Shown piece after piece: positions 1-52,071 of a stretch of DNA of 52,071 bases. The stretch spans positions 1 to 52,071 of the forward strand of contig JABIFY010000148.1 of the NCBI GenBank assembly GCA_018650465.1. The letters are read 5' to 3'. Every line of letters starts with the position of its first letter. Positions within the stretch are counted from its first letter, which is position 1. A program made the translations under genes and the position numbers. The notes beneath the pieces are model-generated. The model did no database searches. It saw only the letters and a list, made by a program, of their open reading frames with translations, and was not told the origin of the DNA. This DNA comes from Alphaproteobacteria bacterium (lineage in GTDB: Bacteria; Pseudomonadota; Alphaproteobacteria; UBA2966).

Positions 1-556
1 AACGAAAAAACCTTCGACACCCACCGGCAGGAGATTACAGCTATCTAGACCAAACGACCCCGGAACTTTCGCGACTGAGATAACTGCATGGAACGGATTG
101 AAATACGCACCCAGAGTCTGTTGACCCAAATGGTCGCCCAAATATCAAGGGCTGACCTGTCCGCTAATGAGACCAAAGGTGCGTGCGTACTCCCATCAAG
201 GCCACGGCCCGGTTGCCGATCAAACAGGCCGGATACATATCAGCGACTTCCGACACTATGCAAAATATTTCTCTTGCGATCAGCAGCCGGTCCATACATA
301 TGGGTCAAAAGCGGAAATAAGCGACCTCTGCATTTATGGTCCGGTCTGTACCGCAAAGCAGACATCGATTTCAGAAACCGGAATGATCCCGGCAAATGAG
401 CAGAAACCTGTGCAACCTCTCTATATAGAATATTTGGTAGGGGAGATGCATAGGTTTTATTGGGGTCGTCAGACATGCGAAGCATCACCGCGCCAGAGCC
501 CACAAATTCACCGGAAAAAGTCAATTAGCACTGCAGAAGCATCGCAGACAAAATTA
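1..556. other. Left-edge region with no supported gene
   Basis: No convincing gene lies in these 556 bases. Several overlapping open frames exist (about 88-399 and 167-574 on plus, 240-524 on minus), but none has a recognisable domain or a good ribosome binding site. One frame enters from the left edge and stops at about position 83, so the last codons of a gene outside the window are possible. The part around 300-400 has the look of the short decayed repeats common between alphaproteobacterial genes; this is an impression only. Confidence 0.4.
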
Positions 557-586
557 AAGGGGTCAGCAAACTAATGCTAACCCCTT
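557..586 (-). terminator. Rho-independent terminator of tRNA-Gly
   Basis: A 12-bp stem with one non-Watson-Crick pair (arms 557-568 and 575-586) encloses a 6-base loop. Read on the minus strand it is followed by TTTAATTTTG, a fair U-tract. It sits 7 bases beyond the CCA end of the tRNA gene. Confidence 0.75.
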
Positions 587-593
587 GAATTAT

Positions 594-668
594 TGGAGCG
601 GGCGAAGAGATTCGAACTCTCGACCCTAACCTTGGCAAGGTTATGCTCTACCCCTGAGCTACGCCCGC
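594..668 (-). tRNA. tRNA-Gly (anticodon GCC)
   Basis: On the minus strand the 75-base gene folds as a standard cloverleaf. The acceptor stem is GCGGGCG with CGCCCGC, the D arm carries AGCTCAGGGGTAGAGC, the anticodon loop is TTGCCAA with anticodon GCC, and the T arm is GAGAGTTCGAATCTC. The discriminator is T and the 3' CCA is encoded. It reads GGC and GGU glycine codons. A promoter lies upstream at 689-716 and a terminator hairpin just downstream. There is no integrase gene beside it. Confidence 0.97.
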
Positions 669-688
669 TCAATCTTGACGACGGCGGG

Positions 689-716
689 ATAATAGTCATC
701 GCGCCTCTGTTTGCAA
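689..716 (-). promoter_or_regulatory. Sigma-70-like promoter of tRNA-Gly
   Basis: On the minus strand TTGCAA (711-716) and TATTAT (689-694) are 16 bases apart and lie about 20 bases before the mature 5' end of the tRNA. A GC-rich discriminator follows the -10 box, as is usual for stable-RNA promoters. Confidence 0.6.
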
Positions 717-852
717 GCCCCTTCACAGGGTTCTTTTGATGAATTGGCCACATTTAAACACTTCCCCCGGAAAATTGCATGGACTTAAGGCCACTGGAGG
801 CTATGTTTAGCGTCTTCTAATGCCTTCAGACACAAGGGGATGTGTTTTTTCC

Positions 853-1365
853 ATGCCAGCTGACGAACAACAATTATTCGAATTTTTTCTGGAACTGGAC
901 ATACAAACCACCACCCACCGGCATGCTGCGCTGCATACAGTCGAGCAGAGTCAGGAATTGCGCGGTGACCTGCCGGGTGGGCATTGCAAATCCCTGTTTC
1001 TAAAAGATAAAAAGGCGCAGTTATGGCTGATCGTCGCACTTGAAGACCGCGAAGTTAATCTGAAAACCCTGCACAAACAGATTGGCTCCGGCCGTCTTTC
1101 CTTTGGCAAAGCTGAACTGATGTGGGACATTCTGGGCGTGCGACCCGGTTCTGTGACACCCTTTTCACTGATCAACGACAAGGACCAGCAAATGAACGTG
1201 GTTCTGGATCAGGGTATGCTGGAATTTGATTTGTTAAATTATCATCCCCTGCATAATGAAGCGACGACAGCGATATCGACGGTGGATTTATTGCGATTTA
1301 TTGATGCCACGGGCCACACGCCCCAGCGGGTGGACCTTGTCCCAGGGGTTGAACAAGCGCAATAA
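853..1365 (+). CDS. Prolyl-tRNA editing protein (YbaK/ProX family)
   Basis: This 170-residue protein belongs to the YbaK/ProX family of free-standing trans-editing domains. They hydrolyse wrongly charged tRNA, typically Ala-tRNA(Pro) or Cys-tRNA(Pro), in the cytoplasm. Visible family blocks are HTVEQSQELRGDLPGGH, then KSLFLKDKK with the conserved lysine, RLSFGKAEL, the LGVRPGSVTPFSLIND segment and LNYHPLHNEATTAIS near the end. Length is normal for the family. The ATG at 853 is preferred over an in-frame ATG at 820 because homologues begin at about this point; an AGGGG stretch lies 15 bases upstream, a little far. The gene stands alone between the tRNA and the thioredoxin string. The family call is firm; the exact tRNA substrate is inferred. 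Confidence 0.9.
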   Translation: MPADEQQLFEFFLELDIQTTTHRHAALHTVEQSQELRGDLPGGHCKSLFLKDKKAQLWLIVALEDREVNLKTLHKQIGSGRLSFGKAELMWDILGVRPGSVTPFSLINDKDQQMNVVLDQGMLEFDLLNYHPLHNEATTAISTVDLLRFIDATGHTPQRVDLVPGVEQAQ

Positions 1366-1606
1366 TCCGCTATCAGCAACTTGTTAATGCAGCTCAAGAC
1401 CCCATATTTTCTTGGGTAGGGCGTGTTTGCTGAGCCAAGGGGGCTTTGCATTTTGCTGAGCAATGAATAGAACTCACTGAAGTGTTTCAGCTTTGCTCTG
1501 AACCATGGGGCTTAATTATCCTTGGCGCCAGTATTTCCTGGTTTGAAATGCAGCTATGCTTGAAACCTGAGAAATGACGAGACGCCCCGATTATTGGCAG
1601 ACAACC
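1366..1606. other. Intergenic stretch with no gene seen
   Basis: Together with the tandem repeat that follows, this makes a 305-base gap between two plus-strand genes. I see no open frame with coding character. A GCTGAGC word occurs twice (near 1430 and 1456), and there are weak dyads but no strong terminator. It presumably carries the promoter of the 1671-3936 string, which I cannot place. Confidence 0.4.
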
Positions 1607-1657
1607 ATTATTAACAGACTACGTTTATTAACAGACAACGTTTATTAACAGACAACG
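1607..1657 (+). repeat. Three 17-bp tandem repeats
   Basis: Three head-to-tail units with consensus TTTATTAACAGACAACG occupy 1607-1623, 1624-1640 and 1641-1657. The second and third are identical and the first has two changes. Partial copies of the CAGACAA core flank the array at about 1598 and 1661. The array ends 13 bases before the ATG at 1671, so it takes up the space where a ribosome binding site would normally sit. Confidence 0.9.
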
Positions 1658-1670
1658 GACAGACAAAACG

Positions 1671-2579
1671 ATGGACGAAATTTCGATGTTATCCCCTGAC
1701 GGCGCGCCAGCTGGCCTGATCAAGGACAGCAGTGACGCAGCCTTTATTGAAGACGTTGTTGAGGTCTCAAAGGAAGTCCCGGTTATTGTAGATTTCTGGG
1801 CGCCATGGTGTGAGCCCTGCAAACAATTAGGCCCGGCCATTGAAAAAGTTGTTAATTCTGCCAACGGTGCTGTCCGATTGGTCAAAATTGACATTGACCA
1901 AAACCCCGCCATTGCACAGCAATTGCGTATTCAGTCCATTCCAGCTGTTTATGCCTTCAAGGACGGCCAACCGGTTGATGGTTTCATGGGCGCTGTGCCT
2001 GAAAGCCAGATCAAAGCGTTCGTTGAAAAACTGGTCGGTGAAATTGGCCCGACCGCGGCTGAAGAAGCCCTGGAAGCTGCCACAACCGCTCTGGCTGAAG
2101 AGGATTTCGCCCAGGCCGCCAGCTTGTTTGGTGAGGTCTTGCGTACCGACAACAGCAATGTTGATGCCCTGGCCGGCCTCACCCAGTGCTACATTGGTGG
2201 CGGGGATCTTGAACGGGCTGGTCAAACACTTGACCTGGTCAAGCCTGAGGATGCCGACAAGCCAATCGTCACAGGTGCTCGCGCCGCCTTGTCTCTGGCG
2301 GAAAAGGCCCTGGATGCCGGCGATCTGGAACCTTTGCTGGCAAAGGTAGAAGCAAATGAAAACGATCACCAGGCCCGATCTGAATTATCGGAAGCCCTGT
2401 TGGCTGCCGGGCGCAAGGAAGAGGCCGTTGAACAGCTGCTGGATATTGTGCGCCGGGATCGCAAATGGAATGATGATGGCGCCCGCAAACAATTGCTGAC
2501 CTTGTTCGAAGCCTTTGGCAATGAAGATGAAGTCACTCAGGACGGTCGGCAAAAGCTGTCGATCCTGTTGTTCTCGTAG
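1671..2579 (+). CDS. cnoX: Thioredoxin-TPR co-chaperone (CnoX/YbbN type)
   Basis: This 302-residue protein has an N-terminal thioredoxin fold and a C-terminal tetratricopeptide region (about residues 125-295). That is the layout of CnoX/YbbN, a holdase that guards clients from oxidation and passes them to GroEL/DnaK. The active site reads WAPWCEPCK, so it keeps both redox cysteines. The middle residue pair is EP rather than the common GP. The motif SIPAVYAFKDGQPV carries the cis-proline. No clear ribosome binding site precedes the ATG because tandem repeats fill that position. It heads a plus-strand string with LON-domain, Trm112-like and DUF971 genes. The family is firm; the co-chaperone role is by homology. 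Confidence 0.9.
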   Translation: MDEISMLSPDGAPAGLIKDSSDAAFIEDVVEVSKEVPVIVDFWAPWCEPCKQLGPAIEKVVNSANGAVRLVKIDIDQNPAIAQQLRIQSIPAVYAFKDGQPVDGFMGAVPESQIKAFVEKLVGEIGPTAAEEALEAATTALAEEDFAQAASLFGEVLRTDNSNVDALAGLTQCYIGGGDLERAGQTLDLVKPEDADKPIVTGARAALSLAEKALDAGDLEPLLAKVEANENDHQARSELSEALLAAGRKEEAVEQLLDIVRRDRKWNDDGARKQLLTLFEAFGNEDEVTQDGRQKLSILLFS

Positions 2580-2621
2580 GAGACGGATCAACCATGCAGT
2601 GCCAGTGGGACTTGAAGTATC

Positions 2622-3287
2622 GTGACTGAGGGTCGCCAGGATGTCGGGTTTGACGAGATATCGCGCACCATTGCCCTGTTCCCACTGGGGGGTGCGCTGT
2701 TGCTGCCGCGCGGCCAGATGCCTCTGAACATCTTCGAGCCGCGATATCTGGACATGATCCGCGAAGCCATGAATGACACGCATCTGATCGGCATGGTCCA
2801 GCCCCTGGACCCCGTTTCGACTGAACTGGAACCGGAAATTTATCGTACGGGCTGTGTTGGGCGTATTGATGCCTTCAAGGAGACACTGAACGGTACCATG
2901 TTAATCACCTTGACGGGCCTGTGCCGCTTTCAGGTCATTGAGGAATTGCCCATGACCCAACCTTATCGCCGGGCCCTGGTCTCCTACGCAAAATATCGCC
3001 GGGACATGGATGTGACAGAATCATCAGGCTTCAAACGCCAGGAATTATTCGCGGCGCTGCAAAGTTATCTGGATATGAAAGAGCTGGATACGGACTGGAA
3101 ATCGCTGGAAAAAATATCAGACGAAAGCCTGGTATCATCTCTGGCCATGATGTGCCCGTTCGAGCCTTCGGAAAAGCAGGCCTTGCTGGAAGCTGATACC
3201 CTTGCCCAACGGGGCGATATCCTGACCTTGCTGATGCAATTTGCCGATTCGCCCTTTACCGGTGATGAACCACCGGCCATGCAATAA
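2622..3287 (+). CDS. LON substrate-binding (LAN) domain protein
   Basis: This 221-residue protein consists of the N-terminal substrate-binding domain of Lon protease without the ATPase or peptidase parts. The family hallmarks are the IALFPLGGALLLPRGQMPL start, NIFEPRYLDMI, and GCVGRIDAFKETLNGTMLI. Such free-standing LON-domain proteins are widespread in proteobacteria and their role is unclear. The start chosen is GTG at 2622. A good AGGAG (2578-2582) instead precedes an ATG at 2594 that opens an 11-codon frame ending at 2629 and overlapping this GTG, so translation may be coupled. It lies 42 bases after the thioredoxin gene and 35 before the Trm112-like gene. Confidence 0.88.
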   Translation: MTEGRQDVGFDEISRTIALFPLGGALLLPRGQMPLNIFEPRYLDMIREAMNDTHLIGMVQPLDPVSTELEPEIYRTGCVGRIDAFKETLNGTMLITLTGLCRFQVIEELPMTQPYRRALVSYAKYRRDMDVTESSGFKRQELFAALQSYLDMKELDTDWKSLEKISDESLVSSLAMMCPFEPSEKQALLEADTLAQRGDILTLLMQFADSPFTGDEPPAMQ

Positions 3288-3322
3288 ACACACGCCCGCT
3301 GACGAATGGATACATATGAGCC

Positions 3323-3514
3323 ATGACTGAGACATCATCTACCATTGACCCAAAATTGCTGGAAATTCTGGTTTGCCCCCTGACCAAAGGTCCGCTGGTT
3401 TATGACAAAGCGGCCCAGGAACTGATTAGTGAGCAAGCCCACTTGGCCTATCCCATCCGCGACGGCATTCCGATCATGTTGGTTGACGAAGCCCGCCGCG
3501 TTCAAACCACCTGA
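3323..3514 (+). CDS. Trm112-like protein (UPF0434)
   Basis: This 63-residue protein is of the bacterial Trm112/UPF0434 family. Residues 8-22 read [15 protein letters not shown] and the C-terminal half has the typical [13 protein letters not shown]. Eukaryotic Trm112 activates several methyltransferases; the bacterial proteins are thought to do something similar, but the partner is not shown by this sequence. Only one cysteine remains of the usual zinc-type set, which is common in this branch. It sits between the LON-domain and DUF971 genes, 35 and 41 bases away, and is surely co-transcribed. Confidence 0.9.
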
Positions 3515-3555
3515 CTTTTTCGTTTGCCAATATCTTGCGAAAGAAAGCAACAACC

Positions 3556-3936
3556 ATGACTGACGCCGCCAAAAAAGACACTGTCTCGTCACCCCTTGAA
3601 ATCCGCCTGAAGTCAGAGGAAAAAATCCTCGAAGTCGATTTCCCGGGTGGCATTACATATCGTTTTCCCGCTGAGCTGTTGCGCGTTGAAAGCCCTTCTG
3701 CCGAAGTTCAGGGACATGGCCCCGGCCAGAAAAAGACTCTGCCCGGTCGTGCCCATGTCGGCATCATGAAGGTCGAACCCGTTGGTCACTATGCAGTCAA
3801 ACTGGTCTTCGACGACATGCACGATACAGGTATTTTCACCTGGGACTATTTCTACGAACTGGGCCCACGTATCGACCAGGCCTGGCAAGACTACCTCGAT
3901 GCCCTCGACAAAGAAGGCCTCAGCCGCGAGCCTTGA
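3556..3936 (+). CDS. DUF971 (GBBH-like N-terminal) protein
   Basis: This 126-residue protein has the DUF971 domain, also found at the N-terminus of gamma-butyrobetaine hydroxylase. Marks are the EVDFPGGITYRFPAELLRV block and the end VFDDMHDTGIFTWDYFYEL. Stand-alone members often sit beside iron-sulphur or Mrp-like genes, but none is seen here. The ATG at 3556 is chosen over an upstream TTG at 3535; a GAAAGAAAG stretch lies before it. It is the last gene of the 1671-3936 string and converges with the hybrid kinase gene 34 bases away. The function is not known. Confidence 0.88.
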   Translation: MTDAAKKDTVSSPLEIRLKSEEKILEVDFPGGITYRFPAELLRVESPSAEVQGHGPGQKKTLPGRAHVGIMKVEPVGHYAVKLVFDDMHDTGIFTWDYFYELGPRIDQAWQDYLDALDKEGLSREP

Positions 3937-3970
3937 ATAATCCCCGGCGCCCAGCCCTTGATCCGGACAA

Positions 3971-6900
3971 CTAGCCCTTGATCGCCTTGGTGACGGCATC
4001 GAATGCTGGTGCCAGATCGGGGTAAGCCGTTTCAAGGGCGTCCCAATCATCAGCTTTCCCGGCAGCTTCCAAAGCTGCGCACAAGTCAGCCAGGGCGTCT
4101 GCACCGATAGACCGGGATGAGGATTTCAGTTTGTGGGCGGCGCCACCTATACCGGCGGCATCACGATCGACAAAAGCCGTATCTATTTCAGCAACAGCGC
4201 TGCGGCCCGGTTCAACAAAGTCCTGAAGGATTTCGTTGATCAGTTCTTCATCATCACCAAAAGTTTCACGCAAAAATTTCGGATCCACAACGCCTGAATT
4301 TGCCGGGGGTGCCACGACATCTGTGCCAGCTTTTACGGCACCAGTGTCGATCTCAGAGCGCCCGTGCGGCATCCATTTCCGCAAAGCGACTTGCAGGTCC
4401 GCCATGGCCAACGGCTTGGAAAGATAATCATCCATCCCGGCCGCGATGCAGCGTTCAGCTTCGCCTTCCAGGGCATTGGCGGTCACGGCAATGATAGGGG
4501 CTCGTCTGCCTCTGTTTTCTTCGTCCGCCCGCACCGCCGCGGTAAGTTCAAAGCCATCCATGTTTGGCATATGGCAATCGGTTAACAGCAAGGCATAGTC
4601 CTTTTGCCGCCAGGCCTCCAGGGCCAGTTTGCCGTCGTCCGCCATTTCACAGGTATATCCCAGTTTATCCAACTGCCGCCCGATGACCTGTTGATTTGTC
4701 AGATTGTCTTCTGCCAGCAAGATCAATGTGCCCTGGGCCAGAGCTTCTTCGGCAGACAAAGCGACGACCGTTTCGGCGGCCCGGTCATCATCAACCTTGA
4801 TCAAGGGGCTGGCCCGACCTGCCGCCACTGAGATGGCATTGAGGAAGCGCGCACGGCGCAGGGGATTGCCATCCACACTGACACAGTCGGCCTTGTCGAT
4901 ACGGGCCGAGCGGCGCTGCCCCCCTGTCAGAACAACAAATTTTGGCCTGGCGACTTTCAGCAACTTCATCGCCTCCGCCTGACGGGCCACATCCAGATCA
5001 AGGTCAAGAACAATGACATCAAAAGCGGATTCGGACGTCGCCAGAATTTCTTCCGCTTCTTTGATGCCCGGTACTGCCGACGCTTCGGCGGCTGAATGTT
5101 CTAAATACCGCACCATGGCTTCCCGTGCCACTGACGATGTCGCAACAGCGAGAACCCTTAACCCGGCCAGATCTGTAGACAGGTCTTCGCCACGATGTTC
5201 ATCTGTATTGCCAAGGGGAATTTCGATTGAGAAGGTTGAGCCTGAGCCCAACCGACTTTCCACACTAACGGTTCCCTGCATCAATTCGGTGAGCCGTTTG
5301 CAAATTGCCAGCCCCAAACCGGTGCCGCCAAAGCGGCGCGTGGTCGAGCTTTCGGCTTGGGAAAATGCTTCGAACAAACTCTCTTGCGCGTCTTTCGAAA
5401 TACCGATGCCATAGTCGACAACCGAGATTTTGATGCGGCATCCATCTTGATTATTGCTGACGGCTTCGGCTCGGACGACCACTTCACCTTCTGTTGAAAA
5501 CTTCACCGCATTGCCGGTTAGATTGAAAACGATCTGGCGCAAACGGACCGGATCACCCAACAGGGTTTCAGGCATGTCGGGATCAACAAATGTAGTGATG
5601 CGAATGCCTTTTCCGATGGCGCTGGGGGCCATGGTCGCAGCAGCGCCTTCGAGGACATCAGCAAGCGAAAACGGGATGGATTCGATATCAAGCTTGCCAG
5701 CTTCAATTTTGGAAAAATCCAGAATGTCGTTGATGATTGTCAGCAAGGCATTGCCGGAATCCCGTACTGTATTCAGCATCAGGGTCTGATCATCATCGAG
5801 GTTGGTTTGGGACAATAAATCCGCCATGCCAACAACGCCGTTCATTGGCGTTCTGATTTCGTGGCTCATGGAGGCGAGGAAATCCGACTTGGCCTGGGCC
5901 GCTGTTTCTGCAACGTCGCGCGCTTTTAATATTTCAGCCTCGGCCCGTTTTTGATCCGTGATGTCATAGTAGCCACCAAGGGCACCTGGTTTACCTTCAT
6001 ATTCGAATGGCAATACTGTGCACATGCTCCAGAATTCTGAGCCATCAGCCCGCTTCATTTTAAGTTCCCGGTTTTGCACCGTTTGCTTTTTCAGGATCGA
6101 TTCCCGAATGTCAGCCCGATCCTCGGCATTTAAATACAGGCTTGCTGCATTGGTTTTGTGAACCGTTTCTTCGTCAATGCCAAATAGTTCCCTGAAATGA
6201 GAATTGGCAAATTCGAGATTGGACGTCGCAACACCCGCGACCGTTATGCCAACCGGCAATTTTTCAAGTATGTTGCGAACTTCCCTGTCTGCCCTGTCGC
6301 GCTCGGTGGCATCTGTATAGGTGATAACCACATCGCCTTCATCTGTTCGCTCAGCCACCGCATCAAAAGTGCGATCGCCATCGATATTGAGAATGAACCG
6401 CGTCGTCGCCTCCCCCGTCCAGAGACTATCCAGGCGTTGGTCAATTTTTACCAGCAAGTCTTCTTTGCCATAATATCCAATGTCAGCAAAATGTTGCCCT
6501 ATTTCTCGTGCAGACTTGCCAACTTTCAGGAAACCGTCGGGAAATTCAAGAAGCGTGCGATATTGTTCATTCCAGGTCACCAGACGGCGATCACTATCAT
6601 AGGCGATCACGCCTTGGCTGATATTATTCAAAACACTGCGCAGCAGCGCTTCACCTGCTGCCAGATCTGCCTCAACTGCCTTGCGTTCGGAGATATCGTA
6701 AACCCAGACCAGGCGGGCATTTTCGCCGTCCCAGGTAATCGACCGCATTGACAACAAGACCCAAAAAGCTGAACCATCCGCGCGCAGCAATTGTGCTTCG
6801 CGTCCCTCGACAACGCCCTTGATTTCAAATTCATGCACCCAGTCTTCGCGGTCATCGGAATCGGCAAAACCGGGAACCGAGTTGGGACCGATTAATTCTT

Positions 6901-8410
6901 CCTTCGACCGTCCCAACATATCTGCCATGCGAGAGTTGGCGAACAGGCGGATACCTTCGGCATCAAAAATGGATACGCCAATAGGGCTGGCCTCCAGAAT
7001 GGCGGACATTTTTTCTTCGCTTTGCCGCAAGGCAACTTCGGATTTTTTTCGCTCCGTAACGTCGTGGGCCGCCATCAACAGGGCGGGTACACCGTGGAAG
7101 GTTATGGGAACCACAGTGACCATAACATCACGTGGCGAACCGGTGGCAAAGTTTTTGACCTTGACTTCGACACTGGTCGATTGCCCTTCATCATTCACCG
7201 ACTCAAGGAATTTTTTCTGCTCGTTTGGATGGTGCCAAATGTTGGAGGGGTCAAGTTTCAGGAACTCTTCTTTTGAAAGACCGATCAATTCACAGGCAGC
7301 CTCGTTCACACGAAGATATGTCGGTTGGTCAACACTGCGAACCACTAATGGCGTCGGGGTGGCATCAAACATGGCATCCAAAACTTCCCGGCCCAGTCGT
7401 TCCAGTTCTTCTGCTTTTGTCCGGTCTTCGTTTTCGTGCTGCAATTCAGCTGTGCGCTCGATTACTTTTTGTTCAAGCTCTTGTCGCGATTGTTCAAGTT
7501 TGTCCTCAGCGATGCGGCGTTCTCTGACTTCGTCTTCCAGGCGCGCACTTACGGCTTCGGCGCGAAGGGCGCGCCGACGAGCAACACCGGCAACACGGAC
7601 CATGAATCCAAGAGCCAGCGACAAGACGATACCGAAAACCAGAACAAATATTTCTGCAATATCAACTGCTGACTCAGACCCCAGAGCCTGCCAAAGGCTG
7701 AGTGTAAAAGCCAGGACGCCGATACCAATTGCCCACGAAAGCCAATCTGGCATTTCCCTGGATGCTTGCAGTTCCAGATGCCAGGCACGCTGAACCAGAC
7801 CGAGGCCAAGAACGATAAAGCCGGCCGCAGTGTGGACGGCCATGCGGGTCAGGTGCCCCCAACCATAGGCCGTTTCCAGGTTCATGGCGTAACCGGCAAA
7901 GGCGATCACGCCAAGTCCGAAAGTGATCGAGCCAAGAACCGCCGTGAGATAAATCCTGGATTTCTGACTGGCAAGCGGATTGGCAAAAAGCAGGGCTATC
8001 CCGGTCAGGCTGAAACACAAGGCTGTATTAGGTGCCATGCGGCCAGGGTTTGAGGTCTCTACAGTGACATAATGTTCCATGAATAATTGATCAATTTGCA
8101 GATCAACACCCGCAATATATTCGATCAAAGTCAGCAAACCCAAAACGGCTGTTGTTGCACCAACATACCTGGCGATCCAGGCTTTTCTGTCCGAAGGCGT
8201 TGTTGCCGCTGAAACAAGGCCGATGCCGCTCAACAAAAACCCGAGTGCTGTATTATATTGCATCGGCACAAATGTTGGGGAAACCTGGATCAGGGTCGTG
8301 TTGTGGGTATACCAGCCCGTCAGAACGACAAGCCCCAATAAAGTTGGCAGAATACCGGCAATCAATGCCAGTCGATTGCCAAAATCAACCTGCCCCCGCA
8401 TGTCGGTCAT
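3971..8410 (-). CDS. Membrane hybrid histidine kinase with four PAS domains, two receivers and Hpt
   Basis: A 1479-residue phosphorelay sensor. Residues 1-280 hold about eight membrane segments, followed by a coiled coil (285-335). PAS-like domains start near 343, 467, 588 and 713. The HisKA domain has SHEIRTPMNG with His850. The ATPase domain (about 945-1065) has NLTGNAVKFS, DYGIGIS and GGTGLGLAI. Residues 1083-1200 form a receiver lacking the N-terminal acidic pair. Residues 1227-1350 form an intact receiver with Asp1278 in LLTDCHMPNMDG and a KP at the end. The C-terminal Hpt domain has His1426 in AAHKLKSSSRS. The whole His-Asp-His relay is in one chain, so an unlinked response regulator must take the phosphate. 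The start ATG has AGGGA 8 bases upstream. The ligand is not predictable. Confidence 0.95.
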   Translation of the reverse strand: MTDMRGQVDFGNRLALIAGILPTLLGLVVLTGWYTHNTTLIQVSPTFVPMQYNTALGFLLSGIGLVSAATTPSDRKAWIARYVGATTAVLGLLTLIEYIAGVDLQIDQLFMEHYVTVETSNPGRMAPNTALCFSLTGIALLFANPLASQKSRIYLTAVLGSITFGLGVIAFAGYAMNLETAYGWGHLTRMAVHTAAGFIVLGLGLVQRAWHLELQASREMPDWLSWAIGIGVLAFTLSLWQALGSESAVDIAEIFVLVFGIVLSLALGFMVRVAGVARRRALRAEAVSARLEDEVRERRIAEDKLEQSRQELEQKVIERTAELQHENEDRTKAEELERLGREVLDAMFDATPTPLVVRSVDQPTYLRVNEAACELIGLSKEEFLKLDPSNIWHHPNEQKKFLESVNDEGQSTSVEVKVKNFATGSPRDVMVTVVPITFHGVPALLMAAHDVTERKKSEVALRQSEEKMSAILEASPIGVSIFDAEGIRLFANSRMADMLGRSKEELIGPNSVPGFADSDDREDWVHEFEIKGVVEGREAQLLRADGSAFWVLLSMRSITWDGENARLVWVYDISERKAVEADLAAGEALLRSVLNNISQGVIAYDSDRRLVTWNEQYRTLLEFPDGFLKVGKSAREIGQHFADIGYYGKEDLLVKIDQRLDSLWTGEATTRFILNIDGDRTFDAVAERTDEGDVVITYTDATERDRADREVRNILEKLPVGITVAGVATSNLEFANSHFRELFGIDEETVHKTNAASLYLNAEDRADIRESILKKQTVQNRELKMKRADGSEFWSMCTVLPFEYEGKPGALGGYYDITDQKRAEAEILKARDVAETAAQAKSDFLASMSHEIRTPMNGVVGMADLLSQTNLDDDQTLMLNTVRDSGNALLTIINDILDFSKIEAGKLDIESIPFSLADVLEGAAATMAPSAIGKGIRITTFVDPDMPETLLGDPVRLRQIVFNLTGNAVKFSTEGEVVVRAEAVSNNQDGCRIKISVVDYGIGISKDAQESLFEAFSQAESSTTRRFGGTGLGLAICKRLTELMQGTVSVESRLGSGSTFSIEIPLGNTDEHRGEDLSTDLAGLRVLAVATSSVAREAMVRYLEHSAAEASAVPGIKEAEEILATSESAFDVIVLDLDLDVARQAEAMKLLKVARPKFVVLTGGQRRSARIDKADCVSVDGNPLRRARFLNAISVAAGRASPLIKVDDDRAAETVVALSAEEALAQGTLILLAEDNLTNQQVIGRQLDKLGYTCEMADDGKLALEAWRQKDYALLLTDCHMPNMDGFELTAAVRADEENRGRRAPIIAVTANALEGEAERCIAAGMDDYLSKPLAMADLQVALRKWMPHGRSEIDTGAVKAGTDVVAPPANSGVVDPKFLRETFGDDEELINEILQDFVEPGRSAVAEIDTAFVDRDAAGIGGAAHKLKSSSRSIGADALADLCAALEAAGKADDWDALETAYPDLAPAFDAVTKAIKG

Positions 8411-8478
8411 TAACAGTTCCCTGAGTTGCCTGCAAATAAACTAATTAATTCAGGTTATTTGATAAACAAGGTATAGTA

Positions 8479-8539
8479 TTTCAGGGTTTATCGGAAACGC
8501 AGCGTTGCTTCAAACTCAAAGCGATTTCGTTTAAACCGG
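8479..8539 (-). repeat. Dispersed intergenic repeat, copy A
   Basis: Read on minus, it contains GAAGCAACGCTGCGTTTCCG, almost the same as copies at 9899, 20818 and 47188. It is preceded by an AAATCGC/AAACCGG part that resembles 20066 and 43180. It sits in the 150-base gap upstream of the hybrid kinase. Confidence 0.75.
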
Positions 8540-8560
8540 ATCAGCCCTGGTTCAGCAAGA

Positions 8561-9808
8561 CTATACCGGCTCTCCGTTCAGGAGTTTGGGTAGTTTCCCG
8601 ACGGTGCCGCGCGCATGGCGCATGAAGAGTTTTTTCAGGTCTGGCATTTTGTTGACAGCGGCGAGGCCAATATCGCGGGCCAGGTGCAGGGGTTCGACGT
8701 CGTTGGAGAACAACCTGTTCAGAACATCCGTGACGGCCAGCAAGGTGGCATTGTCAAAACGGCGCCAGCGTTGATAGCGCTCAAGCACATCCGGCGCACC
8801 GATATCCAGACCAAGGCGCGCGGCGTCCACCAGCACTTCTGTCAAAGCGGCCACATCCCGCAATCCGACATTCAGACCCTGTCCCGCAATGGGGTGCATG
8901 CCATGGGCCGCATCGCCCGCCAGGGCCAGGCGTTGATCGATATAGCGATCTGCAATTTGCAGGGACAAAGGATAGGACCAGCGCGGCCCTTCAAGGGCCA
9001 ATTCACCCAGATAATCACCAAAGCGTTTGCCGATTTCCGCCAGAAAGGCATCGTCATCCAGCGCCATCATCACCGGCGCGAGGGCATCTGTTTCCGTCCA
9101 GACCAGTGAGCAACGGTTACCCATCAGTGGCAAAATAGCAAAGGGTCCGGAGGGCAGGAAGCGTTCCTGGGCAATGCCCTGATGGGGAAGTTCGTGGCGA
9201 ACAGTGCAGACAATGCCAACCTGATGATAACTCCAGCCACTGACCTGAATGCCGGCCTCTTCCCGACTGGGTGACAATCGACCTTCAGCGCCGACCAGTA
9301 GTCGGGCCTGAAGTTCCCGTTTGTTCGAGAGCTGCACGCTTACGCCATTGTCCAAGCGGGAAATTTGGGTTGCTGACTGAGGCGCAATAAGTTCAAGAGT
9401 TGAAGTCTCTGCGGCGCGTGCATGCAATGCCTGACGCATATGGCGATTTTCAACCATATAACCGAAGGGTTGGCCATCCAGTTCACGGTGATCGTAATGC
9501 AGGAACAGGGGCGATGCGCCATCGCTAACTCGTATATCCAGCAGGGCTTGGGCCTGGGTCGCCACATGATCCCAAACGCCGATCATCGCCAGCGCCTGCT
9601 GGCTTGCCCAGGCAATTGCCGATGACCTGCCATCATAGGGCGCATCCAGCATCGTAGCCGGGTCATCACGATCGATCACAGCAACGCGCAAGCCCGCGTC
9701 GCCAAGGGCACAACCAAGCGCCAGACCGACGAGACCACCACCATTTATGATGACATCGACAACGTTCGCCTGATCACGGTGCTGTCGACTGTCGTGCTTA
9801 TCTTCCAT
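8561..9808 (-). CDS. UbiH/COQ6-family FAD-dependent hydroxylase
   Basis: This 415-residue flavoprotein monooxygenase probably hydroxylates the ring of a ubiquinone precursor. It has the N-terminal FAD fold IINGGGLVGLALG, the middle VGAEGRLSPSREEAG and the C-terminal LAGDAAHGMHPIAGQGLN that binds flavin. These three blocks and the length define the UbiH/UbiF/COQ6 family; which ring position is hydroxylated cannot be told. The ATG at 9808 is chosen because the open frame upstream has no family similarity and runs into repeat copy D. The gene diverges from the amidase gene with about 240 bases between the starts. Its 3' end faces the start of the hybrid kinase, with a 150-base gap. Confidence 0.9.
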   Translation of the reverse strand: MEDKHDSRQHRDQANVVDVIINGGGLVGLALGCALGDAGLRVAVIDRDDPATMLDAPYDGRSSAIAWASQQALAMIGVWDHVATQAQALLDIRVSDGASPLFLHYDHRELDGQPFGYMVENRHMRQALHARAAETSTLELIAPQSATQISRLDNGVSVQLSNKRELQARLLVGAEGRLSPSREEAGIQVSGWSYHQVGIVCTVRHELPHQGIAQERFLPSGPFAILPLMGNRCSLVWTETDALAPVMMALDDDAFLAEIGKRFGDYLGELALEGPRWSYPLSLQIADRYIDQRLALAGDAAHGMHPIAGQGLNVGLRDVAALTEVLVDAARLGLDIGAPDVLERYQRWRRFDNATLLAVTDVLNRLFSNDVEPLHLARDIGLAAVNKMPDLKKLFMRHARGTVGKLPKLLNGEPV

Positions 9809-9898
9809 ACCTGCCACTTCACATGTCCACGGCTTGGGGCAATTCCGAACTTGGCGGAGTCGCCGCTGCTTTTGAATTTGGGAACCAGCTTCAGTTAT

Positions 9899-9935
9899 AA
9901 GCAACGCTGCCTTTCCGTCAAAGCCGGAATTCTCC
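9899..9935 (+). repeat. Dispersed intergenic repeat, copy D
   Basis: The bases AAGCAACGCTGC, then TTTCC, then CCGGAA match copies at 8479-8516 (minus) and 47188-47230 in the same order and spacing. It lies in the divergent gap between the FAD hydroxylase and the amidase. Confidence 0.65.
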
Positions 9936-10051
9936 TATTATCAAGCAACAGTCCCGCATGCGTAATACCTGGCGCTTTGATTGCTATACATGCGCTGCTG
10001 ATTGTCTTTCAGGCATTGCAGCATGGCTGTGTGCCGATTACCCTTTGGCTC

Positions 10052-11410
10052 ATGACTGATAACTGGCATGACATGACGGCCCTCGCCCAAGGTGTGGCCA
10101 TGGGCGAAGGCGACATCGACCCTGTAGAACTGACAGAATCGTATCTGGCACGAATTGAACGGGAAGATACGGATCACACAGTATTTCTGGCTGTCACTGC
10201 TGATCGGGCACGATCAGAAGCCGAAGCTGCGCAAAAAAGAGCGCGAACAGGTTTAAGGCTAGGGCCTTTGGATGGTGTCCCAATCTCATGGAAGGACCTG
10301 TTTGATTCTGCCGGTACGGCCACCACCGGGGGCTCGGAAGTTTTTCGAAATCGCATCCCGTCACATGATGCTGATACCCTGGCCCGGGCAACCCGCGCTG
10401 GAATGGTCTGCCTTGGTAAAACAAATCTTTCGGAATTTGCCTTTTCCGGCCTCGGGATAAATCCGACATATGGCACACCGGCCAATGCTTTTGATTCCGT
10501 AACACCGCGTTGTCCAGGGGGGTCCTCCTCTGGTTCTGCCGTTTCGGTAGCGAGACAACTGGCGCCCATTACCGTTGGTACCGATACAGGTGGATCCGTG
10601 CGTATACCGGCTGCATGGAATGGTCTGGTTGGTCTGAAGACAACATCCGGTGTCGTTCCCGCCAAGGGCGTGCTGCCTCTTTCCCGGCAGTTTGATACAG
10701 TTGGCCCGCTGGCCCAGGACGTGGCAGACGCCAATGCCCTGTTTGCAATCCTTTGCGGTGGCAAGGCCGCCGATCTGATAGGCACCAGTGTGCGCGGCAA
10801 ACGCTTTTTGGTGCCGGACAACATTGTCTGGGACAATGCGGAAGAGGGCGTCGTTGCCTGCCTGGAAGAGGCCTTTGAAAAGCTGGTGGCCAAAGGAGCC
10901 ATCGTGGAACGTGGGAAGGTGCCTGAATTCGATGCTGTAACCGACCTGTGTAACAATGTTGGCAACCTGTTCAGCCCGGAGGCCTATGGCGAATGGCGGG
11001 ATGTAATCGAAAGCCAGTCAGATCAAATGTACGATGAAGTGACGAAACGCTTTAAAATGGCAGAAAATATGTCATCCATTGATGTGGCCGAAGCCATGCA
11101 CAAACTTCGGTCCCTAAGGGCAAGCTATCTTAAACGCGTGGCCGGTTATGATGCTGTATTGATGCCCACAACGCCCATTACGCCCCCGGCTATTGCGCCA
11201 CTTGAGGCCGACAGTGCGGCCTATGCCAAAGCCAATATATCCGCCTTGTACAATACACGACTGGGCAATTTGCTGACCCTGAGCAGCCTGACCCTGCCCG
11301 CAGGCCAAACTGGCGGCTTGCCAGTGGGGCTAATGATGTTTGGCCTGCCGAAGCGGGAAAATGCCTTGTTACGCAACGGTTCCGGCATCGAAAAAGCGCT
11401 GGCAAGCTAA
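10052..11410 (+). CDS. Amidase (amidase-signature family)
   Basis: This 452-residue amidase-signature hydrolase is related to GatA and to many catabolic amidases. The Ser-cisSer-Lys triad is visible: Lys81 in SWKDLFD, Ser158 in PGGSSSGSA and Ser182 in GTDTGGSVRIPA, with GatA-like spacing (24 residues between the serines). GVPISWKDL and AWNGLVGLKTT are further signature blocks. The substrate is unknown. It stands apart from any gatB or gatC gene, so a role in tRNA transamidation is unlikely. The ATG at 10052 is taken because the upstream open frame has no similarity to the family. It precedes the glnK-amtB region by 260 bases, so release of ammonia from an amide would fit the neighbourhood; that link is inference. 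Confidence 0.9.
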   Translation: MTDNWHDMTALAQGVAMGEGDIDPVELTESYLARIEREDTDHTVFLAVTADRARSEAEAAQKRARTGLRLGPLDGVPISWKDLFDSAGTATTGGSEVFRNRIPSHDADTLARATRAGMVCLGKTNLSEFAFSGLGINPTYGTPANAFDSVTPRCPGGSSSGSAVSVARQLAPITVGTDTGGSVRIPAAWNGLVGLKTTSGVVPAKGVLPLSRQFDTVGPLAQDVADANALFAILCGGKAADLIGTSVRGKRFLVPDNIVWDNAEEGVVACLEEAFEKLVAKGAIVERGKVPEFDAVTDLCNNVGNLFSPEAYGEWRDVIESQSDQMYDEVTKRFKMAENMSSIDVAEAMHKLRSLRASYLKRVAGYDAVLMPTTPITPPAIAPLEADSAAYAKANISALYNTRLGNLLTLSSLTLPAGQTGGLPVGLMMFGLPKRENALLRNGSGIEKALAS

Positions 11411-11434
11411 ATAAATTTATCAATATCCTGAATA

Positions 11435-11451
11435 CGCCTAATTATTAGGCG
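11435..11451. promoter_or_regulatory. 17-base perfect dyad between amidase and glnK
   Basis: CGCCTAAT-T-ATTAGGCG is a perfect inverted repeat about a single central base. It lies 24 bases after the amidase stop and 114 bases before the -24 box at 11565. It could be an operator or, less likely, a weak terminator stem, since the nearest T-run is about 20 bases on. It does not match the NtrC consensus. Confidence 0.5.
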
Positions 11452-11564
11452 ATTTAGGTTGCATGGCGCTTTTTTAGGCAATATTTCTACTAACTAAGCT
11501 GGATATCGTTGAGTATTTCGAGCTTTTGTTATTAATATCAATTAGATAACTCCTTTTCTGGAAA

Positions 11565-11581
11565 CTGGCACGATCCTTGTA
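11565..11581 (+). promoter_or_regulatory. Sigma-54-type -24/-12 promoter of glnK-amtB
   Basis: CTGGCACGATCCTTGTA matches the RpoN consensus TGGCACG-N4-TTGCA except for one base in the -12 box, with correct 12-base spacing of the GG and GT dinucleotides. Transcription would start near 11593, about 80 bases before glnK. RpoN/NtrC control of glnK-amtB is well established in proteobacteria. I could not find clear NtrC sites upstream. Confidence 0.8.
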
Positions 11582-11623
11582 ATGCAAGGACCGTTACGCA
11601 TTCACACGGCCTTCACAGGCTGA

Positions 11624-12010
<387 letters not shown>

Positions 12011-12019
12011 GAAGCAATT

Positions 12020-13345
12020 ATGAAAAATCTTAAATACACAGGTGCTTTTGCTGCGGTTGCAGTCACGGCCCTGACTTTTGCCACACCGGCTCTGGCTGAG
12101 GACGCCAAAGTGACCGAGACGGCCTATATCTTTAACAGTCTGTCGTTCCTGATCCATGGCTTCATGGTGATGTTGATGGCAGCTGGTTTTGCCATGCTGG
12201 AAGCCGGCATGGTAAGGACCAAAAATGTGGCCACCATGTGCGTCAAGAATATTGCCCTTTATTCCATTGCCGGCATTCTCTATTACGCTGTTGGTTATAA
12301 CCTGATGTATCAGGGCGTTGATGGGGGCTTCATGGGCACCTTTGCACCCTGGGGCATCGATGACAGCGCCATGGCCAAGGGCGATTTCAGTGGAAACTAT
12401 TCGGCCTCTTCGGACTGGTTCTTCCAGATGGTATTTGTCGCCACAGCAGCCTCGATCGTTTCGGGTACAGTTGCCGAGCGCATCAAACTTTGGCCTTTCC
12501 TTGCCTTCGTCGTTGTCCTGACCGGTGTGATCTATCCGATCCAGGGTTCATGGCAGTGGGGCGGCGGCTGGCTCTCGGAAATGGGCTTTGCTGATTTTGC
12601 TGGCTCCACCCTTGTCCATTCAACAGGCGGCTGGGCTGCCCTGACCGGTGCCATCATTCTTGGTGCCCGCAAAGGCAAGTTCACCAAAAGCGGTGGTGTG
12701 CACCCCATGCCTGGCTCTTCTCTGCCATTAGCAACCCTGGGCACGTTCATCCTCTGGTTCGGCTGGTTCGGCTTTAACGGTGGCTCGCAGCTGGCCATGG
12801 GCAGTGCCTCGGATATTGCTGCGATTGCCAACATCTATATCAACACCAACATTGCTGCTGCCGGTGGCGTCGTCGCCGCCATGATTGCAACCCAGTTGAT
12901 TTACAAGAAGGTCGATCTGACCATGGCCCTGAACGGTGCCCTGGCTGGACTGGTCAGCATCACAGCCGGGCCGGATACCCCGACCATGGGCCAGGCCCTG
13001 CTGATTGGCGCTGTTGGCGGTATTATCGTGGTCTTTGCCATTCCCATGCTGGATAAACTGAAGATCGATGATGTTGTCGGTGCCATTCCGGTTCACCTGA
13101 TGGCCGGGATCTGGGGCACAATGGCTGTGCCGATTACCAACCCTGATGCCAGCTTTGTCACTCAAGCCATCGGTGTTGTCTCAATCGGTGCTTTCGTGAT
13201 CGTCGCCAGCTCGATTGCCTGGTTGGTTCTGAAAGCCACCGTTGGCATTCGTCTGGATGATGAAGCCGAAGCCCTGGGTGCAGACCGGACCGAGCTTGGC
13301 CTGGAAGCTTACCCGGAATTCGGTCAAGGCTCACAGTCTCTCTAG
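12020..13345 (+). CDS. amtB: Ammonium transporter AmtB
   Basis: This 441-residue Amt/Mep/Rh channel moves ammonium across the inner membrane. Residues 1-26 are a cleavable-type signal peptide ending in TPALAED. About eleven membrane segments follow. The pore histidine pair is seen in VHSTGGWAAL and VHLMAGIWG, and the family block DFAGSTLVHSTGGW is intact. The C-terminal tail (GIRLDDEAEALGADRTELG) is the cytoplasmic segment that contacts the PII protein. It follows glnK after 9 bases. A second, separately controlled Amt gene lies downstream, so this organism keeps two ammonium channels side by side. Confidence 0.97.
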   Translation: MKNLKYTGAFAAVAVTALTFATPALAEDAKVTETAYIFNSLSFLIHGFMVMLMAAGFAMLEAGMVRTKNVATMCVKNIALYSIAGILYYAVGYNLMYQGVDGGFMGTFAPWGIDDSAMAKGDFSGNYSASSDWFFQMVFVATAASIVSGTVAERIKLWPFLAFVVVLTGVIYPIQGSWQWGGGWLSEMGFADFAGSTLVHSTGGWAALTGAIILGARKGKFTKSGGVHPMPGSSLPLATLGTFILWFGWFGFNGGSQLAMGSASDIAAIANIYINTNIAAAGGVVAAMIATQLIYKKVDLTMALNGALAGLVSITAGPDTPTMGQALLIGAVGGIIVVFAIPMLDKLKIDDVVGAIPVHLMAGIWGTMAVPITNPDASFVTQAIGVVSIGAFVIVASSIAWLVLKATVGIRLDDEAEALGADRTELGLEAYPEFGQGSQSL

Positions 13346-13377
13346 GGTCTCGCTCGATCCTCGGGATGTCAAAATCT

Positions 13378-13413
13378 GGCGGCCAGTTGATTCAAATTGA
13401 TCGGCTGGCCGCC
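13378..13413 (+). terminator. Hairpin after amtB
   Basis: Nine perfect base pairs, GGCGGCCAG with CTGGCCGCC, enclose an 18-base loop 33 bases after the amtB stop. No U-tract follows, so it may be an mRNA-stabilising 3' hairpin rather than an intrinsic terminator. Confidence 0.45.
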
Positions 13414-13438
13414 TAATAAATAGACACTAAAGACCTGT

Positions 13439-13466
13439 CTGCCCATTTTTAGGGCAGGCGGGTTTT
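13439..13466 (+). terminator. Possible terminator downstream of amtB
   Basis: CTGCCC (13439-13444) pairs with GGGCAG (13452-13457) around a 7-base T-rich loop and is followed by GCGGGTTTTAG. It is the better of two hairpins in the gap at ending glnK-amtB transcripts. Confidence 0.45.
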
Positions 13467-13554
13467 AGTGCGTCTGCAATACAGCATACCTGAATTCTAC
13501 AATTTCCCTTTTAATATCAAAGTACTGTGCCGATTATTACCGCATCTACACGGG

Positions 13555-13571
13555 TTGGCACGGCGCTTGAA
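13555..13571 (+). promoter_or_regulatory. Second sigma-54-type promoter, for the second Amt gene
   Basis: TTGGCACGGCGCTTGAA has the -24 box TGGCACG and a -12 box TTGAA (consensus TTGCA) at the correct spacing. It lies 125 bases before the ATG at 13696. The 350-base gap that holds it (13346-13695) otherwise contains the two hairpins after amtB and a palindrome at 13570, and I see no gene there. The conserved context (a second ammonium transporter) supports the call although the -12 box lacks the usual GC. Confidence 0.65.
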
Positions 13572-13593
13572 ATGTAAACTGGAATTTACATTT
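13570..13593 (+). repeat. Perfect 9-bp inverted repeat at the predicted transcript start
   Basis: AAATGTAAA (13570-13578) and TTTACATTT (13585-13593) flank CTGGAA. The sigma-54 promoter just before it would start transcription near 13583, inside this palindrome, so it could be an operator or a 5' mRNA hairpin. Confidence 0.7.
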
Positions 13594-13695
13594 TGCCGGA
13601 CGGAAAGAATTCGTCTGGTTTGACAGGGAATATTTGCCAGAAGTTTGCGTCGGAAATCATTCCGCTTGTAGAACAAATGGCCGTTGGAGGATTTT

Positions 13696-14925
13696 ATGGA
13701 CGCGTTTAAAACCGGGGCAGATGTCTTTTTTGTTCTGATGGGAGCCATTCTGGTGCTGTTCATGCACGCGGGATTTGCCTTTCTGGAAGTAGGCACGGTG
13801 CGCAAGAAAAACCAGGTCAACGCCCTGGTCAAAATCATTGTCGACTTTGCCATCTCAACCATGGCCTATTTCTTTATCGGCTATGCGATCGCCTACGGCA
13901 TCGACTTTTTTGCCGGGGCCCAGATTTTAAGTGGCACGGCAAAGGGCTCACCCTTTGCCAGCAACGGCTATGACCTGGTGAAGTTCTTCTTCCTGCTGAC
14001 ATTCGCCGCCGCCATTCCCGCCATTATTTCAGGCGGAATCGCCGAACGGGCCAAATTTGGCCCCCAAATGGCAGCAACGGCCCTTCTGGTGGCCTTCATC
14101 TATCCTTTCTTTGAAGGCATTGTCTGGGGTGGTAATTTTGGCGTGCAGGACTGGATCGCAGCCACCTTCGGGGCCCAGTTTCATGATTTTGCCGGTTCCA
14201 TCGTTGTCCATGCCATGGGTGGGTGGATAGCCCTGGTGGCCGTCGTATTGTTGGGTGCCCGCAAGGGTCGCTACCGCAAAGACGGTGGTGTCATCGGCAT
14301 TCCGCCGAGTAACATCCCGTTTCTGGCCTTGGGATCATGGATTCTCTGTGTCGGCTGGTTCGGATTTAACGTCATGAGTGCGCAAAGCGTCGAAGGCATT
14401 ACAGGCCTTGTCGCCATGAATTCACTGATGGCCATGGGCGGTGGTATCCTTGCGGCGCTGTTTTTTGGCCGTAATGATCCGGGCTTTGTGCATAACGGCG
14501 CCCTCGCGGGCCTGGTGGCCATCTGTGCCGGTTCTGACATCATGCATCCGCTGGGTGCTTTGGTTACCGGGTTGATCGCCGGTGGGCTTTTTGTCTGGGC
14601 CTTCACGACCTGCCAAAACAAGTGGAAAATTGACGACGTGCTGGGCGTCTGGCCCCTGCACGGCCTGTGTGGGGCCATGGGCGGCATTGCGGCCGGTGTC
14701 TTTGGCCTGGAGGCCTTGGGCGGTATGGGTGGCGTTACTCTGGGGGCACAGATTTTTGGCACAGTTGCTGGAATATCGGTAGCGATTGTCGGTGGCCTGA
14801 TCGTTTATGGCGGCCTGCGCCTGACCGTCGGCATCCGGATGAGCGAAGAAGACGAGTTTCACGGCGCTGACCTCAGCATCCACAAGATCTCCGCCTATCC
14901 GGAAGACGATATTCCGGTTCGGTAA
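13696..14925 (+). CDS. amt: Second ammonium transporter (Amt family)
   Basis: This 409-residue Amt-family channel has no N-terminal signal peptide and starts straight into the first membrane helix (FFVLMGAILVLFMHAGFAFL). The pore histidines are present in VVHAMGGWIAL and WPLHGLCGAMGG. The tail GIRMSEEDEFHGADLSIH has the ELG-to-LSI style end of many PII-binding Amt proteins. TTGGAGGATTTTATG gives a strong ribosome site and fixes the ATG at 13696. It differs clearly from the upstream amtB, so it is an older paralogue and not a recent tandem copy. A sigma-54-type promoter of its own and a strong terminator at 14950 make it a one-gene unit. Confidence 0.95.
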   Translation: MDAFKTGADVFFVLMGAILVLFMHAGFAFLEVGTVRKKNQVNALVKIIVDFAISTMAYFFIGYAIAYGIDFFAGAQILSGTAKGSPFASNGYDLVKFFFLLTFAAAIPAIISGGIAERAKFGPQMAATALLVAFIYPFFEGIVWGGNFGVQDWIAATFGAQFHDFAGSIVVHAMGGWIALVAVVLLGARKGRYRKDGGVIGIPPSNIPFLALGSWILCVGWFGFNVMSAQSVEGITGLVAMNSLMAMGGGILAALFFGRNDPGFVHNGALAGLVAICAGSDIMHPLGALVTGLIAGGLFVWAFTTCQNKWKIDDVLGVWPLHGLCGAMGGIAAGVFGLEALGGMGGVTLGAQIFGTVAGISVAIVGGLIVYGGLRLTVGIRMSEEDEFHGADLSIHKISAYPEDDIPVR

Positions 14926-14949
14926 TCGAGAAATAGTTCAGTTGATCGG

Positions 14950-14989
14950 AAAAAGAGGTGTCTTCAGGTATTTGGCGGCACCTCTTTTT
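14950..14989 (+). terminator. Rho-independent terminator of the second Amt gene
   Basis: AAAAAGAGGTG (14950-14960) pairs perfectly with CACCTCTTTTT (14979-14989) around an 18-base loop, and the T-tract continues to 14991. It starts 25 bases after the stop codon. Confidence 0.85.
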
Positions 14990-15065
14990 TTGTGCCTTTC
15001 AGATATTATCGTTAACGAATTGAAAACTTCCTCAGGTACATTATGCAGGTTCGCTGTTAAAACAT

Positions 15066-15093
15066 TGCGGAACCTTGTCTTTTAAATTCCGCA
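15066..15093. repeat. 7-bp inverted repeat upstream of the aminotransferase
   Basis: TGCGGAA and TTCCGCA flank 14 bases, ending 69 bases before the ATG at 15162. It may be an operator or chance; the gap holds no gene. Confidence 0.3.
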
Positions 15094-15161
15094 CCGATAG
15101 TTTGGCGAAAATTTGTTTTCGTTTTGTCCCATGCAATTACTGCCGATCAGGAAGCCTGTTA

Positions 15162-16379
15162 ATGAACTTTGAGCGCCTGGATAATCTGGGGATAGCCACT
15201 TTTGACCGGCTACGTTTGCTGTTGGACCCGATTACGCCCCCGGCAGACATCGAGCCCATTGTCATGGCTGTGGGAGAGCCTCAACACGACTATCCCGATC
15301 TGGTCGGCGAGGTCATGCATGCCAACCGGCATCTTTACGGCAAATACCCCCAGTTACTGGGCACTGACGAATATCGCGACTCTGTCGTTGACTGGTTGAA
15401 TTGGCGCTATGACTTGCCGGACGGCATGATTGACGCCAACCGCCACATCGTCCCCCTGGCAGGCAGCCGCGAAGGTCTTTATCTGATCGCCCCGGTAGTT
15501 GTGCCAGAAAGCAAAAAGGTTGGTGGCCGTAACCTGCAACCCACTGCCCTTGTCGCAAACCCCTTTTATCAGGTCTATGCCGGGGCATCTGTCTTTGCCG
15601 GCGCTGAAACCGTTTATGTCTCCGCCACCGAGGAAACTGGCTTTTTACCTGATTTTGCTGCCCTGGATGAAGATATTCTTGAACGGGCCGCCATCGCCTA
15701 TGTCAGCAGTCCGGCCAACCCCCAGGGTGCCATTGCGACCCTGGATCAGCTATGCGACATGATCAAGCTGGCCCGCAAACACGATTTCCTGCTGATTGTG
15801 GACGAATGTTACGCCGAGGTTTATGACGCGACCCCACCGCCAGGTGCGCTGGAGGCTTGCGCTAAACTTGGTGGTGATCCTGATCACGTTATGGATAACG
15901 TGCTGGTTTTCCATTCTCTGTCAAAACGATCCAGTGTCCCTGGCCTCCGGCTTGGTTTTTGTGCGGGCGATCCGGTGGTGCTGAAGCGGTATTTACAGTT
16001 CCGCTCCTATTCATCACCGCAAATCCCCCTTCCGATCCTGGCAACTGGCGCTGCCTTATGGCGCGAAAATGAACATGTGAGCATAAGTCGGTCACTATAT
16101 CGCCATAAAATTGACATCGCCGAGCGTATACTGGGCGACCGCTTTGGTTTTTATCGCCCGCCTGGCGGCTTTTTTCTCTGGCTGAATGTGGGCAACGGCG
16201 AAGAGGCGACGTTGAAATTGTGGCAAGAAGCGGGTTTACGCATCGTGCCCGGTGCCTATGTCTGCAAAACAGATCACAACGGCTTTAATCCTGGTGATGC
16301 CTATATTCGCATTGCCTTGGTCGTAGACGCCGCGACAACCGAGATAGCGATGCAGCGCATCGTCGATACGTTGAACTAG
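15162..16379 (+). CDS. PLP-dependent class I/II aminotransferase
   Basis: This 405-residue fold-type I aminotransferase is of the AspC/DapC-like group. The block HSLSKRSSVPGLRLGF carries the PLP-binding lysine. VSSPANPQGAI has the asparagine that contacts the cofactor, IVDECYAEVY the aspartate and tyrosine, and YIRIALV the arginine that binds the substrate carboxylate. A role as N-succinyldiaminopimelate aminotransferase in lysine and cell-wall precursor synthesis would fit its similarity and its place before ftsK, but the substrate is not proven by motifs. The ATG at 15162 has AGGAAG 8 bases upstream; an open frame extending further upstream has no similarity to the family. It is 43 bases before ftsK. 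Confidence 0.88.
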   Translation: MNFERLDNLGIATFDRLRLLLDPITPPADIEPIVMAVGEPQHDYPDLVGEVMHANRHLYGKYPQLLGTDEYRDSVVDWLNWRYDLPDGMIDANRHIVPLAGSREGLYLIAPVVVPESKKVGGRNLQPTALVANPFYQVYAGASVFAGAETVYVSATEETGFLPDFAALDEDILERAAIAYVSSPANPQGAIATLDQLCDMIKLARKHDFLLIVDECYAEVYDATPPPGALEACAKLGGDPDHVMDNVLVFHSLSKRSSVPGLRLGFCAGDPVVLKRYLQFRSYSSPQIPLPILATGAALWRENEHVSISRSLYRHKIDIAERILGDRFGFYRPPGGFFLWLNVGNGEEATLKLWQEAGLRIVPGAYVCKTDHNGFNPGDAYIRIALVVDAATTEIAMQRIVDTLN

Positions 16380-16422
16380 GAAGCAGGATCAAACCTTTTG
16401 GTTACGTCAAAAAGGCAGGAAC

Positions 16423-18912
16423 ATGGCAACAAATATGTCGACAAACTCCGTGAGTAAGCTGAGATTTCTGCCGGATGGCGCAAATGATTATCTGCGCCGC
16501 CGGGCAACCGAAGCCTGGGGCCTGGCATTGATCATTACCGCCCTGGTACTGGCTCTGACTTTTCTTTCCTTCAGCGTCGACGACCCAAGTGCCAACCATG
16601 CGATCACTGGCCCGGTTTATAATTTTCTCGGGGTGCCGGGTGCCTGGGTCGCGGACCTGGTGCTGCAGACCATCGGCCTTGCAGGTGGACTTATCTGCCT
16701 GACGTTGCTGGCCTGGGGCTGGCGCATGATTTCACACCGGGGCCTGCCTTTGTTATGGCTGAACATGAGTACTTTGCCGGTTATGCTGGTGGGCGCATCT
16801 TTTGTATTGGCCGCGTTTTCCGTGCCGCAAAACTGGCCGCTGGCCAGTGGTCTGGGTGGCTGGGTCGGAGACGGGGTGTTCAGAAGTGCCGTTCATCTGG
16901 GACAAGAAGCCGGTCTGCCCATGAGTCCAGGACTTTATGGATTGATCGCGGCACCTGTTGTTTTGATTTTGATCGGTATTTCATTTGCCCTGTCCCCGTC
17001 AGAATGGCGCGCCTTGAGTTTCGGTGCCTGGCGATCCGTGCGCCACACGCAAAACCTGGTCAGCGGCCTTGGCCAAGCCAAAGACAACGCTAAAGATCGC
17101 GCAAGTGATTTGTTCAGGCGACGCGAAGGTGTGGATCGCAAATTGGACAAGGACGACGGTTCTATCGTTCGCAAGCTGAAGGAAAAAATTCGTAAAGAGC
17201 CTTCACTGGCAAAAAGCGCCCGTGCCGAGCCAAGCCTGAGCTCAAGCGAAAGCTCCCCCCGTACGGGACTAAAAATTACACCGCCAAAACGACGTGTTGA
17301 TACTGCGAAAAAGTCAAAGGCCAAAGCCAGCAAACGCGCTAATGACGAGCGCCAACCCTCGCTGGATCTGGAGAGCACAGGCAGTAACGACGGCGAACAT
17401 CAATTGCCCGAATTGTCTTTGCTGGCCGAGAACAAAGGCACCACTTTGGCTGACACCATCAGTGAAGATGCCCTGGAACAAAATGCCCGTCTGCTGGAAT
17501 CTGTACTGGAAGATTTTGGCGTGCGCGGTGAAATTACCAAAGTGCGCCCGGGCCCGGTCGTGACCTTGTATGAACTGGAGCCGGCCCCCGGCACCAAAAC
17601 ATCCCGCGTCATCGGTTTGGCTGACGACATCGCCCGCAGCATGAGCACGATCAGCGTCCGTGTTGCCGTCGTGCCCGGTCGCAATGCCATCGGCATCGAA
17701 ATGCCGAACGTTGAGCATGAAACAGTTTATCTGCGTGAACTGTTGAGCAGCGAGGAATATGAAAACACCGCCACAAAACTAAGCCTGGCCCTGGGCAAGG
17801 ATATCGGTGGTAATCCGGTTATTGCTGATCTTGCCCGCATGCCACATCTGTTGATCGCGGGCACCACCGGGTCCGGTAAATCGGTTGGCGTTAACTCCAT
17901 GATCCTGTCGTTGATTTATCGTTTGCCACCAGAAAAATGTCGCCTGATTCTGATTGATCCCAAGATGCTGGAACTGTCTGTCTATAACGATATTCCACAT
18001 CTGCTGACACCTGTCGTTACAGAACCTGGCAAGGCCGTTGTCGCCCTGAAATGGGTCGTGCGGGAAATGGAAAATCGCTATCGGTCCATGTCGCAGCTGG
18101 GTGTGCGTAACATCGAGGGCTATAACCAACGCCTCGGCGATGCCCTGAAAGATGGCGAAGAAATCAAGCGTACTGTGCAGACCGGTTTTGATCCTGAAAC
18201 CGGTGAGCCGATCTACGAAGAGCAATCCCTGGACCTGTCGCCGCTGCCATTTATCGTCGTCGTTGTGGACGAGATGGCCGACCTGATGCTGGTAGCTGGC
18301 AAAGACATTGAAGCCGCCATCCAACGCCTGGCACAAATGGCCCGCGCCGCCGGCATTCATATTATCATGGCCACTCAACGGCCTTCGGTTGACGTCATTA
18401 CCGGTACCATCAAAGCCAACTTCCCGACCCGAATCAGCTTTCAGGTGACATCCAAAATTGACAGTCGCACCATCCTGGGCGAACAAGGTGCTGAACAATT
18501 GCTGGGGTCCGGCGACATGTTGTTCATGGAGGGTGGTGGCCGCGTTCGACGCGTGCATGGTCCTTTTGTCTCTGATAGAGAAGTCGAAAAAGTCGTCAAG
18601 TTTCTCAAGAAACAGGGCAAGCCAGAATATCTGGATTCCATAACGGAAGCACCGGACGGTGAGGACTATTCCTTGTTGCCTGGCGGTGGCAGTGGTGGCA
18701 GTAATGATAATGATGCCTTGTATGACCAGGCCGTTTCCCTGGTCTGCCGCGAGCGCCGGGCCTCAACCAGTTTTGTTCAGCGCCATTTGCAAATCGGCTA
18801 TAATCGCGCTGCCCGAATCATTGAACAAATGGAATCCGAAGGCGTAATCAGTGGTGCCAACCGAGTTGGCAAACGCGAGGTTTTAGCTCGTGATATAGAC
18901 GCGATGGAATAA
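16423..18912 (+). CDS. ftsK: DNA translocase FtsK
   Basis: This 829-residue septal DNA pump clears chromosome termini during division and activates XerCD at dif. Four membrane helices lie at about 30-190. A charged linker (205-330) follows, much shorter than in E. coli. The motor domain has Walker A GTTGSGKS with Lys486 and Walker B VVVVDEMAD with Asp616 and Glu617. The C-terminal gamma winged helix (about 765-829) contains SFVQRHLQIGYNRAARIIE, which reads the polar KOPS sites. All functional parts are intact. It lies between the aminotransferase and lolA, 5 bases before the latter, an arrangement common in Alphaproteobacteria. Confidence 0.98.
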   Translation: MATNMSTNSVSKLRFLPDGANDYLRRRATEAWGLALIITALVLALTFLSFSVDDPSANHAITGPVYNFLGVPGAWVADLVLQTIGLAGGLICLTLLAWGWRMISHRGLPLLWLNMSTLPVMLVGASFVLAAFSVPQNWPLASGLGGWVGDGVFRSAVHLGQEAGLPMSPGLYGLIAAPVVLILIGISFALSPSEWRALSFGAWRSVRHTQNLVSGLGQAKDNAKDRASDLFRRREGVDRKLDKDDGSIVRKLKEKIRKEPSLAKSARAEPSLSSSESSPRTGLKITPPKRRVDTAKKSKAKASKRANDERQPSLDLESTGSNDGEHQLPELSLLAENKGTTLADTISEDALEQNARLLESVLEDFGVRGEITKVRPGPVVTLYELEPAPGTKTSRVIGLADDIARSMSTISVRVAVVPGRNAIGIEMPNVEHETVYLRELLSSEEYENTATKLSLALGKDIGGNPVIADLARMPHLLIAGTTGSGKSVGVNSMILSLIYRLPPEKCRLILIDPKMLELSVYNDIPHLLTPVVTEPGKAVVALKWVVREMENRYRSMSQLGVRNIEGYNQRLGDALKDGEEIKRTVQTGFDPETGEPIYEEQSLDLSPLPFIVVVVDEMADLMLVAGKDIEAAIQRLAQMARAAGIHIIMATQRPSVDVITGTIKANFPTRISFQVTSKIDSRTILGEQGAEQLLGSGDMLFMEGGGRVRRVHGPFVSDREVEKVVKFLKKQGKPEYLDSITEAPDGEDYSLLPGGGSGGSNDNDALYDQAVSLVCRERRASTSFVQRHLQIGYNRAARIIEQMESEGVISGANRVGKREVLARDIDAME

Positions 18913-18917
18913 GCTGA

Positions 18918-19565
18918 ATGGTTACATCCACATCCACGCGGATTTTCCTGGGCGCCGCGTTAAGCTTGTTCGTGTTGCTCGGTGCATTTGTTCCCCAAGC
19001 CGTTTTTGCCGCAACTTTCACGGAAACCCAGGAAGCGGATTTACGGGCTGCATCGACCTACCTCAATAGCGTCAAAAGTCTGAAGTCAAGATTTTTGCAG
19101 GTTTCGCCCGACGGTGCTTTTACGCAAGGTGATTTCATGTTGCGCCGGCCAGGCCGGTTGCGTTTTGAATATGACCCACCGTCGCCCTACCTGGTTCTGT
19201 CGGATGGCTTTTGGCTGTATTTTCTCGACAAGGAACTGGGCGAGCCACAGAACTGGCCCATTCAAGACACGCCCCTGGGCGTGTTGGTTGCCGAAAAAGT
19301 TGACCTGACAGACAACCCGGATGTGGAGCAAGTGGAACGCTTCCCTGGCACTTTGTCCATTACCCTGCGCGATCAAAAACGCCCGGATGAAGGCACCGTC
19401 ACTCTGGTTTTCAGCCGCGACCCATTGATATTGCGTCAGTGGAAGATTATCGACAGTCAGGGCCAACGCACTTCCGTCACATTGGACCTGATTGAAACGG
19501 GCATGCATCTGCCCGCCACATTGTTTGTCATGCCGATCAAAAAGAAGTCTGACCGGGCCAGATAA
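18918..19565 (+). CDS. lolA: Outer-membrane lipoprotein carrier LolA
   Basis: This 215-residue periplasmic chaperone carries lipoproteins from LolCDE to the outer membrane. Residues 1-31 are a signal peptide with a long hydrophobic core (FLGAALSLFVLLGAFV) ending near VFAATF. The mature part has the family blocks YLNSVKSLKSRFLQVSPDG, GDFMLRRPGRLRFEYDPP and LVLSDGFWLYFLDKEL. The length is usual for the alphaproteobacterial form. The gene begins 5 bases after ftsK and is almost certainly read from the same transcript. Confidence 0.96.
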   Translation: MVTSTSTRIFLGAALSLFVLLGAFVPQAVFAATFTETQEADLRAASTYLNSVKSLKSRFLQVSPDGAFTQGDFMLRRPGRLRFEYDPPSPYLVLSDGFWLYFLDKELGEPQNWPIQDTPLGVLVAEKVDLTDNPDVEQVERFPGTLSITLRDQKRPDEGTVTLVFSRDPLILRQWKIIDSQGQRTSVTLDLIETGMHLPATLFVMPIKKKSDRAR

Positions 19566-19590
19566 AATACGTCAAAAAAGATTAGACAAG

Positions 19591-19614
19591 TTTGCCCCCT
19601 CATACGGGGGTCAA
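19591..19614. terminator. Hairpin after lolA
   Basis: TTTGCCCCC and GGGGGTCAAA pair with one bulge around TCATAC, 26 bases after the lolA stop. There is no immediate U-tract on plus; it may end or stabilise the ftsK-lolA transcript. Confidence 0.4.
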
Positions 19615-19685
19615 AGGTATTCACCTCCCCAATATGATTTATTTCCTCGCTGGCATTTTGGAGCAGACGTTCTACAATTGGTATT

Positions 19686-20066
19686 ATGTCAAAGAAACGT
19701 CTGCTGGTTATTGATGATGACGCGCCCATATTGCATTTGATCACTGCAATTGGAGAAAGCTGTGGTCTTGTGGTTCAAGCCACATCTGTACCAAAAGAAT
19801 TTCTCGAAATCCTGGAAACAGATGCGCCGGATATCGTCGTGCTTGACCTTGTAATGCCAAAGTTCGATGGCATTGAAGTGCTCCAACGCATGAAAGATCA
19901 GCAAATCAAAAGCAAATTGATGTTAATCAGTGGGGCTGAAGAAGACTTGTTGGCACGTGCGAGCAAACTGGCAGAAGCGTGGGGCTTAAACGTTTTGGCC
20001 GCCTATCGAAAACCCCTGGACCCGACAGAGATCGTTGCATCTTTTAAGGAAGCGCTGGCGTCCTAG
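19686..20066 (+). CDS. Stand-alone receiver-domain response regulator
   Basis: This 126-residue protein is a CheY-like receiver with no output domain. The acidic cluster is Asp10-Asp12 in LLVIDDDAP, the phosphate-accepting residue is Asp54 in VVLDLVMPKFDG, the switch serine lies in MLISGAEED and the conserved lysine is Lys109 in YRKPLD. All catalytic positions are present, so it should be phosphorylated. It must act through protein contact. No kinase gene adjoins it, but the hybrid kinase at 3971-8410 ends in an Hpt domain and needs a partner, as does the kinase at 38337-39872; pairing with either is a guess. It is separated from lolA by 120 bases with a hairpin. Confidence 0.92.
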   Translation: MSKKRLLVIDDDAPILHLITAIGESCGLVVQATSVPKEFLEILETDAPDIVVLDLVMPKFDGIEVLQRMKDQQIKSKLMLISGAEEDLLARASKLAEAWGLNVLAAYRKPLDPTEIVASFKEALAS

Positions 20067-20145
20067 GGCGATTTCGAAACCACGACAAGCGACTTCGAGA
20101 CATATCTTCATTGCCTTTTAGACGCTCTAACTTTTTAACGCTCTA
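20066..20145 (+). repeat. Partial dispersed repeat, copy F
   Basis: GGGCGATTTCGAAACC near 20067 resembles parts of copies A and E, and two ACGCTCTAA words (20121 and 20137 region) match the end of copies B and C. It fills the convergent gap between the receiver gene and the MarR gene. The match is weak. Confidence 0.35.
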
Positions 20146-20616
20146 ATTGTCACCGACCATTCGGCGCAGCAAGTCCACCAGGGTCACAACTTCGTCGTCC
20201 GTTAATCTGTGTGCCGCCTGCCGGTCATATTTTTCGACCATGGGAATGAGATCGCTTAGCAGGTTTTCACCTTTATCGCTGAGCCTGAGGGCATAGGAGC
20301 GCCGGTCTTTGGGTGAGGGATCGCGTACCACCAGGCCGCGGCCTTCCAGGCGATCAATAACAGCAACCACTGTCGACCGGTCCACGCCCATAGCCTGGCC
20401 CAGTTCACTCTGGTTCAGTCCCGGATTGGCATCAATAATCGCCAAGACACCAAACTGCCCCGGCGTCACATCATGCCCGGAGACAATTTCACTGAAGTTC
20501 TGGAAAAACTTCACATTGGCCCGGCGTACGTTATAGCCCAACAACCGTGGCAGAACGCCGAACCTGGCAGCATCTTTTTTTTCACCGTTAGATTCGGTTT
20601 TTTCGCCGTCACTCAT
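20143..20616 (-). CDS. MarR-family transcriptional regulator
   Basis: This 157-residue winged-helix regulator is of the MarR family. The recognition region reads LNQSELGQAMGVDRSTVVAVIDRLEGRGLV, broken here only by its length, and the wing is DPSPKDRRSYALRLS with the conserved DxRS-type arginine. Members bind palindromes near their own start and are released by small aromatic or oxidised ligands. Its promoter lies in the 254-base gap up to 20870, which it shares with no divergent recognised gene. Its target and ligand are unknown; the adjacent methyltransferase and glycan cluster are candidates only by position. Confidence 0.92.
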   Translation of the reverse strand: MSDGEKTESNGEKKDAARFGVLPRLLGYNVRRANVKFFQNFSEIVSGHDVTPGQFGVLAIIDANPGLNQSELGQAMGVDRSTVVAVIDRLEGRGLVVRDPSPKDRRSYALRLSDKGENLLSDLIPMVEKYDRQAAHRLTDDEVVTLVDLLRRMVGDN

Positions 20617-20743
20617 CGTCTATTTGCTTTCCCCAAAGGCTAACCCTTCGGATAATCGGCGCAAACAAGGCGAATTCAGAATCTGTTGGGTTATACGACT
20701 GTTTGCGTACCAATCATTTTATACACATTTTCAGCGAGGTAAA

Positions 20744-20824
20744 ATGGAAAGAAGTATTCAGACGGAGATTGAATCGGTTAAAGCCCGGGCAATACCTGTT
20801 TATACTCAATCACTTCAGTTTTGA
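20744..20824 (+). CDS. Candidate 26-residue small protein
   Basis: In the gap between the MarR gene and the methyltransferase, an ATG at 20744 follows GCGAGGTAAA, a good ribosome site with 5-base spacing. It opens a 26-codon frame reading MERSIQTEIESVKARAIP and so on to a TGA at 20822. It is too short for composition to help and resembles nothing I know. Its stop overlaps the start of repeat copy C. A chance frame is as likely as a real gene. Confidence 0.2.
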   Translation: MERSIQTEIESVKARAIPVYTQSLQF

Positions 20825-20865
20825 AGCAATCCCGCGTTTGCCTAGAGTTCGGAAACGCTCTAATC
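20818..20865 (+). repeat. Dispersed intergenic repeat, copy C
   Basis: GTTTTGAAGCAATCCCGCG, then a TTGCC word, then TTCGGAAACGCTCTAATCC follow the same order as copy B (47188-47230): start GAAGCAA, middle GCGTTT, end GGAAACGCTCT. It ends 6 bases before the methyltransferase stop codon. Confidence 0.75.
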
Positions 20866-20870
20866 CGGTC

Positions 20871-21359
20871 TTAACGTTTCCGATAGATGAAATACCGCCC
20901 GGATACCACGCCTTGAGGCAATTCCACAGCAATCCAGTCGGGACAGGAAAATTCCTGATCTGAAACAATTGCGCCGCCGCTACAAACAAGTTTGTTGACG
21001 GGATCAACCAAGGTCGCAGCCTGGGCGCTGGTCGCGGCCTTGTCACCGCTGCCGGTATCACAATGGGCGAGGGCGGCCAGGTCACCTGTTCTATCCAAAG
21101 CTGAGGGCAGCGTGTCAGAAAAGTCGCCCAGAAAGGCGTGTGCCTCATCTGGCAAGCAGTCGGGGTGGGCCGCAAACTGGCGATCAAAAACAAAAATTTC
21201 GCGGTCGGGCAATATTGCTCTCAGATGATCATAAGTCCGCCCATTGCCCAGACCCAGCTCAAGGACGGGCCCAGTGACCGACTTGATCATGTCAGCGGCC
21301 AAGGCAAGGCAGTCGCGTTGCGCCTCCAGGCGACGGATTGCGCTATCAAGACGGCTCAT
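20871..21359 (-). CDS. Small SAM-dependent methyltransferase
   Basis: This 162-residue Rossmann-type protein shows the SAM-binding motif I as GPVLELGLGNGRTYDHL (residues about 30-46) and an acidic motif II at EIFVFDRQF. It is shorter than usual, with few strands after motif IV, so it is a minimal class I methyltransferase whose substrate cannot be told. It lies 65 bases downstream of the cyclic-nucleotide-binding gene on the same strand and probably belongs to its transcript. Nothing in the sequence shows whether it acts on the product of the neighbouring glycan genes. Confidence 0.8.
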   Translation of the reverse strand: MSRLDSAIRRLEAQRDCLALAADMIKSVTGPVLELGLGNGRTYDHLRAILPDREIFVFDRQFAAHPDCLPDEAHAFLGDFSDTLPSALDRTGDLAALAHCDTGSGDKAATSAQAATLVDPVNKLVCSGGAIVSDQEFSCPDWIAVELPQGVVSGRYFIYRKR

Positions 21360-21424
21360 ATGCTGACAATCGACCCTGCAAGGTCGTTCTCCCGTTCAAA
21401 CAGTGACAAAAATGATCTCCGGGG

Positions 21425-21874
21425 TCAGTTTTGACTGACAGCCCGCATGAGCTGATCGGTCGTGCGATACAGACGGGCCGCCAGTTCGCGCATGATTTCG
21501 ACCGACATTTGCGGGAACTCGCTGATCATTCTAAAGAACAGGTCCTTGGAGATTTTCAAAACCTCGAGATCCTCTTTGGCTTTTACGGAAGCTGTTCGCG
21601 GGACATCGCACAGAATAGCAACCTCACCAACAATATCATTTCGTTTAACTGTCGAAACGACAACTTCGCCACGATCTGTCGACAAAATGACATCCGCTTG
21701 GCCACCAATCACGATATAGGCAGAGTCACCGATATCGCCCTGATGAAACAATTCTTCATCAGCCTTGAATTTCAGACGCTCACTGGTGAACGCCAAAAGC
21801 TTCAACTTGGACGGCTCGATCTTCGCGAACAACGGGATCTGCCGTAACAGCTCAACTTCTTCGTTGATACTCAC
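21425..21874 (-). CDS. Cyclic-nucleotide-binding domain protein
   Basis: This 149-residue protein is essentially one cNMP-binding beta-barrel with no DNA-binding helix-turn-helix. The start IPLFAKIEPSKLKLLAF is the first helix pair, YIVIGGQADVIL a core strand. The phosphate cassette is VGEVAILCDVPRTASV, with the glutamate that holds the ribose and the arginine that holds the phosphate. It should therefore bind cAMP or cGMP. Lacking an effector domain, it may regulate a partner by contact. It lies 48 bases downstream of the ABC-exporter gene on the same strand, so the ABC protein is the obvious candidate partner. The cyclase at 43234-44601 is a possible signal source. Confidence 0.92.
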   Translation of the reverse strand: MSINEEVELLRQIPLFAKIEPSKLKLLAFTSERLKFKADEELFHQGDIGDSAYIVIGGQADVILSTDRGEVVVSTVKRNDIVGEVAILCDVPRTASVKAKEDLEVLKISKDLFFRMISEFPQMSVEIMRELAARLYRTTDQLMRAVSQN

Positions 21875-21922
21875 GCCGGGGTTTCCTTTTGATACGCTGC
21901 AAGCAGGCGGTTAGAGATAGTA

Positions 21923-24574
21923 TCACCCATCACTTGCTAATTCCTTAAATAACGTGCCTTCGCGGTCCAGCGATTCCACGGTTCCTTTTTCTGCAATGGC
22001 CCCCCGGTCAAAAACCAGAACTTGATCAAAATGCACGGCCAGATCAGCTCGGTGCAGAACCCAGATCAATGTCCGGTCAGCAAATTCCTCCAGAATATTT
22101 TCCATGATTATACTCTGCGATGCCGAATCCAGGGCCGCAGTCGATTCCGACAAGATCAACATGTCAGGTCGTTTGACAATGGCGCGGGCGATGGCCAGTT
22201 TCTGGCGTTGGGCACCAGACAAACGCGAACCAGCGATTCCCGCGTCATAACTCATGCCCACTTCAGCAACTGAATCATACAGCCCCTCAGTCTCAATGAC
22301 TTCAGAGATCAATTCGCCAATCCGGTCTGCGGCCTTGGGAACACCATATGCCACTTTGCCAAACAGGATGTTGTCCTGCAGATTGGAGGCGCTGTTGTAG
22401 AATTCAGCATCGAAAAATTCCACTGCATTGGCCATTTCTTGCGGCAAGGTTTCACGAAAAGCCTTCCTGCCTTCGAGAATTTTGTCCATAACCGCGTCGT
22501 CGATCAAACCAAGGCGATGGCGGGCCGGGACCAGTTTGAAGGGCAAGGACAGCAAGGCCTTGCGATCTTCATCCCGTGCGTCAACCAGTTTTTCCCGATC
22601 AACACGGGTTAACAAAGCCTGGAAGTCCTGCAACTCGTCCGCAGAAATAAAGGCGTATTGCTGGAACAGTTCATGATCAGACGGCACGTCAGCAAAAATC
22701 TCTGCCATGGTTGAAGCCGCCGCATAACCGATTTCGATCATTTGTTCCGTCAAACCGATTTTATCCAGCACAGCAACCACATGTTCATTCGACCCCAGGG
22801 CTTCCATGTCAAAGGTATCACCGACGACGTTACCAAACAGCAGGTTTTCAGCTACAGAAGCATTGTGATTATATTTTTCCTGATCAAATGTTTCGATCAG
22901 ATCAGCAACATCGGGCGCCGTCAGGCGGTCCCGTAAACTGTATCGTGCCGTGAGAATCTTGTTGGCCAGCTCCGGTGTAGATTTTGGATCAATGGTGCCA
23001 CGCAAACCAAACTGGTACACGTCTCCATCCAGACCAACAATCTTCAGGGCGCGCAAGCCTTCCAGGCGCAAGCTATCCAGACTGTCTGCGCCCGTAACAG
23101 AAAAATCCGTCCAGTCCGCTTCCGAATCCATAACCGAGTTTCCGGAAAGCTCGGCTTCTTCGACAAATTCGCTGTACTGCTCAGCCGCCTCACCCTCGCG
23201 CTCAAGAGTTGTTTGTGGTCGGTGTTTCAAGCCGTAATAAAGGTTATTGCTCAGGCTCGCGTTAAAGATAAAACCCTGTTGGCCAACAAAGGCAATGCGC
23301 CGACCGGTGATCGCTTCCGGCATATCTTCCAGGCCACGGTCGTCATAAGAAATTTTTCCCTTGGTCGGGTCAAGCAGACGGGCAAGCAACTGGCCCATTT
23401 CTTCCTTGCCGCTGGAGGGGCGACCCACAATAGCTATTTTTGAAGGTAAATCCAGGTTCGCTGAAATCGAATTCACAATTGGCTCGCCTTGATCATCAGA
23501 CAGGGTCAAACCGGAAATTGCCAAAGTGGAGGAAAAAGTTTCATCGCCAGATGGATCATTTTCCTGGTGCTCAACTGTGCGCATCCCAGGCGGATCAAAC
23601 TGCGTAATCACCGTTTCATATTTAATGCGGGCATCTTGCTGACGTTGGTAGAAGCCCAGCAGTTCTTTCCAGGGCGCTCCCAAATCCTTGTGGGCCGCAA
23701 TGGCGGCAACAAGGGTACCGATTTCCAGGCCGCCGGTAATAACCAGATAGCCGCCGATCGAATAAAAGAAGAAAGGACCCATCTGCTGGATGAAGTTATT
23801 CAAGAACTTGATGAAAAACTTTTTGCGGTAAATCTCATAGCGTACAACAAAGATTTCGCCGAGGCGGGCCGAGAAACGGGCGCGTTCCAGTTGCGATGTA
23901 TCGTGTGCATGAATTTCCGGCACACCCTGAACGGTTTCACCGATGCGGTCCGATAAACTGCGCACCAGTTTGACGCGGCGCTTGCCCAGCAGGTTCACTT
24001 TGCTCTGCAGGCGTGGAATGATGTAGAGCTGCAGTGGATAGAGGGCAATGGCTGCAACAGCCATCATCCAGTTCTGGTAAAACAAAAAGCCGATAATAAC
24101 CAGCAAGGTGCCGCCCTGAAAAGCCGGTAGGGAAAAGGCCTCACCAACAAATCCGCCCAGCGGTTCAACTTCGGCTGTCACCATGGGAATGATTTCACCC
24201 TGGGACATGTTGCGAAATGTCGGCTGTGGAAAGCGCAAAACCCGGCCAAACAATTCATAACGCAAACGGCGCAGCATGCGTTCGCCCGTCAGGCCACGAT
24301 AAACGTTGATGTAATATTTGAAGCCCTGGTTAACAACGACCAACCCCAGAAAAGCCACGCACAAAGTAATCAGATAGGGCACATGATCCAGTTCATACCC
24401 GAACAGCTCGACCGGAAAATCGCCAGGATCACCCTGGATCGCGTCATTGATGATCATCTTGGGTAGTTCGTAAAACAAGTAGAGGAACGGGAAAGACAAA
24501 ACCGCCATTACCGTCAACCAAACTTGCTGCTTTTTGCTGTATTTCAGCAAATATTTATAGATTGTCGGTTCCAT
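21923..24574 (-). CDS. Aberrant ABC exporter with expanded, degenerate ATPase domain
   Basis: An 883-residue protein. Residues 1-330 form a type I exporter membrane domain with six helices. The ATPase part is unusual. Walker A reads GRPSSGKEE with Lys390, lacking the third glycine and the Ser/Thr after lysine. Walker B reads MLILSESTAALD, with Ser809 in place of aspartate but Glu810 kept. Signature LSGAQRQKLAIARA and switch histidine VLHRADL are normal. About 420 residues separate Lys390 from Glu810, where about 125 is usual. The extra part repeats a Q-loop-like segment: FNASLSNNLYYG (437-448), NASVAENLLFG (about 572) and SASNLQDNILFG (about 727). The ATG at 24574 is preferred because the protein then begins MEPTIYKYLLKYSKKQQ; 24580 is possible. 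It probably moves or regulates a lipid-linked glycan. Confidence 0.88.
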   Translation of the reverse strand: MEPTIYKYLLKYSKKQQVWLTVMAVLSFPFLYLFYELPKMIINDAIQGDPGDFPVELFGYELDHVPYLITLCVAFLGLVVVNQGFKYYINVYRGLTGERMLRRLRYELFGRVLRFPQPTFRNMSQGEIIPMVTAEVEPLGGFVGEAFSLPAFQGGTLLVIIGFLFYQNWMMAVAAIALYPLQLYIIPRLQSKVNLLGKRRVKLVRSLSDRIGETVQGVPEIHAHDTSQLERARFSARLGEIFVVRYEIYRKKFFIKFLNNFIQQMGPFFFYSIGGYLVITGGLEIGTLVAAIAAHKDLGAPWKELLGFYQRQQDARIKYETVITQFDPPGMRTVEHQENDPSGDETFSSTLAISGLTLSDDQGEPIVNSISANLDLPSKIAIVGRPSSGKEEMGQLLARLLDPTKGKISYDDRGLEDMPEAITGRRIAFVGQQGFIFNASLSNNLYYGLKHRPQTTLEREGEAAEQYSEFVEEAELSGNSVMDSEADWTDFSVTGADSLDSLRLEGLRALKIVGLDGDVYQFGLRGTIDPKSTPELANKILTARYSLRDRLTAPDVADLIETFDQEKYNHNASVAENLLFGNVVGDTFDMEALGSNEHVVAVLDKIGLTEQMIEIGYAAASTMAEIFADVPSDHELFQQYAFISADELQDFQALLTRVDREKLVDARDEDRKALLSLPFKLVPARHRLGLIDDAVMDKILEGRKAFRETLPQEMANAVEFFDAEFYNSASNLQDNILFGKVAYGVPKAADRIGELISEVIETEGLYDSVAEVGMSYDAGIAGSRLSGAQRQKLAIARAIVKRPDMLILSESTAALDSASQSIIMENILEEFADRTLIWVLHRADLAVHFDQVLVFDRGAIAEKGTVESLDREGTLFKELASDG

Positions 24575-24744
24575 GCCCATCCTGTCGAACCGGTCCGGAA
24601 ATACGGATATTCGCAATTCCCGAAGTCGCCCCCAAATTCTCAACCTAAAAGTTGCCGGAAAACCCTGTACTTAGGCAATAGGTATTTTGAAATTAGGTGA
24701 AATTTCTCGGTTGACGGGGCGGCAAGTTCTGCGATAGTCGCGAC

Positions 24745-26010
24745 ATGCTGAACGAAATCGCGGGGCAGGGGGGCAACGCCGGAAATGGGCGTGGCGCACG
24801 GGTCCTTATATATAGTCACGATACATTTGGCCTGGGGCATCTTCGCCGGGCCCTGACGCTTGCCCATTCGCTGGTGGAAAGCCACAAGAACCTGTCAGTG
24901 TTGATTTTGTCGGGCTCACCTATCATCGGCAGCTTTGATTTCCGCGCCCGCGTCGATTTTGTGCGGGTCCCCGGCGTCATCAAATTGCGTAACGGCGAAT
25001 ATACTGCCCTTAATTTGCTGATCGACCTGGATGAAACCTTGTCTATCCGCACTTCTATTATCAAACATACAGCCGCCATTTTTGATCCTGACGTTTTTAT
25101 CGTCGACAAGGAGCCATCGGGCTTGCGGGGCGAAGTATTACCCACGCTGAAAATGCTGAAAAAGCGCGGTACCCGGCTGGTCCTGGGCTTGCGTGACGTT
25201 CTGGACGAACCAGCCTTGTTGGTCCCGGAATGGAAGCGCAAAAAAGTGCTGCCTGCCCTGAAAAATCTCTATGATGACATTTGGGTCTATGGCCTGCCGC
25301 AGATCTGTGAACCCCTTGCAGAACTGGAATTGCCAGAAAGTGTCCTCAAAAAGGTCACTTATACGGGCTATTTGCCCCGCTGCGTGCCCACAACACCAAA
25401 CCCCTCTCCGCCCCCCGAAATCACCAAAAACCCTTATTTGCTGGTCACCACTGGTGGTGGTGGTGATGGGGAGGGCTTGATTGAATGGGTTTTGCGCGCC
25501 TATGAAACCGACCCGATGCTGCCTTATCCGGCCTTGTTGGTTTTGGGGCCGTTTATGCAATCAGATAAACAGGCTGAATTTCTGAATAGAGCCAGCAGTC
25601 TGGAACGCGTTGAGGCCATCACTTTTGACCAGCATATGGAAAGCCTTGAAGATAATGCGGTCGGCATCGTCGCCATGGGCGGTTACAATACTTTTTGTGA
25701 GATTCTGTCGCTGGATAAAAAAGCGATCATCGTACCCCGCAAAGTGCCGCGTCTGGAACAGTTTATCCGTGCTTCAAGGGCCGAAACCCTTGGCCTGATC
25801 CGTATGCTGGAAGATGATGGCAATTATGATCCGGCCGTCATGGCTGACGCCTTGCGCCAGATGCCGCGCCAGGGCAAGCCGTCCGATGTGGTTGTGCCCG
25901 GTTTGCTGGAAGGCCTGGTCAATGTGGGCCGTCTGATTGAGCCCTTTCTTGACCGACATGCGGAAAAGCCCGAGGTTGAGCGACCCACCGTGCTGGCCAA
26001 CCGGGTCTGA
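24745..26010 (+). CDS. MurG-like GT-B glycosyltransferase (first copy)
   Basis: This 421-residue protein has the two-domain GT-B look of MurG/GT28 enzymes. The N-terminal loop DTFGLGHLRRALTLAHSL corresponds to the glycine-rich GxGH acceptor-side motif. The C-terminal half has LLVTTGGGGDGEG and the nucleotide-sugar block VAMGGYNTFCEILSLDKKAI. There is no signal peptide or membrane helix, so it works at the inner face of the membrane. It is paralogous to the protein at 29140-30300, which shares GLGHLRRA and GGYNT. It heads the plus-strand cluster, divergent from the ABC-exporter gene across 170 bases. Donor and acceptor are unknown. Confidence 0.85.
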   Translation: MLNEIAGQGGNAGNGRGARVLIYSHDTFGLGHLRRALTLAHSLVESHKNLSVLILSGSPIIGSFDFRARVDFVRVPGVIKLRNGEYTALNLLIDLDETLSIRTSIIKHTAAIFDPDVFIVDKEPSGLRGEVLPTLKMLKKRGTRLVLGLRDVLDEPALLVPEWKRKKVLPALKNLYDDIWVYGLPQICEPLAELELPESVLKKVTYTGYLPRCVPTTPNPSPPPEITKNPYLLVTTGGGGDGEGLIEWVLRAYETDPMLPYPALLVLGPFMQSDKQAEFLNRASSLERVEAITFDQHMESLEDNAVGIVAMGGYNTFCEILSLDKKAIIVPRKVPRLEQFIRASRAETLGLIRMLEDDGNYDPAVMADALRQMPRQGKPSDVVVPGLLEGLVNVGRLIEPFLDRHAEKPEVERPTVLANRV

Positions 26011-26029
26011 ACCAAATCAGGTGAGCGAG

Positions 26030-27292
26030 ATGTCGGAAAGACCTGACAAAAGTCCAGGTGCGAACAAGGTCGCTGTTGTCGTCAAGGGCTACCCCCGGCT
26101 GTCTGAAACCTTTATTGCCCAGGAAATCCTTGCACTGGAACAACGCGGGATGGAGCTTCAGATTTACAGTCTGCGTCACCCGACTGACACTGCTGTCCAT
26201 GAACTGAACAAAAAAATCACTGCCCCCGTCAGTTATCTACCGGAATACATCTATCAAGAACCAAAACGGGTTCTGAAGGCCTGGCTGGCTGTCCGAAAAC
26301 TGAAAGGCTATGGCAAGGCCCGAAGGGTTTGGTCACGCGATCTTGTGCGCGATCCGTCCCCAAACAGGATACGTCGTTTCGCCCAGGCAATGGTTTTGGC
26401 GGCAGAACTGCCTGATGACATCAAACACCTTTACGCCCATTTCATTCATACGCCAGGGTCGGTGACACGCTATGCGGCCATTATCAAAGGCCTGCCATGG
26501 AGTGTTTCCGCCCATGCAAAAGATATCTGGACCCTGCCCACCTGGGAATTAACGGAAAAACTGCACGACTGTTCGTGGGCTGTAACCTGTACTGAAGCAA
26601 ATCGGCAATATCTCGACACCCTGGCCCCGCCAGAAAAAGTCCATCGGGTCTATCACGGCCTTGATTTTACTCGATTTCCTGAAACCGAACGGTCGGAAAT
26701 CGAAAGTAATCCTGATAGTGCGATCGTCATATTGTCTGTTGGTCGTGCGGTTGTTAAAAAAGGGTACGATGTGCTGTTATCCGCGCTGGCAGATTTGCCA
26801 TCCGATGTCAACTGGAAGTTTGTTCACATCGGAGGAGGGCCATTGCGCGACAAATTGAAAATTCTCGCAGCTGAAAAAGGGATTTCCGAACGTACGGACT
26901 GGCGTGGTGCAAAGTCCCAGAGCGAGGTTATTGCCGCTTATCGCGAAGCTGATATTTTTGTTCTGGCAAGCAGAATAGCCAGCGATGGAGACAGGGATGG
27001 CTTACCCAATGTTTTGATGGAAGCACAAAGCCTGGGCCTTAGTTGCATAAGTACGACCGTCTCGGCAATTCCTGAACTGATAACGAACGAACGGACAGGT
27101 TTATTGGTGCCGCCTGAGTCGTCACAAGAAATGACCACAGCGCTTGAGAGATTGTGCCGGGATCCAGAATTACGAAAATCACTTGGCAAAGCCGGTATGA
27201 AAAACGTACGGTCAGAATTTAAGCTGGACAAGGGTATTGGCCAGCTTATTGAAGAGTTTGACCGTGCAATTCCTGAATCGCAACGCGGATAA
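26030..27292 (+). CDS. GT4-family glycosyltransferase (first)
   Basis: This 420-residue retaining GT-B glycosyltransferase opens its N-terminal domain with VVVKGYPRLSETFIAQEILAL, common among exopolysaccharide GT4 enzymes. The C-terminal domain has VYHGLDFTRF, ILSVGRAVVKKGYDVLLSAL and the donor-binding E-x7-E region DGLPNVLMEAQSLGL. The ATG at 26030 follows AGGTGAG; an in-frame GTG at 26021 is the alternative. It starts 20 bases after the first MurG-like gene and 6 bases before the next GT4 gene, so the three are one transcript. The sugar transferred is not predictable. Confidence 0.92.
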   Translation: MSERPDKSPGANKVAVVVKGYPRLSETFIAQEILALEQRGMELQIYSLRHPTDTAVHELNKKITAPVSYLPEYIYQEPKRVLKAWLAVRKLKGYGKARRVWSRDLVRDPSPNRIRRFAQAMVLAAELPDDIKHLYAHFIHTPGSVTRYAAIIKGLPWSVSAHAKDIWTLPTWELTEKLHDCSWAVTCTEANRQYLDTLAPPEKVHRVYHGLDFTRFPETERSEIESNPDSAIVILSVGRAVVKKGYDVLLSALADLPSDVNWKFVHIGGGPLRDKLKILAAEKGISERTDWRGAKSQSEVIAAYREADIFVLASRIASDGDRDGLPNVLMEAQSLGLSCISTTVSAIPELITNERTGLLVPPESSQEMTTALERLCRDPELRKSLGKAGMKNVRSEFKLDKGIGQLIEEFDRAIPESQRG

Positions 27293-27298
27293 CCGAAC

Positions 27299-28477
27299 GT
27301 GCGTATTTCATTTTATGCACCCCTGAAATCGCCCGACCACCCGGTTCCGTCCGGCGACAGACGAATGGCTCGTTTGCTGATAACAGCTTTGGAACTAGCC
27401 GGCCATAAAATCGCACTGGCGTCCGATTTCAGAAGTTACGAGGGTACGGGTGATCCGTTGTTGCAAGAGGCCATGTTTGCGACCGGTCGTGTAGAAGCTG
27501 ATCATATTGTTCAAACCTGTCTGGAACAACCTGCCCACAACCGACCGGAGGTTTGGTTCACCTATCACCAGTATTATAAGGCACCAGATCATTTAGGACC
27601 GATCGTTAGTTCGACTTTGGGCATCCCATATGTCGTCGCTGAACCGAGTCATGCACCAAAGCGTGCGGCCGGGCCCTGGAAAATGGCCCATGAAAGCGTG
27701 ACGGCCAGTCTGGAAATGACCGACTGCGCGTTTTGTTTAACGCAACATGACATGACCTGCGTTGAACCGGTACTGGCTTCACCTGATCGATTGGTCTATT
27801 TACCACCTTTTCTCGATAGCGAGCCATTTCAACACGATCGGTCTCAAAAAAATGTGGCCCGTCAACACCTTAGCGAAGCATTTAATATTACGGCTGATCT
27901 AATTTTGATCGCCGTTGGCATGATGCGCCCTGGTGACAAGTTTGACTCCTATCAGCGCCTGGCAGAAAGCCTCGATCAACTGGATACTTTAGTTGATTGG
28001 CAACTTCTGATCGTTGGAGATGGCGACAGGGGAGAACAAGTCAGAAAATTGTTCACTAGCCGAAACAAACTCACCGCGCGGACTTTATTTGCCGGTGAAC
28101 AGCCCGCATCGGAGGTAGCCCGCATGTTGTCCGCCGCAGACATTTGCGTTTGGCCGGCGGTGGGCGAAGCCTATGGCATGGCCTTGCTGGAGGCCCAAGC
28201 CAGCGCTTTGCCAGTTGTCGCCGGAAATCTGCGCGGCGTGCCTGATGTTGTGCGCGATGGCGAGACAGCTTTGCTGGTGCCGCCTGAAGACCCCGCCGCT
28301 TTTGCCGCTGCGGTTAAAAGGCTGCTCGAAGACCAAAACTTGCGCCAGCGTTTCGGGTCACGTGCTGCCCTGTTTGTGGCGGAAGACAGATCCCTGGAAC
28401 GTGCTGCAGATATACTGAATGAAGGTTTGAACATGGCCATCGAAAACAAAGCTGATTCACGCAGGACTGGCGCATGA
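27299..28477 (+). CDS. GT4-family glycosyltransferase (second)
   Basis: This 392-residue GT4-like protein begins at a GTG (27299), since the family start RISFYAPLKSP follows at once and no ATG is near. Its N-terminal domain keeps the acceptor-side SGDRRMARLLITALELAGH. The C-terminal domain has ILIAVGMMRPGDKFDSYQ, LLIVGDGDRGEQV and the donor block VGEAYGMALLEAQASALPVV with the paired glutamates, followed by the usual GGVPD-like RGVPDVVRDGETALLVPP. The stop overlaps the next start by 4 bases (ATGA), so translation is coupled to the phosphatase. Substrates are unknown. Confidence 0.92.
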   Translation: MRISFYAPLKSPDHPVPSGDRRMARLLITALELAGHKIALASDFRSYEGTGDPLLQEAMFATGRVEADHIVQTCLEQPAHNRPEVWFTYHQYYKAPDHLGPIVSSTLGIPYVVAEPSHAPKRAAGPWKMAHESVTASLEMTDCAFCLTQHDMTCVEPVLASPDRLVYLPPFLDSEPFQHDRSQKNVARQHLSEAFNITADLILIAVGMMRPGDKFDSYQRLAESLDQLDTLVDWQLLIVGDGDRGEQVRKLFTSRNKLTARTLFAGEQPASEVARMLSAADICVWPAVGEAYGMALLEAQASALPVVAGNLRGVPDVVRDGETALLVPPEDPAAFAAAVKRLLEDQNLRQRFGSRAALFVAEDRSLERAADILNEGLNMAIENKADSRRTGA

Positions 28478-29085
28478 CCCGACTGGCACTGATCAGGCAC
28501 GGACGCACAGCCTGGAATGATGAAGCCCGCATGCAAGGGCAAACAGATATTCCGCTGTCTGATGCCGGATATCAGCAACTATTGAATGATATAGGCCCGG
28601 CGCTGAACCCGAAGCTTGCCGGATTATACTGGTTTTCCAGCCCCCTGAAGCGCGCCCGCACGACGGCTGGATTGCTGTGCGGTTTTGCGCCACCGCTTGA
28701 GCCCAGGTTAATGGAAATGAACTGGGGGGACTGGGAGGGCAAAACCCTTGCTGCCCTGCGCCAGGAACCGGGGCAGGATTTGCAGGCCAACGAGGATCGG
28801 GGACTGGATTTTCGCCCCACTGGCGGTGAAAGCCCACGTGAGGTCCAGCATCGTTTAAAATCCTGGATGGCTGAAATTGCGGAAACGCGACCGGGAATTG
28901 CAGCCGTCTGCCACAAGGGCGTCATACGGGCCGTGATGGCCCTGGCCTATAACTGGAACATGATGGGCAAGGCTCCGGTGAAGCTGGGCTGGTCTTGCGC
29001 CCATATCTTTGACATTGCCCCGGACGGCACGCCTCACCCCTACAAGATGAATGTGTCTGTTGGCTCCGGTTTTGGCACAAAATAG
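28474..29085 (+). CDS. Histidine phosphatase family protein
   Basis: This 203-residue protein is of the phosphoglycerate-mutase-like (branch 1) histidine phosphatase family. The catalytic phosphohistidine is in ALIRHGRTAWND, the pocket arginine in FSSPLKRARTTAG, the acid in MEMNWGDWEGK, and the second histidine in AAVCHKGVIRAV. All are present, so it should be active. Its place inside a glycosyltransferase operon, coupled to the upstream gene by ATGA overlap, suggests it removes phosphate from a sugar-phosphate or glycosyl-lipid intermediate. CobC-like alpha-ribazole phosphatase activity is less likely without cobalamin genes nearby. Confidence 0.92.
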   Translation: MTRLALIRHGRTAWNDEARMQGQTDIPLSDAGYQQLLNDIGPALNPKLAGLYWFSSPLKRARTTAGLLCGFAPPLEPRLMEMNWGDWEGKTLAALRQEPGQDLQANEDRGLDFRPTGGESPREVQHRLKSWMAEIAETRPGIAAVCHKGVIRAVMALAYNWNMMGKAPVKLGWSCAHIFDIAPDGTPHPYKMNVSVGSGFGTK

Positions 29086-29139
29086 ACAAATTTCAGGGCA
29101 AAGCTGTTTGCCGGAAAATAGCTGTGTATAAATAATGCC

Positions 29140-30300
29140 ATGAAACGACGGGTTCTTTTTTATGTACAACATCTGCTGGGGATAGGCCATCTTCGGCGGG
29201 CGGCCACATTGGTGCGCGCCATGGATGCTGCGGGACTTGAGGTAACGCTTGTCTCAGGTGGGTCTCCTGTTCCCGGGCTGGATCTCGGTGGTGCCAGGTT
29301 ATGGCAGCTGCCACCAGTGAGGGCGGTTGATCTCTATTTCAAGGAACTGGTTGATGAAAATGACCAGCTGATTGATGATGCCTGGCGTGCCCGCCGGGCC
29401 GACGCCCTGATGACTGCCTGGCAGGAAACAAATCCACACATTCTGATGTTTGAATTGTTCCCTTTTGGTCGTCGACAAATGCGTTTCGAATTGTTGCCTT
29501 TGCTGGATGTTGCGATAGCGCAATTAAACCGCCCGAAAATCATTTGTTCCGTTCGCGACATCCTGGTCGGGCAAAAGAAGCCTGGCCGTAACGACGAAAT
29601 GATCGATCTGATCAACCGCTATTTTGATCATGTATTACTGCATGGGGATCCCAATTTAATCCCCTTTGATCAAACCTTTCCACATGCGGAACGAATGGGC
29701 GATAAATCTGCTTATACAGGCTATGTTGTTGATACATCTGGCGTAAAAGGTGACGAAGATAGCCCCGGCTTTGGCGAGGTCATCGTCTCTGCAGGGGGTG
29801 GTGCCGTTGGCGATCAGTTGTTGCGAACGGCAATGCTTGCCCGTGCCACCAGCACCCTGTCTGACCGTCCATGGCGCTTGTTGGTAGGTTATACCGTTCC
29901 CGAAACGGAATTTTCAGCGTTGAAATCCGAGGCCCCTGAGGGTGTAATAGTGGAACGCGCCCGACCTGATTTTACCAGTCTTTTGGCCAACTGCGCGGTC
30001 TCGGTTAGTCAGGGCGGTTATAACACGATTATGGAAACCTTGCATGCCGGTGCCAGGGCAGTTGTGGTGCCCTATGCTGGCGGAATTGAGACCGAACAGA
30101 CCCTGCGTGCGCGCCTGTTATCTGAACAAGGTGTGTTGCACATTGTTGATGAAGACGCATTGTCACCGCACATCCTTGCAAAGGCCGTCGACAAAGCCGC
30201 CAACGGACCACCGTCGGGTGCTTTCATCGATACCGGCGGTGCCAAAAGATCCGCAGCCATGATTTGCGCCTGGGCAAATGCCATGACCTGGGCCGATTGA
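29140..30300 (+). CDS. MurG-like GT-B glycosyltransferase (second copy)
   Basis: This 386-residue GT-B protein is related to that at 24745-26010. The N-terminal motif is QHLLGIGHLRRAATLVRAM and the C-terminal nucleotide-sugar block is VSQGGYNTIMETLHAGARAV, ending in the GGIETEQTLRA segment that resembles the MurG donor site. There is no signal peptide. The two paralogues differ over most of their length, so each probably makes a different linkage. It lies 54 bases after the phosphatase gene, the largest gap inside the glycan part, and its stop overlaps the deacetylase start (TGATG). Confidence 0.87.
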   Translation: MKRRVLFYVQHLLGIGHLRRAATLVRAMDAAGLEVTLVSGGSPVPGLDLGGARLWQLPPVRAVDLYFKELVDENDQLIDDAWRARRADALMTAWQETNPHILMFELFPFGRRQMRFELLPLLDVAIAQLNRPKIICSVRDILVGQKKPGRNDEMIDLINRYFDHVLLHGDPNLIPFDQTFPHAERMGDKSAYTGYVVDTSGVKGDEDSPGFGEVIVSAGGGAVGDQLLRTAMLARATSTLSDRPWRLLVGYTVPETEFSALKSEAPEGVIVERARPDFTSLLANCAVSVSQGGYNTIMETLHAGARAVVVPYAGGIETEQTLRARLLSEQGVLHIVDEDALSPHILAKAVDKAANGPPSGAFIDTGGAKRSAAMICAWANAMTWAD

Positions 30301-31109
30301 TGACACAGGCAATCAGGGACATAGCCACTGCCTGGCAGGCTTTGTCTGAAGAAGTGGCTTTGTGGGCAGACACCGGGAAAGAAGTCACTCTTTGGTGGCG
30401 CGATGACGATGCTATTGCGCCATCTGTTGAGCTGACCCGGCTTGAGCAACTGGGCCGCCGATACGATATTCCGCTGTCACTGGCTGTCATCCCGCAATCC
30501 GCCAGCCCGGAATTGGAACAAAGCCTGGCCAACCATCCAGCGTCCACATGTGTTCTTGTGCATGGGCTTGATCATCACAATTACGCGGTTGAGGGTGAAA
30601 AGAGGTCTGAATTTACTGCTTCAAGGCCGGTGAGCGAGATGAAAGACGCTCTCAGCCAGGCTTTGCGTCTACAAACATTCCATTTGTCCGGGGGGCAGCA
30701 ATTCGCAGAAAAATTTCTCCCGGTTCTGGTGCCGCCCTGGAACCGGATTCCGCAAAACATGGTCGCCTGTCTTTCTGAATTGGGCTTCATGGGGCTTTCC
30801 ACTTACAAAGCGCGTGATCTGGCGAATGCGCCCCCAGGACTTGTCATCAACAATTGTCATGTCGACCCTGTTAACTGGAAAGCGCAAAAGTCCTTTTTGG
30901 GGGAAGGCGAAACCCTGACCCTGATAACAGGCCATTTGTCTGCACGGCGGACACATAAGGCTGATTTTGCTGAAATTACCGGCATTTTGACCCATCATCT
31001 GGTCCAGGATGCTAAAACCTGGACTTTTTTGGAAGAATTTGCGGCCTGGGCCATGGAACAACCGACTGTTCGCTGGCTTGATGCCCACGAAGTCTTTAAG
31101 CTTTCATGA
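30300..31109 (+). CDS. Polysaccharide deacetylase-like (NodB-type) protein
   Basis: This 269-residue protein is a divergent member of the NodB/CE4-like deacetylase fold. The metal and catalytic acids appear in LWWRDDDAI (Asp35-37), the metal histidines in VHGLDHHNY (His88, His92), and LVPPWNRIPQNM is the motif-3 arginine region. Length and motifs suggest removal of an acetyl group from an amino sugar, or another small hydrolytic trimming. There is no signal peptide, so it would act in the cytoplasm on a precursor. The start overlaps the stop of the preceding glycosyltransferase and its own stop overlaps the next start, hence tight coupling. Confidence 0.82.
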   Translation: MTQAIRDIATAWQALSEEVALWADTGKEVTLWWRDDDAIAPSVELTRLEQLGRRYDIPLSLAVIPQSASPELEQSLANHPASTCVLVHGLDHHNYAVEGEKRSEFTASRPVSEMKDALSQALRLQTFHLSGGQQFAEKFLPVLVPPWNRIPQNMVACLSELGFMGLSTYKARDLANAPPGLVINNCHVDPVNWKAQKSFLGEGETLTLITGHLSARRTHKADFAEITGILTHHLVQDAKTWTFLEEFAAWAMEQPTVRWLDAHEVFKLS

Positions 31110-31705
31110 TGGTGGAGGGGGAAGATTGGCTGGTCAAGTCAAGGCATTATTATCCAATGCGGGCACTTGCAGGTGATTACTTCCGTACATCAATCGGTTT
31201 GTTTCTGACCGTCGGGCCGTTAATGCTGCTCGATGTGGTCGATGTTTTGAAGGTTATTTTGTTCTTGTTGTTGATTGTTTTTCTGATATTTGGCTTTCGC
31301 ACGATGATCCGACAGGCCACAACGGTAATGCTCTGTGACAAGGGTATTCGCGTCAGGGGTGGTCTCGCGCCACAAAAATTGATTTCGTGGCGTACAATGC
31401 GGCATTTGAAGCTAAAGTATTTTTCGACACGGCGGGATCGCGAGGCCGGTTGGATGCAATTGCGGCTGGACGGCGAAGATGGCCAGCTGTCTCTCGATAG
31501 CGCCATTGAGGGATTTGAAGAAATTGTTGCGCGAGCGACAGAATTTGCGGGTGTAGCTGGATTGAGCCTTGAGGCAACAACAATGGAAAACCTGGAAGCA
31601 ATGGGCCTCATGCCTGCTCTGGATAATGCAGCGAGTGATTCAGCCGACAATCGTTCTGCATACCATTCGTCAACATATGATGTCAGGGACACGCACAGTC
31701 GATGA
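31106..31705 (+). CDS. Small membrane protein with PH-like (DUF304-type) domain
   Basis: This 199-residue protein has two adjacent membrane helices (about 28-68, including LKVILFLLLIVFLIFGF), then a cytoplasmic part that resembles the bacterial PH-like fold: MLCDKGIRVRGGLAPQKLISW is the typical strand pair with a tryptophan. The last 40 residues are polar and look disordered. No enzyme motif is seen. It overlaps the deacetylase gene by ATGA and the next ATPase gene by ATGA, so it links the glycan part to the ABC-importer part. It may be a scaffold in the membrane. The PH-like assignment is tentative. Confidence 0.65.
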   Translation: MMVEGEDWLVKSRHYYPMRALAGDYFRTSIGLFLTVGPLMLLDVVDVLKVILFLLLIVFLIFGFRTMIRQATTVMLCDKGIRVRGGLAPQKLISWRTMRHLKLKYFSTRRDREAGWMQLRLDGEDGQLSLDSAIEGFEEIVARATEFAGVAGLSLEATTMENLEAMGLMPALDNAASDSADNRSAYHSSTYDVRDTHSR

Positions 31706-33600
31706 GCAATGTACTTCTTGTCCGTGATTTGAAAATCGAATTCCGGGTACCGGAAGGCGTCATTAAAGCCGTCGAAGGCGTGTCCTTTCGGGTACCCAAA
31801 GGAAAAACCGTCGCCATAGTGGGTGAATCGGGTTCGGGTAAAACCGTTATCAGCCAGGCCATCATGGGTATCCTGCCCAAACCCGCCCATATCACAAATG
31901 GCGAAATTGTCTTTTTTGACCCCGACAAGCCCGGTAATTTTGTCGATATCGCCAAGCTGAGCCCCGACGGCAGCGCCATGCGCAATCTGCGCGGCGGCCG
32001 CATTTCGATTATTTTCCAGGAACCGATGACGTCCCTGTCGCCGCTGCATACCATCGGCAACCAGATCGGCGAGGCTTGTGAGCTGCATTCTGATTGCAAT
32101 GCAGCCCAGGCCCTGGAGCGCAGTATTGAAATACTTGACCTGGTCGGATTTCCAGACCCGGCCCAGTCCGTACACAAATATCCGTTTGAACTTTCAGGTG
32201 GCTTGCGCCAACGTGCCATGATCGCCATGGCCCTGATTTGTCGACCGGCCCTGTTGATCGCGGACGAGCCTACCACCGCGTTGGATGTGACTATTCAGGC
32301 CCAGATCCTGAAACTAATGAACGACTTACGCGATAAGCTGGGCATGGCCGTTTTGATGATTACCCACGATCTGGGCGTGGTGGCCAATATGGCCGATGAA
32401 ATTGTTGTCATGTATCACGGCAAGGTCATGGAAAGTGGCACCCTGCACGATATTTTCCGCGATCCGCAACACCCATACCTGAAGGCCTTGTTACGCGCCG
32501 TGCCACGTTTTGGCATGAAGCCCGGTGAGCGCCTGGTGCCGATCCGCGAGATCAAGACCGATACATCCCACTTGATGGATGAGCGTCGGGCCGAGCCACC
32601 ACACGACAGTGAACATCCCCTGCTTCGCGTGGAAGGGTTATGCAAAAGCTTCTCGACCCGCAAGACATCCCTGTTTGGCAGCAAGCCAGGAGGATCACAC
32701 CTGGCCGTTGATGATGTGTCTTTTCATATTGAACGCGGTGAATGCCTGGGTCTGGTGGGCGAAAGCGGTTGCGGTAAAACCACTGCCAGCAAGATGCTCA
32801 TGCGCGCCTTTGACGCTGACGCCGGCGAGATCAGACTTAACGATCGCGGAGGAGATATTGATGTCAGGGCCCTGAAGGGGGCTGACCTGATGGCCTATCG
32901 CCGCAAGGTTCAATATATTTTCCAGGATCCGTTTGGATCCCTGAACCCGCGCATGACAGTGTTTGACATCATCAATGAACCCTTCGTCATCCATAATATC
33001 GGCACCGAAGAAGAACGCTTTGAGAAGGTCAAGGAGCTGGTGCAGCTTGTTGGCCTGAATGTCAGTTTCCTGCGTCGTTATCCGCATAGTTTTTCCGGCG
33101 GCCAGCGCCAGCGCATTGGCATCGCCCGTGCCCTTGCCTTGCGGCCATCCTTGCTGATTTGTGACGAACCTGTTTCGGCACTGGATGTATCAATTCAAGC
33201 CCAGGTTTTAAATCTGATGAAAGACTTGCAGGAAAAACTGGGGCTGACCTATCTGTTTATCTCACACAATCTGGCGGTCGTGGATTATATCGCAGACCGT
33301 ATCGCTGTGATGTGTGCCGGACGCCTTGTTGAAATGGCGCCGCGCGAAGAACTGTTTGCCAATCCTGTGCATCCCTACACCAGGGCCTTGCTGTCTGCTG
33401 TGCCAAAAACAGACCCGGACTCAAGGCTGGACCTGACGGCGTTGATGGAAGGCAAAACTTCTGATCCGTCCGCCTGGAACGCACCGTTTACACAAACCGG
33501 AGACATCAAGCCGCATCTGGTCGATATTGGCGAAGGGCATTTTGTCCGGGCCGCCGTGGAAAGCGACCATGCGAGTGCGAAGGAGCTTTTAAGATCATGA
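31702..33600 (+). CDS. Peptide-type ABC importer, fused double ATPase
   Basis: This 632-residue cytoplasmic protein joins the two ATPases of an oligo/dipeptide importer (DppD-DppF, as in YejF). The first half has Walker A GESGSGKT, signature LSGGLRQRAMIAMAL and Walker B LLIADEPTTALD. The second has GESGCGKT, FSGGQRQRIGIARAL and LLICDEPVSALD. Each half ends in the HPYxKALL/HPYTRALLSAVP segment diagnostic of this class. Both sites look active. Its ATG overlaps the stop of the small membrane protein, and its own stop overlaps the binding-protein start. The peptide or other solute carried is not shown. Confidence 0.96.
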   Translation: MSNVLLVRDLKIEFRVPEGVIKAVEGVSFRVPKGKTVAIVGESGSGKTVISQAIMGILPKPAHITNGEIVFFDPDKPGNFVDIAKLSPDGSAMRNLRGGRISIIFQEPMTSLSPLHTIGNQIGEACELHSDCNAAQALERSIEILDLVGFPDPAQSVHKYPFELSGGLRQRAMIAMALICRPALLIADEPTTALDVTIQAQILKLMNDLRDKLGMAVLMITHDLGVVANMADEIVVMYHGKVMESGTLHDIFRDPQHPYLKALLRAVPRFGMKPGERLVPIREIKTDTSHLMDERRAEPPHDSEHPLLRVEGLCKSFSTRKTSLFGSKPGGSHLAVDDVSFHIERGECLGLVGESGCGKTTASKMLMRAFDADAGEIRLNDRGGDIDVRALKGADLMAYRRKVQYIFQDPFGSLNPRMTVFDIINEPFVIHNIGTEEERFEKVKELVQLVGLNVSFLRRYPHSFSGGQRQRIGIARALALRPSLLICDEPVSALDVSIQAQVLNLMKDLQEKLGLTYLFISHNLAVVDYIADRIAVMCAGRLVEMAPREELFANPVHPYTRALLSAVPKTDPDSRLDLTALMEGKTSDPSAWNAPFTQTGDIKPHLVDIGEGHFVRAAVESDHASAKELLRS

Positions 33601-35501
33601 TCCGACTATTGAAAAAGACAGCCGTCCTGGCGGCAGGCCTTTCTGTTCTGATCGCCAGCCAGGCACTGGCGCTGTCTCCGGTCGAAACACCCTATTTCAA
33701 AAAGATGATCGCCAAGGGTAAAATTCCACCGGTCGCAGAACGCCTGCCAGCTGAGCCGCAAGTCGTCAAGTTCTCGGGCGAGCGCAGTATCGGCCAACAT
33801 GGCGGCAATATCCGCACCCTGATCGGACGATCAAAAGATGTGCGCTATCTGGTGGTCTGGGGCTATGCCCGACTGATGGGCTATGACCATAACTTCGAAA
33901 TGAATGCTGATATCCTGAAGGAATACAAGGTCGAAGATGGCCGGGTCTTTACCTTCACTTTGCGTAAGGGTCACAAATGGTCCAACGGTGATGCCTTCAC
34001 CTCTGAAGATTTCCGCTATTGGTGGGAAGACGTTGCCAACAACAAAGACATCTCTCCGTCCGGCCCGCCGGTTGTCATGCTGGCGGAGGGCAAGCTGCCA
34101 ACATTTGAAGTGCTGGACGAAGTCACGGTGCGCTTCACCTGGGAAACACCTAACCCGTTTTTCCTCTCCCGCCTTGCCGGGGCATCGCCGCTGTTTGTCT
34201 ATCGCCCCAGCGCTTATCTCAAGAAATTCCACGCCAAATATACTGACGAAGCTGCCTTGAACAAAAAGGCCAAGACGGAGGGCCAGCGCAACTGGGCAGC
34301 CCTGCACAATCGCCTGGACAATATGTACAAGTTCAGCAATCCAGACCAACCAACCCTGCAGCCCTGGGTCAATATTACCCGTCCGCCTGCGACCCGCTTT
34401 ACCGGACGACGCAATCCCTATTATCACCGCATCGACGAAGAGGGCCGCCAGCTGCCCTACATCAACAAGATTGTCATGAACCAGTCGGATGGCAAGTTGA
34501 TACCAGCCAAGGCAGGTGCCGGTGAATCAGATTTGCAGGCCCGCAATCTGGCTTTCAAGGATTTTACTTTCCTGAAAGAATCAGAGGCGCGCGTTGGCTA
34601 CAAGGTTAACCTTTGGCGTTCGGCCAAGGGCGCACACCTGGCGCTTTATCCGAACCTGAATGTAAACGATCCTGTCTGGCGCAAGCTGCTGCGGACCACC
34701 GCTTTCCGCAACGCCCTGTCTCTGGCGGTGGATCGCGAGTTAATAAACGAATCACTGTATTTTGGCCTGGCCCTGGAACACAACAATACAGCGCTACCGG
34801 AAAGTCCGCTTTTTAAAGAAGACTATGCCTTGAAATGGACGGAGTTCGATCCCGACAAGGCCAACGAGATGCTGGATGCGCTGGGACTGGATAAGCGCGA
34901 CGACGATGGTATTCGTTTGTTGCCGGACGGTCGCCCCATGAACATCATCGTTGAAACCGCTGGCGAAGATACCGAGCAAACTGATGTGCTGGAACTTGTG
35001 CATGACGGTTGGGCCGAAGTCGGCATTAAACTTTTCACCAAACCATCACAGCGGGAAGTATTTCGCAACCGGATATTCTCGGGTGAAACCCTGATTTCGA
35101 TTTGGGGCGGCTTTGAAAATGGTTTACCCACACCTGGTATGAACCCGGCGGAACTGGCCCCCACCAGCCAGCAGAGTTTGCAGTGGCCAAAATGGGGACA
35201 ATTTTTTGAAACCAAAGGCCAGGCCGGTGAAGCACCCGATTTGCCCATGGCCAAAAAACTGGCCGAGTTGAACGGTAAATGGCTGGTGGCCACTGATGAC
35301 GACGCCCGCACAGACTTGTGGCAACAGATGTTGCAAATCCATGCTGACGAGACCTTTACCATTGGCATTGTCGCCGGGGTCATGCAGCCGGTTGTGACTT
35401 CGGGCAAGATGAAGAACATCCCTGATGAAGCCGTTTACAACTGGGACCCGGGTGCCATGTTTGGTATCTATCGTCCTGACACCTTTTATTACGCGAAGTA
35501 A
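33597..35501 (+). CDS. ABC importer solute-binding protein (family 5)
   Basis: This 634-residue periplasmic binding protein is of the SBP_bac_5 type that serves peptide, nickel and some sugar importers. Residues 1-25 are a signal peptide (AVLAAGLSVLIASQALALS); no lipobox cysteine is present. Family marks are VFTFTLRKGHKWSNGDAFTS and RNALSLAVDRELINESLYFG. It is about 100 residues longer than DppA, as in the subgroup with an extended middle region. The preference is unknown. It overlaps the ATPase gene by 4 bases and lies 48 bases before the first permease gene, so it is in the same transcript. Confidence 0.94.
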   Translation: MIRLLKKTAVLAAGLSVLIASQALALSPVETPYFKKMIAKGKIPPVAERLPAEPQVVKFSGERSIGQHGGNIRTLIGRSKDVRYLVVWGYARLMGYDHNFEMNADILKEYKVEDGRVFTFTLRKGHKWSNGDAFTSEDFRYWWEDVANNKDISPSGPPVVMLAEGKLPTFEVLDEVTVRFTWETPNPFFLSRLAGASPLFVYRPSAYLKKFHAKYTDEAALNKKAKTEGQRNWAALHNRLDNMYKFSNPDQPTLQPWVNITRPPATRFTGRRNPYYHRIDEEGRQLPYINKIVMNQSDGKLIPAKAGAGESDLQARNLAFKDFTFLKESEARVGYKVNLWRSAKGAHLALYPNLNVNDPVWRKLLRTTAFRNALSLAVDRELINESLYFGLALEHNNTALPESPLFKEDYALKWTEFDPDKANEMLDALGLDKRDDDGIRLLPDGRPMNIIVETAGEDTEQTDVLELVHDGWAEVGIKLFTKPSQREVFRNRIFSGETLISIWGGFENGLPTPGMNPAELAPTSQQSLQWPKWGQFFETKGQAGEAPDLPMAKKLAELNGKWLVATDDDARTDLWQQMLQIHADETFTIGIVAGVMQPVVTSGKMKNIPDEAVYNWDPGAMFGIYRPDTFYYAK

Positions 35502-35549
35502 CCTTTTATTGGACCGCATAGCTGAGACCGCTGGAGAGTAAGACAAGAA

Positions 35550-36572
35550 ATGTTCACTTATATTGTTCACCGGATGCTGATCATGATCCCGACTTTGTTG
35601 GCGATCAGTGTGCTTGTGTTCATCATTATCCAGCTGCCACCGGGCGATTATCTGTCGAACCAGATACAGGAACTGAAAGCCCAGGGCGAAACAGCGGCTT
35701 TGGAAAAAATTGAATTCCTGCGCGAACAATATGGCCTCGACCGACCCATGGTTCAACAATATGCCGTCTGGGTGGGAATCTGGCCTGGCAACAACGGCTT
35801 TGAGGGTTTGTTACAAGGTAATCTGGGCTATTCCTTTGAATATAATTTGCCTGTTGGTGATGTCGTTGGTGACCGTCTGTTCCTGTCTTTTCTGGTGTCC
35901 TTCACCACCATCATTTTTACCTGGATCGTCTCTTTCCCCATCGGGGTATATTCGGCGACGCACCAATACAGCATCGGCGATCACAGCCTGACGTTTCTGG
36001 GCTTTATCGGATTGGCCACGCCCAACTTCCTGCTGGCGCTGGTCTTGTTGTATTATGCCAACGTGACTTTCGGCACCTCCATCGGCGGCCTGATGGACCC
36101 ACAATATCTGGAAGAGCCCTGGTCCTTTGCCAAGCTGATGTCCGTTTTGGAACATCTGTGGATTCCGGTTGTCGTCATTGGCACTTCGGGCACCGCAGGT
36201 ATGATCCGCCGTCTGCGCGCGAACTTGCTGGACGAGCTGCAAAAACAATATGTCACCACTGGCCGCGCCAAAGGCCTGCACCCCTTCAAGGTGCTCATGA
36301 AGTATCCTTTGCGCATGGCCCTGAACCCGTTCATTGCCGATATTGGCAACATGCTGCCGCAAGTGATTTCTGGTGCCGCCATTGTTTCTGTGGTGCTGTC
36401 ACTGCCCACCACTGGCCCTATGCTGGTGGAAGCCTTGCGCTCGCAGGATCAATACCTGGCCGGATCATTCCTGATGTTCCTCGCCGCCCTGACCGTGGTT
36501 GGCATGTTCCTGTCTGATCTGGCCCTGGCGATGCTCGACCCTCGTATTCGCCTGACCGGGGGTTCACGATGA
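35550..36572 (+). CDS. ABC importer permease, DppB/OppB type
   Basis: This 340-residue inner-membrane protein has six helices, starting at the usual HRMLIMIPTLLAISVLVFII. The cytoplasmic EAA-type loop lies in TGRAKGLHPFKVLMKYPLRMALNPF, which docks on the ATPase. It is the first of the two permeases and pairs with the gene at 36569, overlapping it by 4 bases. Length and topology are normal for the class. Nothing in it points to a particular substrate. Confidence 0.95.
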   Translation: MFTYIVHRMLIMIPTLLAISVLVFIIIQLPPGDYLSNQIQELKAQGETAALEKIEFLREQYGLDRPMVQQYAVWVGIWPGNNGFEGLLQGNLGYSFEYNLPVGDVVGDRLFLSFLVSFTTIIFTWIVSFPIGVYSATHQYSIGDHSLTFLGFIGLATPNFLLALVLLYYANVTFGTSIGGLMDPQYLEEPWSFAKLMSVLEHLWIPVVVIGTSGTAGMIRRLRANLLDELQKQYVTTGRAKGLHPFKVLMKYPLRMALNPFIADIGNMLPQVISGAAIVSVVLSLPTTGPMLVEALRSQDQYLAGSFLMFLAALTVVGMFLSDLALAMLDPRIRLTGGSR

Positions 36573-37759
36573 CTGACATCAGTAAAAGTGATGCCCCTGA
36601 TAATGATGGCCGGCCATTGGAACATTATGTCAGCCAGGAACCGTTCGATCCTTATTCCGTTGAGAAACTAACGCCGGAGCAGGAACGCTATTACATGGCG
36701 TCGCAATGGACGATGATGTGGTGGAAGTTCAAGCGCCATAAAATCGCCGTGGCTTCGGGCATTATCTTGTTGCTGATGTATGCCTCTGCTTTATTCAGTG
36801 AGGTTATCGCACCGTATGAATTAAGCGAAAAGAACCGGCGCTATATCTACGCGCCACCGCAATCTATTCACATGTTCCATGAGGGGGAGTTTGTCGGACC
36901 GTTTGTCTATGGCTACAAGCTGAAGCTGGACCGCAAAACCATGAAGCGGTTCTATACGCCGAACCACAAAAAGGTTCAGCCCATCCGCTTTTTCTGTAGC
37001 GGCAGCAAGTACGAGTTTATGAACCTGTTCAAGGCCGATTTCCATCTGGCCTGTCCCGCCAAACGCGGCACCCTGTTCTTGTTCGGCACGGACCGCCTGG
37101 GGCGTGATATGTTCTCGCGCATTGTCTATGGCACCCGAATATCGCTTACCGTGGGTCTGATCGGTATTACCGTCAGCTTCATACTGGGCATAATTATTGG
37201 CGGTTTTGCCGGATATTATGGCGGCTGGTTTGACACCCTGGCCCAACGCCTCATCGAGATCATTCGATCCTTCCCGGAATTGCCGTTGTGGATGGCCTTG
37301 TCGGCTGCCTTGCCGGTGACCTGGTCGCCGGTGCTGATCTATTTTGGTATCACGATTATTTTGGGGCTGCTTGACTGGACTGGTCTGGCGCGAGCCGTGC
37401 GTGGCAAGTTCATGGCCTTGCGCGAAGAAGATTTCGCCAGTGCCGCTGAACTGATGGGGGCCAAGCCAAGCCGCATTATTGGTCGCCATCTAGTACCGTC
37501 TTTCATGAGCCATCTGATCGCTTCGGCCACCTTGTCTGTACCGTCGATGATCCTGGGTGAAACTGCCCTGAGCTTTCTCGGTTTGGGCCTGCGCCCGCCG
37601 ATTACCAGTTGGGGTGTCTTGCTGAACGAAGCCCAGAATATCAACGCCGTTGCATTGTACCCGTGGCTGATGTTACCGGTCGCCCCTGTGATTTTGGTCG
37701 TCCTGGCCTTCAACTTCTTCGGCGATGGCCTGAGAGACGCGGCTGATCCTTATAAATAG
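36569..37759 (+). CDS. ABC importer permease, DppC/OppC type, with long periplasmic insert
   Basis: This 396-residue permease has an N-terminal cytoplasmic tail, a first helix (about 68-90), and then roughly 100 periplasmic residues before the TDRLGRDMFSRIVYGTRISL segment that opens the permease core. Ordinary DppC proteins have about 50 fewer residues here. The core carries the EAA-type loop in ELMGAKPSRIIGRHLVPSFM and the ends with GETALSFLGLGLRPP. The insert includes two cysteines (near FFCSGSK and LACPAK) that could form a disulphide. It is the last gene of the long cluster; a terminator hairpin starts 4 bases later. Confidence 0.94.
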   Translation: MTDISKSDAPDNDGRPLEHYVSQEPFDPYSVEKLTPEQERYYMASQWTMMWWKFKRHKIAVASGIILLLMYASALFSEVIAPYELSEKNRRYIYAPPQSIHMFHEGEFVGPFVYGYKLKLDRKTMKRFYTPNHKKVQPIRFFCSGSKYEFMNLFKADFHLACPAKRGTLFLFGTDRLGRDMFSRIVYGTRISLTVGLIGITVSFILGIIIGGFAGYYGGWFDTLAQRLIEIIRSFPELPLWMALSAALPVTWSPVLIYFGITIILGLLDWTGLARAVRGKFMALREEDFASAAELMGAKPSRIIGRHLVPSFMSHLIASATLSVPSMILGETALSFLGLGLRPPITSWGVLLNEAQNINAVALYPWLMLPVAPVILVVLAFNFFGDGLRDAADPYK

Positions 37760-37762
37760 AAT

Positions 37763-37797
37763 AAGCCGGAATCCGCTTCTTCAGTAGATTCCGGCTT
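37763..37797. terminator. Bidirectional terminator hairpin
   Basis: An 11-bp perfect stem, AAGCCGGAATC with GATTCCGGCTT, encloses 13 bases between the converging permease and flavodoxin-like genes. The minus-strand stop codon (37781-37783) lies in the loop, so the hairpin includes the last codons of that gene. T-tracts are weak. Confidence 0.6.
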
Positions 37798-38260
37798 CAA
37801 GTCCGGCCGCCATGGTCATGCCCAGTTCTTTACCCTGGTCGACAAAATCCGGGTTCCAGTCGCCGCGGCAAACCAGGGGTTCAACAACGGTTCGCCATTT
37901 CAGACCTGTGGTGATGGTGTCGATGGCACGGCGGGTGCCGGTGCCGTCGTGGCCAGCCCGAATGTAGACCCCCATGGGCAAGCCCTGCTTTTCTTCCAGG
38001 CAGGGATAATAGATGCGATCAAAAAAGTCCTTCAGGGCACCACTCATATAACCAAGGTTTTCGGTCGTGCCCAGGATGATGGCATCCGTATCCAGGACAT
38101 CTTGCGGGTCCGCCTCAAAAGGGGTGCGTAACGTGACCTGGATGCCATCAATTTTCGGTGATCGGGCGCCCGCCAGAACAGCATCCCGCAAGGCACCAGT
38201 GTTCGCCGAAGGTACATGAGCCACAATCAGCAGGCGTTTTTGAGCAATTGGCATCGTCAT
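37781..38260 (-). CDS. Flavodoxin-like / NAD(P)H-dependent FMN reductase family protein
   Basis: This 159-residue flavodoxin-fold protein begins KRLLIVAHVPSANTGALRDAVLAGA, where the Ser-Ala-Asn-Thr-Gly loop would hold the FMN phosphate. IILGTTENLGYMSGALKDFFDRI is the typical second flavin loop. Such proteins are quinone or FMN reductases or electron carriers. The start at 38260 (MTMPIAQK) is chosen over an upstream frame without similarity; 38254 is the close alternative. It is divergent from the PAS kinase gene, with 76 bases between the starts. The electron partner is unknown. Confidence 0.88.
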   Translation of the reverse strand: MTMPIAQKRLLIVAHVPSANTGALRDAVLAGARSPKIDGIQVTLRTPFEADPQDVLDTDAIILGTTENLGYMSGALKDFFDRIYYPCLEEKQGLPMGVYIRAGHDGTGTRRAIDTITTGLKWRTVVEPLVCRGDWNPDFVDQGKELGMTMAAGLEAGIY

Positions 38261-38336
38261 AGTTTCATGATGGTTTGAACCACCTGCCCAGTGCAATGGT
38301 CTAATACCGGTATTTATAGCAGTGTATGATTCCTGC

Positions 38337-39872
38337 ATGAATAACTCTAAGCTTCATACCATGTCAGTTGCCACAAACATTCTGAATAATGTGCTGGATC
38401 ATATTATCCAGGGCGTCGTCATGTACGACAGCGATCGCCGCCTGGTCATTTGGAACGACCAATTCGAACATATATTACAGTTTCCGAAAGGCCTGCTGAA
38501 AGTTGGCCTACCCATCATGGACTTAACCTCCTTCTTGACCAAAAGAGGTGACTTTGGCATCGGTGACCCTTCAGAACTTGCCCGGGCTCGCATTGATTTT
38601 TTGTGGACGCAATCGACTTTGAAGTCCGAAATCAAGGTCCGCGACGATCATATCTACGAAGTTTTATCGCACATGACATATGACGGCGGTCTCGTCATAA
38701 CCTACACAGACATCACCGAGCGAAAAAAGGCGGAACAGGATTTACGGCTAAGTGAGGCCCGGTTTCGGGATTACACCGATTCCGGGTCTGACTGGTATTG
38801 GGAAGCAGATGCAAACCAAATCTATACATATTTTTCTGAAATTCGAACGGGCGCTGGCAAGAAAATTGACGCCAGTGACCTGATTGGTATCAACAGGATC
38901 AAGCGACATGAAGAAACAATGCTTGATCCCAAACTCTTGGTGCCACACGTCAAGGATATTGAGGCTCGACGGCCTTTCAGAGATTTTGAATATGGACTTG
39001 CCCCAAACTTGTTTGTCTCCGTAAATGGCAAGCCGGTGTTTGATGAAACAGGTGATTTTATTGGATACCGGGGAGTTGGAAGAGACGTCACCAACCAGGT
39101 TCTGGCACAACAGGAAATCAAGAAACAACGGGACGAGCTGGAACTGCTGAACCTGCAAAAAAGCAAGTTCTTCTCAATCATCGCCCACGATCTGAAAAAC
39201 CCTTTCAATGTTATGATCGGCTATGCAGACCTGATCGAAAAAATGGGCGATCAGCTTGACCGGAAAAAATTGCTTGAGATCGCCAGGTCCATCGGTGTTA
39301 CCAGTCACAATCTGTATCGCTTGCTGGAAAACCTGCTGGCCTGGGGGCAATCACAAATGGGCGCGACCAGATTTGACCCCTCAACCGTGCACCTGCACGA
39401 CTTGTTAAATCAGGCGACACAAGACCTGAGCGCCGCCGCTGAAGCGAAAAATATCGACCTGAAACTGGAGGTTACTGATATTGCCCTGGTCGCCGACCCC
39501 GATTTAATCACGACCGTCATCCGTAATCTGGTCAGCAATGCCATCAAATTTACACCGGCAAAAGGTGATATTACTGTCAGCGCGATAAGCCAACACAATA
39601 ATGGTGGTGGGGATCAAATCATCGTATCCGTCGCAGACACCGGCATTGGTATCAGCGAAGAACGCCTGACAAATCTTTTTGATCTTGATACCAATATCTC
39701 GACATCCGGCACCGGTGGCGAAGCCGGTACAGGATTGGGTCTTTTGATTTGCAAAGAATTTGTTGAACAACATGGCGGCACTATTTCAGCTGCCAGTGAA
39801 CCGGGCGAAGGTACGACTGTTATGTTTTCCCTTCCCGGCACGCCAGCGGTTGCCAGCCCAGCTGCAAACTGA
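38337..39872 (+). CDS. PAS-domain sensor histidine kinase
   Basis: This 511-residue kinase has no membrane helices, so it senses inside the cell. A PAS domain of the PAS_7 kind (about 10-125) has GVVMYDSDRRLVIWNDQFEH; a second PAS lies at about 135-255 and includes DSGSDWYWEADANQIYTYFS. The HisKA part has FFSIIAHDLKNPFNVMIGY with His284. The ATPase part has NLVSNAIKFTP, DTGIGIS and GTGLGLLICKEF. Its first PAS domain is close in wording to the third PAS of the hybrid kinase at 3971-8410 (YDSDRRLVTWNEQY). The ATG at 38337 is preferred to a GTG at 38322; a ribosome site is not obvious. No response regulator adjoins it. Confidence 0.93.
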   Translation: MNNSKLHTMSVATNILNNVLDHIIQGVVMYDSDRRLVIWNDQFEHILQFPKGLLKVGLPIMDLTSFLTKRGDFGIGDPSELARARIDFLWTQSTLKSEIKVRDDHIYEVLSHMTYDGGLVITYTDITERKKAEQDLRLSEARFRDYTDSGSDWYWEADANQIYTYFSEIRTGAGKKIDASDLIGINRIKRHEETMLDPKLLVPHVKDIEARRPFRDFEYGLAPNLFVSVNGKPVFDETGDFIGYRGVGRDVTNQVLAQQEIKKQRDELELLNLQKSKFFSIIAHDLKNPFNVMIGYADLIEKMGDQLDRKKLLEIARSIGVTSHNLYRLLENLLAWGQSQMGATRFDPSTVHLHDLLNQATQDLSAAAEAKNIDLKLEVTDIALVADPDLITTVIRNLVSNAIKFTPAKGDITVSAISQHNNGGGDQIIVSVADTGIGISEERLTNLFDLDTNISTSGTGGEAGTGLGLLICKEFVEQHGGTISAASEPGEGTTVMFSLPGTPAVASPAAN

Positions 39873-39962
39873 TACTGCCAATCCTCAAACTTAAGTCCTC
39901 AACCCTGTCTCGCAGCCCGAGACGACATTCCTGTACGAACCCTACGTGAAGTGAGAGACCCC

Positions 39963-40637
39963 ATGGATTTTGAAACACTTGTGGCCGAACGCCGCAGCAT
40001 ACGCGGCTATAAACCTGATCCCGTATCAAAAGAAGTCATTCAGGAAATAATCGAAATCGCCAAGGGTGCGCCATCTTCCATGAACACCCAGCCCTGGTTT
40101 TTTCATGTCGTGACAGGAGAACCCCTGGAGCGCATCCGCGAAGGCAATACCGAACGCATGTTAGCCGGTATCAAACCACAACGTGAAATTTCCACACACG
40201 ATGCATATGTTGGTGTTCATCGCCAGCGCCAAGTCGATATTGCTGTTAAACTGTTTGAAGCCATGGGCATTGAACGCGACGACAAACCGCGACGCCAGGA
40301 TTGGGTCATGCGCGGCTTTCGCCAGTTTGACGCCCCCGTCTCCATCGTCATGACTTATGACAAGAGCCTGGAACCGGCAACCATTGCACATTTTGATTTG
40401 GGCGCTGTGACCTATGGTCTTGTGCTGGCCGCCTGGTCAAAGGGTCTGGGCACCGTCATCAATGGCCAGGGCATCATGCAATCCGCTGTCGTCAGAGAAC
40501 ACGCCAAAATCCCCGACGAACAGGTCATCATGACTTGCATCGCCATGGGCTATCCCGATTACGAGTTTGAAGCCAACGACGTCAAATCAGATCGCACGCC
40601 CAATGAAGACATCGTAACTTTCACAGGGTTTGAATAA
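39963..40637 (+). CDS. Nitroreductase family protein
   Basis: This 224-residue FMN oxidoreductase is of the nitroreductase fold. The start DFETLVAERRSIRGYKPDPV carries the arginines that bind the FMN phosphate, APSSMNTQPWFFHVV is the second flavin block, and GLGTVINGQGIMQS with IMTCIAMGYPDYE forms the C-terminal one. Members reduce nitro-compounds, quinones or enones with NAD(P)H; the true substrate is unknown. The ATG at 39963 is chosen over a GTG at 39951. It lies 90 bases after the PAS kinase gene, and a strong promoter for the next gene starts 33 bases after its stop. Confidence 0.92.
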   Translation: MDFETLVAERRSIRGYKPDPVSKEVIQEIIEIAKGAPSSMNTQPWFFHVVTGEPLERIREGNTERMLAGIKPQREISTHDAYVGVHRQRQVDIAVKLFEAMGIERDDKPRRQDWVMRGFRQFDAPVSIVMTYDKSLEPATIAHFDLGAVTYGLVLAAWSKGLGTVINGQGIMQSAVVREHAKIPDEQVIMTCIAMGYPDYEFEANDVKSDRTPNEDIVTFTGFE

Positions 40638-40669
40638 ACGTCGGTTCTGAACGCGACACTTGACCCCAT

Positions 40670-40698
40670 TTGACAACTGAAACAAGTGTCCCTATATA
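40670..40698 (+). promoter_or_regulatory. Strong sigma-70-type promoter
   Basis: TTGACA (40670-40675) and TATATA (40693-40698) are exactly 17 bases apart, the best housekeeping promoter match in the window. Transcription should start near 40705, giving a leader of about 157 bases before the ATG at 40862. Confidence 0.75.
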
Positions 40699-40704
40699 AG
40701 CGCC

Positions 40705-40861
40705 ACGGGTGAAGGCCCCTGCCGCTCGCTGGTTCTGCCATGGTGAAGCCTTCTTCGGTCACATCGACCGACTTTCATCTACCGACTTTCAACGTGTGCG
40801 GTCTGATGGCAACGCGAGCCCCAACTGGTTTTCCGCATCATGACTTTGAAAGAGGTTTGTG
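40705..40861 (+). ncRNA. Candidate structured 5' leader
   Basis: The transcribed leader between the strong promoter and the small-protein gene is rich in pairing. GAAGGC near 40713 can pair with GCCTTC near 40748. TCGGTC (40755-40760) pairs with GACCGA (40766-40771) around ACATC. Two 14-base direct repeats starting ACCGACTTTCA follow at 40767 and 40781. The end AAAGAGGT is the ribosome site of the next gene. The pattern fits a regulatory leader or a processed small RNA, but no known riboswitch class is recognised. Confidence 0.45.
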
Positions 40862-41329
40862 ATGACATCTTCATCTATGGTTCCTGCAATCGATATCCTG
40901 AAACAACAGGCAAAATCCCTGCGCGCTGAACAGTCGTTTGGTAACAATCCCATCAGCCACAGCCGGTCGCTGGAATTGGTGGCCCATCAACTGGGTTATC
41001 GCGACTGGAACACCTTGCGTAGCGTAAGTGAAAGCCAGACAGCGCCGGCGACTGACTTATCCTGTCCCGTTGCCATAGGTGACCAGGTCAGCGGTTTGTA
41101 TCTCGGTCAACCGTTCACGGCGAAAGTATTGAATCTGGTGGCACACGAGACCAACAATTTGTTCCGCATTACTATGCATTTTGACGAGCCGGTTGACGTT
41201 GTCACCCACCAGTCTTTTTCGGCTTTTCGCCAAAGGGTCAGTGGCAATATCGATTCCACCGGCAAAACCCTGGAAAAAACCTCCAACGGTGTGCCCCAGA
41301 TTCAATTACATGTGGCAGGTGAAAAATGA
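40862..41329 (+). CDS. Small protein related to the glyoxalase-superfamily N-terminal domain
   Basis: A 155-residue protein. The first half reads AIDILKQQAKSLRAEQS, then ISHSRSLELVAHQLGYRDWNTLR, the pattern of a domain common in alphaproteobacterial proteins annotated as glyoxalase-superfamily. The second half (about 65-150) has GDQVSGLYLGQPFTAKVLNL and looks like a small beta-barrel. No glyoxalase metal site is visible, so that label may mislead. A strong ribosome site AGAGGT lies 5 bases before the ATG. It has its own strong promoter and long leader and is coupled to the MATE gene by an ATGA overlap. The function is not known. Confidence 0.75.
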   Translation: MTSSSMVPAIDILKQQAKSLRAEQSFGNNPISHSRSLELVAHQLGYRDWNTLRSVSESQTAPATDLSCPVAIGDQVSGLYLGQPFTAKVLNLVAHETNNLFRITMHFDEPVDVVTHQSFSAFRQRVSGNIDSTGKTLEKTSNGVPQIQLHVAGEK

Positions 41330-42702
41330 CCTCGGAAAATATTTACCTGAAGGGATCACTGCTGCCCCTGTTCGCCAAAACGGCCTCGCCTATCATTTTG
41401 ATTATGCTGTTGAACGGCCTGTTCACTTTGGTAGATGCCTGGTTTATCGGCACCTGGGTCGGGGCTGACGCCTTAACCGGTGTTACCTTGATGTTTCCGG
41501 TTTACATGTTGCTGGTTGCCTTGTCGGGTTTGGTTTCCAGTGGCTTTTCCAGTATCTACGCACGTTTGCTGGGGGCCGGAAAAATGGCTGAAGCCGGCGC
41601 TGTTTATGGCCAGGCCCTGTTCCTGGCTCTGGGCGTTTGCGGCGTGCTGATTTCAACATTTTATTGGGGGGGTCAAGAACTGGTCGATCAAATCGCCAAC
41701 GGGTCTGAGGTGCTGGCGACTGCAGGATACAGTTATATTTCCGTCCTGGTCTTCTGTTCACCACTGATTTTCATGTTGCCGATCAACATCGATGCCTTGC
41801 GCTGTGAGGGATTGTTGCGTGTCATGGCCACAATTTCAGTGACCTCAGCTTTTCTTAATATGGGATTCGATTACCTTTTTGTCGTCGAGATGGGTTGGGG
41901 TGTGCCGGGATCAGCCTGGGGCACTGTCCTGGCGCAAGCATGCTCTCTGTCAGCCATTGTGACCTGGCGTCTGATCGGCAAGCCGTCGCCCGTTTTTCGC
42001 TTTGCCAATATCAAGTTCGGGTGGCGGCACTGGGGACGATTATTGGCACTGGGCGCGCCCTCCAGCCTGGGCTATATCGGTGTTTCCCTGTCGGCCGGAC
42101 TAACGCTTTATTGTCTGCAGCTTTGGAGCGGCGACAGCTATGAGGCGACAGCAGGGGCCTTTGGTATCATCACCCGTTTGATGACGTTTACATTTTTACC
42201 ATTGTTGGGGTTGAGCATGGCCTTTCAGACCATTGCCGGGAACAATTTTGGTGCCGAACTTTGGCAGCGGTCAGATCATAGCCTGCGTACCGCACTGGTG
42301 GTTGCCGTGATCTATTGCGTGGGCGTTCAGACAATATTTCTGGCCAGCAAGTCGGTTATCGGTCTGATCTTTGTTGATGACATGGCCATCGTAAACGAGA
42401 TCAATCGTATCTTGCCATTGGCAACGTTCCTGCTGTTTCTGTTCGGGCCGCTGATGATGATCGCCACCTGGTTTCAGGCCATCGGCGATGCCGGACGCGC
42501 CGCCTTGCTGGGCCTGTCCCGCACCTATCTGTTTGCCTTGCCACTGACATTTTCGTTGCCGTTTTTGTTCGGCGAGCCCGGCATCTGGTATGGCGGCATC
42601 GTCGCCGAAGTTCTGGTCTTGTTATTGACCATCGTGGTTCTTCGACGGCAAGCCAGATTACAGGGGCATCACTGGGGATTGTTTCGTCGTCAATCAGCCT
42701 GA
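41326..42702 (+). CDS. MATE-family efflux transporter
   Basis: This 458-residue inner-membrane protein has about twelve helices in two homologous halves. The N-terminal half holds LLPLFAKTASPIILIMLLNG and VDAWFIGTWVGADALTGV, typical of MATE exporters that use sodium or proton gradients to expel drugs or metabolites. The C-terminal half begins near LLALGAPSSLGYIGVSLSAG. Length is normal. The start overlaps the preceding small-protein gene by 4 bases (ATGA), so the two are co-translated. The 3' end overlaps the convergent thioesterase gene by 13 bases. The substrate is unknown. Confidence 0.94.
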   Translation: MTSENIYLKGSLLPLFAKTASPIILIMLLNGLFTLVDAWFIGTWVGADALTGVTLMFPVYMLLVALSGLVSSGFSSIYARLLGAGKMAEAGAVYGQALFLALGVCGVLISTFYWGGQELVDQIANGSEVLATAGYSYISVLVFCSPLIFMLPINIDALRCEGLLRVMATISVTSAFLNMGFDYLFVVEMGWGVPGSAWGTVLAQACSLSAIVTWRLIGKPSPVFRFANIKFGWRHWGRLLALGAPSSLGYIGVSLSAGLTLYCLQLWSGDSYEATAGAFGIITRLMTFTFLPLLGLSMAFQTIAGNNFGAELWQRSDHSLRTALVVAVIYCVGVQTIFLASKSVIGLIFVDDMAIVNEINRILPLATFLLFLFGPLMMIATWFQAIGDAGRAALLGLSRTYLFALPLTFSLPFLFGEPGIWYGGIVAEVLVLLLTIVVLRRQARLQGHHWGLFRRQSA

Positions 42703-43157
42703 CTGGTGGGCATTTCGTCTTCTGGCAAACTGATCAAGCCGCCGGGGTTAGCCAGTGCATCGCGGATGTAATCCGGAATGGGGTGGGCTTCCAGATTGCC
42801 GTCTTCCTTGATGCGGGCATAGATGCGAATGGCGCGGCCTTCACAGACAACATCACCACTTGAAGCCTGTACTGCCTTGCAATCCCAGTGCACAGAACTT
42901 TTGCCCATCTTGTGCATCTGGATTGTGGTGCGTACCTTGTCACCATAGGCTGCCGGACCAATGAAACGAAAATGCACATCACCCATAACAAAGGCCGTGC
43001 GCGTTTCTGTGATCAATTTGTTGGTGGGAAAACCCAAGGCCCGCAGCAGTTCATGTTCGGTTTCATTAAACCAGGTGAACATCATCGGATAATAGACCAG
43101 CCCGAACGGATCGGACTCACCCCAGGCAACGGTCAGTTCACGTGAATAGGTAATCAT
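42690..43157 (-). CDS. Hotdog-fold acyl-CoA thioesterase (4HBT type)
   Basis: This 155-residue protein has the start VAWGESDPFGLVYYPMMFTWF, the 4-hydroxybenzoyl-CoA thioesterase motif with the catalytic aspartate and tyrosine region. GDVHFRFIGPAAYGDKVRTT and WDCKAVQASSGDVVCEG are the central hotdog strands. It should hydrolyse an aromatic or medium-chain acyl-CoA; the substrate is not shown. It is the last gene of the minus-strand string that starts at 47028, 76 bases after the cyclase, with a repeat fragment in that gap. Confidence 0.88.
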   Translation of the reverse strand: MITYSRELTVAWGESDPFGLVYYPMMFTWFNETEHELLRALGFPTNKLITETRTAFVMGDVHFRFIGPAAYGDKVRTTIQMHKMGKSSVHWDCKAVQASSGDVVCEGRAIRIYARIKEDGNLEAHPIPDYIRDALANPGGLISLPEDEMPTSQAD

Positions 43158-43179
43158 TTTGAAAAATTCTTTCCGGCAA

Positions 43180-43213
43180 TATCAGAGCGTTTCCGGATTT
43201 TGCGGAATCGCCC
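43180..43213 (-). repeat. Partial dispersed repeat, copy E
   Basis: Read on minus, GGCGATTCCGC, AAAATCC and GGAAACGCTCTG share the ends of copies B and C (GGAAACGCTCT) and the first part of copies A and F. It lies between the cyclase and thioesterase genes. Confidence 0.5.
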
Positions 43214-43233
43214 TGGCACCCTTCAAATGGCAA

Positions 43234-44601
43234 TCATTCAACAAGGGTCACAAGGTCTATGGGTTCATCAACACCGCCAACGATGCGGGTTTTGAGCGTA
43301 TTGCGGGGGGTTGGAGGTTGATACCCTTGTGAGACGGCAAGGTCAAATGTTTCTTTGGTGGTCAGGCCGTGTACAGCTTCTTCCTTGGTGTGCTTTTCCA
43401 GCTTGGCAGCCATGTTGGCACTGTCTCCGATGACCGTATATTCAAGGCGAGTGGTGTCGCCCACTGCACCAAAAACAACCGGCCCAGCCGCGACTGACCA
43501 GACAAGCTCCAGTGCTTTCTCGCCTTTGGCTTCACGCTCCTTTCCCCAGGCCACACAAGCCGCGCACATATCATCGACACAGCGCAAGGCATCGGCGGCG
43601 TAAGCTTCGGATTTTGTCACAGTGTTGAACATGACCATGATCCCGTCCCCGGGAAATTTATCGACAACGCCGCCATGCTTGTTGATGACCGGCACCATGC
43701 GGGATTGATAATCCGCCAACAGAACCATGATTTCGCGTGGGTCAAAATTCATGGAATAACTGGTGAACCCACGAATATCGCAGGTCAGGGTGGCGGCTTC
43801 GGTTAGTTCGCCTTCACCCGCCTGGACACGGGTTTTTTGTTCCTTGATTTGACGCGCGAGTTCCAGTGGCAAAAACCGCGACAGGTCAGCGGCGGCAGTT
43901 TGTTCAATGGCCGACCGGATCAGTAATCGCCTGGCCCGGACAATGGCCACAGCAAGGATCAAGGTTACCAGCAGGATAGAAATGATCTTGTCGAATTCCG
44001 CCCCCAGCAACATTTTCGATGAAGTCATATATTCAACATAGTTACGCGTCACCGGATCCATGCCCTGAAAATAGAGCACATAGCCCACCATCAATAACCA
44101 GCCCAACCCCGCCACAATCCCGGACAACACCACGTAAAAGGCATCAAACCGCAGCGCCCTGAGGGCCACAAAAATAAAGACATACAGCAATGTCGGTGCC
44201 TTCAGGAAAAACGACGGCGGCTGATCATATTGCAAATGAAACGACCAGATCAGGCCCATCAACAAGGACATATCGATGACAACCGACAGGGCCAAAAACC
44301 AGGCCGGAATGCGATCAGCATAAGCCAGCAACAAACGCAAAAGCGTAAAACTGCCATAAAGCGCAAGCGCCCAGGGCACCGGCGCAAACATGATTTCCGA
44401 ATTGAATGTTTTGGGTGACAGGCCGTAAAGCACAGCGAAGGTGACAACCACTGCCAGCTGAACCCAGCCAATGAGGATTTCACTTTCATATTGTTGCCGG
44501 CTAATGGCAACGCGCACCCGTTCAGGTGGGTTGTCATCAGGGGCTTCGCCAAACAAAAATCGACCAAGCCTTTGCATGTGATTGCCTGTAAAATCTGTCA
44601 T
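43234..44601 (-). CDS. Membrane-anchored class III adenylate/guanylate cyclase
   Basis: This 455-residue protein has about six membrane helices (about 45-225), then a short linker and a class III cyclase domain (about 260-440). Metal-binding aspartates lie in TLTCDIRGF (near 275) and FPGDGIMVMF (near 319). The substrate and transition-state region reads LEYTVIGDSANMAAKLEKHTK, with LEYTVIGD typical of bacterial adenylate cyclases. It makes cAMP or, less likely, cGMP. The ATG at 44601 is chosen because it overlaps the upstream methyltransferase stop as ATGA; an in-frame GTG at 44619 is the alternative. The membrane part resembles the six-helix sensors of many such cyclases. The cyclic-nucleotide-binding protein at 21425 is a candidate target. 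Confidence 0.93.
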   Translation of the reverse strand: MTDFTGNHMQRLGRFLFGEAPDDNPPERVRVAISRQQYESEILIGWVQLAVVVTFAVLYGLSPKTFNSEIMFAPVPWALALYGSFTLLRLLLAYADRIPAWFLALSVVIDMSLLMGLIWSFHLQYDQPPSFFLKAPTLLYVFIFVALRALRFDAFYVVLSGIVAGLGWLLMVGYVLYFQGMDPVTRNYVEYMTSSKMLLGAEFDKIISILLVTLILAVAIVRARRLLIRSAIEQTAAADLSRFLPLELARQIKEQKTRVQAGEGELTEAATLTCDIRGFTSYSMNFDPREIMVLLADYQSRMVPVINKHGGVVDKFPGDGIMVMFNTVTKSEAYAADALRCVDDMCAACVAWGKEREAKGEKALELVWSVAAGPVVFGAVGDTTRLEYTVIGDSANMAAKLEKHTKEEAVHGLTTKETFDLAVSQGYQPPTPRNTLKTRIVGGVDEPIDLVTLVE

Positions 44602-45449
44602 GACATCTTTCTGAGCCACAGGCTGGTCTCGAACGCCGTATCTAGAAGTGCCAACTGATCCAGAACTGTGCCTGACAACATAGTGGCCACATGGGTCCGC
44701 ACATAATGACTTGAAAACACAATCTCGTAACCACCCGAGAGCACCATGGACGGGATCGCCTGTTGTTCATTATAACCCCGCCAGGCCCAGGACGCGGGAT
44801 AGTCATCGGGCAAAAAGATATCGTGAATATGCACCAACACCCCGGCAGGCAGGCTTGGCAGGATGCGATTGAAAAGGTCATCCACATCTGATCCCGGCAT
44901 CAAGATGTGACTGGAATCTATAAACAGAATGTCACCTGCCTGCAAATTCTCGAAGGGTGCTGCAGATGCATTTGCCAGGGTGGCTCGAATGAACTCTATA
45001 TCCAGGCCTTGAATGACCGCCCGCGGTTGCGGATCAATGGCCGTGAATTCGGTCTGGCATTTTTCGTCTGATATCGCCTGTGCCATAAAGCGTGTTGAAT
45101 GCCCTGAGCCTACTTCGACGATGCGTTTTGGTTTTGTCTGGCGCACAATCGTGTAGGCCGCTGCCGCATCCAGAACCGGAAACCAGTCCTGGGTCCAGCG
45201 CGGGGCCGGGGGCGGCTGGTCACCCAGTTTTTTCAGGTCATCCCCATAGCCATTGATATTCTGAACAAGGGCGGCCATTTCGTTTTCTTTTGCGGCCATA
45301 GCCGCCAACATCGGCGCATAGGGTTTGATATAATCCGGACCGGTGCCCGATTTTGGCAGGGTATCAGCATAACGATAGGGAATAAAAAACCCACGCTGGC
45401 GCAAACCCAAGACCGTTTGCAGGCCCATGATTATCTGTCGAAGTCGCAT
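44598..45449 (-). CDS. SAM-dependent methyltransferase (Methyltransf_24-like)
   Basis: This 283-residue class I methyltransferase has motif I in RIVEVGSGHSTRFMAQAI, the acidic loop in FTAIDPQPRAVI, and LQAGDILFIDSSHILMPGSD, which is typical of the Methyltransf_24 group. HIHDIFLPDDYPASWAW is the catalytic-side block that in relatives modifies sugars or small hydroxyls. The N-terminal 60 residues are outside the core. It starts 20 bases after the MBL-fold gene and overlaps the cyclase gene by 4 bases. Whether it works with the cyclase or is only co-transcribed is unknown. Confidence 0.87.
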   Translation of the reverse strand: MRLRQIIMGLQTVLGLRQRGFFIPYRYADTLPKSGTGPDYIKPYAPMLAAMAAKENEMAALVQNINGYGDDLKKLGDQPPPAPRWTQDWFPVLDAAAAYTIVRQTKPKRIVEVGSGHSTRFMAQAISDEKCQTEFTAIDPQPRAVIQGLDIEFIRATLANASAAPFENLQAGDILFIDSSHILMPGSDVDDLFNRILPSLPAGVLVHIHDIFLPDDYPASWAWRGYNEQQAIPSMVLSGGYEIVFSSHYVRTHVATMLSGTVLDQLALLDTAFETSLWLRKMS

Positions 45450-45469
45450 ATCTAATAAGAGGTTTCTGC

Positions 45470-46303
45470 TTAAGGGTTCAGGACCATGCCTTCACGAGCC
45501 ACAACCGTTCCGGGTCGCAAGGCTTCAAGCTGGCGGCCAATTTCATCAAGCTGATCATCATTGCGTTGGGGGTCATGGTGGAACAATACATAGCGTTTGA
45601 CATCGTTTGCTTCACACATGCGCAAACCTTCCTGCCACGTCGAATGACCCCACGAAATATGGTTGGGGAATTCTTCATCCGTATAGGTGCCATCATAGAT
45701 TACCAGGTCGGCACCATGGATCAAGCCAGCGACATTTTCATCCGGCTCACCTTGTACATGTTCAGTGTCGGTAATATAGCAAATCGACCTGCCGCCATAT
45801 TCGATACGGTACCCCGTGGCCCGGTTGGGGTGGTTAAGCGGGGCAGTGCGCATAACGATGCCGTCACCCAGGTCCAGGGTATCCCCGGACATGAAATCCA
45901 TAAAACTAAGGTCGGCGTTAAAGATCGCCATGGGCACCGGAAACAACGGTGCCATCATCATTTCGCTGAGAACAAATTCCACATTATGTTCCGGCAACAA
46001 ATGGCCGGCGCAAATCCGGAACTTGCTTTGCGGGACAAAAAACGGTGTGAAGAAGGGCAGGCCACAAACATGGTCAAAGTGCGTATGGGTTAAAAAAAGG
46101 TCGACATCGAGCGGGCCTTGCGTCACCAGTTCATTGCCGAGATAACGAATGCCCGAACCGCCATCCAACAAAATAATCCTGTCGCCACAGCGGACTTCCA
46201 ATGACGACGTATTGCCGCCATAACGCACAGTTTCAGGACCAGAGCAGGCAATACTGCCGCGCACGCCCCAGAACTTGACAGAAAAATCATCTTGATCGTT
46301 CAA
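45470..46303 (-). CDS. Metallo-beta-lactamase-fold hydrolase
   Basis: This 277-residue MBL-fold protein has the metal motif LTHTHFDHVCGLPFF, the later histidine in APLNHPNRATGY, the aspartate in CYITDTEHV and the last histidine in VLFHHDPQRND. The N-terminal FWGVRGSIACSGPETVRYGG matches the group of cyclic-phosphate phosphodiesterases and RNase Z-like proteins. The start is a TTG at 46303, preceded by AAGGGGG at good distance; no suitable ATG is nearby. It lies 35 bases after the response-regulator gene and 20 before the methyltransferase. A phosphodiesterase acting on a cyclic nucleotide would fit the linked cyclase, but that is inference. Confidence 0.9.
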   Translation of the reverse strand: MNDQDDFSVKFWGVRGSIACSGPETVRYGGNTSSLEVRCGDRIILLDGGSGIRYLGNELVTQGPLDVDLFLTHTHFDHVCGLPFFTPFFVPQSKFRICAGHLLPEHNVEFVLSEMMMAPLFPVPMAIFNADLSFMDFMSGDTLDLGDGIVMRTAPLNHPNRATGYRIEYGGRSICYITDTEHVQGEPDENVAGLIHGADLVIYDGTYTDEEFPNHISWGHSTWQEGLRMCEANDVKRYVLFHHDPQRNDDQLDEIGRQLEALRPGTVVAREGMVLNP

Positions 46304-46338
46304 CCGTGGCCCCCTTACGGCTTCGATTACATAATCAG

Positions 46339-47028
46339 TTATGGGGCCAGCCGATACCCGCCGGGTTCGGTGACCAAAATGGCTGCTTCTGACGGATTGA
46401 TTTCAATCTTTTGTCGCAAGCGATAAATATGTGTTTCCAGTGTATGGGTCGTGACACCGGCGTTGTAGCCCCAAACTTCCGCCAACAGAATTTCTCGCCC
46501 GACCACTTTCGATCCGGCGCGATATAGATACTTCAGGATAGAGGTTTCTTTTTCCGTCAGTCGGACTTTCTTGTCGCTTTCCAGTTCTATCAACATTTTG
46601 TTGGCAGGGCGAAAACTATAGGGACCGATGTTAAAGACAGCATCTTCGCTTTGTTCGTGCTGACGTAATTGTGAACGCATGCGCGCCACAAGAACCCCAA
46701 GGCGAAAAGGTTTGGTAACATAATCATTGGCCCCGGATTCAAGGCCGAGAATGGTATCAGAATCTGAATCGGCTCCCGTCAACATAATGATCGGGGTTTT
46801 GACGCCCGCCTTGCGCATCAATTTGCAGATTTCCCGGCCGTCCAGGTCCGGCAAGCCAACGTCCAAAAGTATCAGGTCATAGACCCCGGCCTTCACCAGC
46901 TCCAGAGCTTCGGCCCCTGTCGTGGAGACAGATACGCTGAACTCCTCATGCAAGCCGAGCTGATCGGACAATGTCTGGCGCAGGGCCTCATCATCGTCCA
47001 CCAGTAATACTGACTTGCCTGCACTCAT
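46339..47028 (-). CDS. OmpR/PhoB-family response regulator
   Basis: This 229-residue protein has a receiver (about 5-120) with SVLLVDDDEALR, the phosphate-accepting Asp56 in LILLDVGLPDLDG and the lysine in YVTKPFRLG. The winged-helix DNA-binding domain (about 135-228) has KVRLTEKETSILKYLYRAG and the recognition part THTLETHIYRLRQKIE. Both are intact. The ATG at 47028 has AAGGAAG just before it. It heads the five-gene minus-strand string that ends at 42690. No kinase gene lies beside it; orphan kinases at 3971-8410 and 38337-39872 are possible partners. Confidence 0.95.
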   Translation of the reverse strand: MSAGKSVLLVDDDEALRQTLSDQLGLHEEFSVSVSTTGAEALELVKAGVYDLILLDVGLPDLDGREICKLMRKAGVKTPIIMLTGADSDSDTILGLESGANDYVTKPFRLGVLVARMRSQLRQHEQSEDAVFNIGPYSFRPANKMLIELESDKKVRLTEKETSILKYLYRAGSKVVGREILLAEVWGYNAGVTTHTLETHIYRLRQKIEINPSEAAILVTEPGGYRLAP

Positions 47029-47130
47029 GCGCTTCCTTCTCCCCGTATCTTTCAAGTAGTTGCCAGCTCCGAAGTTTCAAGCAAAGCTGTGCCTGCAAGG
47101 ATGCATCAAATTGGCCAGCCCGACAACCCA

Positions 47131-47159
47131 AAGCAATTCCAACTTTAACGGAATTGCTT
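47131..47159. repeat. 10-bp perfect inverted repeat
   Basis: AAGCAATTCC (47131-47140) and GGAATTGCTT (47150-47159) flank 9 bases, in the gap upstream of the response regulator. It has no T-tract next to it. It may be part of the repeat element that follows at 47188, or an operator for the string starting at 47028. Confidence 0.65.
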
Positions 47160-47187
47160 CAGCCCTTGTTTTTGACCCACACCTTGG

Positions 47188-47230
47188 GTTCGAAGCAACG
47201 CTGCGTTTCCCATAGAACCGGAAACGCTCT
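47188..47230 (+). repeat. Dispersed intergenic repeat, copy B
   Basis: GTTCGAAGCAACGCTGCGTT, then TCCCATAGAACC, then GGAAACGCTCT is the fullest copy of the family. It shares its first half with copy A (8479, minus) and copy D (9899) and its last part with copies C (20818) and E (43180). Confidence 0.8.
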
Positions 47231-47263
47231 TGTTTGCCATCGCTTTCCCTTAACTCATACCCA

Positions 47264-48142
47264 TTAACTCAATCCCATCAAACGACAGGCAATATTACTG
47301 AGATTGCTCTGTGGATCACGATATTCTTCCACAATTGTGAAATGATTAAGACCATCCGGAATAATGACCTCAACTTGTGACCCCTGATCTTTAAGTATCT
47401 GCGCATAGTCATTGGTCTGGCGATGAAATTCGACGGTTTCGTCACCACCCAGGGTCAGCACATAAGGCATGGGCCCAGGTGGCGTTAACAGGGCAGGACT
47501 ATTGCGCAAGGCCTCTGCTTCATCCAGGGCCAGGACATCATTGAGAAAACTTATTCGCACAGGTTCCAGCTCGAACACGCCACTGATGGGCAATCCGCTT
47601 TTAACCAGGTTGACTGGCAATCCTGATTCAAAGCCCTGCCAGTCTGTTGCCGCCATCATGGCTGTCAGATGGCCGCCTGCCGAATGGCCAGAAACATGAA
47701 TATTGTCGGGATCACCGCCAAATTGCGCAATGTTTTTCCATGTCCAGGCCAGAGCCGCCCGGTTCTGACGCACGATTTCGTCAATTTGGACTTCCGGAGC
47801 CAATGTGTAATTAACCACAACCGTCACAGCACCGCGGGGCACCAGGCCCTTGGCCACATAATCAAAATCGCTTTTGTCCATGGACTGCCAGTAGCCACCA
47901 TGGATGAAAAAATGCACCGGCGCATTTGTCGCCCCGTCTGGCATAAAAATATCCAGTTTTTCGCCTGGCTTTTCGCCATAGGAAATATCCAGTTTGCAGT
48001 CGAATTCTTCCCGCGCTTCCTGGCTCAGCTGCTTGTACAGAACGACAAAAGCTTCAAAATCTTCGACCTGGGGGCGCAGAAAATACTGGGCATCCAGGGC
48101 TTCACGGTCATATCCGCGATAAATGGCATCACTCATATTCAT
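47264..48142 (-). CDS. Alpha/beta hydrolase, probable N-formylkynurenine formamidase
   Basis: This 292-residue hydrolase has the oxyanion motif VHFFIHGGYWQSMDKS, the nucleophile elbow in VSGHSAGGHLTAMM, the acid in LGGDETVEFHRQ and the histidine in PDGLNHFTIVEE. These are the marks of the esterase-lipase type that includes eukaryotic-style arylformamidase. Its start is 16 bases after the kynA stop on the same strand, so hydrolysis of N-formylkynurenine to kynurenine is the most likely job. It is unrelated to the metal-dependent KynB family. No kynureninase gene is in the window. The ATG at 48142 has AGGA 4 bases before it. Confidence 0.85.
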   Translation of the reverse strand: MNMSDAIYRGYDREALDAQYFLRPQVEDFEAFVVLYKQLSQEAREEFDCKLDISYGEKPGEKLDIFMPDGATNAPVHFFIHGGYWQSMDKSDFDYVAKGLVPRGAVTVVVNYTLAPEVQIDEIVRQNRAALAWTWKNIAQFGGDPDNIHVSGHSAGGHLTAMMAATDWQGFESGLPVNLVKSGLPISGVFELEPVRISFLNDVLALDEAEALRNSPALLTPPGPMPYVLTLGGDETVEFHRQTNDYAQILKDQGSQVEVIIPDGLNHFTIVEEYRDPQSNLSNIACRLMGLS

Positions 48143-48158
48143 TATTCCTGATGATTAT

Positions 48159-49019
48159 TTATAACACTGTGCGCAAGGACCAAAGCTCCGGGAAAAATCT
48201 GTGATCCAACGCTTTTTTCAAGAAACCAACGCCTGAGGACCCGCCGGTGCCTGTCTTGAAGCCGATAATGCGTTCAACTGTTTTCATATGGCGGAACCGC
48301 CACTGCTGAAACCAGTCTTCCACGTCGATCAGCTTTTCCGCCAACTGGTAAAGCTCCCAATATTTCTCCGGCTCCCGATAGATTTGCACCCAGGCCGCCT
48401 CAACAGATTCGTTTGGTTCGTAAGGCTGGGCCCAATCACGTTTCAGGCAGACCGCATCAATAGCCAGGCCATTTTCAGCCAAAATCTTGAGGGCCAAATC
48501 ATAAACACTGGGTGCATTCAAAATAGCCGTCAGATTGCCGGCCAATTCTGCATCATGTTTATGCGGTTTAACCAGGGCTGCATTTTTGTTGCCCAGCAGG
48601 AATTCAACAGAGCGATACTGATAGGACTGAAAGCCCGACGACTGGCCCAAAGTATCGCGGAACGTCAGATAATCCGACGGTGTCATGGTCGACAAGATAT
48701 CCCACGACTGGATGATTTGTGCCTGGATACGTGAGACCCTGGCCAGCATTTTAAAGGCGGCCTGTAATCGACCTTCCGTAAGGGCGTCAGCGGCACCCTT
48801 GATTTCGTGGATCATTAACTTAAGCCACAGTTCCGAAGCCTGGTGCAAAATAACAAACAGCATTTCGTCATGGGAGTCAGAGCGGATCTCCTGGGCATCC
48901 AGAATCTTGTCCAGTTGCAGATAATCGCTATAGGACATGGATTTGGAAAAATCCGTGTGAATTCCCTTTTCCCAGCGATCATTTGATGGCTTGTCTTGCA
49001 CGTTGCCCGTTGGGGCCAT
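48159..49019 (-). CDS. kynA: Tryptophan 2,3-dioxygenase
   Basis: This 286-residue heme enzyme opens the indole ring of tryptophan to give N-formylkynurenine. The family start [15 protein letters not shown] is followed by [19 protein letters not shown], the distal pocket with the histidine and arginine-side residues, and by [18 protein letters not shown]. The C-terminal [20 protein letters not shown] carries the proximal histidine and the GTGGS loop. The ATG at 49019 has AGGAG 8 bases upstream; the open frame before it has no similarity. It is the first gene of a two-gene unit with the formamidase-like hydrolase and is divergent from ribA. Confidence 0.97.
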
Positions 49020-49168
49020 AGTTGTTCTCCTGTGACGCGTCATGTCTGGCGCTTGTGCGGTGTTGTGCTTGTGCCGCCTGGCATAAGCGGGTAATTGTGA
49101 CCGCACACAGCAACGTCGGCAAGGGCGATGAGAGCCGTTGTTGAAGACATATGATATTAAAGAGAACC

Positions 49169-50302
49169 ATGACGGCAAACCCTTCAAAAACCCGGCCCCA
49201 CCGTAGTATCGGACGAACAGTCGCTGATTTGCGCCGGGGCCTGGCTGTGGCCCTGATTGATGGCGACGGGTCCGTTGCCGTCGCCCGCGCAGCAGAAGAT
49301 TTGACTGATGTTGGATTGTCTGAATTACGCGATCTGGCGCAATCTACGAATGCACCGCATTTTGGTTTCATCATCACCGCCCGGCGGGCCGAAGTTTTGC
49401 ATATTCCGCCAAAATCCAACGCAATTTCGTTGCGTATTAGAAATGATGATAAGGCTGCTAATCTGGCTGTGCTGGCAGACCCGACAGGTGATTTGACACA
49501 CCCCATGCGCGGCCCCTTTGCCCGCAATGAAGCCCCAAACCTGGCACTGACAGAAGCCGCGGTGAAGCTGTGCAAGCTGGCCCGCCTGCTACCCTCTGCT
49601 GTTGTTGTCAGCAGTGGCCCGGAAACAGCGGATGCCTTATTATTTTGGGTTCGAAATAATGATGTCCTTGTGGCTCAAGTGACTGATATAAATGACTTTC
49701 CTGAGGCAGAGGCTCGGGCCCTGACGGAAGTAACGTCGGCAAAAGTCCCAATGGAAGGGGCTGAAAACAGCCGAATCGTTGCTTTTCGCCCGGCCGATGG
49801 TGGCGTCGAGCATCTGGCCATTATTGTGGGTGATCCACCGCGAAACCAGCCGGTTTTGACGCGGCTTCATTCGGAATGTTTTACTGGCGACCTGCTGGGG
49901 TCCCTGAAATGCGATTGCGGCGATCAGTTGCGCGGCTCCTTGCGCCTGATGGGGGAGGCTGGCGGTGGCGTTTTGTGCTATCTGGCCCAGGAAGGCCGCG
50001 GCATTGGCCTGATCAACAAATTGCGCGCCTATGATCTACAGGATCAGGGGTTTGACACCGTTGACGCAAACGAACGCCTGGGCTTTGAATCTGACGAGCG
50101 ACTGTTTGAGCCTGCTGCCCGGATGCTGCATTTGTTGGGCTTTTCACAGGTTCGTTTGTTGACCAATAACCCGGACAAGGTCGAAGGTCTGGCCGCAGCT
50201 GATATTGAAGTTGTGGAACGTGTGGCCCACCATTTTCCACCCAATGCCCACAATGAACATTATTTGGCGACCAAGCGCCGCCGTAGCGGGCATTTGCTCT
50301 GA
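49169..50302 (+). CDS. ribA: GTP cyclohydrolase II with degenerate N-terminal DHBP-synthase-like domain
   Basis: This 377-residue riboflavin-pathway enzyme converts GTP to the first pyrimidine intermediate. The C-terminal half has the zinc cysteines in [20 protein letters not shown] and the catalytic [18 protein letters not shown], so it should be active. The N-terminal half (about 1-165) is related to 3,4-dihydroxybutanone-phosphate synthase in fold and position but lacks its acidic DDEDRENEGD motif, having [16 protein letters not shown]. That form of RibA is seen in other Alphaproteobacteria. An in-frame ATG at 49151 is possible; 49169 is preferred for its AGAGAA. No FMN riboswitch is visible in the 149 bases to kynA. 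Confidence 0.95.
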
Positions 50303-50322
50303 TATTTGGCGAATTGGGCGAA

Positions 50323-50373
50323 CCGGGCCTGATCTGCCCGGCAAATTCAGGTTTTTGGGGCAGAATCTGCCCC
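50323..50373 (+). terminator. Two hairpins after ribA
   Basis: CCGGGC and GCCCGG pair around CTGATCT (50323-50341), and GGGGCAG and CTGCCCC pair around AAT (50357-50373). They lie 20 bases past the ribA stop. Only the short GTTTTT between them resembles a U-tract, so termination is plausible but not certain. Confidence 0.55.
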
Positions 50374-50489
50374 GCTGAACCAAACACCACCCTCTGAACT
50401 ACACTTAAGTGGCTGTAATTCCGATATAATTTGGGTTTTTGATTCCTGGCACCTCGCTTGCTTAGTACTTGTCGAGTACAGGAGTGGAA

Positions 50490-51512
50490 ATGACTGCGAT
50501 CAGTATAGCACCAGGTGGCGCCGGCGAATCCATTGATGGATACGCGGATTATGCCCGTGCGATGAAGGCACGGGGCCAAACGGCCGCCAATCAGACTAAA
50601 CCAGATATTCCCGAAGGCACAGAATCCATGGCTTGGGGAAAGGATGGCTTTACCTTTGGTGATGTTCTGGACATCATTAACCCCCTGCAACATATTCCCA
50701 TCATTTCAGACATTTACCGAGCCGCAACAGGGGATGAGATCGCCCCGGCTGCGCGCATGTTGGGCGGCGGCATTCTGGGTGGCATCCCCGGTTTGGCTGT
50801 TGCTGCGGTCAATACAGTTATCGAGGAAGTAACCGGCCAGGATGTTGGCGAAATAGCGATGGCAAGCTTGTTTGGTGGTAATGGTGCCGCCGATCCGCTA
50901 CCTGATACCGCACCCATCGTTGCGCCTGAAACCGCCATCGCAAATAATCTGCCAAACACGGCAGCGCCTATGGCTGTAGCCGCCGCCAAACCCATAGGCC
51001 TACAGTTCTCCAGCGTGGCAAAGCCTGTGACAGATTCAGGTGCCGCAGCCGGGACAAGCACACCGGACGGCCAGGCACAGGCTTTGACAAATTCTGGCGG
51101 TATCAATTTCTTTAACATGAATGAAATGTCCCCCCGTGTGGCCAATAACACGGCGCACCCCGGTGCCATTCAAAACAGCTTTTTCAAGCCCGGCGCCAAC
51201 CCTGAACAGGCAATTGCAGCGTCTTTGGCACAACCAAATGCAGCAGGCTCCACTCCAACACCGGCGCTGACAAACCTGGCTTTGGTTAATCAGGAAGCCG
51301 CCCAGGTTCAACAAGCCCCCAGACCAGAAGTTTATTCCCGACCAGCTTCTATGGCCGTAAATGAAAACGGTCTGTCACCTGCACAACAAAATGACGCCAA
51401 TCGCGCTGCCTTGTTGGCCGCAGCCCGTGACTTGCGCGCTGCCTTCCAAAGCCACAGCACTTTCAAAACTGATGATCGCCTGAAAGAACTACAGGCTTCA
51501 CAAGCCAAATAA
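50490..51512 (+). CDS. Unrecognised Ala/Pro/Asn-rich protein
   Basis: This 340-residue protein matches no family I know. Residues about 45-125 look like a folded part: GKDGFTFGDVLDIINPLQHI leads to IYRAATGDEIAPAARMLGGG, a glycine-rich hydrophobic stretch (ILGGIPGLAVAAVNTVIEE) and VTGQDVGEIAMASLFGG. The remainder, to about 300, is low-complexity Ala, Pro, Asn, Gln and Thr with no charge pattern. The last 40 residues (NDANRAALLAAARDLRAAF) form a likely helix. There is no signal peptide. AGGAG lies 6 bases before the ATG at 50490. It has a gap of 187 bases from ribA and stands before the L,D-transpeptidase gene. A membrane-active or surface protein is possible but not shown. Confidence 0.7.
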   Translation: MTAISIAPGGAGESIDGYADYARAMKARGQTAANQTKPDIPEGTESMAWGKDGFTFGDVLDIINPLQHIPIISDIYRAATGDEIAPAARMLGGGILGGIPGLAVAAVNTVIEEVTGQDVGEIAMASLFGGNGAADPLPDTAPIVAPETAIANNLPNTAAPMAVAAAKPIGLQFSSVAKPVTDSGAAAGTSTPDGQAQALTNSGGINFFNMNEMSPRVANNTAHPGAIQNSFFKPGANPEQAIAASLAQPNAAGSTPTPALTNLALVNQEAAQVQQAPRPEVYSRPASMAVNENGLSPAQQNDANRAALLAAARDLRAAFQSHSTFKTDDRLKELQASQAK

Positions 51513-51535
51513 CAACCTTCTGAAACCTCTATGGC

Positions 51536-51552
51536 CTTGCTGACAGAGCAAG
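51536..51552 (+). terminator. Weak hairpin after the Ala-rich protein gene
   Basis: CTTGCT pairs with AGCAAG around GACAG, with outer GGC/GCC pairs past a bulge. It lies 24 bases after the stop codon and has no T-tract. Confidence 0.3.
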
Positions 51553-51595
51553 CAGCCAGATAAACTCCGGTTTTCAAAGAGCCTGATGTTGCCCT

Positions 51596-52071
51596 ATGCC
51601 AAATTCTGTATCCAATCTGGTTGTCACGCCTGCCAGGCGTCTGACGTTCGGGAATAAATCTTTTCCCTGCGCCCTGGGTCGCGGCGGCTGCCATTTACAT
51701 AAGGCGGAAGGGGATGGCGTAACGCCCGTCGGTGTTTGGTCTTTACGCCAGGTCTATTATCGGCCGGACCGGCAGGAACCACCAAAAACGATCTTGCCTG
51801 TAATTGCCCTGACACCCAATGATGGCTGGTGCGACGATCCTGGCCATGCGGACTACAACAGTTTTGTTTCCCTGCCGCACGCCGCGTCCTGCGAAAACCT
51901 GTGGCGGGAAGATCATGTCTATGACGTGATCGTCACCCTGGACCACAATAATGATCCAGTCATTTCAGGCGCTGGCAGTGCAATATTTTTTCATGTGGCG
52001 CGTGAAAATTTTGAGCCTACGGAAGGCTGTGTGGCGCTGGAGATGGAAACTTTGTTGAATGTTTTGGCCTC
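51596..52071 (+). CDS. L,D-transpeptidase-like (YkuD) protein, cut by the window edge
   Basis: From the ATG at 51596 the frame stays open to the window edge, giving 158 residues of an incomplete protein. KSFPCALGRGGCHLHKAEGD is followed by GVTPVGVWSLRQVYYRP, the early YkuD strand pair. The catalytic region reads IFFHVARENFEPTEGCVALE, with the histidine and cysteine of the L,D-transpeptidase active site. The family also holds proteins that act on other substrates, so cross-linking of peptidoglycan is likely but not certain. No signal peptide is visible, as in other short YkuD proteins of this subgroup. The Ala-rich gene ends 83 bases upstream. Confidence 0.88.
   Translation, partial: MPNSVSNLVVTPARRLTFGNKSFPCALGRGGCHLHKAEGDGVTPVGVWSLRQVYYRPDRQEPPKTILPVIALTPNDGWCDDPGHADYNSFVSLPHAASCENLWREDHVYDVIVTLDHNNDPVISGAGSAIFFHVARENFEPTEGCVALEMETLLNVLA

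Follow-up and report, generated by a model that had tools for sequence, protein, structure and literature searches.

An ABC-exporter-fold protein family with decayed ATP-site motifs and a triplicated Q-loop segment, linked to conserved glycan genes in Alphaproteobacteria

Background

The ATP motifs of ordinary ABC exporters hardly vary, and their nucleotide-binding domain (NBD) is coupled to the transmembrane helices through one short Q-loop/helical segment. The gene studied here, located in a stretch of 52,071 nucleotides from an alphaproteobacterial assembly (contig JABIFY010000148.1, positions 1 to 52,071; hereafter the window), raises the question of what an exporter-fold protein does when this pattern is reversed, that is, when the ATP motifs decay while a triplicated coupling region is conserved. 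The question is not confined to a single genome: full-length orthologues occur in 79 of the 240 sampled genomes of the class, about one third, with rhizobia and Azospirillum among the carriers. The idea that an exporter transmembrane domain (TMD) can function without its own ATPase has so far been based on MsbA and LmrA truncated in the laboratory, and this family allows a natural test of it.

Results and discussion

An intact gene of the type I exporter fold

The features of the locus are listed in Table 1. The protein has the type I exporter fold: PF00664 (residues 42-293, E 1.5e-21) is fused to a split PF00005 match (E 7.4e-15) and the NBD core is complete in the structure model. These were the only two Pfam domains found, and a C39 peptidase domain is thus absent. 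In the AlphaFold model of the whole protein (pLDDT 81, with the TMD poor in parts) the NBD core superposes on the NBD of ComA over 239 of 239 residues at 1.7 A. The domain plan is shared with MsbA, Sav1866 and similar exporters (type IV fold), but the protein scores far below the cut-off of the MsbA model (TIGR02203; 216.7 against 602), its ATP motifs are decayed and it is longer by about 300 residues, which include two additional Q-loop/helical units. It likewise fails the model of the PglK flippase (NF050066; 97 against 1000), and among the 25 NCBIfam models listed none was above its cut-off.

The frame, the stop and the coordinates of the open reading frame agree. The start is the ATG at 24574; the longest call runs further upstream, from a TTG. 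Residue numbering starts at the codon before the ATG, so that K391 and E811 in this text are the K390 and E810 of the first-pass annotation of this DNA. Comparison with a same-genus orthologue yields a dN/dS of 0.03 with dS near saturation, which indicates strong purifying selection and, together with the intact frame, rules out a pseudogene. In the 93 aligned family sequences on which all motif statistics are based, the TMD is the best-conserved large part of the protein.

Table 1. Features of the locus, with positions in the window. Fractions of 93 refer to the aligned family sequences, fractions of 85 to the loci compared.
Feature	Position	Strand	Remarks
Degenerate ABC-exporter-fold protein, TMD and NBD with insert	21923..24574	minus	883 aa counted from the ATG; ORF, Pfam
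Transmembrane domain, residues 2-330	23588..24574	minus	PF00664; low column entropy
Walker A GRPSSGKEE, residues 385-393	23399..23425	minus	Glu at the Ser/Thr position
Repeat segment 1, residues 428-450, consisting of the true Q-loop and the helix after it	23228..23296	minus	N445 92/93
Separately modelled region, residues 450-790, most of the extra ~300 residues	22208..23230	minus	pLDDT 93.4, pTM 0.84
Repeat segment 2, residues 560-583, LIETFDQEKYNHNASVAENLLFGN	22829..22900	minus	N578 93/93, F581 92/93, G582 92/93
Repeat segment 3, residues 719-741, VEFFDAEFYNSASNLQDNILFGK	22355..22423	minus	N736 93/93, G740 93/93
Signature RLSGAQRQK, residues 785-793	22193..22219	minus	R785 89/93, Q790 86/93, R791 91/93
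Walker B MLILSE, residues 806-811	22145..22162	minus	Asp replaced by Ser
Cyclic-nucleotide-binding domain protein (PF00027), next gene	21425..21874	minus	81/85 loci
SAM methyltransferase (PF12692), third gene of the group	20871..21359	minus	38/85 loci
GT28-C-type glycosyltransferase, divergent neighbour	24745..26010	plus	65/85 loci; Rhizobium etli counterpart annotated redA
GT4 glycosyltransferase, EpsE-like	25937..27292	plus	64/85 loci; R. etli counterpart annotated redB
Second GT4 glycosyltransferase	27299..28477	plus	62/85 loci
Histidine phosphatase family protein (PF00300)	28474..29085	plus	52/85 loci
Second GT28-C-type glycosyltransferase (PF04101)	29140..30300	plus	63/85 loci
Putative polysaccharide deacetylase	30264..31109	plus	33/85 loci; Azospirillum counterpart, assigned by synteny, annotated polysaccharide deacetylase; no Pfam match

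Decay of the ATP site

A functional ABC ATPase is expected to show Walker A GxxGxGK[S/T] and a Walker B Asp, and neither is present here. The first-pass annotation had read both altered Walker motifs from the sequence and had placed Lys390 and Glu810 about 420 residues apart; the translation confirms the motifs, and the distance from Lys391 to Glu811 is indeed 420 residues. It had also called the signature and the switch histidine normal, which holds for this protein (LSGAQRQ and His842) but not for its family. Already here the second Gly of LSGGQ is changed. Across the family this Gly is found in 12 of the 93 sequences and both signature Gly residues are mostly lost, while R-L-S-x-x-Q-R-Q is kept by most members; the switch-loop His is present in 39 and the Q-loop Gln in just 29. 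Walker A position 392 is Asp or Glu in 64 sequences and Ser or Thr in 12, and Walker B position 810 is Asn in 52, Ser in 19 and Asp in 8. The Walker A Lys is retained in 58 sequences and the Glu after Walker B, kept in this protein, in 63. On a tree of the TMD (thinned sequences, a quick method, Arg counted as loss) the state of the P-loop Lys changed at least 14 times. Divergent lineages that lack any recognisable P-loop or signature still keep most of the repeat segments described below, most commonly with an x-N-[LI] core. Judged from this family-wide decay and from the lineages devoid of a P-loop, the earlier proposal that normal turnover chemistry has been lost is probably right.

The same numbers can be read differently. 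The protein might be a live ATPase with odd metal chemistry, in which the acidic residue of Walker A substitutes for the Asp lost from Walker B and Mg-ATP is bound and slowly hydrolysed. The prevalence of Asp/Glu at position 392 and of Asn/Ser at position 810 (71 of the 93 together) speaks for this reading, as does the frequent retention of the P-loop Lys and Glu811. A clean swap of charges between the two motifs is nevertheless rejected, since the changes are not tightly coupled: an acid at Walker A goes without the Walker B Asp in 58 sequences and with it in 6, and 27 have neither. The absence of P-loop and signature from some members and the loss of the Q-loop Gln and switch His from most also argue against retained hydrolysis, which we regard as unlikely.

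In two genomes, G167 and G353, the family is represented by two or three divergent members (loci L138-L142), none of which has a P-loop.

A triplicated Q-loop/helical unit

In 12 canonical exporters from the same genome set Walker A and LSGGQ lie 103-104 residues apart, and an insertion of about 300 residues is thus located between the Q-loop and the signature of the present protein. The earlier observation that an N-A-S/.../N-L-x-F-G segment occurs three times was reproduced, with cores at residues 439-449, 572-582 and 728-740. By profile-profile comparison the three segments are homologous. The second and third match over about 80 columns (score 90.9, E 7e-16), and the first matches the second and the third with scores of 34.9 and 35.2 (E 2e-5 and 7e-6). 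Since 100 column-shuffled profiles per pair reached maxima of only 21-22, and since the Asn of the segments is kept in 92-93 of the 93 sequences, a chance origin of the repeats is excluded.

Residues 450-790 fold confidently when modelled on their own. Pfam gave no match for this region at E 0.01, and Foldseek alone returned nothing significant for its model. When the Foldseek candidates were re-aligned, ABC exporters came out on top, with low Z scores of 3.6-4.6 at 2.2-3.4 A, and all matched in the region bounded by the Q-loop and the signature helix (MsbA 423-498, BmrA 424-496, TmrB 421-492). An unrelated insert is excluded by the sequence comparison, and the structural matches, weak as they are, point in the same direction. 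On the strength of the profile homology and of these weak matches, the insert would consist of copies of the Q-loop/helical unit and would have arisen by partial duplication within the NBD. This was the proposal of the first-pass annotation, and it holds at the level of sequence profiles. The outcome named there as refuting, an ordinary NBD with an unrelated insert and dissimilar segments, was not observed: there is a single complete NBD fold of the ordinary kind, but the inserted segments are related to each other.

The helices that close units 1 and 2 are similar to one another, scoring 28.7 where shuffles reached at most 12.6. The possibility that they are decayed signature helices was rejected, because they did not match the true signature (18 of 60 and 16 of 60 shuffles were as good).

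A conserved glycan and cyclic-nucleotide neighbourhood

The ABC gene is divergently oriented to a run of glycosyltransferase genes that recurs in most of the loci (Table 1). The first GT28-C-type glycosyltransferase and the ABC gene are found together in 75 genomes, the ABC gene alone in four and the transferase alone in one (p 4e-56 before correction for relatedness, shared ancestry being ignored), and the co-occurrence extends to genomes in which the two genes are widely separated or placed on different contigs. Neighbourhood and genome co-occurrence support a link of the ABC gene to glycan synthesis, and thus the glycan side of the earlier proposal of a gate or scaffold in glycan export.

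The gene for a cyclic-nucleotide-binding (cNMP) protein next door escaped the earlier annotation, and the regulated gate proposed there thereby gains a concrete input. The phosphate cassette of the cNMP protein is well kept (G in 80, E in 78 and R in all of 81 sequences), and at three loci (L020, L021 and L028) the ABC protein carries this domain as a C-terminal fusion. Several lineages encode a class III cyclase next to the group, and two rhizobial operons include one; the genes of Rhizobium leguminosarum and R. etli follow each other as class III cyclase, oligopeptide importer, redA, redB, glycosyltransferase, ABC gene and cNMP gene. A cyclase resembling that of R. etli adjoins the group in six other loci.

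The window itself also encodes a class III adenylate/guanylate cyclase domain (PF00211), in an open reading frame of 461 aa at 43234-44619 that lies some 21 kb away from the cNMP gene. The source genome has about 29 PF00211 matches. An ABC importer of the oligopeptide type, comprising a fused double ATPase, a binding protein and two permeases, lies at 31702-37759, and importers of this type recur beside the glycan and ABC genes, in Rhizobium inside the same gene run. A conserved protein of 199 aa without a Pfam match is encoded at 31106-31705 (14 of the 85 loci), and a tandem pair of ammonium-transporter family genes at 12020-14925.

Relatives without an NBD

Genes of about 310-400 aa encode a related TMD alone, without an NBD. 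In a quick tree these TMD-only relatives stand apart from the canonical exporters, with two label changes, and a signature-motif scan of the 9-13 kb fetched around them detected no exporter-type NBD gene. The stand-alone TMDs at L118:4413-5354, L119:4045-4983, L120:2693-3703 and L168-L174 are specifically related to the full-length family. Such genes are present in about one tenth of 142 sampled genomes of the class, several of which also carry a full-length gene.

A possible role for the protein

We tentatively favour, with less than even confidence, a reading in which the protein is a non-hydrolysing, cyclic-nucleotide-controlled exporter-fold component of the conserved glycan pathway. A membrane protein of the ABC exporter fold would have given up normal ATP hydrolysis, and the NBD unit that starts with the Q-loop strand, continues with the post-Q-loop helix and reaches the helical subdomain would have been copied to a total of three. 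Selection would now guard the repeat copies and the TMD while the ATP site decays, and the NBD may now serve as a platform for docking and gating. The cNMP protein encoded next door, or in some loci fused, could dock there, and the binding of cAMP or cGMP to it might alter the state of the TMDs. These in turn might transport or gate an intermediate, either a glycan or a lipid-linked glycan, that the adjacent glycosyltransferases supply. No energy would come from the protein's own ATP site, and the protein would work as a gated or ATP-independent exporter; we infer that it forms a homodimer, and likewise its substrate, direction and energy source.

The absence of hydrolysis is suggested by the decay of the ATP motifs as opposed to the near invariance of the repeat Asn, by the lineages that have lost the P-loop and by the TMD-only relatives, and control by cyclic nucleotides by the almost constant presence of the cNMP gene with its conserved cassette, by the fusions and by the class III cyclase neighbours. 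A conduit of this kind is physically reasonable, since MsbA without its NBD still transports, powered by a pH gradient (PMC4979069). On the other side stand the retention of the P-loop Lys, Glu811 and R-L-S-x-x-Q-R-Q, which exceeds what pure decay would lead one to expect, the acidic Walker A residues that could stand in for the lost Asp, and the low Z scores of the structural matches of the insert. A bolder version, in which hydrolysis has been abandoned at both sites of the homodimer, the triplicated coupling unit has become a gate operated by cyclic nucleotides and a sister lineage has dropped the NBD altogether, appears doubtful to us.

The available evidence separates the non-hydrolysing reading only partly from a live ATPase and from two further alternatives; the first-pass interpretation as a whole is supported in part. 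The protein could be a non-transporting receptor or regulator, comparable to SUR in KATP channels, which passes a cyclic-nucleotide or substrate signal to the glycosyltransferases or to the oligopeptide importer. The dispensability of the ATP site in parts of the family, the cNMP gene and cyclase neighbours and the oligopeptide-type importer operon that often adjoins would fit such a function, and SUR chains are near the top of the whole-length structural neighbours, where true exporters score equally. The conserved TMD and the NBD-less relatives suit a membrane conduit at least as well, and a receptor role seems to us improbable. Least probable is that the protein forms one half of a heterodimeric exporter and that a canonical half encoded elsewhere provides a working site, as in TM287/288 and MsRv1273c/72c: known exporters with degenerate sites are indeed hetero- or full-length dimers (PMC7756269), and part of the signature is retained, as a subunit serving its partner's site would need, but the signature Gly residues are lost, an adjacent canonical half was found in none of the 85 loci (five motif matches coincide with the oligopeptide-importer ATPase), and none was found elsewhere on the contig of the window.

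Comparison with known systems

TM287/288, TAP and the ABCC family, which have one degenerate site, likewise depart from the consensus at Walker B and the signature. These degenerate-site exporters keep one of their two sites canonical, and their Walker B most often changes from Glu to Asp (PMC7756269), whereas here the Walker A Ser/Thr and the Walker B Asp are themselves missing and no gene for a partner half was found nearby. HetC of Nostoc resembles the present family in having a cNMP-type domain on an exporter body, and this domain is needed for its function (PMC10986499). The HetC domain, however, is N-terminal and bound ppGpp rather than cAMP, and HetC has a peptidase domain and an essential ATPase (PMC10986499); in the present family the cNMP domain is a separate gene product or C-terminal, and the ATPase is decayed. 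Finally, the truncated MsbA-MD and LmrA-MD demonstrate that an exporter TMD can work without an NBD (PMC4979069), but these are laboratory constructs, whereas the decay of the NBD described here, and its absence from the sister family, are natural.

Distribution and annotation of the family

In the mainly openly readable literature we found no description of the family, of natural NBD-less relatives or of the names redA and redB. The family and its putative cyclic-nucleotide-linked glycan pathway thus appear to be undescribed so far, and annotation files the protein as "ABC transporter ATP-binding protein". Among relatives, orthologues with the same insert share 32-91% identity. Among the matches listed from a collection of named genomes, most are from Alphaproteobacteria, together with a few bins labelled Gammaproteobacteria and one labelled Anaerolineae. 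The gene is frequent on plasmids of Rhizobium and Sinorhizobium and also occurs on those of Azospirillum and Ruegeria, and these copies are annotated simply as ABC transporter.
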